Under the pieces are notes generated by a model that saw nothing but the letters and a program-made list of their open reading frames with translations, was not told the DNA's origin and did no database searches. A stretch of 64,000 bases of DNA from Yersinia bercovieri ATCC 43970 (GTDB taxonomy: Bacteria > Pseudomonadota > Gammaproteobacteria > Enterobacterales > Enterobacteriaceae): NCBI RefSeq assembly GCF_013282745.1, contig NZ_CP054044.1:496001-560000 (forward strand), given 5' to 3'. Below, one piece after another: positions 1-64,000 of this stretch. Positions within the stretch are counted from its first letter, which is position 1. Every line of letters begins with the position of its first letter. The translations under genes and the position numbers were made by a program.

Positions 1-882
1 AAGTATACGGATCAGTATAAAACCCGCAGCCATATCAATTTCGATGCCGGTACTATTACAGTTGAAACTATTGCCACGACCGATCCGGCGGCTCACTTAC
101 GTCAGGCGATAATCACAACATTATTAATGGGCGATGACCCAGGCTCGATTGATCTCTATTCTGACGCTAACGATATTCAGATCAGTAAAGAGCCATTCCT
201 CTATGGGCAGGTGCTCGATAATAATGGCGAGCCGATTCGCTGGGAGTGGCGGGCGGCCCATTTTGCTGATTATTTACTGCAAACCAGAATGCAAAAACGC
301 ACCTCTGGTCTGCATGTTATCTGGTCGGTAACCTTGCAATTAGTGCCAAACCATCTGGATAAACGTGCTCATAAATATCTGCCACTAGTTCGGCAATCAG
401 CTGAGCGATATGGTGTCGAAGAGTCACTGATTCTGGCAATCATGCAGACAGAGTCTAGCTTCAACCCCTATGCTGTCAGCGGCTCTGATGCGCTGGGCCT
501 GATGCAAGTCGTTCAGCATACTGCCGGGCGAGATGTATTCAAATTGAAAGGCAAAGGTGGTCAGCCAAGTCGCAGTTATCTATTTGATCCAGCAAATAAT
601 ATCGATGCAGGCACAGCATATTTGTCAATTTTGCAAAATACCTATTTAGGTGGTATTCAAAATATAACCTCACGCCGTTATGCCGTTATTACCTCTTATA
701 ATGGTGGTGCAGGCAGCGTATTACGAGTATTCCACAGCGATAAAAATCAAGCGGTGAATATTATCAACAATATGGCACCGGGTGATGTATTCCAAACGCT
801 AACCACTAAGCACCCATCCGGTGAATCCCGCCGTTATCTGGTGAAAGTGAACAGCGCGCAGAAGAGCTACCGCCGCTATTAG
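1..882 (+). CDS. mltC: MltC, membrane-bound lytic murein transglycosylase C (3' part)
   Basis: Lytic transglycosylase that cleaves the MurNAc-GlcNAc bond of peptidoglycan to give 1,6-anhydro ends; in the family it is an outer-membrane lipoprotein. The reading frame is open from base 1, so the start and lipobox lie outside the window and about 293 residues are visible of roughly 360 expected. The SLT domain is plain: [20 protein letters not shown] carries the catalytic Glu (in TESSF), followed by the GLMQV motif and a late TSYNGGAGS motif. The first internal ATG, at 127, is not the true start because the preceding 42 codons continue the same protein. The neighbours (permease, speC, tRNA-Phe) match the enterobacterial mltC locus. 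A hairpin terminator follows at once. Confidence 0.95.
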
Positions 883-910
883 TTTTAGTGAGACTTGATA
901 AATAAAACTC

Positions 911-939
911 AAATGGCACAACTCACCGTGCCATTTTTT
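911..939 (+). terminator. Rho-independent terminator after mltC
   Basis: Stem AAATGGCAC / GTGCCATTT with an eight-base loop, followed by a run of T. It starts about 30 bases after the mltC stop. Confidence 0.85.
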
Positions 940-1051
940 ATGGAAAATTGTGGTCACAGAAAAATATTGCACATTTGAATAACAACCATTCTTAATAAAA
1001 TGCTTATAGTATCGATCATCACTCTATTACCTACACTCGCAGGCTGCGCAC

Positions 1052-1801
1052 ATGGATTTTGGACTTACTGTTTTCGAAATGGTAGCAATTTTCTCCACGA
1101 TGGTTGTTGCCTACACTATTTTTGGCATCACAGGATTTGGTTCCGCGTTAATTGCTAGCCCAGTATTAGCACTGTTTATTCCTGTCGCTAAGATTGTACC
1201 GCTATTGGCAATCGTCGATATGTTCGCAGCAATGACCAATGTCGCACGCCATAGTCGACACGCTGATCTTGCTGAGCTTAAACGGCTGGTGCCATTAATG
1301 ATTATTGGCAGTCTGATTGGTGCAACCATATTGCTGCGTACTCGACCCGATATTTTATTATTGGCTCTGGGTCTATTTGTCATTTTATATGCAATCTACT
1401 CACTCAGCCGACGCAAGCCACAAGGGCAATTCAACTCTATCGCAGCGATTCCTTTCGGCTTGATTGGGGGGATTTTTAGTGCACTATTTGGTAGTGGAGG
1501 GTTTATCTATGCCATTTATTTATCAGGCCGAATAGCCAACAAAGATAATTTACGGATTACTCAGACGACACTCATTGGTCTAAGCACCCTAACCCGAGTC
1601 ATTTTATTTACTCTGGCCGGGGTTTATATGGATTTATCCATTTTATGGATGGTGTTACTGCTCGCACCAGGCATGTTGGTTGGGCTAATTATCGCCAATA
1701 AAATCAGTTTAGGGATCAACCGCGAGCAACTTATCCGAATAATAAACATCTTATTGCTGATTTCCGGAGCCGTTTTATTAGCCCGATATTTCGGTTACTG
1801 A
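1052..1801 (+). CDS. TauE/SafE-family permease (predicted sulfite/organosulfur exporter)
   Basis: A 249-residue inner-membrane protein made almost entirely of hydrophobic helices, about seven to eight by eye. Family features are the N-terminal TIFGITGFGSALI segment and the second-half repeat GLIGGIFSALFGSGGFIYAIYLSG, the paired Gly-rich segments typical of TauE/SafE (DUF81) transporters. Members move sulfite, sulfoacetate or similar anions; the substrate here cannot be read from sequence. It is a lone gene between mltC and the convergent speC, where E. coli carries nupG instead. The ATG at 1052 has only a weak upstream GCAGG. A second ATG at 1079 is possible but would clip the first helix. 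Confidence 0.8.
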   Translation: MDFGLTVFEMVAIFSTMVVAYTIFGITGFGSALIASPVLALFIPVAKIVPLLAIVDMFAAMTNVARHSRHADLAELKRLVPLMIIGSLIGATILLRTRPDILLLALGLFVILYAIYSLSRRKPQGQFNSIAAIPFGLIGGIFSALFGSGGFIYAIYLSGRIANKDNLRITQTTLIGLSTLTRVILFTLAGVYMDLSILWMVLLLAPGMLVGLIIANKISLGINREQLIRIINILLLISGAVLLARYFGY

Positions 1802-1830
1802 TTAACCCGATAGCGAAAAATAGTGGGCGG

Positions 1831-1856
1831 GACAGCCAATACACTCATCGGCTGTC
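1831..1856. terminator. Possible bidirectional terminator between convergent genes
   Basis: Inverted repeat GACAGCC / GGCTGTC with a 12-base loop, in the short gap between the permease (+) and speC (-). Flanking T or A runs are weak, so termination is inferred from position. Confidence 0.45.
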
Positions 1857-1875
1857 TATTTATTGCTTACTGCAA

Positions 1876-4038
1876 TTACTGAGTAATAACGTAACCAAAG
1901 ATACGCCGCCACTCCACATCACCTTTTTCGATATAAACGCCCTGTAATTCTGGAGAAAAGCCCGGTAGTAAATTAATGCCCTCTTCCAGCGCCAGGAAAT
2001 AGCGCTGCACTGCCCCTCCCCATACTTCGCCCGGCACCACACACAATACACCCGGCGGATACGGCAACGCACCTTCAGCAGCAATACGTCCTTCTGCTTC
2101 AGCAATTGGAATCAGCTCGATATTATCGCGGATAAACTGGATATTGGCATCTTGCGGGTTCATGACAACCTGCGGAAAACCCGCTTTGCGGAACATCTCT
2201 TTTTGCAGCTGCTTAACATCAAAACTGACATATAAGTCATGCATCTCTTGGCATAACTGGCGTAAAGAGTAGCCGCGATAGCGCACTTCATTCTTACGAT
2301 ATATCGTCGGCAACACATCACAAAGTAGTGCATCTTGCTCAACGTAGCGCTCAAACTGTACCAACATATCAACCAGATGTGCCATTTTTGCTGGATTTTC
2401 TGCTGGCGTGAGCAGGAATAAGATTGAATTAAGATCGCACTTTTCCGGCACAATGCCATTTTCACGTAAAAAGGTCGCTAATATTGCTGCCGGAACACCA
2501 AACTCAGTATATTGGCCAGTGCTGGCATCAATGCCGGGCGTCGTCAGCAACAATTTGCAAGGATCAACCAAGTACTGATCTTGGTTATATCCTTCAAATC
2601 CATGCCAAGCCTCATTGGGCACAAAATTAAAGAAACGCGCGTCATTGGCGATGATATTAGTATCGTAATCTTGCCATTGTTTACCACCGACAATCGGAGG
2701 AATAAAAGGCCGCAGCATTGAACAACGCGCTAATAATGATTTACGGGTTTCGATACCTAGTTTCACGCAATCCATCCACATACGGCGGCCGCTATCACCA
2801 GAGTGTATTTTGGCATTAACATCCAGTGCAGCGAATAATGGATAGAATGGGCTGGTCGAAGCATGCAACATAAATGCATTATTAAAACGTTTATGATTGC
2901 AGTGCCGTTTTTGCCCTTTGATATGGTTATCTTTTTTATGCACTTGCGAGGTCTGAGAAAAACCAGCCTGCTGCTTGTGCACCGATTGAGTCACAATAAT
3001 CCCAGGGTCGTTTTCATTTAGTTCCAGCAACAACGGCGAGAAATCCTTCATCATCGGAATAAATTGCTCATAACCAACCCACGCGGAATCAAACAAAATG
3101 TAATCACATAAATGACCAATACTATCAATGACCTGACGTGCATTATAGACAGTGCCATCATAAGTGCCCAACTGAATGATCGCCAATCTAAATGGCCGTG
3201 TCTCTTCCGCACGTTCAGGCGCGACCTCACGCAACTGCTGGCGTAAATAACTTTCATCGAAACAGTGGGCATCAATACCACCAATAAATCCGAATGGGTT
3301 ACGAGCCGTTTCTAAATAGACTGGTGTCGCTCCAGCCTGAATCAGTGCGCCATGATGATTAGATTTATGGTTATTGCGATCGAACAATATCAAATCACCA
3401 CGGGTCAATAAGGCGTTAGTGACCACCTTATTCGCAGCCGACGTGCCATTCAGCACAAAATAGGTTTTATCTGCATTAAATACCTTCGCCGCATATTTTT
3501 GCGCATCTTTTGCCGCACCTTCATGGATAAGCAAATCGCCCAATTTGACATCAGCATTGCACATATCTGAACGGAATATTGTCTCGCCATAAAACTCAAA
3601 AAACTGACGCCCGGCAGGATGCTTACGGAAAAACTCGCCCCCCTGATGCCCTGGACAAGCAAAGGTTGAGTTTTTCATCTCGACATATTTTTTTAACGTT
3701 GAGAAAAAAGGTGGTAATAGATTTCTTTGATATTCGCTGGCGGCAGCTTCCACCTGAGCATTGTAAAACCCTTTATTTGCCTCACCCAACGTGATGATCC
3801 CTTGAATTAACGGCAAATAGTCCGCAGAAACCCTCTGCTCTGACATCACAGCAATAAAAGTTGGAATAGCAAAACCAAGGTCATGCAGTGTTGACAATAT
3901 ACCGGCATTCGCATCTTCAACCGACATCACCACGGCGGCAACATCAGTAAAATCAGTATGATTGAGGTACACTACACCGCGCTGAGTTTCTATATAAGAA
4001 GCCAGACGGGCACTTGTTGCTATTTTTAATAGTGTCAT
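1876..4038 (-). CDS. speC: Ornithine decarboxylase (constitutive/biosynthetic type)
   Basis: PLP-dependent decarboxylase converting ornithine to putrescine, the first step of polyamine synthesis. The product is 720 residues, normal for the large Orn/Lys/Arg decarboxylase family. It has an N-terminal wing domain (TDFTDVAAVVMS), the substrate/PLP segment ACPGHQGGEFFRKHPAGR, the DSAWVGYEQF segment with the cofactor Asp, and the SVHKQQAGFSQ motif whose Lys binds PLP. The frame stays open further upstream, but ATG at 4038 is chosen: it gives the start expected for SpeC/SpeF (MTLLKIATSA...) and has GAGAG eight bases upstream. Placement between mltC and tRNA-Phe is the E. coli speC position, so speC is preferred over the inducible speF. 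Confidence 0.92.
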   Translation of the reverse strand: MTLLKIATSARLASYIETQRGVVYLNHTDFTDVAAVVMSVEDANAGILSTLHDLGFAIPTFIAVMSEQRVSADYLPLIQGIITLGEANKGFYNAQVEAAASEYQRNLLPPFFSTLKKYVEMKNSTFACPGHQGGEFFRKHPAGRQFFEFYGETIFRSDMCNADVKLGDLLIHEGAAKDAQKYAAKVFNADKTYFVLNGTSAANKVVTNALLTRGDLILFDRNNHKSNHHGALIQAGATPVYLETARNPFGFIGGIDAHCFDESYLRQQLREVAPERAEETRPFRLAIIQLGTYDGTVYNARQVIDSIGHLCDYILFDSAWVGYEQFIPMMKDFSPLLLELNENDPGIIVTQSVHKQQAGFSQTSQVHKKDNHIKGQKRHCNHKRFNNAFMLHASTSPFYPLFAALDVNAKIHSGDSGRRMWMDCVKLGIETRKSLLARCSMLRPFIPPIVGGKQWQDYDTNIIANDARFFNFVPNEAWHGFEGYNQDQYLVDPCKLLLTTPGIDASTGQYTEFGVPAAILATFLRENGIVPEKCDLNSILFLLTPAENPAKMAHLVDMLVQFERYVEQDALLCDVLPTIYRKNEVRYRGYSLRQLCQEMHDLYVSFDVKQLQKEMFRKAGFPQVVMNPQDANIQFIRDNIELIPIAEAEGRIAAEGALPYPPGVLCVVPGEVWGGAVQRYFLALEEGINLLPGFSPELQGVYIEKGDVEWRRIFGYVITQ

Positions 4039-4700
4039 ATCACTTACTCTCAAACGGTCAGGTATGAGGCTGCCACTCAGGCATATAGATGACATCGCAT
4101 AGTATTGAGCGCTAATGCAATGCCGGTAAATTGATGTTGTACACCTACGCCTTTCATCGGCGGAAAGGTAAGTCTGAGTAATAGGTGAGCTGGTTTCAGC
4201 ACCAACCAATAAACATCAGTAAAATCAGAGCATTTACTCTATTTTTAATAATGCCTAACAGTGGGCCACAGATAGCCTTACCGCATAAAAGGAGTAAGGG
4301 ACTTTGCAGGGATATAAGAGAAAAAAGGACACATAAGGCGTTCAATATGCATTGGGGAGTGTAATAGTGCCATGACCGCCTCTTGTTTGAACTCTCAAAA
4401 TGATATGGACTATAAGCATGAATACTAATGCTAAATTTTGCGCAATAGTTGCATGTTTCATCCATGGGGGCAACCCTTAGCAACCAATAAAAATGCACAT
4501 TTAGTGAATATCTAAGCTATTGTTATTTAATGAGCTAAAAAATAAAAAATCGATAAATCAATTAGATAAAATATCTAGCTGTGATAGTAAAAACGGGTAA
4601 TTTTACTCCTTTCTAACTATTTTGCATGAAAATAGAGCAACTAACCGCCTTTATATCAGAAACTCATTGACGATTTGGCACCAATACGGTTTAATGCGCC
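4039..4700 (-). other. Long AT-rich leader/promoter region upstream of speC
   Basis: About 660 bases without a convincing gene. The reading frame upstream of speC stays open to 4209 and another ORF covers 4196-4498, but neither looks like a known protein. A 26-codon ORF on the minus strand (about 4414 down to 4337, ending LPNAY) could be a leader peptide. I do not recognise the ornithine-sensing SpeFL sequence in it. Leader control of speC is therefore only possible. Confidence 0.3.
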
Positions 4701-4705
4701 CCGTT

Positions 4706-4781
4706 GCCCGGATAGCTCAGTCGGTAGAGCAGGGGATTGAAAATCCCCGTGTCCTTGGTTCGATTCCGAGTCCGGGCACCA
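4706..4781 (+). tRNA. pheV: tRNA-Phe (anticodon GAA)
   Basis: A 76-base cloverleaf with encoded CCA. The acceptor stem GCCCGGA pairs with TCCGGGC, the D-arm contains AGCTCAGTCGGTAGAGC, the anticodon stem is GGGGA/TCCCC with GAA at 4739-4741, and the T-loop is GGTTCGATTCC. In enterobacteria this locus is a classic integration site for genomic islands, and a copy of its 3' end lies 162 bases downstream. Confidence 0.98.
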
Positions 4782-4783
4782 TA
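4765..4783 (+). repeat. Direct repeat copy 1 (tRNA-Phe 3' end, att-like)
   Basis: Sequence TCCGAGTCCGGGCACCATA, which covers the T-arm and acceptor 3' end of tRNA-Phe plus two bases. An identical copy lies at 4927-4945. Confidence 0.85.
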
Positions 4784-4790
4784 TTTAAAG

Positions 4791-4815
4791 AAACCAGCTT
4801 AATAGCTGGTTTTTT
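4791..4815 (+). terminator. Terminator of tRNA-Phe
   Basis: Stem AAACCAGCT / AGCTGGTTT with a four-base loop running into a T tract, ten bases after the tRNA CCA end. Confidence 0.85.
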
Positions 4816-4926
4816 GCTTTCTGACGTTTGACTCTCCATCGAACGCCGTTCGATTATTCGCCCTGCCAGCAGGACTCACCCCTTCGGGGCCGTCGCAAGC
4901 GACGTTCAACACCGCTTCGCGGGTTG

Positions 4927-4945
4927 TCCGAGTCCGGGCACCATA
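4927..4945 (+). repeat. Direct repeat copy 2 (tRNA-Phe 3' end, att-like)
   Basis: Exact 19-base copy of the tRNA-Phe 3' end, ending five bases before the stop codon of the last T6SS gene. Of the bases between the two copies, the stretch after the terminator is GC-rich with small hairpins (CCCCTTCGGGG, GTCGCAAGCGAC) and carries no gene. It is consistent with an island attachment site or with a relic of a duplicated tRNA. Confidence 0.8.
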
Positions 4946-4950
4946 AAGGT

Positions 4951-6339
4951 TTACTGAGCGTTAGAGGATGAGGCCAGCAGCGCGTACCGGTTCAGCAGTT
5001 GGGTAAATCGGCTGTCTATCTGTTGGCGCAGTGCCGAAGGCGGGGTTTGCCCTGACGCTAACTGCTCCTGATACTGCCGCAGCAACTCTTCCAGCGGTAA
5101 GGTTTTTGCCAGCGGCTGCTGGATAGCGTAGACGGCAGATTTCAGTTCAGAGACCGTCATATATCCCCGTTTTTTCTCATCCAGACTGTTCAAGCGCTCA
5201 GCCAACTGCCGCAAGCGGTCTTGCGCCAGCGCGTAATGTTTCAGCTCCACCAATGGGGCAGCCCCACTCTCTCGTTGCTGTTGCCACACCGTACTCAACC
5301 GTTTGACCTCTGGATTAGCGGGCCACAGCTGTTGCGCCTGCGCTAACAGTGCATCACCCTGCTGTTGCGCCCATAACGGCGGTAACTGTGCCAGTTGATC
5401 CAACTGCGCCGCACTGGCTTGCAACACCGGTTCTGCCAGACGCGCCCACTCGATATCTGAGGCCTGATTCTTCAGTTCATCCATTGACTTAGTTGTTAAC
5501 GGCACAGGTAAAGTCGCAGCGCGAGCTAACAATACCTCTTCCAGCTGAGGGGATGACAATGACTGCCAGATAACAAAACTGCCCACCATTAACACCGCCA
5601 TCAGTGATAACCCGGCAACAAAACCGTGACCCGCTTTCCAACGCGGCGGCGGAGCGGACAATGCCACCTGAACACTCGGCGGCGCCGGTTCGTTAACAAT
5701 ATAGACCAGTGGCTCACTGACTGCAGCAGACGAAAATGTGGGTTGCACTGGTGATTCAGTGATACCGAGGTGCCGTGCCGGAACCCTCAACCGGACTGGC
5801 GTATCAGAACTCGCCTCGGCACTTTCCAGACGCAGTGCGGCGTTATGTAACATCAGGCGAACACCATCCAATTTACTCAGATGCTTGAGTTCTAAAGTTT
5901 GCAGTTGAGTACATAGCTGCTCCAGTGCACGTTCAGCCCTATACACCAGCGCCAGGTCGCCATAGCACAGTGTCATGGTGCGCCAGACTTGCTGTAATCT
6001 GTCACTCAACCAGGCCAGTAACGCCACTCGGGCATGAGTTTGCGGTGGCCACAATGCGCTCCATTGATGAGACAGCAAGCCCGCCAGCAACTCCAGCCCC
6101 TCACACAACCCAGCCAGTCCTGCGATGTGAGTCCGCGCCAGGGTAAAATCTACCGTGGTCTGCAACTCAACCCCGTTCTGGCGAAACAGCGCTAAACAAA
6201 GCTGCTCGACCCGCGCCCAATCAACATCCGGGCGAGCAGGATGATGTAATTTGCCGATTTCGTCACGTAAGGCACTAAATTCAGCAAAATGGCGCGGGTC
6301 GCCGCCGGTTTTAACCGTCCGCTCAGTATTCGATATCAT
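4951..6339 (-). CDS. T6SS VasL/TagA-like protein with ImpA N-terminal domain
   Basis: A 462-residue protein at the 3' end of the T6SS cluster. The N-terminal 150 residues have the ImpA_N look shared with TssA. A single membrane segment lies near residues 240-260 (GHGFVAGLSLMAVLMVGSFVIW), and the C-terminal third is Gln/Leu-rich and helical, as in VasL-domain proteins. Related membrane-anchored TssA-like proteins (TagA) stop sheath polymerisation at the distal membrane. That role is inferred here from architecture. It follows tssE by 24 bases and its stop sits next to the att-like repeat at 4927. It is distinct from the genuine tssA at 10182. Confidence 0.75.
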   Translation of the reverse strand: MISNTERTVKTGGDPRHFAEFSALRDEIGKLHHPARPDVDWARVEQLCLALFRQNGVELQTTVDFTLARTHIAGLAGLCEGLELLAGLLSHQWSALWPPQTHARVALLAWLSDRLQQVWRTMTLCYGDLALVYRAERALEQLCTQLQTLELKHLSKLDGVRLMLHNAALRLESAEASSDTPVRLRVPARHLGITESPVQPTFSSAAVSEPLVYIVNEPAPPSVQVALSAPPPRWKAGHGFVAGLSLMAVLMVGSFVIWQSLSSPQLEEVLLARAATLPVPLTTKSMDELKNQASDIEWARLAEPVLQASAAQLDQLAQLPPLWAQQQGDALLAQAQQLWPANPEVKRLSTVWQQQRESGAAPLVELKHYALAQDRLRQLAERLNSLDEKKRGYMTVSELKSAVYAIQQPLAKTLPLEELLRQYQEQLASGQTPPSALRQQIDSRFTQLLNRYALLASSSNAQ

Positions 6340-6363
6340 GTGTTTGTCTTCCCTGAATAGGCG

Positions 6364-6807
6364 TTAAGATGACTCACCCGTATTGAGATAATGTTGTTGT
6401 TTAAGATGACGTATCAGCACCCGCCCTTCCGGCATAAACGCGGTGCCAAAGTGCACCAGCCCCAACTCTTTTAGCTCGGCGTCAATGCCATATTCCAAAT
6501 GCCCCGGGGTGGATTGGGGTAGCAGCACCACATTGAGACTTTTCAACCGTGGCTCATATTTCAGCAAGGTGTCAGAGAGCGTGGTCAGCAGTGAATGGGC
6601 GGTGCCGGGCATCCCTTGCAAGATTTTGCTCATGTCTGGCAGGCCGTAATCCGGCAGATGGCTGAGCGTACCGGCGCGGCAGTTAAGAATGCGCTGCATA
6701 TTGTCGAGCACCGACAGGACGACCTGATTGGTTTCGCTCACCTGATGAAGGTCAAGCTCACCCGCGACGTTGCCGAACAGCATTTCATAGAGAGAAGGCT
6801 GGGGCAT
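6364..6807 (-). CDS. tssE: TssE, T6SS baseplate wedge (gp25-like)
   Basis: A 147-residue gp25-like baseplate subunit, normal for TssE. It shows the family pattern: an N-terminal SLYEMLFGN segment, SVLDNMQRILNCRAGTLSHLPDYGLPD in the middle, and a TLLKYEPRL motif before the C-terminal strands. With TssK, F and G it forms the baseplate on which the sheath polymerises. ATG at 6807 has AAGGAT upstream, and the gene starts one base after the end of tssJ, so translation is probably coupled. Confidence 0.93.
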   Translation of the reverse strand: MPQPSLYEMLFGNVAGELDLHQVSETNQVVLSVLDNMQRILNCRAGTLSHLPDYGLPDMSKILQGMPGTAHSLLTTLSDTLLKYEPRLKSLNVVLLPQSTPGHLEYGIDAELKELGLVHFGTAFMPEGRVLIRHLKQQHYLNTGESS

Positions 6808-6808
6808 C

Positions 6809-7351
6809 TTACTTATCCTTCAGGGGTAACAGCGTCATGCCATGATTATTCAGTTCAATCTGACGGGCCTTATCGGGGTCGAGGTCGTCACGGCTCAACA
6901 CCACCCGCCAGGTGTTGTTAGCGATATCAGGTGCCAGAAACATACCCGCGACTGCCACATACTGCGCTTTTTCGTCCAGCGGCATATCAATGGACACCGC
7001 AGCACCCGGGCGAATACGGATATCTTTTTCAGCAAGTAAATCGGCTTTGATGGCCTGGCTGTCCTCGGCAAATAATGAGGGATAATCGGTACCGTCAAAT
7101 GTTTTGCGATCCTGTAGCTGATAGATGCGCACCACCGTGGCCAGTGGGGCACCGGTCGCGTTGTTGTTTACCGCATCCCGCGCCTGTATATCCAGATGCA
7201 GGGTTTTCACCTGCTTATAAAAAATGGATTTTGTTACGGCGACAGTGCCGTCACTCACTTTCTGGGTCAGTCCACATCCGCTCAGGGTGGATATCATGAC
7301 CAGCATCAGTAATGCAAAACGTGTTTTACCAGCGGTAATCGCCATATTCAT
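6809..7351 (-). CDS. tssJ: TssJ, T6SS outer-membrane lipoprotein
   Basis: A 180-residue lipoprotein that anchors the TssM periplasmic domain to the outer membrane. The signal peptide ends in a lipobox, STLSGC, near residue 25, followed by a beta-rich domain with DARDAVN-like and LSRDDLDP segments typical of TssJ. The frame is open to 7384, but ATG at 7351 is chosen because GAAGGGAC lies just upstream and it gives a compact signal peptide. The start overlaps the tssG 3' end by 26 bases, which fits coupled translation in the tssFGJE block. Confidence 0.93.
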   Translation of the reverse strand: MNMAITAGKTRFALLMLVMISTLSGCGLTQKVSDGTVAVTKSIFYKQVKTLHLDIQARDAVNNNATGAPLATVVRIYQLQDRKTFDGTDYPSLFAEDSQAIKADLLAEKDIRIRPGAAVSIDMPLDEKAQYVAVAGMFLAPDIANNTWRVVLSRDDLDPDKARQIELNNHGMTLLPLKDK

Positions 7352-8432
7352 CGGTGTCCCTTCGGTGAAGATTTTCCTGAACACGCTGATAGCGGCCCAG
7401 ATTAATTGTGATCATTTCAGTGTCGGTGGGTGTGGTTGACGCGACGCGCTGTGTCCGCATTACGGCGGTTCTGCCTAACAGAATCCCGGTGCTTTTCGGC
7501 TGGCAGGAGAGCTGTGCGTCAGGCAGTAGTGCGCGTAACACCGTCAGTTGTAAACGCACATGCAGCCGCGACCCCAGATACACCTGCAATAACGCCATTA
7601 AATCCGTGTGCAATTGCCCGCCGGGTAGCCACTCGCGGGCTTCATCGGGATTATCGGTCTTCAATCTCAGCAATACCTGACTGTTAACATCCACCGCGTG
7701 ACTGCCCATTACCGGGCTGTTACTCATGCTGGCGGGGTGACGTGCGCTCAGGGCCAGTGGATTGCGCAAGGGGATACGGCAGCGGTCATGCGCTATCACG
7801 TGGGCATCTGTTTCCGGTGCCAGCAACTGAACCAGCGCAATAATGCCTTCACTGGTGCGCGTGGGTAGGCGCATCATGCCAGTCAGTGCCAGAAAACGAG
7901 ACACCGGCGTGGCGATATTCTGTGCACATCCCTCAATACCCAGACCACAGAGGCTCAGCAGATACCGAGAGGTTTTATCGGTGCCGCCGGGTGAAAAACT
8001 GGCCGGATAAGAGTACTTGCGCCAAACGCGGTAGTACTGCGTGATCAGTCGGTGATTGAAAATGTCCAGAAAGTCGCTGACCGCCTCATGCCCTTCGCGG
8101 CGCTGGGTAATATCGTCGATATACGCAGTAGGCAGTGGCGACTCCACGCCATACAGTCCCATAAAGGTGGTGCGGATGGTCGGTGGCAGGTGTGGATGCG
8201 CGGGTATTTCCACCCGTTTAAATTCACTGGCCGGAAACCCCATGCCCGGATGGGGACGAAAACGCACCGGATCGTGCCTGACCTGCCAGTGACTACCCAA
8301 TGGCGGGGCATCCGGCTGGCTTTGCTCCAGTAACTGACAGAAGCGATAAAACTGGGTATACGGCAGTTTATCCCACAGTTGTTCGATTAGCCGGGCAGAC
8401 GCTGATTGTGATTTTCTTTCCATCGGATACAT
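7326..8432 (-). CDS. tssG: TssG, T6SS baseplate protein
   Basis: A 368-residue TssG/ImpH-family protein. It opens with the helical segment LIEQLWDKLPYTQFYRFCQLLEQ, followed by VRFRPHPGMGFPASE and FMGLYGVESPLPTAYIDDI, all typical of TssG. It works with TssF and TssE as the wedge complex. The start overlaps the tssF end by 46 bases. ATG at 8432 is used; ATG at 8423 is an equal alternative with GGGAA at better spacing. The 3' end overlaps the tssJ start. Confidence 0.93.
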   Translation of the reverse strand: MYPMERKSQSASARLIEQLWDKLPYTQFYRFCQLLEQSQPDAPPLGSHWQVRHDPVRFRPHPGMGFPASEFKRVEIPAHPHLPPTIRTTFMGLYGVESPLPTAYIDDITQRREGHEAVSDFLDIFNHRLITQYYRVWRKYSYPASFSPGGTDKTSRYLLSLCGLGIEGCAQNIATPVSRFLALTGMMRLPTRTSEGIIALVQLLAPETDAHVIAHDRCRIPLRNPLALSARHPASMSNSPVMGSHAVDVNSQVLLRLKTDNPDEAREWLPGGQLHTDLMALLQVYLGSRLHVRLQLTVLRALLPDAQLSCQPKSTGILLGRTAVMRTQRVASTTPTDTEMITINLGRYQRVQENLHRRDTDEYGDYRW

Positions 8433-10150
8433 TTCCCGGCAGGCTGAACGATAAGAGTGAGCTGATTGAACAAGTGGATGTCAGCGTAAAGGGCAAAGAA
8501 ACGGTTGAGCATCTCGCCAAACAGATGAATGTCGCCTTCGCCGGTAAAGCCGTTGCCATCCAGTGTCACTTCAATGTCGATACCCCGTAACAGAAAGCCC
8601 TTTTCAAAACGCTGCGTCTGGTGGTGCTGCACCTGTTGAATGGCATCAAGACGGCGATTATTCAGTTCATCCCCTTGCCAGTTGTACAGCTCCAGCGTCC
8701 CGCGTAGCACCTGTGCGCTGCTCATCAGGTTGAGGTAACTTGAACCCAGATGGCTCAGTACCCGCCACTGGAAGTGGTCTTCCGCCGGGGGATAAGAGGG
8801 TAACGTAGGCTTGCAGAGATTGCGTACTTTCAGCGGCGTCTGTAACACTGCTTCGCAGCGGTCCAACAACGTGCTCTGTAACGCTTTGCGCGGGAGCTGA
8901 CCATTGGTACCGGTAATTTTCAGTGACACCGCCTCGCGGGTAAACAATCGGTCCGCTTCCCATTGCTGGCCGCCGAGGATCAACCAGGTATCATGCAGCC
9001 CGGTCACCCCTCGTTTTACGCGGGTATGGTAATAGCGTTCCGGCGCATGACGTCGCTGCATTCCGCCACGATGGCGAAAACTGGTAAAAGGAACATAGGT
9101 GGCATCGGATGTCCGTTGCGAACCGGTCACAGCGTCGATGGAGTAAATTTCGGTGTGCCCATCCTGCAAGCGGCGCGGGCGCAGCATATACTCACTTTCC
9201 AGCCCATTGATGGTTAACGGGTCAGCTTCCAGCGAGAACAGGTTAATCACCGGTACACAATGCAGGTTAAGCGCGTCATCCCTGACCGGCAGATCACTTT
9301 GCCACTGACAATCAAACACCACTTCGATATCAAACCAGGCAATACCCGCTGGCAGCGTCACGGTTTCCAGCCCGTTCAGATGCACGAACATAAACTTCTC
9401 GCGGAAAGTGAAATATTCCAGTAATAGCTGATAACCGCTGAATGCGCTGTCGCCTTTGGGCCACAGCAAATCTTGGTCTGCAAAGCCACCGGGCGAAAAC
9501 CAACCATCCAGTTTTATTCGATCAACCTGATTGGGTAGACGCAAATAGAGCGCGGCCTGACGCCGGGTCAGGGCCAGATGTAACGCACTGCTGACCGCCG
9601 CCTCTCCCGCCAGATAAAAACACAAGCGACGTAAGTCCACCTGCAACCAGTCAGCTTGTGGGCTGCATGCCAGTCGCAGACGCAGCACCGAACGGCCGTC
9701 TGGTTCGGTCGCCATCACCACGGTTGAGACGGCGAGCGGGTTGAGTACCATATCGCGTGTAGTTCGGTACTGGCAGACGGTATTCTTCGGCCCAATGGGG
9801 CGGGAATAGATTTCCATGCCTTCGGGCACGATTTCAGCCATTTTCATCGCTGGAACATCCGGGGTCAGCGCCACCACCGACAGCGAGGGAATAGTGCGTA
9901 GATAGTGCGGCCACAGCATGCTCACCAGCCCTTCGGTAAACTCCGGCAAGTCGTCATCAATTTTTTCGCGCAATCGCCCCATGGAGAAGGCAAAGCCTTC
10001 AAACAGGCGTTCGACGTAAGGGTCAGGCGTACCGGGTTTATCCAGGTCTAACATCGCTGCCCGGTCAGGGTGAGTTTGGGCAAACTCTTTAGCTGCATCG
10101 CGCAGATAGCGCATTTCGGCGTCGTAATAACGCAGGGTAAGGTCTTTCAT
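8387..10150 (-). CDS. tssF: TssF, T6SS baseplate protein
   Basis: A 587-residue TssF/ImpG-family baseplate protein. Characteristic segments are YYDAEMRYLRDAAKEFAQTHP at the start, DPYVERLFEGFAFSMGRLREKIDDDLPEF, and LYPHYLR-like LWPHYLRTIPSLS. The C-terminal region includes the GIDIEVTLDGNGFTGEGDIHLFG segment. Two TssF with one TssG form the wedge core around the TssK adaptor. It lies between tssA (31-base gap) and tssG (46-base overlap), the usual order. Confidence 0.95.
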   Translation of the reverse strand: MKDLTLRYYDAEMRYLRDAAKEFAQTHPDRAAMLDLDKPGTPDPYVERLFEGFAFSMGRLREKIDDDLPEFTEGLVSMLWPHYLRTIPSLSVVALTPDVPAMKMAEIVPEGMEIYSRPIGPKNTVCQYRTTRDMVLNPLAVSTVVMATEPDGRSVLRLRLACSPQADWLQVDLRRLCFYLAGEAAVSSALHLALTRRQAALYLRLPNQVDRIKLDGWFSPGGFADQDLLWPKGDSAFSGYQLLLEYFTFREKFMFVHLNGLETVTLPAGIAWFDIEVVFDCQWQSDLPVRDDALNLHCVPVINLFSLEADPLTINGLESEYMLRPRRLQDGHTEIYSIDAVTGSQRTSDATYVPFTSFRHRGGMQRRHAPERYYHTRVKRGVTGLHDTWLILGGQQWEADRLFTREAVSLKITGTNGQLPRKALQSTLLDRCEAVLQTPLKVRNLCKPTLPSYPPAEDHFQWRVLSHLGSSYLNLMSSAQVLRGTLELYNWQGDELNNRRLDAIQQVQHHQTQRFEKGFLLRGIDIEVTLDGNGFTGEGDIHLFGEMLNRFFALYADIHLFNQLTLIVQPAGKCIRWKENHNQRLPG

Positions 10151-10181
10151 GGTTTTCTTTTTATCAGGATAGGGTTATCGA

Positions 10182-11768
10182 TTAACCACACAGCACCGCA
10201 GCCCGTGCCGGGTCGAGGGCCACTAATCCGGCGAGCAGGTTTTCCATCTCGCCATGCAAGCGTGATTTGTCCGACTCGGTTCGGCTGGCTTTCATGCGCA
10301 GCAATTTCAGGCGACGGGCTTTCACTTCAAACAGTAATTCCGGCTCCCATTGGGTGAGCGTCATCAAGGTCGCGTTCCCCTCCAGCTCACCCAGCAAATG
10401 CAATGCCATGTCGTTTTTTCCGTACTGCTCGGCGACCCGCGCCATCAGCAGGCGGATCAGCCACTGATGGCGTGGCGTGCGGGCACCCGGGCGGTTTTGC
10501 AGCCAGTTCAGTGCCGCTTCCACGCCTTCGCTGTCGGCTTGCGCCAGCGCTTCCGGCTCCAGTTGCAAAATATCGTCATCCCCGGCCGTACTGGCGGAGG
10601 CTGCCGGTTCACTGCCCCAACTTTCTGCTGCCATCACCTGCTGGGTTATCCAGTTTTGCGTCACTGCGTCGGCGAACGGGGTGCCGTCATTAAACGCCAG
10701 TGCTTCAAGCCCCGGCAGGCGGGTCAGCAGGCCATTTAAATCTTGCTGAATGATGTCAGCCCAGCGCTCATGCAGCCCGCCTGTTTTGGTCAATGCCTGA
10801 TGGGTATACCACTGGAGATCCAGCCACAGGTGATTAACGCCCTGAGCAAATAGGATGTCGGCTTGTTCCAACAATTCCAGCCAGCTTTGTTGCAGATAAA
10901 GACGTTTCAGCAGGGCGCGGTTCTCCGGTTTGGGTGGGGCCAGACGGGTACATCCGTCAGTTGCCAGCGGCGGCAGTTCATGCAGGGTGTCCAGACGAAT
11001 GCTTTTCATCAGATGATGCCCCGACAGCCAGCCGTTCGGCTGGTCGCGCAAAAAAACCGCCAGCAGTTTTGCCTGATCGAGCAAATCACGCCCGGAGCTG
11101 ACGGCTTTCAACGCAGGAGCATCAGGCACAGAGTGGCGAGGGAGACTGCTGTTTTGTGGGATAACGGCATCAGGGCCGCCGGACTGCATTAGCCGGTTTT
11201 CTAATGCCGCATACAGGCTAGCGAACTGAGGGCGGATGGACGCATCCCAGCCGCCAACACTTTCCTCGGTTAACACCAACGCGCCCACAATGCGTTCAAA
11301 GTCAGCTTTTGTGACTTCCGGGTACAGTGACAGGCTATCCAGCACCCGGCTACCCGCCAACCATTCCAGTGCCAGTTTGCGGCTGTTGCCACGTTGTGGA
11401 TGCAGTGCATCACCAAAACGTTGGACCAACCCGGCCAGCAGAGCCAGGCCATCCGCCAGCCCGCTTTCGCCATCGATGTGCAGTCGCGCCCAGATATAAT
11501 AGGTCGCGACGCGCACATCTTTGCACGCACCGGTCAGCAGCTTCTCCGCCAGTGCACAGACCAAACCAGTATCTGCGCCGGACAGTTTGTTGACCTCTTC
11601 ACGCATCTGCTGGAAATCATCGTCATAACCGGGGTCCTCACCCACCGGTGAATCCGGGGCAATGGGGACCAGCCATTTTTCCCAGAGCGAAATCTGCTGC
11701 TGGACCTGCTGCGAAAGCGCCTGCGGTTCGGCATGGCAGGCGCTGAGTAAGCTGTGCAACGTAGCCAT
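10182..11768 (-). CDS. tssA: TssA, T6SS sheath assembly/priming protein
   Basis: A 528-residue TssA. An ImpA_N domain occupies about residues 30-150, with PIAPDSPVGEDPGYDDDFQQ and VATYYIWARLHIDGESGLADGLALLAGL. The C-terminal half resembles the VasJ-type domain (WLIRLLMARVAEQYGKNDMALHLLGEL). TssA primes tail-tube and sheath assembly at the baseplate. Its ATG overlaps the tssM stop by one base (TGATG), so the two are translationally coupled. A second ImpA_N protein, the VasL/TagA-like gene at 4951, is encoded in the same cluster. Confidence 0.92.
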   Translation of the reverse strand: MATLHSLLSACHAEPQALSQQVQQQISLWEKWLVPIAPDSPVGEDPGYDDDFQQMREEVNKLSGADTGLVCALAEKLLTGACKDVRVATYYIWARLHIDGESGLADGLALLAGLVQRFGDALHPQRGNSRKLALEWLAGSRVLDSLSLYPEVTKADFERIVGALVLTEESVGGWDASIRPQFASLYAALENRLMQSGGPDAVIPQNSSLPRHSVPDAPALKAVSSGRDLLDQAKLLAVFLRDQPNGWLSGHHLMKSIRLDTLHELPPLATDGCTRLAPPKPENRALLKRLYLQQSWLELLEQADILFAQGVNHLWLDLQWYTHQALTKTGGLHERWADIIQQDLNGLLTRLPGLEALAFNDGTPFADAVTQNWITQQVMAAESWGSEPAASASTAGDDDILQLEPEALAQADSEGVEAALNWLQNRPGARTPRHQWLIRLLMARVAEQYGKNDMALHLLGELEGNATLMTLTQWEPELLFEVKARRLKLLRMKASRTESDKSRLHGEMENLLAGLVALDPARAAVLCG

Positions 11769-14700
11769 CAGTATCCCTCTTCTGTTGCGGTATCCGTTTT
11801 CTGAGCGCCACCGGTGGCATCCACACTGAATATTTGCGTCGGTAAGACGAAGTTACGCAGTTTCAGTAACGCCAGCGGGCCTTCTCCAGCTTCAGTGCGT
11901 AAGGTGTAGTTCAGCGGCCTGCCATCAGGCGCTTTCCAGCTAAGATTAAAACTGCTGTTGACACCCTGATACGGGGTGACCTGCGCCTTATCCAGTAAAC
12001 GGATCCACCCCCAGGCCCCGGGGAGATCGGCAAACTGTCGGGTACCGGCCTGGGTGCTTATCCAACTCAGGCTAGCACCCGGTGCTTCGGTATCATGGGG
12101 CCAGGTGAAACGTTTCCACACTGGCAACTGGTTGTAATAGCTGAGCTTCTGGCTGTCGATCACCAGATCAGTCTGCATCACGTCTTTCGCGGTACCGGGG
12201 CGCAGTTCAAAGCGTATGCCCGCTTCACCGTCGGCAAACACCACGTCAGACAAATAACTCAGTTGGTCCACCGCTTTCAGGAATGCAGGGTTAAATGTCA
12301 GCCCCTGAGCATTAATGCTGTCCGGCACCCAATGGCTGCCCTCTTTGTGCAGCACGCCGTTCAGCCGGGTTTGCAGAAAACGGGCGATACGGCCACTGTC
12401 GCTGTTGAGATAACGTGCCAGCAGCGGGAGTGACACTTCACTGCTGGTATCTTTTAACGGATAACGCCCGCCGAAGGTACTGTTCCAGTCATCGACGATA
12501 GATGCCTGCCACTGGGCATTCAGGCTCTGAGCGGCAGGGGTTAATACCTGCTGCCACGCCTGTTCCATTGGCTGGACAAATACCGTCTGGCCAAATCCAC
12601 TCCACTCCTGACCGAGGCTGGCGGCAACCAGACTGCCATAATCACGGGTTTCGGTCAGATCGACCGCTTTGCCCTGAAATACCGTCTGCGCCAGAGTCTG
12701 GGTCATGGCTTGAGGATCGGCAGCATTCACCACCTGCTGAAGTTTAAGGCGTACTTGGGTAACACGGGTCAGGAAGGTTTGCAGACTGAGGTGGGTATTG
12801 CCCTGTCCGCCGGCCTTGCCGTCCATCAGCGCCAGTACCGGACCAAAAGTGGCATCCAGCGGCCCCTGTGCACCCGCTTGCTGATCAATAGCGGGCTGCT
12901 CATCGCGGTTTAACAGATTTTTGGCCGATTTGACCAGCGAATCAGACAACGCCTCACCGGTTTGCCCGGTTTTCCCCTGTACGCTCAGGGTGTTCATTAG
13001 CGCCACCAGGGGGGACTGACGCACGTCTGCCATCAGGGTGAGTTGGTCGATGGAGTCCGATAACGTCTGTGCTTGCTGCCAGTGCAGACTGTTGAGAAAA
13101 TCCAACCAACTGGTAGAGAAATCAGCGAAATAGCGCGCTTTCAACCGCGCCTGCAGGGCTTCGGGAGAATCCTGCTGTAATGCGGTATTTTTACTGTCAC
13201 TCAGTACCCAGTCCATCTCTTCCCGACGCTCACTGGCCACTTTTTCAATCGCCGGTTTTACTGCGTCATCCCAGGCTTTACGGGTGAACATGCCCGGCAC
13301 CACGGCATCGGTGGTAAAAATCCGTTCAGCATCGGTATCACCGGTCATATCAGACAGGCGCAGATCAGCATACTGATTCGCCACCTGAGCCAGCATCTTC
13401 TGATAGAGCGAAGATTCACTGTTACGGGCACCCATCTGACTGATCAACCGGGTACGTACCTGACTGACCAGGTTTTCATCCAGTTTCAGACGCCAGGCCG
13501 GGTGCAGGGAAAGATTACGGGCATAAAAATCCAGTAGAGCGGGACCGCTGCCCTGCCAGAGGCTGTCCGGCACACCACTGCGCTGTGGCCAGTCATGAAG
13601 CAGCGTGGTGCTAAACCATGGCGCATCCATTTTCTCCGGACGCGCCAGCATCAGATAGCGTTTTAACTGCTCATAAGCGGGTTTTACCAGTGTGTCGCGC
13701 AACGGAGAGTCAGGGGGGAGCTGCGCCATGGTGCTGAGTTGCTCTTCAAGGTGACGAGCGGCAGCATCGCGCAGCAGCGGGGTGGCGCTGGCCTGATAGT
13801 GTGGCCAGAGCGCGGCCAGCAACGCATCATTCTGACTCAGACCAAACCGGCTGTACCAAGGCGCACCTTGCTGTTGGCGATATTGCAATCGGTCTAATGT
13901 GTGTTGCAGATCCAACTGCGCCTGAAGACGGGCGGGCAACGGTTGCTGCACGTTAGCCGCCAGTTTCACCTGAGATTCACTGGTATTTAGGGTGTCGCGG
14001 TTGACCAGGAATGACATCACCATGCCCGCCCCCCACAACACCATGATGCCCGCCAGCGCCATCGCCAGCGTTTTACGCCAGGCAAACCCCAGCTTTTTCG
14101 CCGCTAAGCCTGCGGGCAATGACGGCAGTGAATCAATCACCACATCCCAGCGGTTATCCTTGCCCCAGTGGTGTTTCACGCTGCGTTTTGCATTGACCGA
14201 CGCCGGGCTGAATATCACCCCCGCCAACGGTGAAGGTCGATAGGGATTCAGCAGCGTCGCCAGCGGGCCGGCGACAGAGTCCGGCTGACGCGCTAACTGA
14301 TCCGCCAGTTGCAATAAAAATGGGTGCTGGGTGTTGCTGCTAATCTGTTGCGTACCCTGCTCAATCAGCGACGGCACCAACCCGGCAAGCTGTGTACTCA
14401 GTTCGCCAGCGTTACACCCCGCTGGCAGTAAACAGCCGACGGATTGGGTGATGCGATCGGCCCCGTCATCGGCATGCAGTGACCAGACATACAGCGGCAG
14501 CCGCCAGCCGAGCAGCTCAAAACGTGCCGCGAACGCTTGTGCCACGCTGTCCATCATATCGACGGTGAGGGTTGTTTTAGATTCTTGCTGACCAAGTGTC
14601 GTGCGTTGAGCCAGGGCTGAGGTCACCCAGACCACCCCATCCAGCGGACGGCGGCGTAATTTACGTAAAGCACTCAGCCATGCGCTATCAGCCTGCGCCC

Positions 14701-15187
14701 CCAAATCGCCTCCCCACAACAGCACGGTGCCACTGTCTTCCTGCCAGTATTGCGATGTCAGGCCGGGGGTGAGCTGTTCAACCTCCGCCGCACTGCCGGT
14801 GAGTAACAGAATGCGCACTTTGCGGGGCCAGAAGCGGCCGTATTGCTTCTGGAGGCCTGTTTTAATATCAGACGTTAAATTGCTGTTGGACGAAGTTTTA
14901 TTCGTTGCTTCCTTTTCTTGTTTCGTCAGTAGTTTTGGTTTAAAAGCAATCTGCCTTATGCTTTGTTTCCATCGCCACCAAAATGCCATCCCAATAAGCC
15001 CCATCAGAAGAGCCGAAAAAATCCCCCCCCATATTAGCCAGGCAGTAGAGATCAATACGCCTCTGTCTACCAGTTGGCGCTGGAAAACTATCAAGAGCAG
15101 GGCACTAACCCCGGCCAAACCAATAATCAGAAGAAAATATCCCCAAAAACCATAGCGTGGTGGCCGAGATCCTTTCTCTTGGTTCAT
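11768..15187 (-). CDS. tssM: TssM, T6SS inner-membrane complex protein (IcmF family)
   Basis: A 1139-residue IcmF-family protein that spans the inner membrane and reaches TssJ in the periplasm. Two adjacent membrane segments lie in the first 60 residues and a third near residue 380 (TLAMALAGIMVLWGAGMVMSF), followed by the long periplasmic part. The cytoplasmic domain reads ILLLTGSAAEVEQL where many TssM proteins have a GxxxxGK(S/T) loop, so the Walker A lysine is absent and ATP binding is doubtful. ATG at 15187 is chosen over upstream codons because AAGGAG is well placed. It overlaps the preceding gene by ATGA. Confidence 0.95.
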   Translation of the reverse strand: MNQEKGSRPPRYGFWGYFLLIIGLAGVSALLLIVFQRQLVDRGVLISTAWLIWGGIFSALLMGLIGMAFWWRWKQSIRQIAFKPKLLTKQEKEATNKTSSNSNLTSDIKTGLQKQYGRFWPRKVRILLLTGSAAEVEQLTPGLTSQYWQEDSGTVLLWGGDLGAQADSAWLSALRKLRRRPLDGVVWVTSALAQRTTLGQQESKTTLTVDMMDSVAQAFAARFELLGWRLPLYVWSLHADDGADRITQSVGCLLPAGCNAGELSTQLAGLVPSLIEQGTQQISSNTQHPFLLQLADQLARQPDSVAGPLATLLNPYRPSPLAGVIFSPASVNAKRSVKHHWGKDNRWDVVIDSLPSLPAGLAAKKLGFAWRKTLAMALAGIMVLWGAGMVMSFLVNRDTLNTSESQVKLAANVQQPLPARLQAQLDLQHTLDRLQYRQQQGAPWYSRFGLSQNDALLAALWPHYQASATPLLRDAAARHLEEQLSTMAQLPPDSPLRDTLVKPAYEQLKRYLMLARPEKMDAPWFSTTLLHDWPQRSGVPDSLWQGSGPALLDFYARNLSLHPAWRLKLDENLVSQVRTRLISQMGARNSESSLYQKMLAQVANQYADLRLSDMTGDTDAERIFTTDAVVPGMFTRKAWDDAVKPAIEKVASERREEMDWVLSDSKNTALQQDSPEALQARLKARYFADFSTSWLDFLNSLHWQQAQTLSDSIDQLTLMADVRQSPLVALMNTLSVQGKTGQTGEALSDSLVKSAKNLLNRDEQPAIDQQAGAQGPLDATFGPVLALMDGKAGGQGNTHLSLQTFLTRVTQVRLKLQQVVNAADPQAMTQTLAQTVFQGKAVDLTETRDYGSLVAASLGQEWSGFGQTVFVQPMEQAWQQVLTPAAQSLNAQWQASIVDDWNSTFGGRYPLKDTSSEVSLPLLARYLNSDSGRIARFLQTRLNGVLHKEGSHWVPDSINAQGLTFNPAFLKAVDQLSYLSDVVFADGEAGIRFELRPGTAKDVMQTDLVIDSQKLSYYNQLPVWKRFTWPHDTEAPGASLSWISTQAGTRQFADLPGAWGWIRLLDKAQVTPYQGVNSSFNLSWKAPDGRPLNYTLRTEAGEGPLALLKLRNFVLPTQIFSVDATGGAQKTDTATEEGY

Positions 15188-16308
15188 GAAAATAACTCCT
15201 TGGTAATGAGACACATCGAACCTGACGATTGTGGCTTTTGATAAATGATCAGTTGGTTTTGTGAAGTCTTGCTTGCAGCTTCTACCATCATGCTCAAAGA
15301 CAGCCCCAAAATAAGTTCTCCTGGTGGGCCGAAAGTCAGGTCAATATAATGAACAGGTTTCTTTTTAGGTAATATCCAATCATGAGAGTCTGCATATAAA
15401 GCGATATTCACCGCGGTATTCTCTGTATCACCCGATAACCAAACATGCTCTAATTCATTAAAATCTAATTTGTTGTAATCAAAAAGCATATTTAGATCAT
15501 CTGACAGATTTCCGGGTGCTAATGGCATTAGCCTTCCTAATCCTGCCAATACGGGATAACCATGTGTGTTAATAAAATCTGGTGAACTAATCAGTTGCGC
15601 TGAAATAAGTTCACTGGATTTTTGCTGTATGTTATTAGGCCAGTTTTGCAAGCACAAAATTAAAATCACGCCCTTGATTTCAGACTCAAGACTCAATTCA
15701 TCGATTTCTTCAATAGAAGAGATAAATTCAGGCAAAAGATCCCACTGACCGAAAACAGCAGATTGAATTGTTTCACGATGGAGTACTGAAGAATGTAATA
15801 CATATACGGTGTGTAAATAGTGACGATAGCCTGAAGACTGACTTTCGAGCTTATCATCAATCTCATTTAATCGTGATGGTAAAGTTTTTTTGTCTCCGGC
15901 TAACGGGCGGGCCTTTTGAGGATACATAGGGATTTTAGCTTGCTCCCCCAAAATCGAGCCAATACCGTCAATCTCTGGGGTCAATAAAACATTACCCACT
16001 ACGGCGAGCTGCTTTCGACTCCATTGTTGCCATTGCGCCTTCGTTTTTTGTGATTCTTCATGCCAGGCAAACGCAGATGCACCTGACTGCTCATAACGGT
16101 TAAGTATTACCCCAAAAATACAAAACCATAGTAGCAGAGCAGGTAATACACCATAAAGGAGTATCGGGGTATATGTCGAAAAACGGCCAATAAATAAAGC
16201 AGCTCCAGCCCCTATTATCAACATAATGATTAAAACAATTATCCACAGACTATAACGAGGCGGAGATAATACAGATTGCTCAGGGATTTCAGGAATAGGC
16301 CAACCCAT
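15184..16308 (-). CDS. T6SS-linked membrane protein of unknown function
   Basis: A 374-residue protein with two hydrophobic segments near residues 20-42 and 48-70 (WIIVLIIMLIIGAGAALFIG and ILLYGVLPALLLWFCIFGVIL), then a soluble domain of about 300 residues that I do not recognise. It overlaps tssM by ATGA and follows the PAAR gene by two bases, so it is translated with the T6SS. Such proteins are often found just before tssM in enterobacterial clusters. A role in the membrane complex or in handling the PAAR/effector tip is possible but unproven. Base composition is more AT-rich than tssM, closer to the effector genes upstream. Confidence 0.7.
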   Translation of the reverse strand: MGWPIPEIPEQSVLSPPRYSLWIIVLIIMLIIGAGAALFIGRFSTYTPILLYGVLPALLLWFCIFGVILNRYEQSGASAFAWHEESQKTKAQWQQWSRKQLAVVGNVLLTPEIDGIGSILGEQAKIPMYPQKARPLAGDKKTLPSRLNEIDDKLESQSSGYRHYLHTVYVLHSSVLHRETIQSAVFGQWDLLPEFISSIEEIDELSLESEIKGVILILCLQNWPNNIQQKSSELISAQLISSPDFINTHGYPVLAGLGRLMPLAPGNLSDDLNMLFDYNKLDFNELEHVWLSGDTENTAVNIALYADSHDWILPKKKPVHYIDLTFGPPGELILGLSLSMMVEAASKTSQNQLIIYQKPQSSGSMCLITKELFS

Positions 16309-16310
16309 AA

Positions 16311-16577
16311 TTATGACTCAATGCTGTTTTCGGGATGAGAACTAATAACTCGACAACCACAGGCACACAGACAGTTACTCACAACAACAGAAACCCCCTC
16401 TTCCATCTCAGTGGGTGAACCTTCAATAATTTTATTATTTCCATGCCCTTGTATGGGACAAGAAACTAAATCACCGACTAATGCAACCTGCACTCCATTA
16501 ATAAACATGGTAGATGACGCTGTGATCACCTTTCCCCCATGCGTAGTAGCATCACCTAAGCAAACTATTCCTGGCAT
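16311..16577 (-). CDS. PAAR-domain T6SS spike tip protein
   Basis: An 88-residue PAAR protein, which caps the VgrG spike with a zinc-binding cone. The motif run MPGIVCLGDATTHGGKV, VALVGDLVSCPIQGHG and IIEGSPTEM shows the family repeats. The His and Cys in these, plus NCLCACGC near the end, are candidate metal ligands. The frame is open to 16619, but ATG at 16577 is chosen because CTAAGGAG precedes it and it gives the standard MPGI start. The cluster order VgrG, Tle4-like lipase, Tli4, PAAR suggests this tip serves the lipase. Confidence 0.92.
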   Translation of the reverse strand: MPGIVCLGDATTHGGKVITASSTMFINGVQVALVGDLVSCPIQGHGNNKIIEGSPTEMEEGVSVVVSNCLCACGCRVISSHPENSIES

Positions 16578-16615
16578 TCCTTTCTCCTTAGTTATTGCTA
16601 GATTTAATGAGGCAA

Positions 16616-17719
16616 TCACTCATCCAAGAAAGCTCCGGGCCTGACTCTTAACGTCTGGCTTATAGCATCCCAGAAATTGACTATTTCATTCTGACTATAA
16701 GGTGATGGCGTTAATTCATCATTAAGAAGTTCCAAGCTAAATACAGGTTTTTTAATTCCGCCGACTTTTTCATTTGTGATGAGTATAAAATCATAGCGTT
16801 TATTATCATTTGACGAGTATTTTCCTGCAGCAAGTAACTCTTCAGTATCTAGTTTGTTAATCTTACGCGCTCCCTTTCGTAATATGTCACCATTACTAGA
16901 TAAAAGATTTTTCCATATATTATCACTACGTTCTAATAAGCTGTCTTTTTCTTTAGTGAAGTTATCTGTTGATACTCCGAACCTCAACTGACTATTATTT
17001 TCACTTCTAAAGAGTAGATCGATCTCTTCTTTATCTTTTCCATTGTCGGAAATAAAAGCATTTGGGATGCAGGTTCCTGCTGTTGTAGGAACTTCATATT
17101 CAGCTCGACCTTGAACTCTAGATAATAAATCGATCAACTCTGACATTCTTTCCGGTGCGGTGTTTACATAAACACTTGGAGTAGATTTACGTTTATTTTC
17201 ATATCTATCAGCCATAGCATTTGTAAATTCAGTTTCAATCTTAATAGCTACACCATTACTGTATAAATGGGTTTCTAACACCCTAAATGCATCATGAGTA
17301 CCAGGGCTTTCGACCCTCTCGAAAATAATTCCTGTCAACCCTAGTGGCAGTGGATAGGTTTTCTTAAGATAGGGCATATCTTCCGGATTAATTGTTGCTG
17401 TAGTGCGTAATTGTTGTTCACGAAGACGAACTCGCTGTTCAAATGCAGGTAAATAAATGCGACTAGTGGTTATTTTACTTTCGTTAATATTTACCTGACT
17501 GTTTTCTGCAATAGAATACGATTTTGGTAAATCGATCAAATAGCGACCAATGCAATTGGCTTGCATGTTTTTTAATAAAATTTCCACGTTTTTCTTCTCT
17601 CTTGTTGTTAGTTTTGTCTGGAAAGGGGCTTCAACGCTATGGTTCATATTCCATATTCCATATACAACTAATATTAATACTATAGCGATACAGTAGCGCA
17701 ATTTTTTTTTCTTAATCAT
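16616..17719 (-). CDS. Tli4-family T6SS immunity protein
   Basis: A 367-residue protein with an N-terminal signal anchor (KLRYCIAIVLILVVYGIW), presumably placing it in the periplasm. The segment NCIGRYLIDLPKSYSI matches the conserved start of Tli4-type immunity proteins, which bind and block Tle4 phospholipases. It lies directly after the lipase gene and overlaps it by eight bases, the normal effector-immunity layout. No lipobox is visible, so it seems anchored by its N-terminal helix. Low GC compared with the structural T6SS genes suggests an exchangeable module. Confidence 0.8.
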   Translation of the reverse strand: MIKKKKLRYCIAIVLILVVYGIWNMNHSVEAPFQTKLTTREKKNVEILLKNMQANCIGRYLIDLPKSYSIAENSQVNINESKITTSRIYLPAFEQRVRLREQQLRTTATINPEDMPYLKKTYPLPLGLTGIIFERVESPGTHDAFRVLETHLYSNGVAIKIETEFTNAMADRYENKRKSTPSVYVNTAPERMSELIDLLSRVQGRAEYEVPTTAGTCIPNAFISDNGKDKEEIDLLFRSENNSQLRFGVSTDNFTKEKDSLLERSDNIWKNLLSSNGDILRKGARKINKLDTEELLAAGKYSSNDNKRYDFILITNEKVGGIKKPVFSLELLNDELTPSPYSQNEIVNFWDAISQTLRVRPGAFLDE

Positions 17720-19349
17720 TATGGTAGGCCAGTTTAGTATTATTGACTTCTTGGGATATCTTGATTATTGCGCGAAGTGTAAATAAACGAGCATTTTCTG
17801 TATCAGAATTTTTAAAAGCCCCTTCATGATCAACCCCAACACCTAGCATTGCTTTTAACCCGTTACTTGTAAACTTAGCACCCTCAACAGGCACTGTACC
17901 ATCACCAGAACCCGATGGCGCAGAAATAATATAACTCTTTTTTTTCCATTGCATACTGTCAGGGTTGCTTACAAAATAGGCCGTCCGTATATTACTGGTT
18001 TCGCTATTATGAGGATCATATATGATACCGCTGTATGCAACATCAGAGGTATTCTGGTTATGATTTCTGTCATAATAGCCAGGTATATAACCTTTCCAAT
18101 TTAATTTTCCAAAGGATGGATACTTATCCCCATCATTACCATAAAATGCATATGTGTTTTTATGGAACTTACCATCCAAATTTTCAATAAAAGTTTGTAC
18201 ATTTTTTTCAATAATATATAAATATTTATCCCAACCGGAATCTAGAGCTATTTTATCAACTTTTCCTATTTCTGGATTAATAAACCGATCTTCGCATAAA
18301 CACCACCATGCATTTCTTTCTTTGTATATCTCTTCAAAAGGGTCGGTGACAGGTAATCCATCACTAATTCCTTCTATTTGTAACCACCCCATTCCGTAAC
18401 GTTTGCTAGGTAGAAGCTGTAAGGGACCTGGGGATTGTGCCAAGACAGAGGTCATCTGTGCGCCATCGCTGCCGATAACAAGACCTGCACCTCCAGATTC
18501 ACCCGCTTTCATTCTTTTATATGCCATAGGCGAACCAAGTGTAGGCATGACACCATGAACAACACCTAAAATATTATCACTGCCATTTAAAAGTTCAGAA
18601 TAGTGGCGAGCAACAAATCCTCCCATAGAATGGGTCACCAGAATTACCTTATCACAAAGCATGTTTCTTGAATTATACCCATCAACTATTGTTTTAATTT
18701 TTTCTTTTAAGATATTTGCCGATAAGTCATTTGATTGTAACCAATTATAGCCTACAACCTCTAGTGGGAATAAATATTTATAGCTATGTTCAACATCATC
18801 CTCAGTGAGGGTCGAATTTCCCTCGCCGAATTCAGCATTAAGGCTAATGTCAATTAGTTTTTCCCTCAATGTACGTTTACCATTTTTAGATTTTCTATTA
18901 TTCTCCATAGTACTATTATCGTTTAATGATTTCTGAAGCCAAGGAAGAAATTCCCCGTAGCTCATATAACCTATTTCTCCCCAACCTCGTGATCTTCTGG
19001 TTGAGAACTGTCCGACTTCATTATAAAATTCTAAATCTATTGAACCATTAGGATCCACAAAAGTTTTATGAGGATCTAGAAGCCTTTTTCGTTTTTCAGC
19101 CCCTCTAAAACCCCAATCACCAAAAGTCGATAGTGTATTATTTAAACGCCACACACTTTTCCCACTTCCGTCCATTAAATTAGTACCCATGACTCCAGGC
19201 AGAAATAATACTGGAATTACTCGTGTTGGGCTCTTATAGATTATTGCTTTTGCATTTTTTTGTTTTTCGACTTGCTCAAGACCATAATAATGGAATTCAT
19301 TATCATCATTTACTTTAGAGGAAAAATTATTTCCTAACGCATCATTCAT
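17712..19349 (-). CDS. Tle4-like T6SS phospholipase effector
   Basis: A 545-residue alpha/beta hydrolase with no signal peptide. PVLFLPGVMGTNL near residue 45 is the PGAP1/LCAT-type start. VTHSMGG at about 239-244 is the GxSxG-type nucleophile elbow with Ser near 241 (Thr replaces the first Gly). Candidates for the triad are Asp near 483 (GSGDGTVP) and His near 508 (VDHEGAF). It lies between vgrG and a Tli4-like gene, so it is best read as an antibacterial phospholipase delivered to the target periplasm. AGGAA precedes ATG at 19349. Tle4 is preferred over other Tle families because of the Tli4 partner and the PGAP1-like motif. Confidence 0.8.
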   Translation of the reverse strand: MNDALGNNFSSKVNDDNEFHYYGLEQVEKQKNAKAIIYKSPTRVIPVLFLPGVMGTNLMDGSGKSVWRLNNTLSTFGDWGFRGAEKRKRLLDPHKTFVDPNGSIDLEFYNEVGQFSTRRSRGWGEIGYMSYGEFLPWLQKSLNDNSTMENNRKSKNGKRTLREKLIDISLNAEFGEGNSTLTEDDVEHSYKYLFPLEVVGYNWLQSNDLSANILKEKIKTIVDGYNSRNMLCDKVILVTHSMGGFVARHYSELLNGSDNILGVVHGVMPTLGSPMAYKRMKAGESGGAGLVIGSDGAQMTSVLAQSPGPLQLLPSKRYGMGWLQIEGISDGLPVTDPFEEIYKERNAWWCLCEDRFINPEIGKVDKIALDSGWDKYLYIIEKNVQTFIENLDGKFHKNTYAFYGNDGDKYPSFGKLNWKGYIPGYYDRNHNQNTSDVAYSGIIYDPHNSETSNIRTAYFVSNPDSMQWKKKSYIISAPSGSGDGTVPVEGAKFTSNGLKAMLGVGVDHEGAFKNSDTENARLFTLRAIIKISQEVNNTKLAYHND

Positions 19350-19352
19350 CTC

Positions 19353-21854
19353 TTATTCCTCATTCTGTAAATAAGCTTTTAGCAAATCAATATTCACTCC
19401 CGATTGCTTCGGTGCACTTCCGGAAGAGGCTGTGGTGAGTGTCTGTACAGTTCCATCTCCACTCACTAACTTGATAATTTGTCCGGCGACAGGAGAATCA
19501 CTATACGGCCAGCGGACTTCAGGCGTGATCGCAAAATCGGCGCTTTCCCATTCTTGGGCAGCCTGGCTGATACTTTGTCCACCAAACTTCTGCCACACCG
19601 CGCCGCGCTCTATTATTTTATCGGGTGCTGCACACTCCACAGTTCCATCGGCTATGCGGATATAACCCCCACCGCTTGTCAGTATGATTTCCTTCTTCGC
19701 ACTGATGATGATTTTCCCTTCACTGCTACTAATCCGGATATCTTTCAGCGCGTCTAGTGTCATTTCATCGCCCTGCGCCTGAATTTCCACTTTCCCTTTA
19801 CTGGCGAACAGTTTTATACCCAACTTCTGGGCATACAGGCTTATCCGCTCTCCTGCTGCCACTGTCAGTTTTTTCATGATACTGAAATCCGTATTACCTC
19901 CACTCGTCGCTGTGATATTTTCTCCGGCTGACAGTTGCAGTGTTTTAGGTGTTACCTGCGCTATCCCTTCAGGGGCAGACAGCAGTAAGACCGACTTCTT
20001 CAGTTCATTTAGCGCTTCGCTCAGTAAGGCTTTCTGCGTTTGCAGGTCAGCAAGCTCTGCCTTCGCGGTTTCTGCTGCACTGCTCAGAGATTCCGCCAGA
20101 CTTTGCGCTTGTTGTAGTTGACCCAACGCCTCACTCATATCCAGCATCTCCCCCCCAGCAGACGGCTGTTTATCCGCACTGATAAACACCCCTTTGCCCC
20201 CACGTACCGCTACCCAATCATCGGTACGCAGCTCGGCACCTTCGCCCCGTAGATTGCGCTGAGCATCTACATTGTGCCCGAGGTTCAATTGGGTCTTGCC
20301 GCCGTACTCGGTGCTGAGCTTGATGTGCTCTTCGCCGCGTTTGTCTTCCATGCGTAGCTTGTTGAAAGCAGGGGTACGGATCACGTTGCGGGTGTTATTT
20401 TTTTCGGTCACATGGTCGGTATGACGAGAGTCATGCAGGGCATGGGCGATATACGGACGGTCTGGGTCACCGTCGTGAAACGCGATGGCCACTTCGGTGC
20501 CCTGTATCAGCGGGAAGTGAATGCCGTACACATCGCCACCGTAAGGTTTGGCGAGTCGCACCGGCATACTCTCCTGACCTTGTGCTTTATCGTCCTGATC
20601 TGCATCAAATTTCACCCGGTACAAACCGGAGGTATCCTGCCAGGCATAGATATCGTTGGCCTTCGCGCTGGTCACCCGCGCCATCATGGTGCCGCTGACT
20701 TTTGGACGCGGGAGCAGCGCCGGACGCCAGCACAGGGTTTCACTGTAGGGGACGGCTGCGATAGTGACTTTCAGTGCATCTTTACGGCTGGCGCTGAACC
20801 CAGTGCGTACCACGACCATCGGTTGTGTCAACAGCTCCGGCAGCGAGGACGGGATTGATGTGTCGGTTACCGTCAATACCTGAGCAGGAAGTAATGTGGG
20901 ATCGGTACTGAGGCCGGTGATCAGCGTTTGTGCTGATAAAAAACGTTCATGATCGAGGCGTGCCAGGAAGTTGGCGGTTTCAGCAGTGGGGTCGATTTTA
21001 TCGCCGGTATCCAGATGGCGAGGCTTGTAGTGATACACGTCGCCATAGGTCGTGCCTTCACCGTCGCCGCGCGTCATGTCTGCTCGGGTGGACTGCAACA
21101 CTTTCTGCGCTTCACGGTAGTTGTAATCTTTGGCAGTAACGCTGGCTTGCACCACACTGTGCCGCACACTCAGCCCCCAGACCGAATCCATTCCACTGCC
21201 ACTCATCCCTGACAGGCTATTCAGCGGCAAGGATTTACCAAACTCATAGGCACTCTGCTTATCGGCAAAATGCACCACTTCGGTCTGGGTGTCCGGCTGT
21301 AGGGTAAAGAAGTAAAATATCCCCATCTCGGAGAGCAACCGCTCAATAAATTTAAGGTCTGTCTCTTGATACTGGTTTATTTGCTCACGTTTTGGGTAGG
21401 TCTGTTTCAGGACAAACTCATATTCCCAGTCCTTGAAACCATGTTCCTGAAGTATCTGCCCGACAACTTCAGGTACCGATTTATTGACAAAAAAACGGTG
21501 CGTACGGAATTGTTTATTTAGCCGAGCGAGGAAAGGCTCTACAATAATTTCGTACTTAACCTGATCACGTGAACCTGATATTCGTCTAAAATGTGTAATT
21601 ACACCGTGTACCACTTTTCCCGTCATCGGGTTGAGCAAATCCCCAATACCCATGTTTAATGTAGCTGGTTTATTCAAAAATAATTCAGCGGTGAGATCGG
21701 GGTGAAGAGAGGTAAATTTAATTGTGTAATGATACAAAACACTTATTTGCTCAAGGCCATTAAAGTCCTCAACATCCAGCGGGTAAGAGCAGGACGGAAT
21801 ATTTAGGCTGTAGCGATTAAGCGTTGCTCCAGTCAGTTCGGATAAAAGATTCAT
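19353..21854 (-). CDS. vgrG: VgrG (TssI), T6SS spike protein
   Basis: An 833-residue trimeric spike protein. Residues 1-480 are the gp27/gp5-like part (HRFFVNKSVPEVVGQILQEHGF, FHDGDPDRPYIAHALHDS). The HNTRNVIRT-type and GGKTQLNLGH segments lead into a DUF2345-like beta helix (ITATSGGNTDFSIMKKLTVAAGE onward). A tail of about 100 residues after the helix (from WQKFGGQ on) has no enzymatic motif I recognise and may be the docking site for the Tle4-like effector encoded next, three bases away. ATG at 21854 is the usual MNLLSELTG start. Confidence 0.95.
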   Translation of the reverse strand: MNLLSELTGATLNRYSLNIPSCSYPLDVEDFNGLEQISVLYHYTIKFTSLHPDLTAELFLNKPATLNMGIGDLLNPMTGKVVHGVITHFRRISGSRDQVKYEIIVEPFLARLNKQFRTHRFFVNKSVPEVVGQILQEHGFKDWEYEFVLKQTYPKREQINQYQETDLKFIERLLSEMGIFYFFTLQPDTQTEVVHFADKQSAYEFGKSLPLNSLSGMSGSGMDSVWGLSVRHSVVQASVTAKDYNYREAQKVLQSTRADMTRGDGEGTTYGDVYHYKPRHLDTGDKIDPTAETANFLARLDHERFLSAQTLITGLSTDPTLLPAQVLTVTDTSIPSSLPELLTQPMVVVRTGFSASRKDALKVTIAAVPYSETLCWRPALLPRPKVSGTMMARVTSAKANDIYAWQDTSGLYRVKFDADQDDKAQGQESMPVRLAKPYGGDVYGIHFPLIQGTEVAIAFHDGDPDRPYIAHALHDSRHTDHVTEKNNTRNVIRTPAFNKLRMEDKRGEEHIKLSTEYGGKTQLNLGHNVDAQRNLRGEGAELRTDDWVAVRGGKGVFISADKQPSAGGEMLDMSEALGQLQQAQSLAESLSSAAETAKAELADLQTQKALLSEALNELKKSVLLLSAPEGIAQVTPKTLQLSAGENITATSGGNTDFSIMKKLTVAAGERISLYAQKLGIKLFASKGKVEIQAQGDEMTLDALKDIRISSSEGKIIISAKKEIILTSGGGYIRIADGTVECAAPDKIIERGAVWQKFGGQSISQAAQEWESADFAITPEVRWPYSDSPVAGQIIKLVSGDGTVQTLTTASSGSAPKQSGVNIDLLKAYLQNEE

Positions 21855-21922
21855 TTTCGGTTTCCTGCCCCTATATTTTCACTATGCTGTAGAACTAATA
21901 AAGATTAGGTGATTGAGCGTTA

Positions 21923-22149
21923 TTAGTAGTAATCATCCCATTTCCTTTGAATGTTAGGGTAAGTAATGCGGAAAATTAAATATCCTAAGATGGCCAATAA
22001 ACATGCTCCTCCCCCCAGTAAAATCTATCATCACTGCTTGATAGAAAAAAAAACCAAAGAGAAGAGAGTACGCCAACCATTGTTATGGTAGAACCAACTG
22101 CACAAACAATATTTGACATCAAAATTATTACTATTCTTTTTATATTCAT
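21923..22149 (-). pseudogene. Frameshifted small membrane protein, paralogue of the next gene upstream
   Basis: From ATG at 22149 the frame runs 54 codons to TAG at 21985. In the G6 run at about 22011-22016 a one-base insertion would restore a 75-residue protein ending at 21923 (SSDDRFYWGGGACLLAILGYLIFR... to KWDDYY). The restored product aligns with the 72-residue protein encoded just upstream (shared GST, WFF-FS, WG, CLL-A--G-L-FR). Both have two membrane helices. It lies between that gene and vgrG. It could be a decayed spare immunity gene, a slippage-controlled gene, or a sequencing error in the G run. Confidence 0.6.
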
Positions 22150-22172
22150 GAGTAGTTTATACTTTCAAGTGG

Positions 22173-22391
22173 TTAGTGATTATCAAACTCATTTTGGATT
22201 TTATTTAATCCAAATCTAAAGGCTAAGAACCCAATATAAGCTTGGAGTAAGCAATATAAGCCCCAAAGTATTCGATAATTATCATCAGAAAAAATAAAAA
22301 ACCACACGCCCCAACCTATACCTGTTGAACCTAAACCTAATCCTAGCCAACGCACAGTCATGGATAGTGCGATAAGGGCCTTTTTCTTCAA
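22173..22391 (-). CDS. Small two-helix membrane protein, candidate T6SS immunity protein
   Basis: A 72-residue protein with hydrophobic helices at about residues 10-32 and 42-60. The frame begins with TTG at 22391, overlapping the stop of the 212-residue gene (TTGA). An ATG at 22361 is the alternative, but alignment with the downstream paralogue keeps the KK-rich N terminus, so TTG is preferred. Tight coupling to a putative effector gene, small size and membrane location are all typical of immunity proteins against membrane-acting effectors. No named family is recognised. Confidence 0.6.
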   Translation of the reverse strand: MKKKALIALSMTVRWLGLGLGSTGIGWGVWFFIFSDDNYRILWGLYCLLQAYIGFLAFRFGLNKIQNEFDNH

Positions 22392-23026
22392 GTTATTAGA
22401 CCACCAAAAAAGTATTCACAAATTTTATTAAACTCTTCCGGAGAGCGGTCATCGACTTCGCATGCTTTTTCGAATGGCTTTACCGTATCTTCAACAAGAA
22501 AATAAAGAAGGTCCAAATCACCCAACCCTCTCAATTTATAGTACATCATAGGGCTCCTTTCCCTTAGATATCTGGATGTGTAGATTGCTCTGGAGGTTTC
22601 TGCACCGACAGAGATCAATGCACCGATTGCAGTTCCTGATAAAAGTGCAGCCACAGCACGAGTTGCAATTACGTTACCAAGATTGACTCCCGTCAATTGG
22701 GAAAATAAAATCTTTCCTATTGAACTCCCAGCAATATTTTTTACGAGGTTAGTTATATCGATGCGTGAGGAGAAGTCATTCATAAAGATGCCAATAATTT
22801 TCTCAATTACTTCTCTATTAATCGCCCCTGATTTTATTAGTTTTGCTATTCTCATCTTGTCATCAAAATTATCGCTTCGATGATCAGTATCCATAAAATC
22901 ATAGCCAAGATAGTAAAAACTAACGGGGAATGAAATAAATCCTTTCGCCACGGCACCGAAAAATCCTGAACCATCAACATTAATAGCATCCAGCATATCT
23001 CTGGCAATTTCTTTAGCACTGTCCAT
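22388..23026 (-). CDS. Unknown 212-residue protein, candidate membrane-acting T6SS effector
   Basis: No signal peptide. There is an amphipathic N-terminal part (DGSGFFGAVAKGFISFPVSFYYLGYDF) and a central small-residue-rich hydrophobic segment at about 125-150 (NVIATRAVAALLSGTAIGALISVGAE). The C-terminal region is acidic and aromatic. It starts five bases after clpV in the same transcript and is coupled to a small membrane protein, just upstream of vgrG. By position and composition it looks like a pore- or membrane-targeting effector, as known for other T6SS loci. No homologue is named from memory and the function is inferred. Confidence 0.55.
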   Translation of the reverse strand: MDSAKEIARDMLDAINVDGSGFFGAVAKGFISFPVSFYYLGYDFMDTDHRSDNFDDKMRIAKLIKSGAINREVIEKIIGIFMNDFSSRIDITNLVKNIAGSSIGKILFSQLTGVNLGNVIATRAVAALLSGTAIGALISVGAETSRAIYTSRYLRERSPMMYYKLRGLGDLDLLYFLVEDTVKPFEKACEVDDRSPEEFNKICEYFFGGLIT

Positions 23027-23031
23027 AATCG

Positions 23032-25680
23032 TTATCCTTCGCCTCCGTCAAACTCCAACGTGATCCCTTCGGCCTCATCCCAGCCCAACGTCAGCGAGGT
23101 GGTGCGCTGTTGCTCGCTCATACGGCTTAACAGTTGTTGGCTCAATACCGGCAAGATCTGCTGATTCAGCAGGCTGTCGATGTTGCGCGCACCGGTGTCC
23201 GGCAGCAGGCAGGCAGCGACCAGCTGGTCGTACAGGCTTTCCTCTATCGTGCAGTGCAGGCCGTAATGTTTGTTCAGACGCTTGGCGACTTGTGCCAGTT
23301 TCATCTCGACGATAGTGCGCAATGCGATGGCATCCAGTGGGCGGTAGATCAAGGTCTGGAAGCGGGCCAGCAATGCGGGCTGGAAGTGATCGCGCAGGAT
23401 CGGGCGTAGCAGCTCATGCAGATCGCTATGGGTCGCTTCCGGTTGTTCATCCAGTAACTGCATCAGATGATCGCTGCCTAAATTGGCGGTCATCAGGATC
23501 ACGGTGTTACGAAAATCAATCTCGCGCCCTTCACCGTCGCGCATAAAGCCGCGGTCAAATACCTGATAAAACAGGTTAATAACATCGGCGTGCGCTTTTT
23601 CCACTTCATCCAGCAGCACCACACTGTACGGGCGCTTGCGTACCGCTTCAGTCAGAATACCGCCCTGACCGTAACCGACATAGCCCGGTGGCGAGCCTTT
23701 CAACTGGGAGACGGTGTGCGCCTCCTGATATTCGGACATGTTGATGGTGATCAGCGATTTTTCACCGCCGAACAGGGTGTCGGCCAACGCCAGCGCGGTC
23801 TCGGTTTTACCCACCCCACTAGGGCCAACCAGCAGGAACACCCCCAGCGGGCCATTTTCAGAGGTCAGGCCGGTTTTGGCGGCGCGCAGCCGTTGGGCCA
23901 TCTCAACCAGCGCCACATCCTGACCGACCACCCGGGTGGCGAGGTGGTTTTCCAGTTGCAACAAATCGGTCTGTTCGTCTTTCAACAAGCTACTCAGTGG
24001 TACGCCAGTCCAGTCAGCAATCACCGTCGCCACCGTGCGCACATCAACATCCAGCGACAGCAGCGGCGCACTGCCCTGAATCTGATTGAGTTCTGCCTGC
24101 AACTCCGCCAGATGTGCCACGTTGGCGATATCCTGACGCGCGTCGATAATCAGGGTAGTGAGACGTTTCTCTGCTTCATATTGCTGTGTCAGTTGCTGTT
24201 GTCCAACAATCAGCTCTGCGCGGCGTTTATCAATCTCAAGTAAGCGCGTTGAACCGATATTCGGCAACAGGAGTAAATCCTGCTCAATGGCCTGCTGCTC
24301 CATCGCCAGTGCGGCCAGTTCGGCGTTAATCTCCATCAGCGCTTCTGGCAGGGTGTCGATGCTCATGCGCACACGGGCACCCGCGGTATCAAGCAGGTCC
24401 ACCGCTTTGTCCGGCAGTTGACGGCCGGTCAGGAAGCGCCGCGACAGAGTCACCGCCGCAGTGATAGCAGAATCCAGAATATGCACGCCGTGGTGCTGGG
24501 CGTAGCGGCCCTTTAAGCCACGCAGCATCAGGCTGGCTTTGGCGTCGTCCGGCTCGTCAACTTTCACCATCTGGAAGCGGCGCTCCAGTGCGGCATCGCG
24601 CTCAAAATACTGCTTGTACTCCGACCAGGTGGTGGCAGCGATGGTGCGCAACTCGCCACGCGCCAGTGCCGGTTTGAGCAGGTTGGCCGCATCTGCGCCA
24701 CCCGCCTGATTACCGGCACCAATAATGGTATGGGCTTCGTCGATAAACAGCAGCACCGGTGTTGGCGATTGTTGTACCGCCTCGATAACATTTTTCAGCC
24801 GCTGCTCGAACTCACCTTTGACTCCTGCCCCCGCTTGCAACAGGCCCAAGTCCAGGGTGCGCAGGCTGACGGTTTTCAAGCTATCCGGGACGTTACCTTC
24901 GGCAATGCGCAGCGCCAACCCTTCCACCAGCGCGGTTTTACCCACGCCCGGTTCACCCACCAGAATCGGGTTATTTTTACGGCGGCGCGACAGGATATCA
25001 ATCATCTGGCGGATCTCAGTGTCGCGACCAAAAATCGGGTCAATCTGGTTGGCTCGGGCTTTGGCGGTGACGTCGAGGGTAAATTTATCCAGCGCCGCTT
25101 GCAGGGCGTCATTGAGTTGGGGCTGACCGCTGGCAGAGGTGCTAGTCGGGGCTTCATCGGTCAGATTGACCGGGCTGTCTGCCAGCGCCGCTGCCTGCTG
25201 AACTTCAGGGCGCTCGTCGGATTGGCTGTCCAGCAGCGGTAACAGACGGTGTAACTGGGTGGTACTCAGGCTGAGCAACGGCCAGGCGGCATCGGCGGCC
25301 AGTAATGATGGCGAATTTATCAGAGCAGATAACAGATGAACGGAACGCACCGCATCGGCATCTTCCTGTAGCGACGCATCCAGCCAGGCACTTTTGATCA
25401 GTTGCTGTAACGCAGCTGACAACTGGGGTTTGCCCTGCACCGTGCGCGGCAACGTATCCAGATGGGCCAGTAATCCCTGCCACAGGCTGTCCATGTCCCA
25501 CTCATAACGACGGGCAATCACCGTGATATCGCCTTCACCCTGTTCCAGCAGTTTCAACAACCAATGTTCAACGGTTATCTCAGCATGAGCGCGGGTCTGG
25601 CATAAGGTGGCGGCACCGGCGAGTGCTTGCGCACAATAGGGATTTAACCGACGTAATAAGTGTGCTGAATGCGTTGTCAT
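23032..25680 (-). CDS. clpV: ClpV (TssH), T6SS AAA+ sheath disassembly ATPase
   Basis: An 882-residue Hsp100 ATPase that recycles contracted TssBC sheaths. It has an N-terminal Clp_N double repeat (residues 1-150), a first AAA domain with Walker A GEPGVGKTAL and Walker B LLFIDEAHTI, a middle coiled region (about 410-520), and a second AAA domain with GPSGVGKTET and VVLLDEVEKAH. The C-terminal part carries the ClpB D2-small motif (DTGARNIDSLLNQQILP). It begins after the hcp terminator and about 345 bases from hcp, so it may have its own promoter. Confidence 0.96.
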   Translation of the reverse strand: MTTHSAHLLRRLNPYCAQALAGAATLCQTRAHAEITVEHWLLKLLEQGEGDITVIARRYEWDMDSLWQGLLAHLDTLPRTVQGKPQLSAALQQLIKSAWLDASLQEDADAVRSVHLLSALINSPSLLAADAAWPLLSLSTTQLHRLLPLLDSQSDERPEVQQAAALADSPVNLTDEAPTSTSASGQPQLNDALQAALDKFTLDVTAKARANQIDPIFGRDTEIRQMIDILSRRRKNNPILVGEPGVGKTALVEGLALRIAEGNVPDSLKTVSLRTLDLGLLQAGAGVKGEFEQRLKNVIEAVQQSPTPVLLFIDEAHTIIGAGNQAGGADAANLLKPALARGELRTIAATTWSEYKQYFERDAALERRFQMVKVDEPDDAKASLMLRGLKGRYAQHHGVHILDSAITAAVTLSRRFLTGRQLPDKAVDLLDTAGARVRMSIDTLPEALMEINAELAALAMEQQAIEQDLLLLPNIGSTRLLEIDKRRAELIVGQQQLTQQYEAEKRLTTLIIDARQDIANVAHLAELQAELNQIQGSAPLLSLDVDVRTVATVIADWTGVPLSSLLKDEQTDLLQLENHLATRVVGQDVALVEMAQRLRAAKTGLTSENGPLGVFLLVGPSGVGKTETALALADTLFGGEKSLITINMSEYQEAHTVSQLKGSPPGYVGYGQGGILTEAVRKRPYSVVLLDEVEKAHADVINLFYQVFDRGFMRDGEGREIDFRNTVILMTANLGSDHLMQLLDEQPEATHSDLHELLRPILRDHFQPALLARFQTLIYRPLDAIALRTIVEMKLAQVAKRLNKHYGLHCTIEESLYDQLVAACLLPDTGARNIDSLLNQQILPVLSQQLLSRMSEQQRTTSLTLGWDEAEGITLEFDGGEG

Positions 25681-25860
25681 AAATTCGTCCTTGTATGCGA
25701 AACCTAATACGTTAGCCGGTTTCAGCTGGCGTTATTAATAGCCTGATAAGACTGGCGTCAGGCACGCTACCGCCCATAGCCATAAACCAAGGCCCATAAG
25801 GTCATCTGATAAAATGTGTGTGCGTTTGGCTGAATACCGATGCCCCGATACTGAGCTAAA

Positions 25861-25890
25861 AACACAAAAAGCAGACGGCGAACCGCCTGC
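25861..25890 (-). terminator. Strong UUCG-loop terminator downstream of hcp
   Basis: On the minus strand GCAGGCGGTTCGCCGTCTGC folds into an eight-pair stem (one G-U) with a UUCG tetraloop and is followed by TTTTTGTGTT. It separates hcp from clpV, so hcp can be expressed at a different level. Confidence 0.88.
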
Positions 25891-25900
25891 TGCTGCGGGT

Positions 25901-26025
25901 TACCCTAAATAATTCGTGTTGCAGGCAGGCGGCAAGTGAACGAATCCCTGGGAGCAGAGATAACTCTATGTGACCAGAGTGAGCGAACGTAGCCAACGCA
26001 CCTGCGGCGCGAAGAATGACGGGTA
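25901..26025. repeat. ERIC element
   Basis: About 125 bases matching the enterobacterial repetitive intergenic consensus: it opens TACCCTAAATAATTCG, includes CAGGCGGCAAGTGA and GTGAGCGAACGTAGCCAACGC, and ends GAATGACGGGTA. The outer ends are complementary. It ends one base before the hcp stop triplet, so the hcp transcript carries the folded element in its 3' untranslated region. Confidence 0.9.
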
Positions 26026-26026
26026 A

Positions 26027-26518
26027 TTACGCGGTAGCGCGTTCGTTCCATGAATCGGAATGAATGATGTTGCCGTCTTTGAAGGTCCAGGTGACTTTTT
26101 CGTAGCGCAACTCCACCAATTCCAGGTGGTTGTGCTTCTCTTTAGCCGGATCTTTGACGTCGTGCATTTTCGGCGCGACTTTGACTACTTTGACGTTTTC
26201 CAGTTTGGTGTTGAAATATTCAACTTCCTGGCCTGCGTCATCAATGCGGTACCATTTGAACTCGGCGGTTTTCAGCGTCTGACCGGTGGTCACCGCCTTG
26301 TAAAGATAAGGGGTGGATGCATCGATCTCTTTGGTGAAAACGAATGGGGTGTGGATACGGGTGCCGGTCAGCTTGCCGGTATTGTTATCGGTTGGGATGT
26401 ACAGGTTATGGTCCTGTGCCACGATCTCAATACTGCCTTCGCGACTTTGCACATCAACAGAACCTTTGATGTCTGCACCGCCGTCGTCTTTCAGCCACAG
26501 ATAGACTGGAATTGCCAT
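26027..26518 (-). CDS. hcp: Hcp (TssD), T6SS inner tube protein
   Basis: A 163-residue Hcp, the hexameric ring that builds the inner tube and carries some effectors. The N terminus MAIPVYLWLKDDGGADIKG and the central IHTPFVFTKEIDASTPYLYKAV segment are diagnostic. The C terminus DGNIIHSDSWNERATA also fits. It lies three bases after the OmpA-domain gene, in the tssBCKL unit, and is followed by an ERIC element and a strong terminator, consistent with high and separate expression. Confidence 0.96.
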   Translation of the reverse strand: MAIPVYLWLKDDGGADIKGSVDVQSREGSIEIVAQDHNLYIPTDNNTGKLTGTRIHTPFVFTKEIDASTPYLYKAVTTGQTLKTAEFKWYRIDDAGQEVEYFNTKLENVKVVKVAPKMHDVKDPAKEKHNHLELVELRYEKVTWTFKDGNIIHSDSWNERATA

Positions 26519-26521
26519 GAT

Positions 26522-28246
26522 TTACTTCTCCATTTCTTGAGTTGATACGTCACTTTCATCCTGTGACGCTGTTTTTATATCCGGCACCTGACAGGCATCA
26601 GCCTGCGGTACCAGACTGATTTCGACACGGCGGTTGGCCGCACGGCCCGCTTCCGTATCGTTAGATTGCAGCGGACGACTCTGACCATAACCCTGTACCG
26701 CAAAGCAGCTTTCCGGGATATCCCCGGTATCACGCATCCAGTTACGTACCGATTCCGCCCGCTTAAGTGACAGAGTCTGGTTGGACTTATCATCACCCGT
26801 GATATCGGTGTGACCCGCCACCACGATCAGCCAGCCCGGTTTGGCCTTAATCCCGACCAGTGCGTTGATAAGCACTTTGGTGGAGCCGGATTTGAGTTCT
26901 GATTTGCCCACATCAAACAGTGACAGGCTGTCGAGGCGCAAGGTTTTAGGCCCCTGAACAATTCGATTAATCACCGGTGCCGGTGGTGGCGGTGGCGTCC
27001 AGCTATTGATAGCAATATCAAGCGGAACCCTAAGCCGCAGCCCCTGATACAACCCCAGCGACAAACGCATGGGGGCACCGCGGCGTAACCAGTCATCCAA
27101 CAAATGGGCATCCGCGCGCAGTTGTTGTTGAGCCAGAGTCTTAGGGGCTGGGGGAGTGCCGGTGAGGCGGTTATACTGCGACAGATGATCGCCAACGCTC
27201 TGGACCAGACGTTGGTTATTGATAAAGGAAGCCAACAGAGCACACAGTAAAAATACACCGCACAACACACCCGCCATCTGACAGGTCTGCATCAGGCGGG
27301 AGACACCACGACGACGCGGCAGATAAGGCAGCAGCACTTCTGGCAACGGCAGGCAATCTTGATCTGGAGTCGCCACTGGGGTCAGCGTGGTTATCCCACT
27401 AATGTGTGCCTGCCACAAATTGCCCTGATTCGCCGTCACTGGGGTAAAGCAGTAACCCCATGCACACGGGGTCAGTGCAGGGACATCCCCTTGCCGCTGT
27501 GTCAGGATGCTCACAACATGTTCATCAAGCCAGGACAGAAGACTCTCCATCCAGAATACAGCGCTCAACCTTTCCTGAACGTTGCGATCTTGATGCTGAC
27601 TCCATTCAACCAGCGGCATAATCCCTGCGCCCGGTTCCTGAACCTGAATGCCCTTTTGCCCCGGCGTGACCGTGTACCAGCGCTCTACCTGCTCTGATGA
27701 AGCCGCTGGCGGTGAAAGCCAAGTGCTTATCCAGACGGGAGGGATCCCCGCAAGCCAGCCTTTGCACTGCACGATGGCCCGTTGCCAGGCACGCAGGGAT
27801 TGTGAAAAATCATCCCGGCTCTGATGTTGCTCCGGCACGATGGCCAGTAACACAGAGATCTGGGCAATCAGTGCCGGGCGTTCCGCCGCCAGATGTTGCG
27901 CGAGTATCGGCAGTTGTTCTGGCAGTTGCACGGCCAGATACCAACCTTGACGCGTTTCACGAAAAGATGCCGAGGGGGAAAACAGGGCATCGCTGTCACC
28001 ACAAACCAGTACCACCGCACCCTGAAAATCTTCAGGCGGCAGCGTTGAATCGGCAATGGATTGGTGAGCCACTTTATTGCGGTTGTGCTTGCGCCATTGA
28101 AAATAACCGACCGCACCGCTGAGGATGACAACCAGCATGCTCAATGCCACACGGCTGCCGGTTCCCAACGGCCAGAACCCCAGAATAAGCCACAGCGCCA
28201 GGCAGGTACCCAGCAGCAACAGGAGTAACGGTGTTAATCCGCGCAT
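26522..28246 (-). CDS. OmpA-domain T6SS membrane protein (TagL-like)
   Basis: A 574-residue protein with two N-terminal hydrophobic helices (residues 4-25 and 32-50), a third near 310-335 (MAGVLCGVFLLCALLASF), and a C-terminal OmpA/MotB domain (about 440-550) with VVAGHTDITGDD, LSLKRAESVRNW and AGRAANRRVEISLVP. The domain binds peptidoglycan through the conserved Asp and Arg. In other T6SSs TagL or a fused TssL supplies this anchor. Here it is a separate gene three bases from tssL, so it likely anchors the TssJLM complex to the cell wall. Confidence 0.85.
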   Translation of the reverse strand: MRGLTPLLLLLLGTCLALWLILGFWPLGTGSRVALSMLVVILSGAVGYFQWRKHNRNKVAHQSIADSTLPPEDFQGAVVLVCGDSDALFSPSASFRETRQGWYLAVQLPEQLPILAQHLAAERPALIAQISVLLAIVPEQHQSRDDFSQSLRAWQRAIVQCKGWLAGIPPVWISTWLSPPAASSEQVERWYTVTPGQKGIQVQEPGAGIMPLVEWSQHQDRNVQERLSAVFWMESLLSWLDEHVVSILTQRQGDVPALTPCAWGYCFTPVTANQGNLWQAHISGITTLTPVATPDQDCLPLPEVLLPYLPRRRGVSRLMQTCQMAGVLCGVFLLCALLASFINNQRLVQSVGDHLSQYNRLTGTPPAPKTLAQQQLRADAHLLDDWLRRGAPMRLSLGLYQGLRLRVPLDIAINSWTPPPPPAPVINRIVQGPKTLRLDSLSLFDVGKSELKSGSTKVLINALVGIKAKPGWLIVVAGHTDITGDDKSNQTLSLKRAESVRNWMRDTGDIPESCFAVQGYGQSRPLQSNDTEAGRAANRRVEISLVPQADACQVPDIKTASQDESDVSTQEMEK

Positions 28247-28249
28247 CCG

Positions 28250-28903
28250 CTAGTGCATCCCGGTCAGTTGAGACACCATGCGCGTCAGTTGACTGGACAA
28301 TGTGAACCACAGTGCGGCCAGTATTGCGACGCCCGCAACCCACGAAAACCAATAGGTTTTGCGCCCGGAGCGCAGACGCAGTGAGCGCGAGACCAGCGGA
28401 GTTTCCTGCGAAGAAGTAAACGGCGGCACCAGCAGACTCAGCTTACGCACCACATCTTCTCTGCGCTCGTCGCCCTGTTCACGATAGCGACCGGCAAACC
28501 CGAGGGTCAATGCACGGTAAAAACAGGTCAGTACCGCCGTATCCGGAGCTGGCTCCTGCAACACCGTGCGGATCCGCTCCCACAACTCTTCACCTGCGTT
28601 CAGGGTATTGAAGTAGCGCGCCTGAAGTGGGTCTTTCAGCCATTTGCTATAGCCGCTGTCCTGTTTCTGGCGGTTCAGCACGCTTTCATCCAGTAACGCA
28701 CACTGGGTGTACAGCATATGGTCACAGCTGATGTCGCTGAAACCGGCACGCGACAGCGTCTCGCGTGCGCCATCAATCCACTCACAGGCACGACGATACA
28801 AGGCTTCGCCATCTTCAACTTCCTGCCCATTACGCAACTGACTGACCATCAGCCAGCAGGGATAAAAGGCCGCATCAACGACAGAGGTAGTTATTTTGCT
28901 CAT
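28250..28903 (-). CDS. tssL: TssL, T6SS inner-membrane protein (DotU/IcmH family)
   Basis: A 217-residue DotU-family protein with a large cytoplasmic domain (DAAFYPCWLMVSQLRNGQEV, YTQCALLDESVL, FYRALTLGFAGRY) and one C-terminal membrane helix (YWFSWVAGVAILAALWFTL). It contacts TssM and the baseplate. The short form has no OmpA domain, which is supplied by the next gene. Its ATG overlaps the tssK stop by ATGA. Confidence 0.94.
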   Translation of the reverse strand: MSKITTSVVDAAFYPCWLMVSQLRNGQEVEDGEALYRRACEWIDGARETLSRAGFSDISCDHMLYTQCALLDESVLNRQKQDSGYSKWLKDPLQARYFNTLNAGEELWERIRTVLQEPAPDTAVLTCFYRALTLGFAGRYREQGDERREDVVRKLSLLVPPFTSSQETPLVSRSLRLRSGRKTYWFSWVAGVAILAALWFTLSSQLTRMVSQLTGMH

Positions 28904-30237
28904 GAGCGCAGCACCGCAAACAGTTCGAGTTTGATATCACCCAGCGATCCTGGGGTGTAGAAAGCACAGTTACCCGCATCCAGCATGGCCTGCGCCGCTG
29001 GCCCCTTGAGGTCAAGGGCAAAGTACTGATTCTCCAGACGCAGCGGGATAGCCGCCGGAACATGGGACAGCGGTTTCATCGCCACGCCGTTCAGTGCCAC
29101 ATTGACCACATCGGACACATCCTCAACACTGCCAGCCTTACACAACAGCGGGAACTGGGTTTGCAACAGATGGTTGGGGATCGAAGAACGAACAGATAGA
29201 TAGAAATCAGCCCCTTCGCGCAGGCGGGCATCATGCAATGAACCGGTCCAGAATTGGCCCTCGTGAGCCAGTTCAATCGCCACCATACGGGACGGCAGGC
29301 TGGCTTCGAGCAGGGCATCAAGCAAGGTGAACAGCGGCGGAAAAACCTGCTCTGGCGCATCATGCTGATAAAGCGGAATATCTTCGGCTTTATGCTCAAG
29401 GGAAAAGGTCAGCAAGCTACCGGCGAGACGGACCAGTTCGCGATAGAACAGTTCGGGATGGCGGGAAGGCGTCTGATACAACTCCATCAGTACCGGCTCG
29501 GCACTGTTTAACGCATTCAGCAACCAGAACAACGACACATCGGCCACCGCAAAATCGGCCATCCGCTCGTTACTTTCACGCCGCATAGCCATCAGACGAC
29601 GCCGACGCGCCTGTAGACGGTGGACTAAATCCCCCAGTTCAGTCAGCACAACCTGACTGGCCGCCAGCGACAGCATCGGCGGGATAAAACTCTCATCCTG
29701 TGCCCACTGCCCCTGGGCATTGCGCATCAGTCGCACCACCGGACAGGTCAGATAGGCACTGTTTTCCTGATGAGCAAAACGCAGCGTAACCGCATGCCGC
29801 ATTATCGCCAGTTCGGTACGTTCATGACCAGCAAGCTCTTGTACTGTGACCCATTCCTGCTGCCAGCGGCGAGGGCGAGCGCTGTCCTGACCATCATCCA
29901 GATTGCCACCGTTGGCGGAAAGCAGCGGTAATGCCAGCATCACATCGACAGAGTCACGGTCTGAAATCCCAGACAAATCGCAAGCAGGCGGCAAGTTATC
30001 CGCCCGTTCAGAATCAATCAGCGTGCCATCAGGAAAGCGAACCACCAGCCGCAGTGCATTCAGGCGGGAAAGCGCCAACGACCCACTGTCAAATGCCGCA
30101 TCAATGACACCCCATGGGGATGCCAGTGTCATGTGGGCCACGCTGTCTGCCACATAGGCATCCCAGCGAGACTGTTGCTGGAATTGTTGCGGGGCCAAAA
30201 AGGCCCCATCGTTCCATAACGGACGATAAATTTTCAT
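28900..30237 (-). CDS. tssK: TssK, T6SS baseplate adaptor
   Basis: A 445-residue TssK/VasE-family protein linking the TssFGE wedge to the TssJLM membrane complex. The N terminus (WNDGAFLAPQQFQQQSRW) is the family signature, and the central EPVLMELYQTPSRHPELFYRELVRLAGSLLTF and C-terminal PLRLENQYFALDL segments also fit. It lies 11 bases after tssC and overlaps tssL by four bases. Confidence 0.94.
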   Translation of the reverse strand: MKIYRPLWNDGAFLAPQQFQQQSRWDAYVADSVAHMTLASPWGVIDAAFDSGSLALSRLNALRLVVRFPDGTLIDSERADNLPPACDLSGISDRDSVDVMLALPLLSANGGNLDDGQDSARPRRWQQEWVTVQELAGHERTELAIMRHAVTLRFAHQENSAYLTCPVVRLMRNAQGQWAQDESFIPPMLSLAASQVVLTELGDLVHRLQARRRRLMAMRRESNERMADFAVADVSLFWLLNALNSAEPVLMELYQTPSRHPELFYRELVRLAGSLLTFSLEHKAEDIPLYQHDAPEQVFPPLFTLLDALLEASLPSRMVAIELAHEGQFWTGSLHDARLREGADFYLSVRSSIPNHLLQTQFPLLCKAGSVEDVSDVVNVALNGVAMKPLSHVPAAIPLRLENQYFALDLKGPAAQAMLDAGNCAFYTPGSLGDIKLELFAVLRS

Positions 30238-30248
30238 CGTGTCTCCGT

Positions 30249-31796
30249 TTATGCCTTAGCCTTCGGCATCTGGGAAACCAATGACAAATTCACATCCATA
30301 CCTTCCACCTGGAAGTGCGGCACGGCATACAGCTTCACGCGGAAGAAACCTGGGTTGTCTTCGATATCTTCCACTGTGACTTTTGCATCACGCAGCGGAT
30401 GGGACGCCTGCAAATCATCACCCGGATCAGTCATTTCCGTCACCAAGGTGCGGATCCAGTTATTCAGCTCCAGTTCCAACAGACGGCGGTCTTTGGTGGT
30501 GCCGATATTTTCGCGCTGGATCAGCTTCAGGTAATGAGCAATGCGTGATAGCAAGAAGATGTAAGGCAAGCGGGCATTAATACGGCTGTTGGCAGTGGCA
30601 TCCGCGGTGTCATACAGTGCCGGTTTCTGGGCGGAGTTAGCCGAGAAGAAGCACGAGTAATCACGGTTTTTGTAGTACGACAGCGGAATAAAGCCCAGAT
30701 TGGCAAACTCGAACTCGCGGGTTTCCGGGATCATCACTTCTGACGGAATTTTGACCTGATTACCGGTACCCAAATCGTACAGATGAATAGGCAGGTTGGT
30801 CACCGCGCCACCGGCCTGCGGGCCACGGATCTGCACACACCAGCCGTTTTTGATGAAGCTTTTTACCATATTGGCGGCAAAGGCAAACGAGGCGTTGGTC
30901 CACAGATAACGGTCATGGTCCGGCCCTTTCACCTGCTCTACGTAGTTAAAGCTGCGTACCGGCACGGTGTCCGGGCCGTAAGGCAAGCGCCCCAGTACAC
31001 GCGGCATGGTCAAGCCGATATAGCGGGAATCATCCGAGTCGCGGAAGGCTTTCCACTTGATGTATTCGGCGCGGTCGAAATAGTTAGCGATATCTTTAAT
31101 CGCCGCTACCTCTTCCATGCTCTCTTTACCAAAGAACTCGGGGCCAACAGAGCCGATAAACGGCATATGGGCTGCCGCGGCGACCTTGGAGATATTGCGC
31201 AATAAGGCGATATCCTGCGGGCTACGATCAAACTCGTAGTTGGAGATGGCGGCGGCAATCGGCTCGCCACCGGGGGTGTCGTATTCCTGAATATAGGTCT
31301 GGGTGTAGAGACCGCTTTGCACGATTTCAGGTGCATCTTCAAAATCCTGCACCAGATGGTCTTTGCTGATATCCAGCAGTTCGATACGCACGTTTTGACG
31401 GAAATCGGTTTGATCGATAAGGGATTTAACGCCACGCCAGGTGGACTCTACACGTTGGAAATCAGGGTGATGCATCACCGCATCCAACTGGCGACTGATT
31501 TGATCATCCAGCGCCGCAATGTGGCCATCCAGCAAGGTTTTATCCAGCTTTTCCACTTTTTTCGACGACTGCTTCAGCAGGTCTAAAAAGACACTGACGG
31601 CGGCAGTGACGCGTTCATCGGTGGTGGCATCCGCCATGGTATCGTTGTTCTGGAAAGCATCCAGACCGGTCAGTGAGGAGACCGGGCTGAGGTTGATTTT
31701 TTCAAATAAAGAGGCGTAAACCCCCTGGGCTACGGGACGGTTTTTCTCTAATACGGTGGTCGCAGTACCCTGCGCCGTGTTTTCCTGTACAGACAT
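30249..31796 (-). CDS. tssC: TssC, large T6SS sheath subunit
   Basis: A 515-residue large subunit of the contractile sheath (VipB/ImpC). Signatures include HPDFQRVESTWRGVKSLIDQ, AISNYEFDRSPQDIALLRN, SVGPEFFGKES and the C-terminal LYAVPHFQVEGMDVNLSLV. The frame begins at ATG 31802, but ATG at 31796 is preferred because AAGGA sits eight bases from it and only two from the first. The gap to tssB is about 48 bases. Confidence 0.95.
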   Translation of the reverse strand: MSVQENTAQGTATTVLEKNRPVAQGVYASLFEKINLSPVSSLTGLDAFQNNDTMADATTDERVTAAVSVFLDLLKQSSKKVEKLDKTLLDGHIAALDDQISRQLDAVMHHPDFQRVESTWRGVKSLIDQTDFRQNVRIELLDISKDHLVQDFEDAPEIVQSGLYTQTYIQEYDTPGGEPIAAAISNYEFDRSPQDIALLRNISKVAAAAHMPFIGSVGPEFFGKESMEEVAAIKDIANYFDRAEYIKWKAFRDSDDSRYIGLTMPRVLGRLPYGPDTVPVRSFNYVEQVKGPDHDRYLWTNASFAFAANMVKSFIKNGWCVQIRGPQAGGAVTNLPIHLYDLGTGNQVKIPSEVMIPETREFEFANLGFIPLSYYKNRDYSCFFSANSAQKPALYDTADATANSRINARLPYIFLLSRIAHYLKLIQRENIGTTKDRRLLELELNNWIRTLVTEMTDPGDDLQASHPLRDAKVTVEDIEDNPGFFRVKLYAVPHFQVEGMDVNLSLVSQMPKAKA

Positions 31797-31844
31797 CAGC
31801 ATGTTCCTTTTCTTCTTTCTAATGACAAGCAGCCAATCCGGCGA

Positions 31845-32345
31845 TTAACAGTCTTTGGGGGCCAATGCCGCCAGTTCAGCACGCAGCTCATCGCTCAGTG
31901 CTTCGTCTTTAAGGATATTTTCCAGCTCACGGCGGAAAGTGGCGTTGTCCAGCAGATTGGATTTGAGGTCACGCAGCAGGTTGCGCATCGCCAGCAAGGC
32001 GCGCAGTTGCGGGATTTGACGGGCAACACTTTCCGGTTCGAAATCTTTCATTTCACGGAAGGTGAGGGACACAGCCGTATCAGTGTTATCGCCAGCCAGG
32101 GTATCGGGTACAGCGAGTGTCAGGCTCGGTTGGAACTCAGCCAGCACACTGTTGAAATTGTTTTTGTTGATATTGAGTTTTTCACGTTCGGACAGCGGGC
32201 GCTGCTCCTGACCGTTGCTGTAATCACCCATCACCAACAACTTCAAAGGCAGCTCCATTTTCTTTTGAGCGCCGCCAGTATGCAGATCTAATTTAATATT
32301 AATGCGTGCTTTGGGTATTTCATTTTGAAAGCTTGAAGAGGACAT
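31845..32345 (-). CDS. tssB: TssB, small T6SS sheath subunit
   Basis: A 166-residue small sheath subunit (VipA/ImpB) that pairs with TssC. Typical elements are PKARINIKLDLHTGGAQKKMELPLKLLVMGDYS near the start and MKDFEPESVARQIPQLRALLAMRNLLRDLKSNL in the second half. AAGGAAAG precedes ATG at 32345. As the first gene of the cluster, it probably carries the main T6SS promoter upstream. Confidence 0.95.
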   Translation of the reverse strand: MSSSSFQNEIPKARINIKLDLHTGGAQKKMELPLKLLVMGDYSNGQEQRPLSEREKLNINKNNFNSVLAEFQPSLTLAVPDTLAGDNTDTAVSLTFREMKDFEPESVARQIPQLRALLAMRNLLRDLKSNLLDNATFRRELENILKDEALSDELRAELAALAPKDC

Positions 32346-33131
32346 CGACTTTCCTTGTTAGGAGAAGGAAACTTAAGAAATCCACCACTGATAAAATGAA
32401 TAGAAATAATCTACATTACCCGGCACAACATTCACCGCCCACTGATTAATTCAGCACGTATTAAAGTAAAAAAACGCTTTGTAGATATCCCTATCCATTC
32501 ATTGGATGGCATGAAACAGTATCAGACAGGTATTTTTCACACGCATTAGCATATCAATTAAATACCGATGTGCGCAGTGTAGAAACGTTAGCCATCTAAC
32601 ACCAATTGGTTAAATGTAACAAAAAGTAAATTTTAAAGTTTCATAAATATCAGAACATAACACTGATGTGTAAGACATTTCTTACAATAGAAATGTAACT
32701 CTTTACGATTAAAGGGATTAAAAAACATCATAAAAATTTAACTGAGAGTTTATGGCGCTTATTGTAGGAATATGCCTACAAATATTTTTTTTCAGAAATG
32801 TGATGTGTATTCTGGGTGTTTTAGAACCAAATATAATCACAATAAGATTATCTATTACTGCCGTGAATCAGTTAACCCATAATAACCTAAAAATGACTTA
32901 TCGATAGGCAACGTCATTGTGTATTACAAGTAATCTGCAAAGAGATGTGAGTGGAAAATTTATGCAAATGCCCCCTCCCATTGAGGTGGATAAATATATT
33001 AGCCAACATTCAATGAGTGGACGCAGATATGAACACAGTTGATATCTGGCCAACGGGAAAGCTTTAATCTGAGTGATAGATACCAAGCGTTTAGCGCTTT
33101 TTTTGGGGGATAGTTGCCTAACACTCTGGGC
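32346..33131. promoter_or_regulatory. Long AT-rich regulatory region upstream of the T6SS
   Basis: Nearly 800 bases with no convincing gene, very AT-rich from about 32400 to 32900, divergent between tssB (-) and a small ORF (+). It contains a clear 20-base dyad at 32762-32781. A long curved AT-rich leader of this kind suggests H-NS silencing and several regulator sites. That is inference. Confidence 0.5.
32762..32781. promoter_or_regulatory. 20-base dyad, possible LuxR-type operator
   Basis: TTGTAGGAATATGCCTACAA has perfect seven-base arms around a six-base spacer, about 420 bases upstream of tssB. The size and symmetry suit a dimeric regulator such as a quorum-sensing LuxR protein. No regulator is assigned. 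Confidence 0.4.
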
Positions 33132-33365
33132 ATGAGCGCTCTTCAGGACGATCCGTATCACTCAATGCTCTATTATTTACGTAGTATCTCTGACGATAAG
33201 TCAGATAAAAATCTTAACCCTGAAACGAGTAAGCCTTATCCGGAACTCCCTTTCCTAGAGTTCTATTGGGGCCAACTATTACGTAGCAAAATGGATTTAG
33301 AAGGTTATAACCTGCATAAGCAGGATGACTATATCAAGGCGCTTGCATATCAAGTCAGTCATTAA
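33132..33365 (+). CDS. Small hypothetical protein
   Basis: A 77-residue ORF from ATG at 33132 (an in-frame TTG at 33114 follows a TAG directly). The product is soluble and protein-like in composition (SMLYYLRSISDD, PELPFLEFYWGQLLRSKMDLEGY). No ribosome binding site is visible and no family is recognised. It may be the surviving end of a larger gene. Confidence 0.35.
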   Translation: MSALQDDPYHSMLYYLRSISDDKSDKNLNPETSKPYPELPFLEFYWGQLLRSKMDLEGYNLHKQDDYIKALAYQVSH

Positions 33366-33396
33366 GTTTGCCGAGATTGTGACTGAAGCAACAGAC

Positions 33397-34293
33397 TCAC
33401 ATCATCAACTGAGGGTCTTGCTGACAAAAGTCGGCCAAATGATCAATTAGAGCCCGGACTCTGGCCGGAACATACCGTTGCTGCGACCATACCGCATAAA
33501 TCTCCCGGGGAGCACCCTGCCATTCCGGTAATACTCTGACCAGTTCGCCGCACTGGAGTGGGTTATGGCATAAACTCAATGGGCAAAACAGAATCCCTAA
33601 CCCGGCCTGCGCCGCCTGTAGCGCCAGATAAATGCCGTTAACACAAAATTTTCCCTGCGGCTGCCAGCGCACGGTGTCTCCATTCTGGCGGTGTTGCATC
33701 ACCCAGGTTGATAATGGCGCACTAATTACCAAGTCGTGTAGCCTCAGCTCATCCATAGATTCAGGAATGCCATTCTTCGCCAGATAATCAGGCGAGGCGA
33801 CCAACAGTATCTCCTTGCTTTGCCCCAGTTTTCGCATATTGAGTAATGAATCCGGCTGAGCGCCCACACGGATCGCCACATCAGCGCCGCTACCAATCAG
33901 ATCCTGAGTGTAATTGTTCAGTTCTAGCTCAAGCCGGACTTCGGGGTACCGCGTTAAAAAAGACACCCAGGCGGGAGCCAGATTATCGTTGGCTAAATCC
34001 GCCGGAGCCAGTATCCGGATCAAGCCACTGATCTGATGCAATGTAACGTCCAGCTTCGCCGTGGCTTGCTGTAAAGAATGCACCAGCGGGCGACACTGTT
34101 CGTAATATTGCCAGCCCTCACTCGTTGGTGTCATGCGCCGGGCGCTGCGGTGCAGCAAGCGGCAACCTAAATGCTGCTCTAACTTCTGTAAACGGCGTGT
34201 CAGCGTAGACGCTGGAATCGCGGCTTTTTCCGCTGCAGCCCGCAAACTTCCCGTTTCTACAATGCTCACAAATAGGGCTAATTCATCCAACAT
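33397..34293 (-). CDS. LysR-family transcriptional regulator
   Basis: A 298-residue LysR regulator. The N-terminal winged helix-turn-helix reads MLDELALFVSIVETGSLRAAAEKAAIPASTLTRRLQKLEQHLG, followed by a substrate-binding domain with IRILAPADLANDNLAPAWVSFL. The frame opens at a TTG at 34329, but ATG at 34293 matches the family start. It is divergent from an oxidoreductase gene, and the 175-base gap has a perfect seven-base dyad, so it likely controls that neighbour in response to an unknown ligand. It resembles LysR proteins paired with quinone-reductase-type dehydrogenases. Confidence 0.88.
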   Translation of the reverse strand: MLDELALFVSIVETGSLRAAAEKAAIPASTLTRRLQKLEQHLGCRLLHRSARRMTPTSEGWQYYEQCRPLVHSLQQATAKLDVTLHQISGLIRILAPADLANDNLAPAWVSFLTRYPEVRLELELNNYTQDLIGSGADVAIRVGAQPDSLLNMRKLGQSKEILLVASPDYLAKNGIPESMDELRLHDLVISAPLSTWVMQHRQNGDTVRWQPQGKFCVNGIYLALQAAQAGLGILFCPLSLCHNPLQCGELVRVLPEWQGAPREIYAVWSQQRYVPARVRALIDHLADFCQQDPQLMM

Positions 34294-34313
34294 AATTTCA
34301 TATTCGGAATTTA

Positions 34314-34332
34314 AGATTGAATTTATCAATCT
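34314..34332. promoter_or_regulatory. Probable LysR operator
   Basis: AGATTGA-N5-TCAATCT, a perfect dyad containing the T-N11-A pattern of LysR boxes, in the gap between the divergent LysR gene and the dehydrogenase gene. Confidence 0.6.
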
Positions 34333-34468
34333 AGTTTCATTAATCAGCCTTGTCTAGAATTTCTCACTGGTTGTTGCTGGCCGCATTTTTCCAAGGTCAT
34401 GTATCTGATCAAAATGTAAAGCTCGCCGGATTATAAACATCATGTTTATCTCAATAGGAAATACTCAT

Positions 34469-35479
34469 ATGCAAAGTTATCGTTTCAAACAGTTTGGCAA
34501 TATTGGGCACTTAGAACTTCACCAGGAAGATATGCCGATACCTGAGGCCAGAGAAGTGCTCATTCGGGTGCGCGCCACCTCGTTGAATTATCGTGATCTG
34601 GCCATTATGAATGGTGAATACACCTTGCCATCTCGCCCGGGGCATATTCCGCTCTCCGATGCCGCCGGTGAAGTGATTCAAATTGGCAAGCGGGTCGAAC
34701 GTTTTAAGGTCGGTGATCGGGTGGTAAATACCTTTATGCCACGCTGGTTCGGTGGTGCTTTTCAGGCTTCAGCACGTGATGAACTTTATGGTAGTGACCG
34801 TGATGGCTGGCTGACTGAATATAAAGTGGTTAGTGAGGAATCACTATTATCATTACCCGACTACCTCAGCTTCGAACAGGGCGCAACACTTCCCTGCGCG
34901 GCTGTGACCGCGTGGGCGGCACTCAACGGCGATAGACCGGTTAAAGCCGGTGAGACAGTTTTAACCTTAGGCTCCGGTGGAGTTTCACTGTTTGCTATCC
35001 AGCTAGCAAAAGCAATGGGTGCAAGGGTTATCGCCACCACTTCGAGTGAAGCCAAAAGCGCACAGTTGAAAGCACTGGGTGCCGACGAAGTCATCAATTA
35101 TGTTCAACACCCTGAATGGAGTGAAGAAGTTTTGCGCTTAACCTCTGGGCAAGGGGTTAATTTAGTGGTCGAGGTCGGTGGCCCAGGGACGCTAAATCAA
35201 TCCATTCGCTCTATCTGCATTGGTGGTGAGCTGGCGCTGATCGGATTTGTCGCTCGGGATGCGGTGGCAATAGATTTCTTCAGCCTGTTTAAAAGTGCAG
35301 CGCGCTTTCGGGTGATCAGTGTGGGCTCACGTGAAGATTTCGAACAAATGAACCAGGCGTTAGTGCAGCATAAAATCATACCCGTCATTGATAGCACTTT
35401 TCCTTTTGTTGAAGCTAAACAGGCATGGCAGCATTTTGATTCACGCCAGCATGTGGGGAAAATCGTTATCAGTCATTAG
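34469..35479 (+). CDS. Zinc-independent medium-chain dehydrogenase / quinone reductase-like
   Basis: A 336-residue NAD(P)-dependent MDR enzyme. It has the N-terminal GroES-like fold (VLIRVRATSLNYRDLAIMNGEY, GDRVVNTFMPRW) and the Rossmann motif TLGSGGVSLFAIQLAKAMGARVIATTSS, followed by GADEVINY. The catalytic zinc ligands of classic alcohol dehydrogenases are not all present, so a quinone or enone reductase role is likely. ATG at 34469 is chosen because AATAGGAAATACTCAT precedes it; the frame also contains an upstream ATG at 34442. It is paired with the divergent LysR gene. Confidence 0.82.
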   Translation: MQSYRFKQFGNIGHLELHQEDMPIPEAREVLIRVRATSLNYRDLAIMNGEYTLPSRPGHIPLSDAAGEVIQIGKRVERFKVGDRVVNTFMPRWFGGAFQASARDELYGSDRDGWLTEYKVVSEESLLSLPDYLSFEQGATLPCAAVTAWAALNGDRPVKAGETVLTLGSGGVSLFAIQLAKAMGARVIATTSSEAKSAQLKALGADEVINYVQHPEWSEEVLRLTSGQGVNLVVEVGGPGTLNQSIRSICIGGELALIGFVARDAVAIDFFSLFKSAARFRVISVGSREDFEQMNQALVQHKIIPVIDSTFPFVEAKQAWQHFDSRQHVGKIVISH

Positions 35480-35807
35480 CTGTTATCACCTTTGGTGGGC
35501 TGAATCTGCGGGCGAGATAATTATAATGCCCAGCCACTTGCTCCTCGCCACTGAAATTTGAGTCACTATCAAAGGCGGTTTCTGGTTGACCGCTAGTTCC
35601 CCATGCAGGAGAATTTCCCACCGATGAAAAATTGCGGGTCGTGTATTCAATATAGTAAATAGCATTGCAATACATATTGTAAGCAGACCCGTTTTAGTTC
35701 CACACATTATAGTGCAGTATAATTTTTCATTCGAGGCACTGCACCATATCGCCAGCTCCACTTTAAAAATGATGCTTATATGAGTAATTAATGTTTTTTC
35801 AAGCAGG
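35480..35807. other. Intergenic region between convergent genes, possible gene remnant
   Basis: About 330 bases. On the minus strand an open frame at 35469-35675 has protein-like composition (SVGNSPAWGTSGQPETAFDSD) but no good start signal and no known family. It may be a decayed gene end. Confidence 0.3.
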
Positions 35808-36848
35808 CTAATTAATGTTAAAACTTAACACCGCACTTCCTGAGTAAACACCCGGCTCTACCTTATTACCCTGAGTAGTTAATTCAGAAGTCACTTCGAT
35901 AGGCTCTGAAATAGGTGTGGAAGATGCCACAGGTATACCTTGTGATGCATTCTTTCCATTAATTTTAACGACAGCGTCAATATTTTTACCTAGTTTTACC
36001 GGTGTTCCATCAGTTGAACTCCAATTACTCCCCGATGATGATATGAGTTTTAATGTTCCCGACTTTACACTTGAATTGCAGGTTAGCAGTGTCGATACTG
36101 CTTTCTTGTTTCCCTGAACCTCCTTTTCATGTATAGAACCATAGTCAATAACTAAACTGCTTGCAGAGAACTTACACGTATCCCTGACTGTAATACGAAG
36201 TTCTCCTTGGTAATCAAACCAATAGCGACCATCATCATGTCGCATGGAGCATGAGGCAGTCCCACAGTATTGATGGTTAAATGAGGCAATGACCCCTCGG
36301 TAAATATAAGTTCCGGCGGGCGTATTCTCCGGCGCGGTTATTTTTATTGGTGCAGTATAGGTCTCATTATGCCAAACGTATGGCCTTGTCATTGGTACAT
36401 TAAACCAATCAATCCAAGGGCTATAGTGATATGCGACTCCATCAGTAAATGCCATATTTTTTGATGCTATTTTGATATAATTACGACCTCTCGATTGCTG
36501 CCCTTCAATATTAAAGCTAACACCATTATTAGTTGTGATGGTTGATGGTGCTGTTATACCAACCCCCATCATCCAGCGATCAAGTTGTATACCTGGATGA
36601 GAATACATAGTACCATTCTGGCAACCTGCAACACAGGATGCATCTTCACCATTCGAATTATAGTCACCAAAAATAGACAATGATATATTAATCGTTTCTG
36701 CACTCCCACCTGGCGTCAAAATAACATCACCCGAGGGGAGTGACCAGGTGTGTTGTATTCTTGATGATTCCTGAACATAACTATAAGCAAGAGAAAACTG
36801 AGCATAAAAAGAGAGTGCTGTTATTATCGACAGCCTCGCTATTTTCAT
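35808..36848 (-). CDS. Fimbrial tip adhesin (two-domain)
   Basis: A 346-residue secreted protein at the end of the fimbrial operon. The signal peptide is MKIARLSIITALSFYAQFSLA. The N-terminal part (about 22-225) has four clustered Cys (DASCVAGC, YCGTASC) and looks like a receptor-binding domain. From about residue 230 (VRDTCKFSASSLVIDYGS) it has a pilin-like domain ending VYSGSAVLSFNIN, the donor-strand pattern of chaperone/usher subunits. ATG at 36848 is chosen for the signal peptide, although the frame extends to 36890 and ribosome binding sites are weak at both. The receptor cannot be read from sequence. Confidence 0.82.
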   Translation of the reverse strand: MKIARLSIITALSFYAQFSLAYSYVQESSRIQHTWSLPSGDVILTPGGSAETINISLSIFGDYNSNGEDASCVAGCQNGTMYSHPGIQLDRWMMGVGITAPSTITTNNGVSFNIEGQQSRGRNYIKIASKNMAFTDGVAYHYSPWIDWFNVPMTRPYVWHNETYTAPIKITAPENTPAGTYIYRGVIASFNHQYCGTASCSMRHDDGRYWFDYQGELRITVRDTCKFSASSLVIDYGSIHEKEVQGNKKAVSTLLTCNSSVKSGTLKLISSSGSNWSSTDGTPVKLGKNIDAVVKINGKNASQGIPVASSTPISEPIEVTSELTTQGNKVEPGVYSGSAVLSFNIN

Positions 36849-36994
36849 AAAAAAATAACCATCTTTAATTGGCATTCTAAAATAGAGCATAATAAATTCC
36901 TGATAGGTTTATCGAAAGGGATTGAGCCTCATTTAAAAGTCCACTTTTTCTTGTGTGTTTCGGCGCTGATATTTATCACAACCGTTTTAAACGG

Positions 36995-37531
36995 TTACTG
37001 GTAATTTATCATCAGGCTTGCCGTCGCTTGAAAAGTACCGGCGTGCAATTGCGCTATCGATGGTGTCACTAACTGTGCTTTCAGTTGCAGTTGCCCCTCT
37101 ACTGTACTTTCACCCGTTCCCATACCCTCGACCGGCACCCAGCTATTCAGGTTCACCGGTGTCGTCCCCGCTTTACCCGATGTGAGTGCGATGCCTAACC
37201 CATTCAGTGAGGTGGAGAGTACGTTTGCCCCCATTTCACTCATTACCCCGTAGCTCGTCGGGCTCAGATACATTTTCAGCGTCTTGCCCGTCGGTGCTGA
37301 ATTGTCGCAACTCATCTTCAGGTTCACCGACTGTTCGGCCGCCGCTGTTCCAACTTGTTCCAAAGTTAGTTCGCCGAATGGCACCTCTACCGCCGATTCA
37401 CCATTATTACCCGTTACTGTACACACCGGTTCCAGAATGGTCGCTTTGATCGTAATAGGGAGAGTGGCCGCTTGCCCATGAACACTCCACAGCAACGTAC
37501 ACAACAACATCCCGTGCATTAATCGCTTCAT
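36995..37531 (-). CDS. Minor fimbrial subunit
   Basis: A 178-residue pilin-fold protein with signal peptide (MLLCTLLWSVHGQAA) and the usual Cys pair (EPVCTVTG and LKMSCDN). The C terminus ends in alternating hydrophobics with penultimate Tyr (ASLMINYQ), as needed for chaperone binding. The frame begins at TTG 37546, but ATG at 37531 has GAGGAAACAGGCG upstream. It lies between the other minor subunit and the adhesin, so it may be an adaptor. Confidence 0.85.
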   Translation of the reverse strand: MKRLMHGMLLCTLLWSVHGQAATLPITIKATILEPVCTVTGNNGESAVEVPFGELTLEQVGTAAAEQSVNLKMSCDNSAPTGKTLKMYLSPTSYGVMSEMGANVLSTSLNGLGIALTSGKAGTTPVNLNSWVPVEGMGTGESTVEGQLQLKAQLVTPSIAQLHAGTFQATASLMINYQ

Positions 37532-37601
37532 CGCCTGTTTCCTCAATTTAGAGCCAGATTGCCGTTACTAAATCCTTGATCCTGCGCTCTCTGGCCTATT
37601 T

Positions 37602-38138
37602 CTACTGATAGGAGACCTCAAATGTCGCCGTCGCGGTATAAGGCCCCTCTTTCACCGCTGCCCTATCCGGTGCCAAGGCATACGCCCCAAAACGGAATCG
37701 GTTTACCTGCCCACTGCCTGTCACCGTTATTTGCCCCGCAGTGACGGGTTTACCCAACGAGATTAAGCTACCGGCTCCATCCTCTAGCCCGATAACCAGA
37801 CCGGTTCCACCCTCTGCCGCCAACATCGTTATCCCACCAACAGTCTGGGTTTTGGCTCCACTGAACATCATCGTGACCAGTTTCCCCTGCATAGCCGCCG
37901 TGCAATCTTTCAGACCTATATCAAATGGCTCGCTCGGTGTGCGCCCATATTGACTAAAATCTTGTACCGAACGGGAGGGTAGCGTCACTAATAGCGGGGC
38001 ATCCTCCCGTTCAAACCTACACTGAGTGTCCAGCAGTGTGCCGTTAAACGTGAGATCGACGCCTGCCCCCGCAGCAGATCCCCCATTGGGGATAACCACC
38101 AGCAGCGCCAACACACACCATAAATTGTCTCTACTCAT
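37602..38138 (-). CDS. Minor fimbrial subunit
   Basis: A 178-residue pilin-fold protein with signal peptide (NLWCVLALLVVIPNGGSAAG), the Cys pair (LDTQCRFE and LKDCTAA) and C-terminal ATFEVSYQ. The frame is open to 38219 in the chaperone 3' region, but ATG at 38138 (or the adjacent one at 38141) follows GGAGAGG and starts a clean signal peptide. The N-terminal part is closer to an adaptor than to the major pilin. Confidence 0.83.
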   Translation of the reverse strand: MSRDNLWCVLALLVVIPNGGSAAGAGVDLTFNGTLLDTQCRFEREDAPLLVTLPSRSVQDFSQYGRTPSEPFDIGLKDCTAAMQGKLVTMMFSGAKTQTVGGITMLAAEGGTGLVIGLEDGAGSLISLGKPVTAGQITVTGSGQVNRFRFGAYALAPDRAAVKEGPYTATATFEVSYQ

Positions 38139-38182
38139 CATCCTCTCCACACAATGCCAGCCCTGAAACAGGAAGCGCCTGG

Positions 38183-38911
38183 CTAAACCTTTTTCACAGC
38201 ACAGTTCCCGCCACGGCAACTGAACTTCAACACCGGGCGACCACCATAATCGTTGATATAGGTCAGATAGGGGGTTGTGTAGTGCCCGACTTTCACCTGA
38301 GTGCTACTTTTGGGCGACACCATCACTACATCAAATGCTTCATCCTCAGACTGTCGCTGGCTGCCCGCCAGGCCAATGACCGTGACGTAATAAGGTGTCG
38401 GGTTTTCTATCCGATAGCCGCTCCCCTCCTCATGCAAGATAAGTTGGTCTTGCCAGACAGCGCCGGGAGTGGTGACTATCCCTTTCGGACGATAAAATAA
38501 TTTGATTTTGGTCTGTAATGCTATTTGCAGCACATTGGGTTGATCGCTGCGGGGTGGAATTTCCCGCAGGTTAAAATAGAACAGTGATTCTCTGTCCTGA
38601 GGAAGCTGATTGGCATCTGGGGTTGACGACACCCGTATCATGCTTTTCATTCCCGGCTCCAGACGCTGTACCGGAGGGGTGACCACTAAAGGCCCCTGCA
38701 CCAGTTTCTGTTGGTGCTCTCCTTCCAACCAGACTTGCGCCAAATAGGGTAGTTGTTTGTTTTCATTGCTAATATTTAAAGTGATCGATTTGCTGTCTGC
38801 ATTAAATATGGCTCGAGTGCGATCTAACCCCACGGCAGCCTGTACCGCTGGATGTATCGCAAACAGCACTGTCATCGAAACCAGATTTAATACCTTATGA
38901 ATGCTTCTCAT
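38183..38911 (-). CDS. Periplasmic fimbrial chaperone (PapD family)
   Basis: A 242-residue chaperone that folds pilins by donor-strand complementation. The signal peptide ends near QAAVGLD. The conserved Arg of strand A1 is in DRTRAIFN, the FYFNLREIPP motif is present, and the Lys of the active cleft is in KIKLFYRPKG. Two Cys at the end (FSCRGGNCAVKKV) are an unusual feature, perhaps a disulfide. It lies between the usher and minor subunit genes. Confidence 0.93.
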   Translation of the reverse strand: MRSIHKVLNLVSMTVLFAIHPAVQAAVGLDRTRAIFNADSKSITLNISNENKQLPYLAQVWLEGEHQQKLVQGPLVVTPPVQRLEPGMKSMIRVSSTPDANQLPQDRESLFYFNLREIPPRSDQPNVLQIALQTKIKLFYRPKGIVTTPGAVWQDQLILHEEGSGYRIENPTPYYVTVIGLAGSQRQSEDEAFDVVMVSPKSSTQVKVGHYTTPYLTYINDYGGRPVLKFSCRGGNCAVKKV

Positions 38912-38946
38912 GTTGTCTTATCCTATCTATTAAGGCTGTGTGCCCA

Positions 38947-41514
38947 TTAATGCTTAGCTGCCGCAGTGGGTCCACAGGGCAACAGCAACTGCTTCCCATC
39001 TAAGTTCGACGGGATCGTAACCTCACAACGGGTCTGCCCGTCCCAAGCCACATCAAGCACCGTATTGGGGGTCACCCCACTCAACCAGGCTAGGCCACTG
39101 TCGCCGACGATCCCCAGTTCCCGGCCTTTTAGATCACGCACGCTGGCAGCAAATGGCGGGTATGTCCCATCTTTCAGCCGCAGAACCGCAAACAACCGCT
39201 CCCCTTTCAATACACCAAAATGTTGATAACCAATGGCACCATCGGTAAGTGCGGTTTCCACTACCCCTTGTGTTGCCTCTATGTCATCGGCCATATTGTT
39301 GATATCGACTCGCGCCGTGGTGCGGTAATAGCTGTTAACATCAGTCAATACCCCGATGCCCCGCGAATTAGTCACCACCCGGCCATCATCTATCGGTACG
39401 CCACTGACTCCGTCGGTATCGACCATTAAGCGGGTACTGCCGTTATAGCCACCAGAGTGTAGTGCCGCACCTTTGCTTGTTGCCGTCACTCCTCCGGTGG
39501 CGCTTATCCCCAAAGAGCTGTAGCTGTTCTCCGCCATTGCCACATTACCGGTAAGGTTTGCCAAAGGACTGTTGTGGGTGTACATACCACTAAACTGACT
39601 GCGCGCAGCCTGGCCATTGCCCTGATCCCGCCCGGCGCTCAGGTTGTAGCTGTCGAGCTGCCCGACAGAAGCGGAATATCCCACGCGCTGCCCGATCCGT
39701 TTCCCGCTGTAATCGCTACTGTAACTGGCCGTTCCTTTTCCTATCGGTACCGACAACGTCAAATTAATGGCGTCATCATAACGTTCCATATCACGCTCCA
39801 GATACCGACTGCGGCTGCCAGTCGCGGTCAAAGAGAGACCCTTCAAGCCGAGTGACGGCAGATCAAACCAGGTGTTAAGGCTAACGCCATACTGGTCAGT
39901 ACCACCGTGATCCCAATAGTTCTGGTGTTCATAATTGAGGCTAAGGGATAGCGGCAGAGCCAACTCATCAAACCGCTTGCTGACATTGATCTGATAACGC
40001 TCTCTCTGACGGGTATTGTTATTGTCTCGAAACCGGGTATCTAAATACTGCTGCATGGACATATAGTCATGCTCGGAGAAGCGATATCCGGCAAAGTTCA
40101 CATCAGTATTGGCATCATCAAAATGCTTGGAGTAACTGATATGCCATGATTTACCTTCCCGCCGCCCTTGTACGGGTAAGTTTGCAAATGATTGGGTGAC
40201 ATCTAGTGCCGCAGTACCAAATTGAAAGAGATCACGACCAGCCCCTAGCGCCAAGGCCTGATAATCATCCGACACCGTTGTACCGCCGAACACCGACCAA
40301 CTGTTAGATATCCCCCATGATGCCTCTCCCATGGTAAAGAGCGGCCCTTCGGTATGACGGTTCCAGGTTCTGGGCTTCCCGGTGGCGACCTTATAGCGAA
40401 CCTGGCCCGGACGAGTCAGATAGGGCACCGATGCCGTCGTCACACTAAAGGTCTGCACTTCACCATTTTGCTCGAGCACCCTCACATCCAATTGACCACG
40501 GATGCCACTGTCTAGATTCTGGATACGAAATGGTCCGGCTGGGACCATACTGTCGTAAACCATACGTCCCTGCTGAGTTACCGTAACTCTGGCGTTGGTT
40601 CTCGCCACCCCGATGATTTCAGGCGCATAACCACGCAAACGCGGTGGTAGCATGCGCTCTTCGCTGACAAGGCTAACGCCAGAGTAACGCCATGAGTCGA
40701 ACAGGTTAGAATTGACATAGTCTTCACCCATAGTCAGCAGCGCTTCAATCATCGGTAGTGGGCGGTACAGATAAACCCGAGTCAGATCAAAATTATGCTG
40801 TGAAGCTTCTCGGCCACTAGCCCGGAAGTAGCTGCCCTGGTAGTCTCCCCGCAGACGCCATGCCCCCAAATTCCCACCCAGCGTCCCACTGAGGCTTGCA
40901 TTTTGCTGCTGCCCATTACCCTGAGTTTTTATCATCGTGCTATTGATGTTGTAGTCCAACATCACCCCAGGAATGCCATTATCCCAACGGGAGGGGGGTA
41001 ACCAAGTCGCATCTGAATATTCCAGCCACGCCTTAGGCATATTGATATTCAGGGTGCCATTGCTGATATCACCTTTCAAAGTGGTGCCCTTCAGCGGTGT
41101 GAAATCGATACACTGCCCCTGATGCCAAACACCTACCCGCTTGATGGACTTTTCTGTCAAACCCAGATGGCTAAGCAACTCTGGCGATAGGCAAGCCTCT
41201 GGCATACTCGGGGAAGATGAAGTCTCTGCGGCTACCGGGTTAATATAGAAAGGAATAGCAATATCATTTCCTAACCTTTCACCATTCAATTTCACTTGCA
41301 TCTGGTATGTGCCGGGCAGAATATACCCCTCCCTTGAGAATCGGGAGAAGTCTATATTCTTCTTATCATCCGTATCGAGAAGGTCAGTATTAAACTCCAC
41401 TGAAAATGCTTTGATAGAAAATAGCGCCATAATGACTAAGGCGGATACTCTATTTATCTTCAGTACACGATTTATGTTCAATACACGATTTATGTTCAAT
41501 ACACGCTGATTCAT
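38947..41514 (-). CDS. Outer-membrane fimbrial usher
   Basis: An 855-residue FimD/PapC-family usher. It has an N-terminal domain (VEFNTDLLDTDDKKNIDFSRFSREGYILPGTYQMQV), a beta barrel with LPPRLRGYAPEIIGVARTNARVTVTQQGRMVYD (plug region start), and a C-terminal domain with a Cys pair (TRCEVTIP, LLLPCGP). The N terminus before the signal-peptide core contains three near-identical six-residue units (RVLNIN, RVLNIN, RVLKIN) encoded by 18-base tandem repeats, an odd extension of the signal peptide. It follows the major pilin gene after two hairpins. Confidence 0.94.
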   Translation of the reverse strand: MNQRVLNINRVLNINRVLKINRVSALVIMALFSIKAFSVEFNTDLLDTDDKKNIDFSRFSREGYILPGTYQMQVKLNGERLGNDIAIPFYINPVAAETSSSPSMPEACLSPELLSHLGLTEKSIKRVGVWHQGQCIDFTPLKGTTLKGDISNGTLNINMPKAWLEYSDATWLPPSRWDNGIPGVMLDYNINSTMIKTQGNGQQQNASLSGTLGGNLGAWRLRGDYQGSYFRASGREASQHNFDLTRVYLYRPLPMIEALLTMGEDYVNSNLFDSWRYSGVSLVSEERMLPPRLRGYAPEIIGVARTNARVTVTQQGRMVYDSMVPAGPFRIQNLDSGIRGQLDVRVLEQNGEVQTFSVTTASVPYLTRPGQVRYKVATGKPRTWNRHTEGPLFTMGEASWGISNSWSVFGGTTVSDDYQALALGAGRDLFQFGTAALDVTQSFANLPVQGRREGKSWHISYSKHFDDANTDVNFAGYRFSEHDYMSMQQYLDTRFRDNNNTRQRERYQINVSKRFDELALPLSLSLNYEHQNYWDHGGTDQYGVSLNTWFDLPSLGLKGLSLTATGSRSRYLERDMERYDDAINLTLSVPIGKGTASYSSDYSGKRIGQRVGYSASVGQLDSYNLSAGRDQGNGQAARSQFSGMYTHNSPLANLTGNVAMAENSYSSLGISATGGVTATSKGAALHSGGYNGSTRLMVDTDGVSGVPIDDGRVVTNSRGIGVLTDVNSYYRTTARVDINNMADDIEATQGVVETALTDGAIGYQHFGVLKGERLFAVLRLKDGTYPPFAASVRDLKGRELGIVGDSGLAWLSGVTPNTVLDVAWDGQTRCEVTIPSNLDGKQLLLPCGPTAAAKH

Positions 41515-41665
41515 AATTTATCACCGGAATAATTATCTGAATTCCGTATCATTAATTCCTGCTATTGACACGAGCGTATCCTTCCACACAGAAAAGTGAC
41601 CCATAAGTCATCTGTACGGATATAAATTTTATTTTCAGATGAGGTTATTATTTTTAAGTTAATTT

Positions 41666-41697
41666 GGCGTATTAATCTCACTGAGATGTAATACGCC
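41666..41697 (-). promoter_or_regulatory. Strong hairpin between pilin and usher genes
   Basis: GGCGTATTA-ATCTCA-C-TGAGAT-G-TAATACGCC: fifteen pairs with one bulge and a tiny loop. On the minus strand no long T run follows, so it may act as a transcript-stability element or partial terminator setting the pilin-to-usher ratio. Confidence 0.65.
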
Positions 41698-41777
41698 ATA
41701 ATTATTCCCTGGCTCTAGAAGAAAAACTTCCAGAAAGGCACAGTACAACATCACCTAAAACAGCCTAACCGTATCAG

Positions 41778-41814
41778 TTCAATCCCCTCATCCTATTATG
41801 GAAGAGGGGCTGAA
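41778..41814 (-). promoter_or_regulatory. Second hairpin just after the major pilin stop
   Basis: Arms TTCAATCCCCTC and GAGGGGCTGAA with one mismatch around a loop of 14 bases, starting three bases after the pilin stop on the minus strand. It probably protects the pilin mRNA 3' end. Confidence 0.55.
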
Positions 41815-41816
41815 AA

Positions 41817-42323
41817 TTACTTATAGGCGATGACAAAGTTAGTTGTAGCTTCAAAATTACCCACAGTAACATTGGTCGCTGCATCTGCTTTTTTGGCTTC
41901 TGCGGTATAAGTCAGAATATTGTCACCCGTCGGGTTCAGACCAAGAATAGGCTTGGCTGTACCAAAAGTGATGCCAGAAATAGCGATCCCCAACCCGGTA
42001 GCCGAACCATGAGTGGTCAGTAGATTTTTACCACTGAGCAGATCGGTACTGGCAAAGGTAATATCAGCCGTTTTTCCCGTTAAATTACAATTTTCCAGAT
42101 GGATCTGAAACTTCTTGGCGGTGACCACATTGGCATTCAATTGGGATGATGAAAGCTGACCAAATGGTACTTTGACATCCGTACCATCCTGACCTGGGGC
42201 TAAATTACATGGTGAATCTACCACTTCACCATTAAAGGTTATTTTTCCGTTATTACCTGCTGCTGTTGCGCCATAAGAGATAACACCCAGTACTGCAATA
42301 ATAGCTAATTTAGATACTTTCAT
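41817..42323 (-). CDS. Major fimbrial subunit (pilin)
   Basis: A 168-residue pilin with signal peptide MKVSKLAIIAVLGVISYGATAA, Cys pair (DSPCNLAPG and LENCNLTG), VPFGQLSSSQLN, and C-terminal FEATTNFVIAYK with penultimate Tyr. As the first structural gene, ahead of two hairpins, and with the sequence pattern of FimA-type pilins, it is probably the shaft subunit. A good AAGGAAATATTTTC site precedes ATG at 42323. Confidence 0.92.
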   Translation of the reverse strand: MKVSKLAIIAVLGVISYGATAAGNNGKITFNGEVVDSPCNLAPGQDGTDVKVPFGQLSSSQLNANVVTAKKFQIHLENCNLTGKTADITFASTDLLSGKNLLTTHGSATGLGIAISGITFGTAKPILGLNPTGDNILTYTAEAKKADAATNVTVGNFEATTNFVIAYK

Positions 42324-42555
42324 GAAAATATTTCCTTATTTATTTATAAAAATAGATATCAAACGTCATCTGATATGTCGATGTAACTCAACATGAAAAA
42401 GATAACGTCACCACGAATGAATAATGGTGTGACTTATCTATTCATCACTCACCACACCATCATTCAAAACATATTTTAAAAATAAGAGATCCCTCTGGAG
42501 AGTTTACGTCCCAGACTCAATTAATTTTAAAAAAATATTACCCTATAGATAACAA

Positions 42556-43137
42556 TTATCTATTGCCATTGAGTTCACATATCATGGCATTTAAAGAGTC
42601 TATTCCGGTACGCCGAAGCCCCCGTTGCTTATAGCGACTCACCGAGTTATATGACAGACCAAAATTATCGGCGATATAATGCAAATTCTTGCCACGTAGC
42701 AATTCACATAACACGGCTCGCTCTTTCGCCAGGTAAATGGTTGCCTTTTTACATTGCTGCTTATATTGCTGCGGCGTGCGACGCCACATAAGTCGCAAAC
42801 GCTCTGCCAATGATGCCAGTGGTTCACGAGCTGACAGCACCATATCAAACCCGGCAGCATCAAACATTCTTTTCAACACTGGCGTATCATGCAGTGTTAC
42901 GCTTCCTCGATGGCAATGTTTTGGCACAGACATCTCAAGCAAGCCGGCCATCTCTTCTGTTGTTCCTTTCGCCACACAAAGCAATAAAGTGACAATTGGC
43001 TGAATCAGTGCTTGATGTAAAGCATCCAGGGTCATAACTACCTGACAGTCTGATTTACCTGGCAAATTTTGGCATAAGCTCGCCAAACCCAATGCCGCAT
43101 GTGGGCATTCGGAATAAATTACGATACGTTTAGCCAT
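42556..43137 (-). CDS. LuxR-type regulator of the fimbrial operon
   Basis: A 193-residue regulator. The N terminus (KRIVIYSECPHAALGLASLCQNLP) has the pattern of a degenerate receiver domain without a clear phospho-acceptor Asp. The C terminus (AKERAVLCELLRGKNLHYIADNFGLSYNSVSRYKQRGLRR) is a LuxR-type helix-turn-helix. CTAAAGGAG precedes ATG at 43137. Gene order places it directly upstream of the pilin. It shares layout and N-terminal pattern with the regulator at 52667, which precedes the inverse autotransporter. Confidence 0.8.
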   Translation of the reverse strand: MAKRIVIYSECPHAALGLASLCQNLPGKSDCQVVMTLDALHQALIQPIVTLLLCVAKGTTEEMAGLLEMSVPKHCHRGSVTLHDTPVLKRMFDAAGFDMVLSAREPLASLAERLRLMWRRTPQQYKQQCKKATIYLAKERAVLCELLRGKNLHYIADNFGLSYNSVSRYKQRGLRRTGIDSLNAMICELNGNR

Positions 43138-44061
43138 GTTATCTAATCTCCTTTAGACTTTATAACCTATCCTTTTAGGGCTATTTTATTAACTATTCTC
43201 CCCATAGACGCCATATATGCTTTAACGCAAAACTCTCTACCACAGTACTAGCTAAGATAAATTCTTAGTGATAAACAGACTTTGTTCACAACAATTATCC
43301 GCGACTCATGAGTTAAGTTAGCCACTCGACAGTCCCAACATCATCCTCGAAGCAATTGACTCAAAAACCAGCCACTCACCATTTTATTTTTAATAGAAAA
43401 CACAAACTTGGCTGCACGAGAAATTAAGAATGAAAAGTCTTAAAACAAAGAGATAAAATCCCCTTGATTGAATCAAACATCAAATAATAGAAACCAAAAA
43501 CAACTTACTTTAATTAGGCTATACAAAAACTGACAATTTGTATAATCGTTTTGTTGCTTATGTTTCATTTCTTTTGATAGCCGCCGCCTATCAAAAACAC
43601 AAAAACGATCGCTATTGCATATCAAAGTACAGAATCTTACCTGTGCAATTAGGATAATTATTAGCATTTAATCTGTATATTTTAAAAAAAAGCAGTCAAA
43701 TAAACCATTAATTGAAAATAAAACAGGGCATATAACCATTATTGACAGGTTATTTGGATTTATTCATTAACACCTTAATTATCAAAAAGATATAAATGCA
43801 CTCAAATATTATTACATATCATTCATCTATGAATAATAATAAGCAGACTAATAAAAATTGGTTATTTTTTCTAAAAAAACACCTCACACACAATTCTAAA
43901 ATGAAATTCAAGCACGCCACTAAAATTAACGCAGCAGATATGTGTTCCAATTATTTAAGAATCTAATACGTACTTTAAGCAGGGTCATAGTTAATATTTA
44001 AGTTAACCACTAAAAAACAACTATTACCATCTAGGTAGCAGTTGGTCATAATATTTTCAAC
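43138..44061. other. AT-rich intergenic region
   Basis: More than 900 bases of very AT-rich sequence upstream of the fimbrial regulator. Short open frames (for example 43473-43667 on the minus strand) lack start signals or protein-like composition. It probably contains the regulator promoter; no clear motif was found. Confidence 0.4.
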
Positions 44062-45243
44062 TTATTTTGGTAATGGTAACGTTTTTGTATGCCCTATATT
44101 TATAGACTTAAATACGGACCACGTTGCTCCAGCGGAAGTATTGCTGGCGGCAACGTGATCCCAGCGAAAGTGCTGCTGTCGATCGTTCAAGTTTGTGTCA
44201 GCTAGTTTTCTTTGCATAAAGACAGCAATAGTGGCTCTGCCATCCATTGTTTCAAGTATCTGCGCACCATGGTTTTGCGTTTAGGCATTACCATTAAATT
44301 GTCTTATCCTACGTTGAACAACAGAGTCTCCGCGATCACGTGGTACCGGTACAATATCGTCAAGGCCGCCAGGTTGATCTGCCGCAACAGCACCAGGCAA
44401 TATAACGAGGGCGGGATTTTCACCTATCCGGGTAATAACGCTATTCCACAGATTTTCTGTTTCTACATAAAAAGACTCTCCCGCGGCTCCATTGACAGCA
44501 TTTAAGCAAAAAATAGGTTTGCGATCCTGCCAATTTTCCTGAATTGGCATCTTGTAACATTCGGCTGAGTTTGCATTGTCGAAAATTGTATTAATTAATA
44601 TAATTAAATGTCGAGACTCTACATTTTCCTTGAATTCATCATTAATGAGTCCAAGTAAAGCATCTTTTTTATTACTGTGTTTTTCTTTTATATTTTCCAG
44701 ATATTTAATTCCAGACAACCTTAGATTCATTATTTTCTTAATAAGCTTAATGACCCGGTCATTGTAATTAACTCTTCTGTCTACAAAACCCACAATAACA
44801 ACAATAATGGCGAGGAATGCCGCAACCCCCTTTGCGGTGCTTTCTGTCATTTTCAATGCTGTTTGTAACCAACCTGTAGCTACAGTGTTTACTCCTACCA
44901 TAATTATAGTGATGAAAGCAGTTAGACCAATCCCCACTCCCATCGTATAACCAAGAGCATGATAATCTCCTAATGAAGCAGACATCCTATAACTGACTTT
45001 GTGATTAAATTCGTTGAAAATTGCTATCGCATCAGCGTTGCCAGATAAAGCCAATCCCTTTAATTTTAGATATGCAGGATAGGTGCTATCGGCTAACCAT
45101 AAAAAATGTTCAACATCTGCCTTATTCAAAGAATTTGCAAATGCAATAATTTTGTTATAGGTAGTTATATTAAGCCCTTCTCTTGTAGCTTCATCATAAA
45201 GTCGTTTATATAATATCGAAGGGGGAAATATTTCATCTGCCAT
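44062..45243 (-). pseudogene. Unknown membrane protein, frame interrupted by a TAA (320 residues, then 72 more codons)
   Basis: From ATG 45243 (AAGGAAG upstream) the frame codes for 320 residues to TAA at 44281-44283. The same frame then continues open for about 72 codons to TAA at 44062, with protein-like composition (HGAQILETMDGRATIAVFMQRKLADTNL). The product has two central membrane segments (about 100-125 and 138-155) and no family I recognise. It may be a recent nonsense mutation in a protein of about 393 residues, or the short form may be functional. A hairpin (CACGTTGC/GCAACGTG, 44120-44157) lies within the tail. Confidence 0.5.
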
Positions 45244-45364
45244 TATGTCTTCCTTTCATTATGACTGTTTATACAGGGCTATTTTTCCAAAAAAACCTAA
45301 GACCCTATTTTTTGCATAGTGACAGTACAAAATCACAGCGTGTGAATTACCGGAACGGGAGCTA

Positions 45365-45484
45365 ATGGAAATCAATCCTCAGAATCATATTGAATTGTTA
45401 CAAGTGATTAAAGCTATCTACAAGAAAACATTAAAGAATGGGGGGTTATTGGCTATTTTAGTGAGCACTGATAGTGATGCTTAG
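45365..45484 (+). CDS. Very short ORF (39 codons)
   Basis: ATG 45365 to TAG 45484, with GGGAG five bases upstream. The sequence (MEINPQNHIELLQVIKAIYKK...) is not recognised and may be a gene fragment. Confidence 0.2.
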   Translation: MEINPQNHIELLQVIKAIYKKTLKNGGLLAILVSTDSDA

Positions 45485-45887
45485 GGATTGATATGTTCGA
45501 ACCCGGCATGGTTAATGAAAGGTATGTCAGATGAGAGGAAATAATAGGCTAATGGACACTGGCATTAACAAATATATATAGCCCTATTCGCTATATGACT
45601 ATTGACAATGCCAGTCTCTCGTTTTTAGTATTTTATTTATACAAGGCAGAACTGTTTATTGACCTCCATATCTACGCCATCGCCGCATAACATATTTTGC
45701 TAATGTTAAGTTAAGAGGTGATTAGTACTCAAAACGGCTTATATCAATGGTAGTATTCAGTAATGGAACAAAGATCAACTCCATGTAGAATTGATGTGCT
45801 GTATGCTGAATACTGCCGCCATGATGAATAGCAATCAACTTTGGAACCTCTTGTTAGGAGTATGCTTTATTTCTATATACACTCCAC
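45485..45887. other. Intergenic region with a long hairpin
   Basis: It holds an inverted repeat ACTGGCATT (45558-45566) / AATGCCAGT (45607-45615), with an inner pair ATATAGC / GCTATAT. The hairpin is about 58 bases long. No gene seen. Confidence 0.4.
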
Positions 45888-46463
45888 CTAAAGCTGGCTT
45901 TTTTTATCATCCCAGACACCATAAAACCGTTGCGCGTTACTGGCTGTATACCATACCGTATGTCGAATATTACGGTGCCCCAAATAATCTTGTATCAACC
46001 GCGTGTCAACCCCACGGTCTGCCAACGCAAACCCACATGCATGTCGCAGCATATGAGGATGTGCTTGTACCGCTATTCCTGCGATAGCGCCCAATTGAGC
46101 TATCAGTTGATAGATTCGCTGACGAGAGAGTGGATTTCCCTGGCGGGATAGAAAGAGCCATTCAGTATGTGCGTTAAGAAAATCCCCTCTCATACCCAAC
46201 CATACTGTCAGAGCTCTCACCTCCTCATCCAGCAAAGGATGGATAGTGGAGAACCCCTTTTTAAGTCGATAAATACAGATCCGTTTCCCTATCAAATCGA
46301 TATCAGATAGCCTTAATTGTCTTAGTTCGCTGGCCCTAAATCCATGTAAAAAACATAGCGTGATAAGACAATAATCTCGTTCTGGATGAGAGCCAGCTTT
46401 GGCCGCCTGCAATAATGCTGTTACTTCATCCTGAGTTAAATGTTTACGTTTATGCGTTGCCAT
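45888..46463 (-). CDS. FimB/FimE-type tyrosine recombinase
   Basis: A 191-residue tyrosine recombinase of the short fimbrial-switch type, which inverts small promoter segments. The catalytic set is visible: Arg near 43 (GFRASELRQL), His and Arg of HMLRH near 137-140, His of GHRNIRHT near 163, and the nucleophile Tyr in VWYTAS near 172. Like FimB and FimE it lacks the N-terminal arm-binding domain of phage integrases. GAGGAAAGT precedes ATG at 46463. A fimS-like invertible segment lies at 50418-50731, about 4 kb away, and a fimbrial operon lies on the other side. Confidence 0.9.
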   Translation of the reverse strand: MATHKRKHLTQDEVTALLQAAKAGSHPERDYCLITLCFLHGFRASELRQLRLSDIDLIGKRICIYRLKKGFSTIHPLLDEEVRALTVWLGMRGDFLNAHTEWLFLSRQGNPLSRQRIYQLIAQLGAIAGIAVQAHPHMLRHACGFALADRGVDTRLIQDYLGHRNIRHTVWYTASNAQRFYGVWDDKKSQL

Positions 46464-46912
46464 ACTTTCCTCGGGGAGTGTTATTGCGTAATTTTAGCTA
46501 TCGATATCACACGCAGTTGCGTGCCTCCTGTTTACCAATAATAGGACACCACAAGGATACGAATAAGAAACAGAGCACAATAGCCAAGTGTGTACTATAG
46601 AAGGAATGCAAGATACGACAGCCATCGGCCGGCTATAAATGATAGCGTTCCAAACGTTCGCATAAGAAACGGTGGAAAACCATACCAATGATCGTACCTT
46701 GTCACAAACATCACACAACATAAAAATAATAGCCCTTATCCCAGAAAAATATAATTTCTGTATTAAACTGCATAATAAAAATCACCTAGCTAAAATCAAA
46801 AAAAACCAACGCAGCTTCCGTGAAGAAACGCTAATAATTTTATAAAGTTTAAATAGCGAAGATAATACATCCGGAACTAGGGTCTTCCTTAACCCATCGT
46901 GCGGCAATCCAT
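46464..46912. other. Intergenic region between recombinase and aqpZ
   Basis: About 450 bases with no convincing gene and no copy of the 19-base fimS-like repeat. It should contain the recombinase promoter and the 3' untranslated region of aqpZ. No terminator is obvious. Confidence 0.4.
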
Positions 46913-47641
46913 TTACTCATCCTTTAATTCATTCGAAAATGAAGTAGGAGTGTTAGACAACAATACTCGGTATAAGACACCACCCAACAGACCCCCAATC
47001 AGTGGTGCTAACCAAAATAACCACAGTTGTTGTAGTGCCCAGTTCCCCTGATAAATCGCCACACCAGTACTGCGGGCAGGATTGACCGAGGTATTAGTCA
47101 CAGGGATAGTAATCAGGTGAATCAGTGTTAGCGCCAAACCAATGGCCAGTGGTGCAAAACCAACCAATGACCGGCTATCAGTTGCACCAAGGATGATTAG
47201 CAGAAAGAACACTGTCATTATTATTTCCGTTAAGAGAGCAGATTGAAGATTATATCCGCCCGGGGAGTGCTCTCCATAGCCGTTAGTCGCAAACCCACTA
47301 CTGACAATATCAAGCCCACCACTCTTACCGGTAACAATAAGGTACAGTGTACCGCCCGCCAAAATAGCGCCAACTACTTGTACCATCATATAAGGTAAAA
47401 TATCGCGAAAAGGAAAACGCCCGGCAGCCCATGCTCCTAACGTTACCGCCGGATTGAAATGACCGCCTGAAATAGACCCGACAGCATAAACCATGGTAAT
47501 AACCGTAAGACCGAAAGCCAGTGATACACCCAGAAAACCAATTCCCAAATCAGGGAAGCTTGCCGATAGAACTGCACTGCCACATCCGCCAAGCACCAAC
47601 CAGAACGAGCCTATTAATTCAGCTAAAAGTCGCTTAATCAT
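46913..47641 (-). CDS. aqpZ: Aquaporin Z
   Basis: A 242-residue water channel of the MIP family in the inner membrane. Both NPA motifs are present: [11 protein letters not shown] and [10 protein letters not shown]. The selectivity Arg follows the second NPA. The N terminus ([25 protein letters not shown]) is typical. The frame is open to 47656, but ATG at 47641 has GAAAGGAGTGAAC upstream. It looks like a lone core-type gene embedded in accessory DNA. Confidence 0.95.
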
Positions 47642-48064
47642 GTTCACTCCTTTCAAACTATTAACAGTCTGATCATATGTCAGCCGGCTTTAACTATAAG
47701 GCACAGTGCAGTAATGAGAAGACCTCCCGTTCGGCTTATCCGTAATTAATTTATTTATTCTGATTAATATTAATAACAATTAAACTCACCATTAATGATG
47801 GTATTATTTTCGTTTATTAAACTTGGGTGAAAAATAATCCAATTTAACTTAAAAATAACAATCTATTTATCTGTGATACCAATAATTATCAATTGAGTCC
47901 TTTTTTTCATTATCCCAATCAGGCAAACCAACCTACATTCGTTCTCTGAGAGTGCAGAACTTTGCTAACTCGTTATCAACGATACTCTGCTTCTTTCACA
48001 TTGACGACCTTTAGCCGTTCGTAGGTCTGATATTGCCCTCTTAAAAAATAATAAAGGTATCCCC
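47642..48064. promoter_or_regulatory. Divergent promoter region (aqpZ and secreted Zir-like protein)
   Basis: An AT-rich gap of about 420 bases between two divergent genes. It must contain both promoters. No operator is assigned. Confidence 0.4.
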
Positions 48065-50017
48065 ATGATGAAATCCCTTGCGACACCATCAGCACCTTCC
48101 CCCTCATTCTTGATTACCCCACTCACGTTATTGGTCTCTTTGATGTTTGGCTCACTGTTCCCTGTCATCGCTACCGCCGCCGATCCCGCGCCAGTCATCA
48201 GTAAATTGTTCTTAAGAGGTGACTTAGATGTAGGAGAGTCTCTTAAAGGTGATTACCGTTTTAGTGCCAACGGTGGCAATACCGTGGACAAATCCACCTT
48301 TAGCTGGGGTTATAAAGGCGAAACCGCGCAAAAGGTTGCCAACGGAACCATGATCGGCAGTACCGGTTACGTGACACCCCGCCTGCTGGTATCGGCCGAT
48401 ATCGGGCATGTGATGGAGCTATCGGTACAGGCGAAAAATGGCCTCGGCATCATTGGCAACACATTAACACTGGCCAGCGACAGCGAGGATCCACGCAATT
48501 CCACCGAGGAGGGTGATGGCGAAGGACGAGTGGGAGATCCGTTCTCGCCATTGGTCAGTAATTTGGCACTCACTGGCGTATTGGATGTCGATCAAATTTT
48601 GCAAGCGAGCTACAACTTCTCAGCAGGTCAGGGTGGCTCTGGGGACAAATCCACCTTTGCCTGGGGCCAAAAAGGCAGTACGGCAACTCAGGCTCCTCAG
48701 GGCCAAACGGTGACAACATCTGGTAAGCCCACCGGTTACACCATCGTTAAGGCTGATGCAGGAAAAGTACTGGAAATATCAGTACGGGCTAAAAATAGTC
48801 AGAATAAGATCGGTAATATACAAACTCTGGCAACTGATGCCAGCGCAGAAGAAGGTAACAAGACGACCGGCGGAAATGGACAAGGTGGTGTGACGAACCC
48901 GGATGGTGGCCCAGTGATCAGTAAGTTGACCCTCGCTGGCAAACTGGAAGTTGGGCAGTCGCTGACGGCCGGTTACACCTTTGAGAATGTAGGCGGCAAT
49001 ACCACTGACAGCTCCAATTATGCATGGGGTGTCAAAGGTAGTACTGCCGCAGCCGTTCCTTCCGGTCAACATGTGACCACTTCCGGCCAAGTACCCGCAC
49101 GCCCTCTGGTCGCAGCGGATGTGGGGACGGTAATGGAAGTGTCAGTGCAAGCACGGGACGGGTTGGATAAAACCGGCAACACCCTGACACTTGCGGCCGA
49201 TGCCAGTGCGGCAGAAGGTAATAATAGTACTAGTGGTAACAATGGTGCCGTCATTAACGGAAGTGGCAGTGGAACTGTTGCCACACTGGTGCCGAGTGTC
49301 AGTAGAACTACAGCTAAGGTAACAGAGACTATTACGCTGACGGTCACAGCCAAAGATGCGAGCGGGAATACCGCGGATGGGGCATCAATAAGCCTGACCA
49401 GTGTCTCAGCAACTAACCGCAAAGGTACGGCACAGACCCCCACATTGCTCATTAACGGGCAAAGCAGTTTCACTGGCACCACTAATCCATTGACGGTTAC
49501 CCTGACCGACCCTAATGGCAAGGGAGTAGCAACCAATCTCAACATCTTCAGTGATAGAGCAACCAGTTCGCAAAGTGTCACTTTTACCGTTTCAACCAGC
49601 CCAAATGCCTCAGGAGCTAATTTCTGGGGGCACATGTCAGATAGCGTGACCTACAGTCGTGCTATTTTCTACCGCCCACAACTTTATACTGAAAATGGTA
49701 GATATAGCTCAATAACTGCCGACAATGAGCAATGGTCGGCAGTCAGTAATACAACTGATGGCAACGCGAGCTGCAATGCACGATCTGGTGGCGGCACAAA
49801 CTTTCGTCTGGTTCTACCTCAGGGCGCAAGGACAGCGGGTTTGGTCACATTACAGGACTTCGCAGGTACCAGCGCCCTGAGAAACTCAGGATTCCCAACC
49901 AGCAAAAGCTATCTAGGCTGGGATATCACAAGCGTAGATCTTTCAAGTGGCAGTATATCTCCTGCTTCAGGCACGACTATTTATCTTTGCCAAGATGATG
50001 CTTATCTAAAGGGATGA
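48065..50017 (+). CDS. Secreted repeat protein resembling the inverse-autotransporter passenger (ZirS/ZirU-like)
   Basis: A 650-residue protein with a signal peptide (about 1-38, ending VIATAADPAP) and no beta barrel. It has three copies of a domain of about 110 residues, each with a pattern like PVISKL-L-G-L-VG-SL-A-Y-F, then STF-WG-KG, then VMEISVQAKN--GN-LTL. These are followed by an Ig-like domain (about 400-515) and a C-terminal domain with two Cys. The same repeat, Ig-like and C-terminal domains appear in the passenger of the inverse autotransporter at 53448. In Salmonella, ZirS and ZirU are secreted with the ZirT barrel. A similar role here is inferred. Confidence 0.75.
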   Translation: MMKSLATPSAPSPSFLITPLTLLVSLMFGSLFPVIATAADPAPVISKLFLRGDLDVGESLKGDYRFSANGGNTVDKSTFSWGYKGETAQKVANGTMIGSTGYVTPRLLVSADIGHVMELSVQAKNGLGIIGNTLTLASDSEDPRNSTEEGDGEGRVGDPFSPLVSNLALTGVLDVDQILQASYNFSAGQGGSGDKSTFAWGQKGSTATQAPQGQTVTTSGKPTGYTIVKADAGKVLEISVRAKNSQNKIGNIQTLATDASAEEGNKTTGGNGQGGVTNPDGGPVISKLTLAGKLEVGQSLTAGYTFENVGGNTTDSSNYAWGVKGSTAAAVPSGQHVTTSGQVPARPLVAADVGTVMEVSVQARDGLDKTGNTLTLAADASAAEGNNSTSGNNGAVINGSGSGTVATLVPSVSRTTAKVTETITLTVTAKDASGNTADGASISLTSVSATNRKGTAQTPTLLINGQSSFTGTTNPLTVTLTDPNGKGVATNLNIFSDRATSSQSVTFTVSTSPNASGANFWGHMSDSVTYSRAIFYRPQLYTENGRYSSITADNEQWSAVSNTTDGNASCNARSGGGTNFRLVLPQGARTAGLVTLQDFAGTSALRNSGFPTSKSYLGWDITSVDLSSGSISPASGTTIYLCQDDAYLKG

Positions 50018-50055
50018 TAGCGATATAAATAACGGCTTAATTCAGCCAGTAGCAG

Positions 50056-50087
50056 ATGGGGCGTTTGGAAAAACAGCCCCATTTTTT
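50056..50087 (+). terminator. Terminator after the secreted protein gene
   Basis: ATGGGGC / GCCCCAT stem with a 13-base loop and a following T6 run, about 40 bases after the stop. Confidence 0.85.
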
Positions 50088-50417
50088 CTGCCCACCACAA
50101 GCCCCAAATCCCCCTCACTATCAACGCCAAACGGACTTAACTCCACAGCCCTCCCCTTCTGCGGTGCCATTAATTTTTAGGTTTTCTTATCTTCGTAAAT
50201 AGCGACAAACACTTTAAGTGGAGAGTGGTTATCAGCGGGGGGGGGAGACGAGAAATAGCAACTAACGGAGGATAAATTGAGTCAGCTTAATCACTGGAGT
50301 GATTTATTTCATAAATATAATTTTTATATTAACTAATATGAAACAATTCAAGAGGAAACAGTAACGCATTGATTTTAATTTATTTTTTAAAATAAAACGC
50401 AAAAAAATACGAGTCAC

Positions 50418-50436
50418 TTGGGGTCAAAATGACTAC
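50418..50436 (+). repeat. Left inverted repeat (IRL) of the fimS-like element
   Basis: TTGGGGTCAAAATGACTAC, the exact reverse complement of 50713-50731. It begins TTGGGG, as do the E. coli fimS repeats (TTGGGGCCA). Confidence 0.9.
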
Positions 50437-50712
50437 TTAACTATGACATAACTCAATAATTGTGCAAGTAAGATACGTATTTTTTTATTATTTTGTTAAG
50501 AATTAATTCAACGATTTGACTTATATGAAAATTATTCCTAGGGCTAGCTTATTGAGCCGCTATTGTCGTTGCTAAGCCCCATAGATTCCCACAGCGCACA
50601 TCTTACCTTCCCTCACACAATCTCGAAATAAAATCGCAATAAAAACCAAAATATCAAAATAAAAAACCGTTAAAAATCAAAAAATAAAAGTATAAAACCA
50701 GAAATGTGCTGG

Positions 50713-50731
50713 GTAGTCATTTTGACCCCAA
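50713..50731 (-). repeat. Right inverted repeat (IRR) of the fimS-like element
   Basis: GTAGTCATTTTGACCCCAA, perfect partner of IRL. The match stops sharply on both sides, and no flanking target-site duplication is visible. Confidence 0.9.
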
Positions 50732-50823
50732 AAGACCATGCGCCCTTCTCAATAACGGCATCCGCGCCTGGATTATTTGGTTTTTATCGCAACGGTTAAC
50801 CGCCAGCAGAAAAGGAGTGTCCC

Positions 50824-51261
50824 GTGAATAAGCAGAACAACAATCAAATAAAAGGTCGTCAAAGCAATCACGGTGATTACTACCTGCCGGCCTGCCTTGC
50901 CCACCTCGGCAGCCCCCCGTTATATATGGCCGTAGCCTATTGGGGATTGCTCAAAAAGTCCCCGTTTACGCGCGATGACCTCAGTGCGGCTTTCCATATT
51001 ACGGTGCGACGAGCGGCTGATGTGATGACCTATATCTATATCGAACGCCAAAATTGTATTACCAGTAAAAAGTCGTTGGTCAACATCGGTAGTGGCCACT
51101 CTTGCCTCTATTTACAGGTGCTGGCAGTCGCTGAACCTGCCCCACCCCGTCAGGCATTTCGCCCCCCGGAGCGCCGGACATCCAACGCCTATAACAAAGA
51201 AGGGCAGCAAGAGCTATGGCACTGGCTCCTGACACGTCCAGCGGGAGGTGATCCTGAATGA
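50824..51261 (+). CDS. CaiF/GrlA-family transcriptional regulator
   Basis: A 145-residue regulator. YYLPACLAHLGSPPLYMAVAYWGLLKKSPFTRDDLSAAFHITVRRAADVMTYI is the family core with a helix-turn-helix. Members include CaiF (carnitine genes) and GrlA (LEE activation), so this is probably a positive regulator of the linked surface genes. The start is GTG at 50824 with AAAAGGAG eight bases before. It is the first gene after the invertible element and overlaps the next gene by ATGA. Confidence 0.85.
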   Translation: MNKQNNNQIKGRQSNHGDYYLPACLAHLGSPPLYMAVAYWGLLKKSPFTRDDLSAAFHITVRRAADVMTYIYIERQNCITSKKSLVNIGSGHSCLYLQVLAVAEPAPPRQAFRPPERRTSNAYNKEGQQELWHWLLTRPAGGDPE

Positions 51262-52670
51262 TCTCATCTACCGCCACCATTAGCGTCACCCTGCACAACA
51301 CTTGCCCATTCGCACTTGAGGTTCGTGCCAGTGGCAAGTTGTGCCATCAACTCCCCCAGGGTGAGTGTTTTTCGCTACAGATAGCACCAGACCAGCCATT
51401 TTGCTTACGGATCAGTGGGGTAGGGAAAAGAATGCCTCACCACTGGCCAGAGAGACTGCAACAGATACGTGATAACTGGCGATATAAGCTCACAACAGAG
51501 AGAGCTGAGGCCTCCCTTATGGGTGACAGCCTCTTGCGATTAACACCGGAGGAGCGTGACATGCTCACCGGTGCGCAGGATAACGTCTGGCAAGATAGTG
51601 ATGACCGCGCCATCTTTGGTACTGAGTTATGGGACATCACAACAACAGACCGCCACTGGAGTGTGCAGGCGCGACCAGATGTGTTGCACCGTTTGCCACT
51701 ATCCCAACCAGTCGAGATCTGGCAACTCAGCCTATTACCCGGCAAGCCAACACCAGATATTGAGCCACAAGACGCCATCTGGCACATCAGACCATCACAG
51801 CAACAGGGCCAGATAGTGCGCCTGCATGCCGGGCAACGCGTACTCAGCGCCTGCCAACATCTTAAAGACATCACCCTGCAACCCAGTACCGAAAGTAACC
51901 TGCGGCCCCCCTACTCACTTGAGGAGGCATTCAGCTTCTGGGTGAGGGTTCCCGGCGGTATTCCTACCGCCAGTGGGCGCCCAAGCTGGCGGCTCTGGAA
52001 CACATTTAGTCGCAGTTGGTTAGTCAGCAGTGACCAGCAACTGCAGATCATACCGGACATCGGGCCGGAAGTGCCCGGCGCACATTGGGATTGCATCTGG
52101 TCGGAAAGAGGTTTTATTCGACTGATCAAAGCTGATGGTTCTGGCGCGCTCACCCTACAGGCGGACAGTGTCGGCCTAAGCAAAGGTGAGGGCACTTTAT
52201 GGCGAGAAGAGACCTTCTATCCCACATTCAATCTGCTCTATACCGGCCAGCAGTTTAGCCTGATACAGGTTGCAAACGGACGCTATTTAATCGCCACTGA
52301 CCAAGGTGCGACCACCAGCCCCTACCCCACCACCAAACCCTTACTGCCGTTGCAGTGGCAACCCATATCCAGAGATGCCGGTCGCCTTAGCGTTCAACAC
52401 CCTACATTAGGGACGCGGTGGTTAGCCGCCGGCTCGCGCAGTTTAGTCAATAGCGCCGGACGCGCAGTGGTATTAGAGAAAAAGCCGGTTTCAGGATCAC
52501 TTTGGCAGCTTTGTTGTATCACCGGACACCAGGGATTTTTGTTACGCAGCCAGCATGCTGGCGGGCATTTGGCGGATATGAATGGGCAACTATCGGTCGT
52601 TGCTGGCATACCACGGGATGCTTTCTGGGCTGGCATTGCGCCCGAAATAACATCGGCAGGAGTTCTATGA
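51258..52670 (+). CDS. Unknown 470-residue protein, translationally coupled in the adhesin operon
   Basis: I do not recognise this protein. It has no signal peptide or membrane helix. It is rich in Trp (many SFW, HWD, WR segments) and beta-like, with repeated patterns such as FSLIQVANGRYLIATDQG and GFLLRSQHAGGHLADMNGQ that resemble beta-trefoil (ricin/fascin-like) repeats. The start overlaps the CaiF/GrlA stop (ATGA) and its stop overlaps the LuxR start (ATGA), so it is made with both regulators. A sensor, chaperone or cytoplasmic lectin-like role is possible. Confidence 0.7.
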   Translation: MISSTATISVTLHNTCPFALEVRASGKLCHQLPQGECFSLQIAPDQPFCLRISGVGKRMPHHWPERLQQIRDNWRYKLTTERAEASLMGDSLLRLTPEERDMLTGAQDNVWQDSDDRAIFGTELWDITTTDRHWSVQARPDVLHRLPLSQPVEIWQLSLLPGKPTPDIEPQDAIWHIRPSQQQGQIVRLHAGQRVLSACQHLKDITLQPSTESNLRPPYSLEEAFSFWVRVPGGIPTASGRPSWRLWNTFSRSWLVSSDQQLQIIPDIGPEVPGAHWDCIWSERGFIRLIKADGSGALTLQADSVGLSKGEGTLWREETFYPTFNLLYTGQQFSLIQVANGRYLIATDQGATTSPYPTTKPLLPLQWQPISRDAGRLSVQHPTLGTRWLAAGSRSLVNSAGRAVVLEKKPVSGSLWQLCCITGHQGFLLRSQHAGGHLADMNGQLSVVAGIPRDAFWAGIAPEITSAGVL

Positions 52671-53353
52671 TGAGCACTTTATCTTATGCATCGAAGGTTG
52701 TCTCAGACACAGACATCAATGAAGACGTGATAATCAAGCAGCATCGTATTGTCGTGATTGGCAGTAATCATTTTCGTTCTACAGGGCTTCGAGCGCTGTT
52801 GTCACAACTTCCTGAGAAATCGGAGGTTTTGTGCGAGGTAGCCTCAGTCATGGCTTTCCACTCCCTACCTTTTGCCTTACGTGTCCGCACAAATTTATTA
52901 ATTATTCATCCAGATAGTTTTGAAGAGCAAGATCTCAGCGGTATCGCTTTCCTCACCCTATTTTTACGCATCCACCCACATTGCCGGGTATTTATGATGG
53001 CCGATGTGCCCAGTACCGCGTTGCTGGCTATCTACCATGCCCTTGGCGTAGCCACGATGTTGCCTGCCCGAGGCCCTCTGGACGTATTACAAGCCACCCT
53101 ACGGGCCGGGTTATTACAGACCCAAAAGCCAACAACAGAGTTACCGAAACTGACACCTCGGGAATTAACCGCGCTTCAGAGCTTATTAGCAGGCATGTCC
53201 GTTGCCAAGCTCGCCCGCCAGTTAGGGATTTCTTGTAAAACCATTTACACCCAGCGCAGTAATGCCTTGCAAAAACTCGGTCTGCGCCGACCTCAACATA
53301 TGTTCGATCGCAATGCTCTGCCTTTGAAGCAATTTATTTATCAATACCGCTAG
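52667..53353 (+). CDS. LuxR-type transcriptional regulator of the adhesin operon
   Basis: A 228-residue regulator with an N-terminal receiver-like region (HRIVVIGSNHFRSTGLRALLSQLPEKS) that lacks an obvious phospho-acceptor Asp pattern. A C-terminal LuxR helix-turn-helix follows (LTPRELTALQSLLAGMSVAKLARQLGISCKTIYTQRSNALQKLG). AGGAG precedes ATG at 52667, which overlaps the previous stop. ATG at 52670 is the alternative. It resembles the fimbrial regulator at 42556 in size, layout and N-terminal pattern. Confidence 0.85.
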   Translation: MMSTLSYASKVVSDTDINEDVIIKQHRIVVIGSNHFRSTGLRALLSQLPEKSEVLCEVASVMAFHSLPFALRVRTNLLIIHPDSFEEQDLSGIAFLTLFLRIHPHCRVFMMADVPSTALLAIYHALGVATMLPARGPLDVLQATLRAGLLQTQKPTTELPKLTPRELTALQSLLAGMSVAKLARQLGISCKTIYTQRSNALQKLGLRRPQHMFDRNALPLKQFIYQYR

Positions 53354-53447
53354 CACCACAGGAAGCACAGAAACGACAAAACAATAAGTTTCACCGCCAC
53401 ACTTTATACATATTTTATGTAAAAAACCCATTAAATCAGGACCATAT

Positions 53448-56393
53448 ATGAGTACATCAACTAAACCATATCGGGTAAAGGTTATCACATGGGGCACTAT
53501 TGCCGCCCATCTGTCCCTTCCCCTAACCCTGGCTTTCACTCCGGCTAATGCGAACATGTTGCCTCGCACCAGCCAGCAAGGAGATGAACGCCTGGCGGCT
53601 CTTCCTACCATGCCCTATGTACTAAAACCGGGCGAAACAGTGGATATGGTTGCCAAACAGCATAATTTAACTTTAGCGCAACTGAAAAAAATCAATCAGT
53701 TACGCACTTTCAGTAAACCCTTCGCCAAACTGCAAGCGGGTGATGAGCTAGAGATCCCTCAGGCCCAGTCAAATCTCGGATTAGCCCCTGAGAATACAGC
53801 GCTGACTGATACGCAAACCACTGAACGTAATTTGGCCAAAACAGCCACAACAAGTGCTCAGATGCTAAATAGTGGTGATAAAGCGGCAGCCCGCCAATTA
53901 CGTGGGCTGGCGGTTGGCAATGCCAATCAGGCAGCCAATAGCTGGCTTAACAATTTCGGCACCGCTCGCCTACAGGCGAATGTTGATGACCGTGGAGATC
54001 TCGACGGCAGTCAATTCGATATGCTGATGCCTTTCTATGATACGCCATCACAAATGGCCTTCACGCAGTTTGGCATACGTCGGATCGACAAACGCACCAC
54101 CGCCAATCTGGGGATTGGGATCCGCCATTTTATTGACGACTGGATGGTCGGTTACAACCTCTTCCTCGACCGCGATATCACTCGCGATCATACCCGCGTC
54201 GGTGCTGGTGCCGAATATGCCCGTGACTACCTGAAACTGGCGGCAAACGGCTACCTGCGTTTGAGCGATTGGCGTGACTCCCCAGATTTCAGCAGCTATA
54301 GCGAACGTCCGGCAACCGGATTTGATCTGCGGGCAGAAGCCTACTTACCCTCACTGCCACAGTTGGGGGGGAAACTGATGTATGAACAGTACTTTGGTAA
54401 TGATGTTGGGTTGTTTGGCAAAGATAACCGGCAACAAAACCCGGCGGCCATCACTGCGGGCATCAACTATACCCCGATCCCACTGGTCACGGTCGGTATT
54501 GACCGCAAACAAGGAAGCGCCGGTAACGGCGAAACGCTGTTCAACCTTGGCGTCAACTATGAGGTCGGCACACCATGGGCCAAACAGATAAGCCCTGATG
54601 CGGTCAATGCGCGCCGTACTCTGCAAGGTAGCCGCAATGATTTGGTCGAACGTAATAACCAAATTGTACTGGAATACAAAAAACAGGATGTTATCAACCT
54701 GTATGTATCCAACAATGTTAGCGGTCGTGCCGCTGAGACCAAACAACTTGTCGTGAGTGTGACCTCAAAATATGGCCTGAGAAACATCCAGTTTGATCAG
54801 GGCGCACTGGCCGCTGCCGGTGGGAAAATTATTCCTCAAGGCCCTAGCCAGTTTGCCTTACAGTTACCGCCGCAACCTTCAGGTGGCAATAACTGGACCA
54901 TCAGTGCTATTGCCAGCGACGTCAAGGGGAACACATCTAACCGCGCCGTGACACTGGTGCAGTTGCAAGACACCCCTGCTACTATCAGCGGCACTTGGAC
55001 CCCAGCGGCAAGTACCAAGCCCGCGGATGGTAATAGCGCCGTCCTTTTGACTCTGACCTTAAAAGACGCGGCAGGCAACCCACTGATCGGTCAGGCGAAT
55101 AACATCACCCTGAAGAAAAATACTCTGGGTGGCTCCGGCAGCGAACCCACACTCAGTGCCCTGACTGAAACCGGCCCTGGGATATATCAAACGACAGCAA
55201 CTGCAGGCACCAATTTCGGCGTATTGACGTTAACACCGGAGATCCAGGGCACGCAGTTAGCACCAGCCACCATCACCTATACTGACCCATCATCCACAAA
55301 ACCATCAGTGTCTAACCTGATCCTGCTGGGTGAATTGGCGGAAGATAGCAAACTGTCGGCAACCTACACCTTTACCCAACCGGCGGGCGGGCCTGCCGCA
55401 ACGGATGCCTCAACCTATCAATGGGGTGAAAAAGGGGCAACAGCGGCCAACGTCGCTAACGGTTCAGCCGTGGCAACCTCTGGGCAAGTACCGGAATACC
55501 TATTGAAATCGACTGATGTCGGTAAAGTGATGGAAATTTCGGTACAGGCGAAAAATAGCCTTGCGGTTACCGGCAATACGCTCACGGTGGATTCGGCCTC
55601 GGCCGACACCAATACCAACAAAACCACGGGCGGCGAGCAGGGTAAAGTCACCGGGTCAACGGTGGTGACAACACTTGAAACAGTGACCGACGCCAACAGT
55701 ATGAAGGTGGGTGAAACGATAAATCTCACTGTCACCGCGCTAAACAAAAACAACCTGCCGGTTTCTGGTGCCACAATAAAGGTACAGGCAGTATCGGCCA
55801 GTTCGCGCAACGGTCAGGCTGAAACAGCCACGCTACAGGTTAATGGGAAACCACTGACCGATGACGTTACCACGGACGGCGATGGAAAAGTACAGGTAGC
55901 CCTGACAGATCCAACCGGTATAGGGTTGAAAACAACCCTAACCAGCAGTACCAATGGCAGCAGCGGTACCCCCGTCAGTAAAAATAATGACGTTATCTTT
56001 ACTGTGTTCACCAGCCCGGATAGCCCTGTAGCCGATTACTGGGGGCATATGGATGAGACAATAATAGTAGATGGCGTAATCATTAAACGGCCAAAATTGG
56101 CAGCGGAAGTTGCAGGAAGTCAACAAATAGATATGAATAATGAGGAATGGGCATACGCTAACTTTACTAATGCCTCTGCTCATTGTACTTTACCCACAAA
56201 AGAGGATTTAGTTGCATTATATAATGCCTATCCGACGGGAAGTATTACCAATGCGCATGGATGGCCAAGTGAAAGCAATATTCTTTATTGGTCAGGTACC
56301 ACTGAGGGATCAACAGTTTGGGCTACTGACATGACGCTAGGGAGAACAGTCCTGATAACGAAGGAAAAGATTCAACTCGTAACTTGCCTCTAA
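53448..56393 (+). CDS. Inverse autotransporter adhesin (intimin/invasin family, ZirT-like)
   Basis: A 981-residue outer-membrane adhesin. The order is: signal peptide (about 1-36, ending TPANANM); LysM-like domain (about 55-105: YVLKPGETVDMVAKQHNLTLAQLKKIN); intimin-type beta barrel (about 150-400: FDMLMPFYDTPSQMAFTQFGIRR, FNLGVNYEVG); Ig-like passenger domains; one copy of the repeat domain shared with the protein at 48065; and a C-terminal C-type-lectin-like domain with two Cys (HCTLPTKEDL, LVTCL). CAGGA lies ahead of ATG at 53448. The last gene of the regulator operon, it is followed by a perfect bidirectional terminator. Confidence 0.92.
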   Translation: MSTSTKPYRVKVITWGTIAAHLSLPLTLAFTPANANMLPRTSQQGDERLAALPTMPYVLKPGETVDMVAKQHNLTLAQLKKINQLRTFSKPFAKLQAGDELEIPQAQSNLGLAPENTALTDTQTTERNLAKTATTSAQMLNSGDKAAARQLRGLAVGNANQAANSWLNNFGTARLQANVDDRGDLDGSQFDMLMPFYDTPSQMAFTQFGIRRIDKRTTANLGIGIRHFIDDWMVGYNLFLDRDITRDHTRVGAGAEYARDYLKLAANGYLRLSDWRDSPDFSSYSERPATGFDLRAEAYLPSLPQLGGKLMYEQYFGNDVGLFGKDNRQQNPAAITAGINYTPIPLVTVGIDRKQGSAGNGETLFNLGVNYEVGTPWAKQISPDAVNARRTLQGSRNDLVERNNQIVLEYKKQDVINLYVSNNVSGRAAETKQLVVSVTSKYGLRNIQFDQGALAAAGGKIIPQGPSQFALQLPPQPSGGNNWTISAIASDVKGNTSNRAVTLVQLQDTPATISGTWTPAASTKPADGNSAVLLTLTLKDAAGNPLIGQANNITLKKNTLGGSGSEPTLSALTETGPGIYQTTATAGTNFGVLTLTPEIQGTQLAPATITYTDPSSTKPSVSNLILLGELAEDSKLSATYTFTQPAGGPAATDASTYQWGEKGATAANVANGSAVATSGQVPEYLLKSTDVGKVMEISVQAKNSLAVTGNTLTVDSASADTNTNKTTGGEQGKVTGSTVVTTLETVTDANSMKVGETINLTVTALNKNNLPVSGATIKVQAVSASSRNGQAETATLQVNGKPLTDDVTTDGDGKVQVALTDPTGIGLKTTLTSSTNGSSGTPVSKNNDVIFTVFTSPDSPVADYWGHMDETIIVDGVIIKRPKLAAEVAGSQQIDMNNEEWAYANFTNASAHCTLPTKEDLVALYNAYPTGSITNAHGWPSESNILYWSGTTEGSTVWATDMTLGRTVLITKEKIQLVTCL

Positions 56394-56404
56394 ATTTTCC
56401 ACTA

Positions 56405-56436
56405 AATCAAGGCTGCCAAGAAAGGCAGCCTTGATT
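56405..56436. terminator. Bidirectional terminator
   Basis: Perfect 13-base arms AATCAAGGCTGCC / GGCAGCCTTGATT with a six-base loop between two convergent genes. Confidence 0.85.
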
Positions 56437-56440
56437 GACT

Positions 56441-58483
56441 CTATTCAAATATAGTAGGAAGGGTACATGCTCCAGAGCTAGCGGAAGACACATCACAATA
56501 TTTTAATAGCTCAGATGATTTAAAAGATGTCCCTGCAACTAAAACATTATATGTTACATGTGCTGTTCCCTGACAAAGCGCGTAAATATTTTTTGGTGGC
56601 ACAATAAACGCAAAATCATCATCATCTATATTCCCTGCTACTATTTCAAGTGGATCAGATTTATAGCTAGCAGCAGGTATCTTCTCCCCGTCCTCGTCCT
56701 CGTATCCTTCTGTTCCTTCGAATATCAACTCAATCATCTGGCCGGGAGCAATATTTTCATATCGTTTCACCCTAAAATCACAACCGCTATATTTCTTCAC
56801 TGAACTGACAGTTATCACACCAGTATCATTCTTCCAAGTTGGCGCAGTCAATCCATTTTTACCACCGGGATTACTATTATTAGAAGTTATAAAGATTCCT
56901 GTTTTGGGTGACAGAGACATTATACTATTAGTGTCAGGTAATGGACGTCTAACAGTATATTGTGCAATCATATCCCCCTCACCAGCTAATTTTATATTTG
57001 CAACCGTCAATTTCACTGTTATATCAGCAGCAGGTATAGCAATTAAGGGAGGATTAGTAACAGTTGCCTTCCCAACTGTCACGGAAATAACATCCCCAAT
57101 TGCAAGATAGGCCTCATCTTTACGTGTCTTGTATGGTATTGTTATATCTGCTTCTATTAAAACTGCAGGGCCAGTTATTCTATTAATCTCACCCTGTGCG
57201 CTGGTGATAGTTAATGCTTGCAAATTCCCGTTTTCTTTTGCAGGTTGGTCTGGATTAGGGCCACCAAGAATCGTTAAATTAACTGGTACAGTTAACGGCG
57301 ATGAGGGTTCTTTGAGCAGCGAACTCTCCCCTCGACTTACTGTGTAATAAATAATAACAGATTTTTGATCAAATGGCTTAATCTGATTATAAACTGCCTC
57401 AGTTGAGTAAATTGGGTTTTGAGTCGGATCTTCTAGTGGAGGGGAAGTAGATATTAATGTGCCATCACCAGCTAAGCCATCATCCTGTTTAAAAAAGACC
57501 CTAATGATATCATCTAGTGCAGGATTAGCATAGATAGGTATATCTATATGCAGAGGATGTATAAATTCATCCGTAATAAGATTTTTCTTGATATCAGGTA
57601 GCACCGGCTCAACTAAACCAGTTGGCAGGTCGCCAAAGGCCAGTTGAACTATAGTATGTTCAGCTTGAGGACTCACAAAGCCTGCGGGGTTGGTTATCAT
57701 ATAAGTAAAATAAAGAGGGCCATCTGCAAAAGTATCAAATAAACCTTTATCAAAGGTGACCTCTTTATTCTTACCGCTCTCACCATCTCCAATTGTGACG
57801 GTATCGACAATCTGAAGGCTAGCAATGGAGTCACCTAAATATAGGTCTATTTTATCACCATCACGCTGCTTATAATAAGGTACTAATATAGCAGGTAGTA
57901 CTTTTTTTGAGGGGGCAGTGGGATCATCTTTCAGATTTAAGTCTGTTATTCCATTATCAACGTATTTTTTATCAAATTTCAACAGGGGCATAACATCACC
58001 ACCCGAGGAACTCGTCAATACATTGAAATTTAGCCTTGTAACTTGCTGTTCATCCAGATTTAGGGGTATCAAAAAAGGAATAATAAAATGCTCTTTCTCA
58101 CTGAGGAGTGCAACATCTAATGTAAAAGAAAGTCCGTTAGCAATCTCTGCGGCAGTCCATGCAGGATCTTTCGCTCCCTTTCCTGCAAAATAATCCGTTG
58201 GATCGTCAGCGTCTGGTGTGGCACTCTCGTCTAATCTCAAATAAATTTGAGGATACCCAGCTCTATTGCGAGGTTTCGTCCCGTTCTCCACTAAGCCCTG
58301 CCACGAACCGACATTCACGGTAAGATTATTCTGAGCTATAGTATCTCTAGATATATATCCATTAGCCAAGAGGCCTACTATAGAATACTCAGGAGAGTTA
58401 ACTATAGGAACAGAAGAATCAATACTCGGATGTTGAATGTCATCCTTTTCTTTATCCGCAGTAACTTTAGATTTTTTCTTCAT
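56441..58483 (-). CDS. Unknown 680-residue protein with Ig-like segments
   Basis: No signal peptide. The N terminus is Lys-rich (MKKKSKVTADKEKDD), followed by several stretches with an Ig-like beta pattern (for example HIDIPIYANPALDDIIRVFFKQDDG, ADITIPYKTRKDEAYLAIGDVISVTVG). The C-terminal 100 residues contain four Cys. Its segments resemble those of the large protein at 60069 (PIYANPALDDIIRV and PVYTGIKLGDIVTLKW). ATG at 58483 has TTGGAGATA upstream. Function is unknown; a surface-layer or released binding protein is possible, but the export route is unclear. Confidence 0.7.
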   Translation of the reverse strand: MKKKSKVTADKEKDDIQHPSIDSSVPIVNSPEYSIVGLLANGYISRDTIAQNNLTVNVGSWQGLVENGTKPRNRAGYPQIYLRLDESATPDADDPTDYFAGKGAKDPAWTAAEIANGLSFTLDVALLSEKEHFIIPFLIPLNLDEQQVTRLNFNVLTSSSGGDVMPLLKFDKKYVDNGITDLNLKDDPTAPSKKVLPAILVPYYKQRDGDKIDLYLGDSIASLQIVDTVTIGDGESGKNKEVTFDKGLFDTFADGPLYFTYMITNPAGFVSPQAEHTIVQLAFGDLPTGLVEPVLPDIKKNLITDEFIHPLHIDIPIYANPALDDIIRVFFKQDDGLAGDGTLISTSPPLEDPTQNPIYSTEAVYNQIKPFDQKSVIIYYTVSRGESSLLKEPSSPLTVPVNLTILGGPNPDQPAKENGNLQALTITSAQGEINRITGPAVLIEADITIPYKTRKDEAYLAIGDVISVTVGKATVTNPPLIAIPAADITVKLTVANIKLAGEGDMIAQYTVRRPLPDTNSIMSLSPKTGIFITSNNSNPGGKNGLTAPTWKNDTGVITVSSVKKYSGCDFRVKRYENIAPGQMIELIFEGTEGYEDEDGEKIPAASYKSDPLEIVAGNIDDDDFAFIVPPKNIYALCQGTAHVTYNVLVAGTSFKSSELLKYCDVSSASSGACTLPTIFE

Positions 58484-58614
58484 GATTTATATCTCCAACA
58501 AAGAATAGATTTATTATATAGCTACAGTCGGCCACATAATGGTAACGGAGGTTGGATTACTTCAATCTCAATAACAGTTATCCTATTAAAATAACTGTCC
58601 GTCTAATGAATTAG

Positions 58615-58629
58615 TATCATCAGATGATA
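58615..58629. promoter_or_regulatory. Palindrome upstream of the 680-residue gene
   Basis: TATCATC-A-GATGATA, perfect seven-base arms, about 130 bases upstream of the 58483 start. The related dyad TTATC-N4-GATAA occurs before the gene at 60069. Confidence 0.45.
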
Positions 58630-58637
58630 ACCTTTGG

Positions 58638-58681
58638 TCATGGTAATCAAATTGATAATGATATCAACTTGATTACCATGA
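58638..58681. terminator. Long hairpin between the LysR and 680-residue genes
   Basis: Arms of 13 bases, TCATGGTAATCAA / TTGATTACCATGA, with an inner pair TTGATA / TATCAA. On the minus strand no T run follows, so it may terminate the LysR transcript weakly or act as an operator. Confidence 0.5.
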
Positions 58682-58702
58682 CTATTTTTATTAGATAAAT
58701 AA

Positions 58703-59587
58703 TTAGCAGACAGATGCGACCTGGCTTCCCAAGAAAATATCAATCACACTACGAGTAATTTCATTGGTAAAATTAGGTTCCCAAACTAATCCTATATCTA
58801 CGCTCATATCTGTTTCTTTTATATCCATAAGCTCAAGATATTTATTACTTACATCTGAAATAACACTTTTCGGCACGAAGGAAAAGGCATCCTTCCTGAT
58901 AACCAACTCAAGCACGGTCATAATATTATTGGTTGTCACTACTGGTTTCATTGTCAATCTATCATATACTGCATATATATTTATATTACCATTAATGGCG
59001 TAACTCTCTAACTCTTGCGTCTCCCGCCACCCCAACTTATTAATACTCCCCAGAGAAAAACCCGTTGTTCTATCTGTATTTTTTCTCTCGACAATCACTA
59101 ATGAATCACTGAATAGTCGGCGGGAAGATAACTCTTTAGGGATAGGGTAAGGCATAATGGCTAAATTTAATAAACCTTGAGTCAGTTGATAAGCTAATTC
59201 ATTAGGTAACATGCCATTCAATAACACTAAAGGAACATCAGGGAAAAGATCGGTGAATTGTTTAAATACATAGTTATGATGTGAATCAAAAGAGAAAGCC
59301 CCAATCTTAAATTCATTATATTTAACGGTTGATAGCTCAGCAGTATTTCTTCTGAATTTATTCACATGATTCATCAATATTTTTGCTTCAGCGTAAACAC
59401 TCTGACCAATAGACGTTAAATGTGTACCATCAGGCCCTCGGTAAAAAAGGATACAATTGAGCCTCTCCTCTAACGAGTTTATTTGTTTAGTCAACGCCGG
59501 TTGAGTAACACAAAGTTTATCTGCCGCCTTATGATAATTCAACGTTTCCGCCAGCACGATAAAGGCATTCAATTTTCGAATATCCAT
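58703..59587 (-). CDS. LysR-family transcriptional regulator
   Basis: A 294-residue LysR protein: MDIRKLNAFIVLAETLNYHKAADKLCVTQPALTKQINSLEERL is the winged helix, followed by a substrate-binding domain. The frame is open to 59671, but ATG at 59587 with GAGGGATACA upstream gives the standard start. It sits between the two large Ig-like protein genes on the same strand, so it is the obvious candidate regulator of them. No ligand is suggested. Confidence 0.88.
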   Translation of the reverse strand: MDIRKLNAFIVLAETLNYHKAADKLCVTQPALTKQINSLEERLNCILFYRGPDGTHLTSIGQSVYAEAKILMNHVNKFRRNTAELSTVKYNEFKIGAFSFDSHHNYVFKQFTDLFPDVPLVLLNGMLPNELAYQLTQGLLNLAIMPYPIPKELSSRRLFSDSLVIVERKNTDRTTGFSLGSINKLGWRETQELESYAINGNINIYAVYDRLTMKPVVTTNNIMTVLELVIRKDAFSFVPKSVISDVSNKYLELMDIKETDMSVDIGLVWEPNFTNEITRSVIDIFLGSQVASVC

Positions 59588-60068
59588 TGTATCCCTCTTT
59601 ACTAGCAAGGTAGATAAATAGACTAAATAAATATTAGTCCGGTATATAGGATAAAATATAGTGACGTTCACACTCTAAAATTCACCAGTAGGCATTTTAG
59701 TGCATTTAATCTTAGTGAAAGTTACCATAACAACCATAGGACAATTCTTACATAAATGTAAACAAAGACCGCCTAAATAGTCGATCTTCTAGTATTTATC
59801 ATAGGTTTTTTTATCATTGAAGTCCTAAAATGAGACTTAAGTCACGTTTTAAATCATATGATTAATGAACAAATAACAATAGATGTAACATAAGTTTTCC
59901 TGCAAAAGTGAAGGATTGGCAAGGCAGTGTTGTAGGAAAGAGCTTATCGAAGGTGGAAGTTTGGAAAAATTAACCTGTGATATCAATATGAAACAGGAGA
60001 GTCATCAATAAAACTGACTCTCCTGAATTATTTTAGCAAATAATGTACTAAGCCTTGTTAAAGTGGTG
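59588..60068. other. Intergenic region upstream of LysR
   Basis: About 480 bases. It contains a perfect 14-base palindrome TTACAT-AA-ATGTAA at 59748-59761 and the terminator of the 1156-residue gene at 59994-60025. No gene seen. Confidence 0.4.
59994..60025 (-). terminator. Terminator of the propeller protein gene
   Basis: CAGGAGAGTCA / TGACTCTCCTG, a perfect 11-base stem with a 10-base loop, about 45 bases after the stop on the minus strand. Confidence 0.75.
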
Positions 60069-63000
60069 TCATCTCATAGGATAGCTGCTCAGCAATATAT
60101 GGCTGTACTGTGCTGCTGTCCCCCCACCGGTTGGGTCTCCCCAAGTGACAACACGGTTATCCTTGGTTAATGCCAGAAATGCTGTCGAGGTTGAATATAA
60201 CGCGCATACATCCGTTAACAAAGATTGGACCGACATACTATTTCCCCCATAAGCACTATTCCCCCATGTAACAACCATGCCATTTTTCCGAAGTACAGCA
60301 ACTGCGCTCCCGGTGGCACATACCTGGACGATATCATCTAGCATCGCAGCCTGCGCCGCTATTCCGTTGACGACTGTTGTATCATTCCCCCAAGCCACTA
60401 CCGTTCCGTTATTTCTTAACGCAATATACGTATTCGCTGTACTGACAACGTCAACAATATCAGTGAACCCGACGATATCCGCAGGAATAACACCACCATA
60501 TCCCCCCCATGCAACCAAAGCCCCATTACTGCATTTGGCAACATAGGAGTTATTGGTTGAAGCCATTAGTTCAACAATATCGGTTCTAGCTGCAATAATC
60601 TGAGGTATAACATTCCCCCAGCCAACAACAGTGTTATTTTTTCGCAGTGCGACAAAACTACCTAACGCAGACTGAACATCGATAATATCGGTGAATTGCT
60701 GAATCTCCGCAGGTAACGCCAAGGCGCCCCATGATACGATCCCTCCAGTTTTGAGGAACGCAACAAATCCCCTTTCCCCGCCAACAACTTTGGTAATGTT
60801 GGTCAGAGAAGCAATCCCACCTGGCACTACCCCGCCAAGAGTAGCATCTCCTCCCCAGGCAACAACTGAACCATTCTTACGTAGCGCAGCAAAAGCAAAG
60901 CCACTGGCGGCTATTTGCGTAATGTCACCTAAATTCGCAATAGAGTCAGAGATAGCCCCATACGGAGCCTGTCCCCATGAGACCACATTGCCCGTAGATC
61001 GTAACGCCGCAAACGCCGTTTCAGCGGCAGCGACGAAAACTACGTCATCGAGTGTTAAAAACGTGGATGATATTGTTCCGCCCAAAGCAGCACTTCCCCA
61101 AGCAATGATATGACCATTGTTGCGCCGTACAGCAAACGCCGGATCTACCGTAACCCCATTGCCCGCCACATTGCAGGCGGAGAGTGTCACGCTATCATTC
61201 GCCGTTCTTACTCGTAACACACGTTCTGGTGAAACATCGCGAAAACGAGCGCCCGGCTTCCAGTTCGAATCCCCAGCGTATTGCCATTCAGCACCATCAA
61301 GATATTTATTTGTATCAGAGGATAATGCGGTAATATATTTGGAATTCACATTACCAAAACTATAAGAGGCACCAGGAGAGGTTCTGGCACCCATCACCTT
61401 AAGTTTTCCTGAAACAGGGACACTAACAACGTTATAGCTGTTTTTCGGTGAGAAGAACTGCATCCCGCCATTAGCTCGCCTAATAATATAATCCACAGTA
61501 ATCAGTTCACCCTTACTGGCGGCGATATAATCATATTTTATTGTTAATGTCAGCGGCTGCCCAGACTCAATATTAGTGACTTGGTGTATATCCTCGGTCG
61601 AGTCAGTGGGACCTGTGCCTGTCCAGCGAAGCGTAACTACATCTGATTCTTTTAATTTGGCCCCAGCGGGTATCGTGACGGTTGCGCCACTGGCCGGAAC
61701 CTGTCCCAGAGTAATAGTATTTCCCACTGCTTGATCAACTGTGGGTGCAGGTAACTCTTCGGTTACCTGGAAGAGCAATGAGTTAGATACATATTCATCC
61801 CCGAGGATGTCATCGACCACATAGTGCACCTCGATCCAACCACCGATACTCTGTTGCACGATATCTTTCGGAATTATGAAAAAATTATCGTCGACCCCAT
61901 TTTTCGTAATTATGTCTTCCGGATCATAATTTACTTCCCCTCTCCAATAGCATTGTATTCCATCTTTGCGCGCCTTGTTTGGATAACTCCCAATACGAAC
62001 ATGCACCGCCCCGTTAGCATCAGCATCCATCGGGTTCAGTATTCCTGGATTAACCATTTCTGTAATAGTGGGGGCTGGCAAATTGTTATTTAATGGCAAT
62101 AACATCAATTCTAAAGGATAAGATAATGAGATATCTTCACTCGTTTTGCCTGTTACCGTATAGGTAATAACCAAACTGCCCCCCGCCATCATAGTTATCT
62201 TATCCTGGGCAATGGCTATAGTGAGTATTTTGCCTACTTCGGGTGCCGTAACCGGATGAGGCAGATTGAACAGATCAAAATATTCTCCCTCTGATGTAGT
62301 GCCACTCACATATAGTGTCACTAGATCTTCGGCCACCAGATTGACATTTCTATCCAGTTGCACCAGGAAGTTATCTGTTGCCGGTACGTTGTTGAGGTCG
62401 AGTATCCCAGATTTAGCTTGTGGCGCAGTAGGTGCGCCAAGTGTCGCAGAGTTACCATTGATGGTCAGATTGATTTTTTGGGATTTTTTACCATTCACGT
62501 CATAATAGATGGTGACTGTTTCCCCCCCCATATTACGAATTTGTGAGAAAGGAATAATGAAAACATAGCCATACTTATGTTCAGAACCGGCAAGAGTATG
62601 CACCATATCCGCGGGCAATAATTGTGCCCCGCTCCATTTTAAAGTGACTATATCACCTAATTTTATCCCGGTATAAACAGGGATAATTATATGAACATCT
62701 TTTTGGTTCAATTTATCAATAGTAATAACACTATCGACAGCCTCTTGAGCATATGGAGCGGTAAAAATACTCTCTTCGAGATCAATGGAAACCATGGTAG
62801 AAAGCGACCATAAAGACCAGTTATTTACAGTATCTCTTATTTCGTATCTTATTATTGCTTCGCTATAGTCCCCCGCCTTTTTAATTACACCCTCACTAAC
62901 AGGAATGACGATAGGATTATTTAAATCAGACGCTTTTATCTCATATATAGAATCTTGAACTCCGGCCCAGCTTAATGTTACTTTGTCACCTATAGTCATA

Positions 63001-63539
63001 TTCTTGTAAGCTTTAATAGTAGCGAAAACATTACCAATGTTATCCTTATCCACGTTTTTCTGATTAACATCTGGGGCAAATAATGATTCATTTACATTAG
63101 GCGTAGCCGGATCAGTATCGAACCCTCCGGGTACTGTTGTTTTTACCAAAAATTCAGCAGACAGTGATTTTTCAACATTACCGCCTAAGGCGGTGGCAAG
63201 AGTATAAAATACCGTTGTATTCCCATCAACAATATCAAGCTGTGCAGTATCAACCAATATATCCTTGTAAGCGACTTTCTTATCATCAGCACTGATTATA
63301 TTGGGAGTAAAGGTAATATCTTGAGCATTATCTTCATCACCCGCCTTACTCCAAAATAAAGCGACTACGGTCCCCTGCTTCACCGCAGGAGTAAGGATTA
63401 TTCTAACCGTGAGATTACTGGTTGGATCAGAAAGAGTTGCCTTGTTTAGACCGGCAAAATTTTTCTGATCTACCATAATAGGTGCTAATGGTGCTTCATC
63501 AGCTCTATTTTCAAAAAATGATCTTAGCTTATTTTTCAT
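60069..63539 (-). CDS. Large Ig-like protein with C-terminal RCC1-like propeller
   Basis: A 1156-residue protein without a signal peptide (MKNKLRSFFENRADEAPLAPIMVD...). The first 700 residues are repeated Ig-like domains of about 110 residues (patterns such as VYTGIKLGDIVTLKWSGAQ and KLKESDVVTLRWTGTG). From about residue 820 there are eight repeats of about 40 residues with the core NG-VVAWG...LTDIV-V-A...AFAAL-R, plus a final partial strand (NRVVTWGDPTGGG), the pattern of an RCC1-type beta propeller. GGAG precedes ATG at 63539. Dyad sequences lie upstream. Function is unknown; adhesion or protein binding is likely. Confidence 0.75.
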   Translation of the reverse strand: MKNKLRSFFENRADEAPLAPIMVDQKNFAGLNKATLSDPTSNLTVRIILTPAVKQGTVVALFWSKAGDEDNAQDITFTPNIISADDKKVAYKDILVDTAQLDIVDGNTTVFYTLATALGGNVEKSLSAEFLVKTTVPGGFDTDPATPNVNESLFAPDVNQKNVDKDNIGNVFATIKAYKNMTIGDKVTLSWAGVQDSIYEIKASDLNNPIVIPVSEGVIKKAGDYSEAIIRYEIRDTVNNWSLWSLSTMVSIDLEESIFTAPYAQEAVDSVITIDKLNQKDVHIIIPVYTGIKLGDIVTLKWSGAQLLPADMVHTLAGSEHKYGYVFIIPFSQIRNMGGETVTIYYDVNGKKSQKINLTINGNSATLGAPTAPQAKSGILDLNNVPATDNFLVQLDRNVNLVAEDLVTLYVSGTTSEGEYFDLFNLPHPVTAPEVGKILTIAIAQDKITMMAGGSLVITYTVTGKTSEDISLSYPLELMLLPLNNNLPAPTITEMVNPGILNPMDADANGAVHVRIGSYPNKARKDGIQCYWRGEVNYDPEDIITKNGVDDNFFIIPKDIVQQSIGGWIEVHYVVDDILGDEYVSNSLLFQVTEELPAPTVDQAVGNTITLGQVPASGATVTIPAGAKLKESDVVTLRWTGTGPTDSTEDIHQVTNIESGQPLTLTIKYDYIAASKGELITVDYIIRRANGGMQFFSPKNSYNVVSVPVSGKLKVMGARTSPGASYSFGNVNSKYITALSSDTNKYLDGAEWQYAGDSNWKPGARFRDVSPERVLRVRTANDSVTLSACNVAGNGVTVDPAFAVRRNNGHIIAWGSAALGGTISSTFLTLDDVVFVAAAETAFAALRSTGNVVSWGQAPYGAISDSIANLGDITQIAASGFAFAALRKNGSVVAWGGDATLGGVVPGGIASLTNITKVVGGERGFVAFLKTGGIVSWGALALPAEIQQFTDIIDVQSALGSFVALRKNNTVVGWGNVIPQIIAARTDIVELMASTNNSYVAKCSNGALVAWGGYGGVIPADIVGFTDIVDVVSTANTYIALRNNGTVVAWGNDTTVVNGIAAQAAMLDDIVQVCATGSAVAVLRKNGMVVTWGNSAYGGNSMSVQSLLTDVCALYSTSTAFLALTKDNRVVTWGDPTGGGTAAQYSHILLSSYPMR

Positions 63540-64000
63540 TTTAATCTCCGACGTTCTTGGCCATTGTGGTATTGCAACATACATTTTAATCTGCAAAAAA
63601 AATAATCATCAAATGATATTAAGTTATCAACTGATAATGAAAAATCACTAAATTATAATGGAACACAGATTATCTAAATAACTCCAATACATAGCCTTAG
63701 CATAGAGTTTTCATTACTCTACATTGACTATTCCTCATAAAAAAATAAAAACCCACAGAATGACCACCTTTAGTTAAAAAACCAATAAAATATAGTTATC
63801 GGTTGATAACTATATTTTATTAGACAGCTATTAATTAATGAATCTAATATAATTAAAATACCTACACAGAAGGCATGATGAGACATCCTGGATGCGACAG
63901 GTTCTTGATTGACTCACTGAGTTATCTTATTTTATGCCTTTGTCAGCATCGGTGATGGTGTTTACTGGTACAATCAGTGCCCTATCGCCATCTCATTAAA
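63540..64000. promoter_or_regulatory. Upstream region of the propeller gene with dyads
   Basis: It holds TTATCA-AC-TGATAA (63624-63637), ATCAT-CAA-ATGAT (63605-63617) and a long perfect dyad AAAATATAGTTATC-GGTT-GATAACTATATTTT (63787-63818). The two TTATC-N4-GATAA cores share spacing, so one regulator may bind both. The longest could also be a terminator for a gene outside the window. No gene is seen in the last 460 bases. Confidence 0.5.

What the first reader, a model, noticed from the sequence alone, without database searches (positions are those of the whole stretch)
50418..50731. fimS-like invertible promoter switch ahead of a regulator/adhesin operon
Perfect 19-base inverted repeats beginning TTGGGG bound a segment of 314 bases, the same length as E. 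coli fimS. Internal stretches (AAGATACGTATTTTTT, ATATGAAAATTATTCC) resemble my recollection of fimS. A promoter-like pair at the left end points away from the operon, so the drawn orientation looks OFF. The operon encodes a CaiF/GrlA activator, a LuxR-type regulator and an inverse autotransporter, not fimbriae. A fimS-type switch driving an intimin-family system would be a new use of the element.
Basis: partly seen in the sequence, partly recalled or inferred. Interest (0 to 1): 0.92.

Follow-up and report, generated by a model that had tools for sequence, protein, structure and literature searches.

The report
FimS-type promoter switch for Yersinia adhesin
A Yersinia genome carries what looks like a true relative of the E. 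coli fimbrial on/off DNA switch, placed not before fimbriae but before regulator genes and an intimin-family surface adhesin; flipping itself has not been observed, and a switch of this kind before another adhesin is already known.

Summary
Perfect 19-bp inverted repeats (50418-50436, 50713-50731) bound exactly 314 bp; the longest such pair in 100 shuffled windows was 15 bp. The segment is single-copy, so not a MITE. It shares with fimS the length, the repeat core, a weak promoter-like pair pointing out of the left end, and two IHF-type sites at matching places (both together in 0 of 4000 shuffles). The genome's only close FimB relative lies 4 kb away (45888-46463), active-site residues kept. 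Y. thracica keeps the whole arrangement; both repeat arms carry the same base change, and the recombinase has the lowest dN/dS (0.045) of eight genes compared. Both genomes are assembled OFF; no inverted copy was seen. Downstream: CaiF/GrlA regulator, unknown protein, LuxR-type regulator, inverse autotransporter. "New use" is overstated: in uropathogenic E. coli, ipuS drives a LuxR-type regulator plus an autotransporter, and hyxS a LuxR-type regulator (PMC6083910). New here are the cargo (GrlA plus intimin family), the genus, and a possible second GrlA-linked switch ahead of type IVb pilus genes.

The parts
50418..50436 (+). left inverted repeat (IRL), 19 bp, core TTGGGGTCA
50713..50731 (-). 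right inverted repeat (IRR), perfect reverse complement of IRL
50418..50731 (.). 314-bp fimS-type invertible element, drawn in the OFF orientation
   Evidence: single copy
50440..50467 (-). putative weak promoter: -35 TTGCAC 50467-50462 (3 of 6), 16-nt spacer, -10 CATAGT 50445-50440 (4 of 6) with extended -10 TG; reads left (away from the operon) as drawn; both hexamers identical in Y. thracica
   Evidence: not listed by the generic scan
50362..50374 (-). IHF-type site I outside IRL (AATCAATGCGTTA, 0 mismatches); at -55, against -45 in MG1655 fimS
50509..50521 (-). IHF-type site II inside the element (AGTCAAATCGTTG, 1 mismatch; 0 mismatches in Y. thracica); at +92, against +83 in MG1655
50057..50087 (+). 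terminator-like hairpin plus T run behind the upstream exoprotein-like gene, separating it from the switch
   Evidence: (z -4.0, 0 of 200 shuffles fold as well)
45888..46463 (-). FimB-type tyrosine recombinase, 191 aa, R-H-R-Y residues kept; likely the invertase
50824..51261 (+). CaiF/GrlA-type transcriptional regulator, first gene behind the switch (starts 93 bp after IRR; AAGGAG at 50812-50817)
51258..52670 (+). 470-aa protein of unknown family, overlaps the GrlA gene by 4 nt; in the protein search only the window's own and a Y. thracica protein were found
   Evidence: structure model uninformative
52670..53353 (+). LuxR-type (GerE) regulator; start chosen by me within the longer frame 52502-53353
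53448..56393 (+). inverse autotransporter (intimin/invasin family; best NCBIfam models YrIlm, Ilp, IatC, all below their curated cut-offs) with LysM, Ig-like and InvE_AD adhesion domains
48065..50017 (+). upstream RatA-like (BIg21 + InvE_AD) protein without beta-barrel match; possible partner exoprotein, not behind the switch

Best explanation
This is a fimS-family phase switch. A FimB-type recombinase (most simply the one at 45888-46463) exchanges strands at the two 19-bp repeats, helped by IHF bound at two sites, and turns the 314-bp segment round. As drawn, the promoter at the left end points away (OFF). After inversion it would lie just inside the right repeat and drive a GrlA-type regulator, a 470-aa protein, a LuxR-type regulator and an intimin-family inverse autotransporter, so that only part of a population makes the adhesin and its regulators. 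Shown: repeats, single copy, homology and anatomy shared with fimS, conservation in a second species, an intact and constrained recombinase, gene order. Inferred: inversion in cells, the promoter's activity, IHF binding, which recombinase acts, and the operon being one transcript.
For: 19-bp perfect arms against at most 15 in 100 shuffles; exactly the 314 bp of MG1655 fimS, 8 of 9 core bases the same, outer left flank AAATACGAGTCAC against AAATACAAGACAA in MG1655. IHF-type sites on the same strand at -55/+92 against -45/+83 in MG1655, in both Yersinia; both together within 15 nt of the MG1655 places: 0 of 4000 shuffles for each species. Element, 470-aa gene and this recombinase co-occur in the same 2 of 25 Yersinia genomes. 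Y. thracica: 314 bp, 21-bp arms, and at arm position 12 the same A/T difference in both arms. The first 73 bp (promoter end) are 68/73 identical there, positions 74-295 only 141/222. Recombinase dN/dS 0.045, lowest of eight genes compared; it passes both NCBIfam tyrosine-type DNA invertase models, best 304 bits against cut-off 221; the tree places it beside FimB, support 88/86.
Against: No copy in the other orientation was seen; both genomes with the element are assembled OFF, and only one genome per species could be searched. The -35/-10 pair matches consensus at only 7 of 12 positions (MG1655 fimA promoter pair 10 of 12), and its 16-nt spacer differs from the 18 nt in MG1655 (sequences). Similarity to one fimS relative (L033) is not above shuffles (42 of 500). 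IHF site II in the window has one mismatch and alone is met by 186 of 4000 shuffles. The recombinase lies about 4 kb away with an aquaporin gene and another gene between; the tree fork is not above the strict support mark and the tree warns of long branches.
Confidence: 0.86

Rival explanations
1. Locked relic: a fimS-derived element that once flipped and is now fixed OFF, the operon being transcribed from elsewhere or silent.
For: Both species are assembled in the same orientation; the promoter pair is weak, 7 of 12.
Against: Arms perfect in both species, with the same change in both arms; recombinase under strong purifying selection; promoter-end DNA conserved well above the rest; the four operon genes are open with dN/dS 0.17-0.30.
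Confidence: 0.08
2. The switch is real but also has a second target: in the drawn orientation the leftward promoter makes RNA antisense to the upstream RatA-like gene, giving an either/or choice between two surface proteins.
For: As drawn the promoter points at the 3' end of the 48065-50017 gene, about 400 bp away; that protein is related to the passenger of the autotransporter (43% over 292 aa against the Y. thracica autotransporter).
Against: A minus-strand terminator-like stem lies at 50048-50033 before the gene, though weak (z -1.05); no RNA data; the fimS promoter also points away when OFF.
Confidence: 0.1
3. Inverted repeats of a small mobile element (MITE) or a chance palindrome.
For: Paired repeats around a few hundred AT-rich bases are typical of MITEs in general (recalled).
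Against: One copy in the genome, found in 2 of 25 Yersinia genomes, in the same gene order, homology to fimS including IHF-type sites, arm length beyond all shuffles.
Confidence: 0.01
4. The element is flipped by a recombinase other than the one 4 kb away.
For: FimB-family enzymes act on distant switches in UPEC (PMC6083910, passages); the genome has 12 Phage_integrase matches, 11 of them over the cut-off.
Against: At E<=1e-20 the recombinase query finds only itself in this genome; the same pairing of recombinase and element in Y. thracica.
Confidence: 0.08

Closest known systems
E. coli fimS (type 1 fimbriae switch) with FimB/FimE
   Same: 314 bp, repeat core TTGGGG[C/T]CA, promoter-like pair just inside one end, two IHF-type sites in matching places, FimB-type recombinase nearby, OFF orientation relative to the downstream operon
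   Different: 19-bp instead of 9-bp arms; one FimB-type gene instead of fimB plus fimE; both IHF-type sites shifted by 9-10 bp; weaker promoter pair; operon encodes regulators and an inverse autotransporter, not fimbriae
ipuS - ipuR/upaE of UPEC CFT073 (PMC6083910)
   Same: FimB-family switch driving a LuxR-type regulator and an autotransporter adhesin
   Different: 260 bp with 7-bp arms; distal repeat lies in the ipuA gene; no GrlA-type gene in the passages read
hyxS - hyxR of UPEC (PMC6083910; region seen)
   Same: FimB-family switch before a LuxR-type regulator; an annotated autotransporter gene hyxB follows further on
   Different: 278 bp with 16-bp arms between hyxR and ipbA in CFT073 (taken to be hyxS by place and arm length); no GrlA or inverse autotransporter gene annotated in that cluster
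GrlA - inverse autotransporter - ZirU cluster on a Salmonella plasmid
   Same: CaiF/GrlA regulator directly before an inverse autotransporter (39% identity over 768 aa), with ZirU-family and invasin-domain genes
   Different: EAL gene upstream; only chance-length repeats (10-11 nt) before the GrlA gene, and no match to the LuxR or 470-aa protein in the 10-kb stretch
YrIlm / SinH / RatA inverse autotransporter systems
   Same: Autotransporter matches YrIlm, Ilp and SinH models; upstream protein matches RatA-like models
   Different: Scores are below the curated cut-offs, so it is a relative, not a named member

Membership tests
fimS-type invertible element | terminal inverted repeats with TTGGGG core, 314 bp from end to end | tested here: met
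   length and repeat of fimS also stated in PMC9820224 (passages)
fimS-type invertible element | outward promoter inside one end | tested here: inconclusive
   pair present and both hexamers conserved in Y. thracica, but 7 of 12 to consensus and not listed
fimS-type invertible element | IHF sites outside IRL and inside the element | tested here: met
   same strand, matching places in both Yersinia, MG1655 and L035; L037, L038, L039 with one mismatch at site II; L033 lacks site II, L043 lacks both. IHF consensus recalled; binding not tested
fimS-type invertible element | sequence homology inside the arms | tested here: met
   2 of 500 shuffles (MG1655), 1 of 500 (L037), but 42 of 500 (L033)
fimS-type invertible element | inversion in cells | not testable with these tools
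   no reads; both genomes with the element in one orientation
FimB/FimE recombinase | short tyrosine recombinase with R-H-R-Y active site | tested here: met
   residue set named in PMC6083910 (passage)
inverse autotransporter (intimin/invasin) | IAT_beta barrel domain | tested here: met
   PF11924, E 2.8e-104
CaiF/GrlA regulators | PF07180 over its cut-off | tested here: met
   52.2 bits against 25
ipuS-like switch | LuxR-type regulator plus autotransporter behind a FimB-family element | tested here: met
   gene content behind the element; works like it, but the element is closer to fimS in length and core, and the autotransporter is of the inverse class
MITE | many dispersed copies | tested here: not met
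   one copy

The most novel reading that the evidence does not exclude
GrlA-type regulators are a recurrent cargo of FimB-family switches: besides the Yersinia inverse-autotransporter locus, a genome of 1.66 Mb in the same order (G336) has 16-bp repeats spanning 318 bp directly before a GrlA-type gene, a gene that I read as HU-like, and type IVb pilus genes, with a FimB-type recombinase about 18 kb away. Switching a master regulator rather than a structural gene would make whole surface programmes, intimin-like ones included, all-or-none in each cell.
Probability: 0.4. Interest if true: 0.65.

Novelty: new variant of a known kind. Interest (0 to 1): 0.52.

Why it matters
In the listings of ten library searches (the lists were capped well below the number of papers found) and in the passages read from six papers I saw no fimS-type switch before an intimin-family gene or in Yersinia; subscription journals are mostly not held. 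If it flips, intimin/invasin-type adhesion in this Yersinia would be phase-variable and regulator-driven, extending the ipuS pattern (switch, regulator, autotransporter) to the inverse autotransporters and to another genus. The two IHF-type sites, each displaced about one helical turn from those of fimS, also offer a natural test of the spacing that the recombination complex tolerates.

Tried and rejected
Nucleotide search of 5426 E. coli genomes with the element and flanks gave only three chance-level hits: homology to fimS is too diverged for blastn and rests on arms, alignment, flank and IHF-type sites. MITE: rejected by copy number. Another strain with the reverse orientation: none reachable; no match in plasmid records, and the genome collections hold one genome per species. 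Of 17 loci with a GrlA-type gene that I scanned for repeats (window, L014, L015-L025, L073, L075, L081, L082), 3 have arms of 16 nt or more before the gene (window, L014, L073); in the 11 Photorhabdus loci none of 11 nt or more lies in the 2.5 kb before it. The genus pattern search matched 2 of 25 genomes, the reversed control 1 of 25. The family pattern search matched 13 of 295 genomes, the reversed control 4 of 295; I read 6 of the 13 as fimS relatives (L033, L035, L037, L038, L039, L043) besides the window, and dropped 6 (L032, L034, L036, L040, L041, L042) because the sequence inside did not look like fimS. Structure of the 470-aa protein: mean pLDDT 31, not used. In the recombinase tree, loci listed with a stop in the match (L049, L057, L059, L060) and L048 were left out before, L058 was listed with a stop too but was used, and loci holding two genes yielded the same row twice (L055/L067, L056/L066); only the placing beside FimB is used. 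The minus-strand terminator-like stem is weak.

Full report
What is there. Perfect 19-nt inverted repeats stand at 50418-50436 and 50713-50731 and bound 314 bp. In 100 dinucleotide shuffles of the window the longest repeat pair at 150-700 bp was 15 nt. The element occurs once in the 4.40-Mb genome. The genus is Yersinia: a genome of the same genus (G023) has the element at the same contig place as the named Y. thracica contig L014. The species is probably Y. bercovieri, because the first 15 kb of contig 2 match a Y. bercovieri plasmid at 99.8%; this rests on a plasmid alone.

Is it fimS? MG1655 fimS, located by the same kind of scan, is 314 bp with 9-bp arms TTGGGGCCA. The window has TTGGGGTCA. 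Just outside the left arm MG1655 reads AAATACAAGACAA and the window AAATACGAGTCAC. Inside the arms, similarity to MG1655 was reached by 2 of 500 shuffles, to L037 by 1 of 500, to L033 by 42 of 500. IHF-type sites (recalled consensus, up to one mismatch) lie on the minus strand at -45 and +83 in MG1655 and at -55 and +92 in both Yersinia; site I has no mismatch in either, site II has one in the window and none in Y. thracica. Within 15 nt of the MG1655 places, shuffles met site I in 12 of 4000 for either species, site II in 186 (window, one mismatch allowed) and 10 (Y. thracica) of 4000, and both together in 0 of 4000. Site I is also found at -44 in L033, L035, L037, L038 and L039 but not L043, and site II at +82 or +83 in L035, L037, L038 and L039 but not L033 or L043. 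In Yersinia both sites lie 9-10 bp, about one helical turn, further from the left arm. IHF is reported as needed for normal fimS inversion (PMC9096935, passages).

Promoter and orientation. The minus strand reads TTGCAC, 16 nt, CATAGT with an extended -10 TG, inside the left arm. It matches consensus at 7 of 12 positions, against 10 of 12 for the MG1655 pair, and the generic scan does not list it; that scan lists another leftward pair further in, at chance level, whose -35 is not kept in Y. thracica. The TTGCAC and CATAGT hexamers are identical in Y. thracica, and the first 73 bp of the element are 68/73 identical there, against 141/222 for positions 74-295. As in MG1655 the pair points away from the downstream genes, so the drawn state is OFF; Y. 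thracica is drawn OFF too. Thus no inversion was seen. The published ipuS promoter has 4 of 6 matches in each hexamer (PMC6083910, passage), one more in all than here.

Recombinase. 45888-46463 (-) encodes a 191-aa tyrosine recombinase (PF00589) that passes the cut-offs of both NCBIfam tyrosine-type DNA invertase models (304 bits against 221, 235 against 222). The active-site residues line up with FimB and FimE. At E<=1e-20 it is the only such gene in the genome. The tree sets it beside FimB with support 88/86, below the strict mark and with warnings on long branches. Between the two species its dN/dS is 0.045, the lowest of eight genes (lysR 0.085, aqpZ 0.107, the other five 0.17-0.30). Element, 470-aa gene and this recombinase (95% identity) are found in the same 2 of 25 Yersinia genomes; a third genome (G018) has two other FimB relatives (53% and 61%) without the element. 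In the 19-nt arms the two species differ at one position, 12, and it is changed in both arms, as expected if the arms are kept alike.

Operon. Behind the right arm, 93 bp on, come a CaiF/GrlA regulator, a 470-aa protein of no family found, a LuxR-type regulator and an inverse autotransporter with LysM, Ig-like and InvE_AD domains. The first three overlap by 1-4 nt if the LuxR-type gene starts at 52667 or 52670. Upstream, a RatA-like protein with a signal-like N-terminus (my reading) and an InvE_AD domain (48065-50017) ends before a strong terminator-like hairpin. On a Salmonella plasmid a GrlA-type gene also precedes an inverse autotransporter (39% identity over 768 aa), a ZirU-family gene and an invasin-domain gene, without a long repeat pair: the regulator-adhesin module occurs without the switch. 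In Salmonella ZirT is a translocator for the exoprotein ZirS (PMC2270342, passages); that the RatA-like protein plays such a part here is a guess.

A second GrlA-linked element. Genome G336 (1.66 Mb, same order) has 16-nt arms TTAACAAAATGGGCTA, 318 bp end to end, at L073:3359-3676, before a GrlA-type gene (3799-4287), a short gene that reads like HU (my reading, not scanned) and pilus genes (TcpQ, secretin, PilO, T2SSE, T2SSF, PilS). The longest arms in 500 local shuffles were 14. A FimB-type recombinase (58%) lies about 18 kb away. This came out of scanning 18 loci; the other pairs of 14-15 nt there were L077 (15, beside a FimB-type gene), L018 (15, an A-rich run) and L023 (14, A-rich).

Novelty. 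ipuS and hyxS are published FimB-family switches on LuxR-type regulators, ipuS with an autotransporter (PMC6083910: abstract and passages; PMC6458436: passages). CS18 and MR/P fimbriae are reported to have promoter-inversion switches too (PMC9820224, passages). So a switch of this kind off fimbriae is known. An inverse autotransporter and a GrlA-type regulator behind one, and the genus, I did not see in the listings of ten library searches or in the passages read. The one paper that held all three terms (PMC12525524) names ipuS/UpaE as its example (passages). Verdict: a new variant of a known kind; the switch is very likely real by anatomy, its flipping untested.

Noticed in passing
L073:3359-3676 (genome G336): 16-bp inverted repeats, 318 bp end to end, directly before a GrlA-type gene and type IVb pilus genes; possible second switch of this kind.
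   Followed up: partly
35808-43137: Chaperone-usher fimbrial operon on the minus strand (adhesin, subunits, chaperone, usher) with a LuxR-type gene at 42556-43137 (below Pfam cut-off); no TTGGGG-type repeat near it, though the FimB-type recombinase lies about 3 kb beyond.
   Followed up: partly
60069-63596: 1175-aa protein whose repeats match stretches near the GrlA-type gene in 10 of 11 Photorhabdus loci (pieces of 28-44% identity); no NCBIfam match.
   Followed up: no
56441-58483: 680-aa protein without Pfam or NCBIfam match, conserved beside the operon in Y. thracica (60%).
   Followed up: no
L077:11905-12216 (genome G142): 15-bp inverted repeats, 312 bp end to end, between a FimB-type gene and a short gene; looks like another FimB-family switch.
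   Followed up: no
L054 (own genome, contig 2, 1-20000): The matching Y. bercovieri plasmid stretch is annotated with a TcdA/TcdB-type glycosyltransferase domain protein and a peptidase-domain ABC transporter.
   Followed up: no
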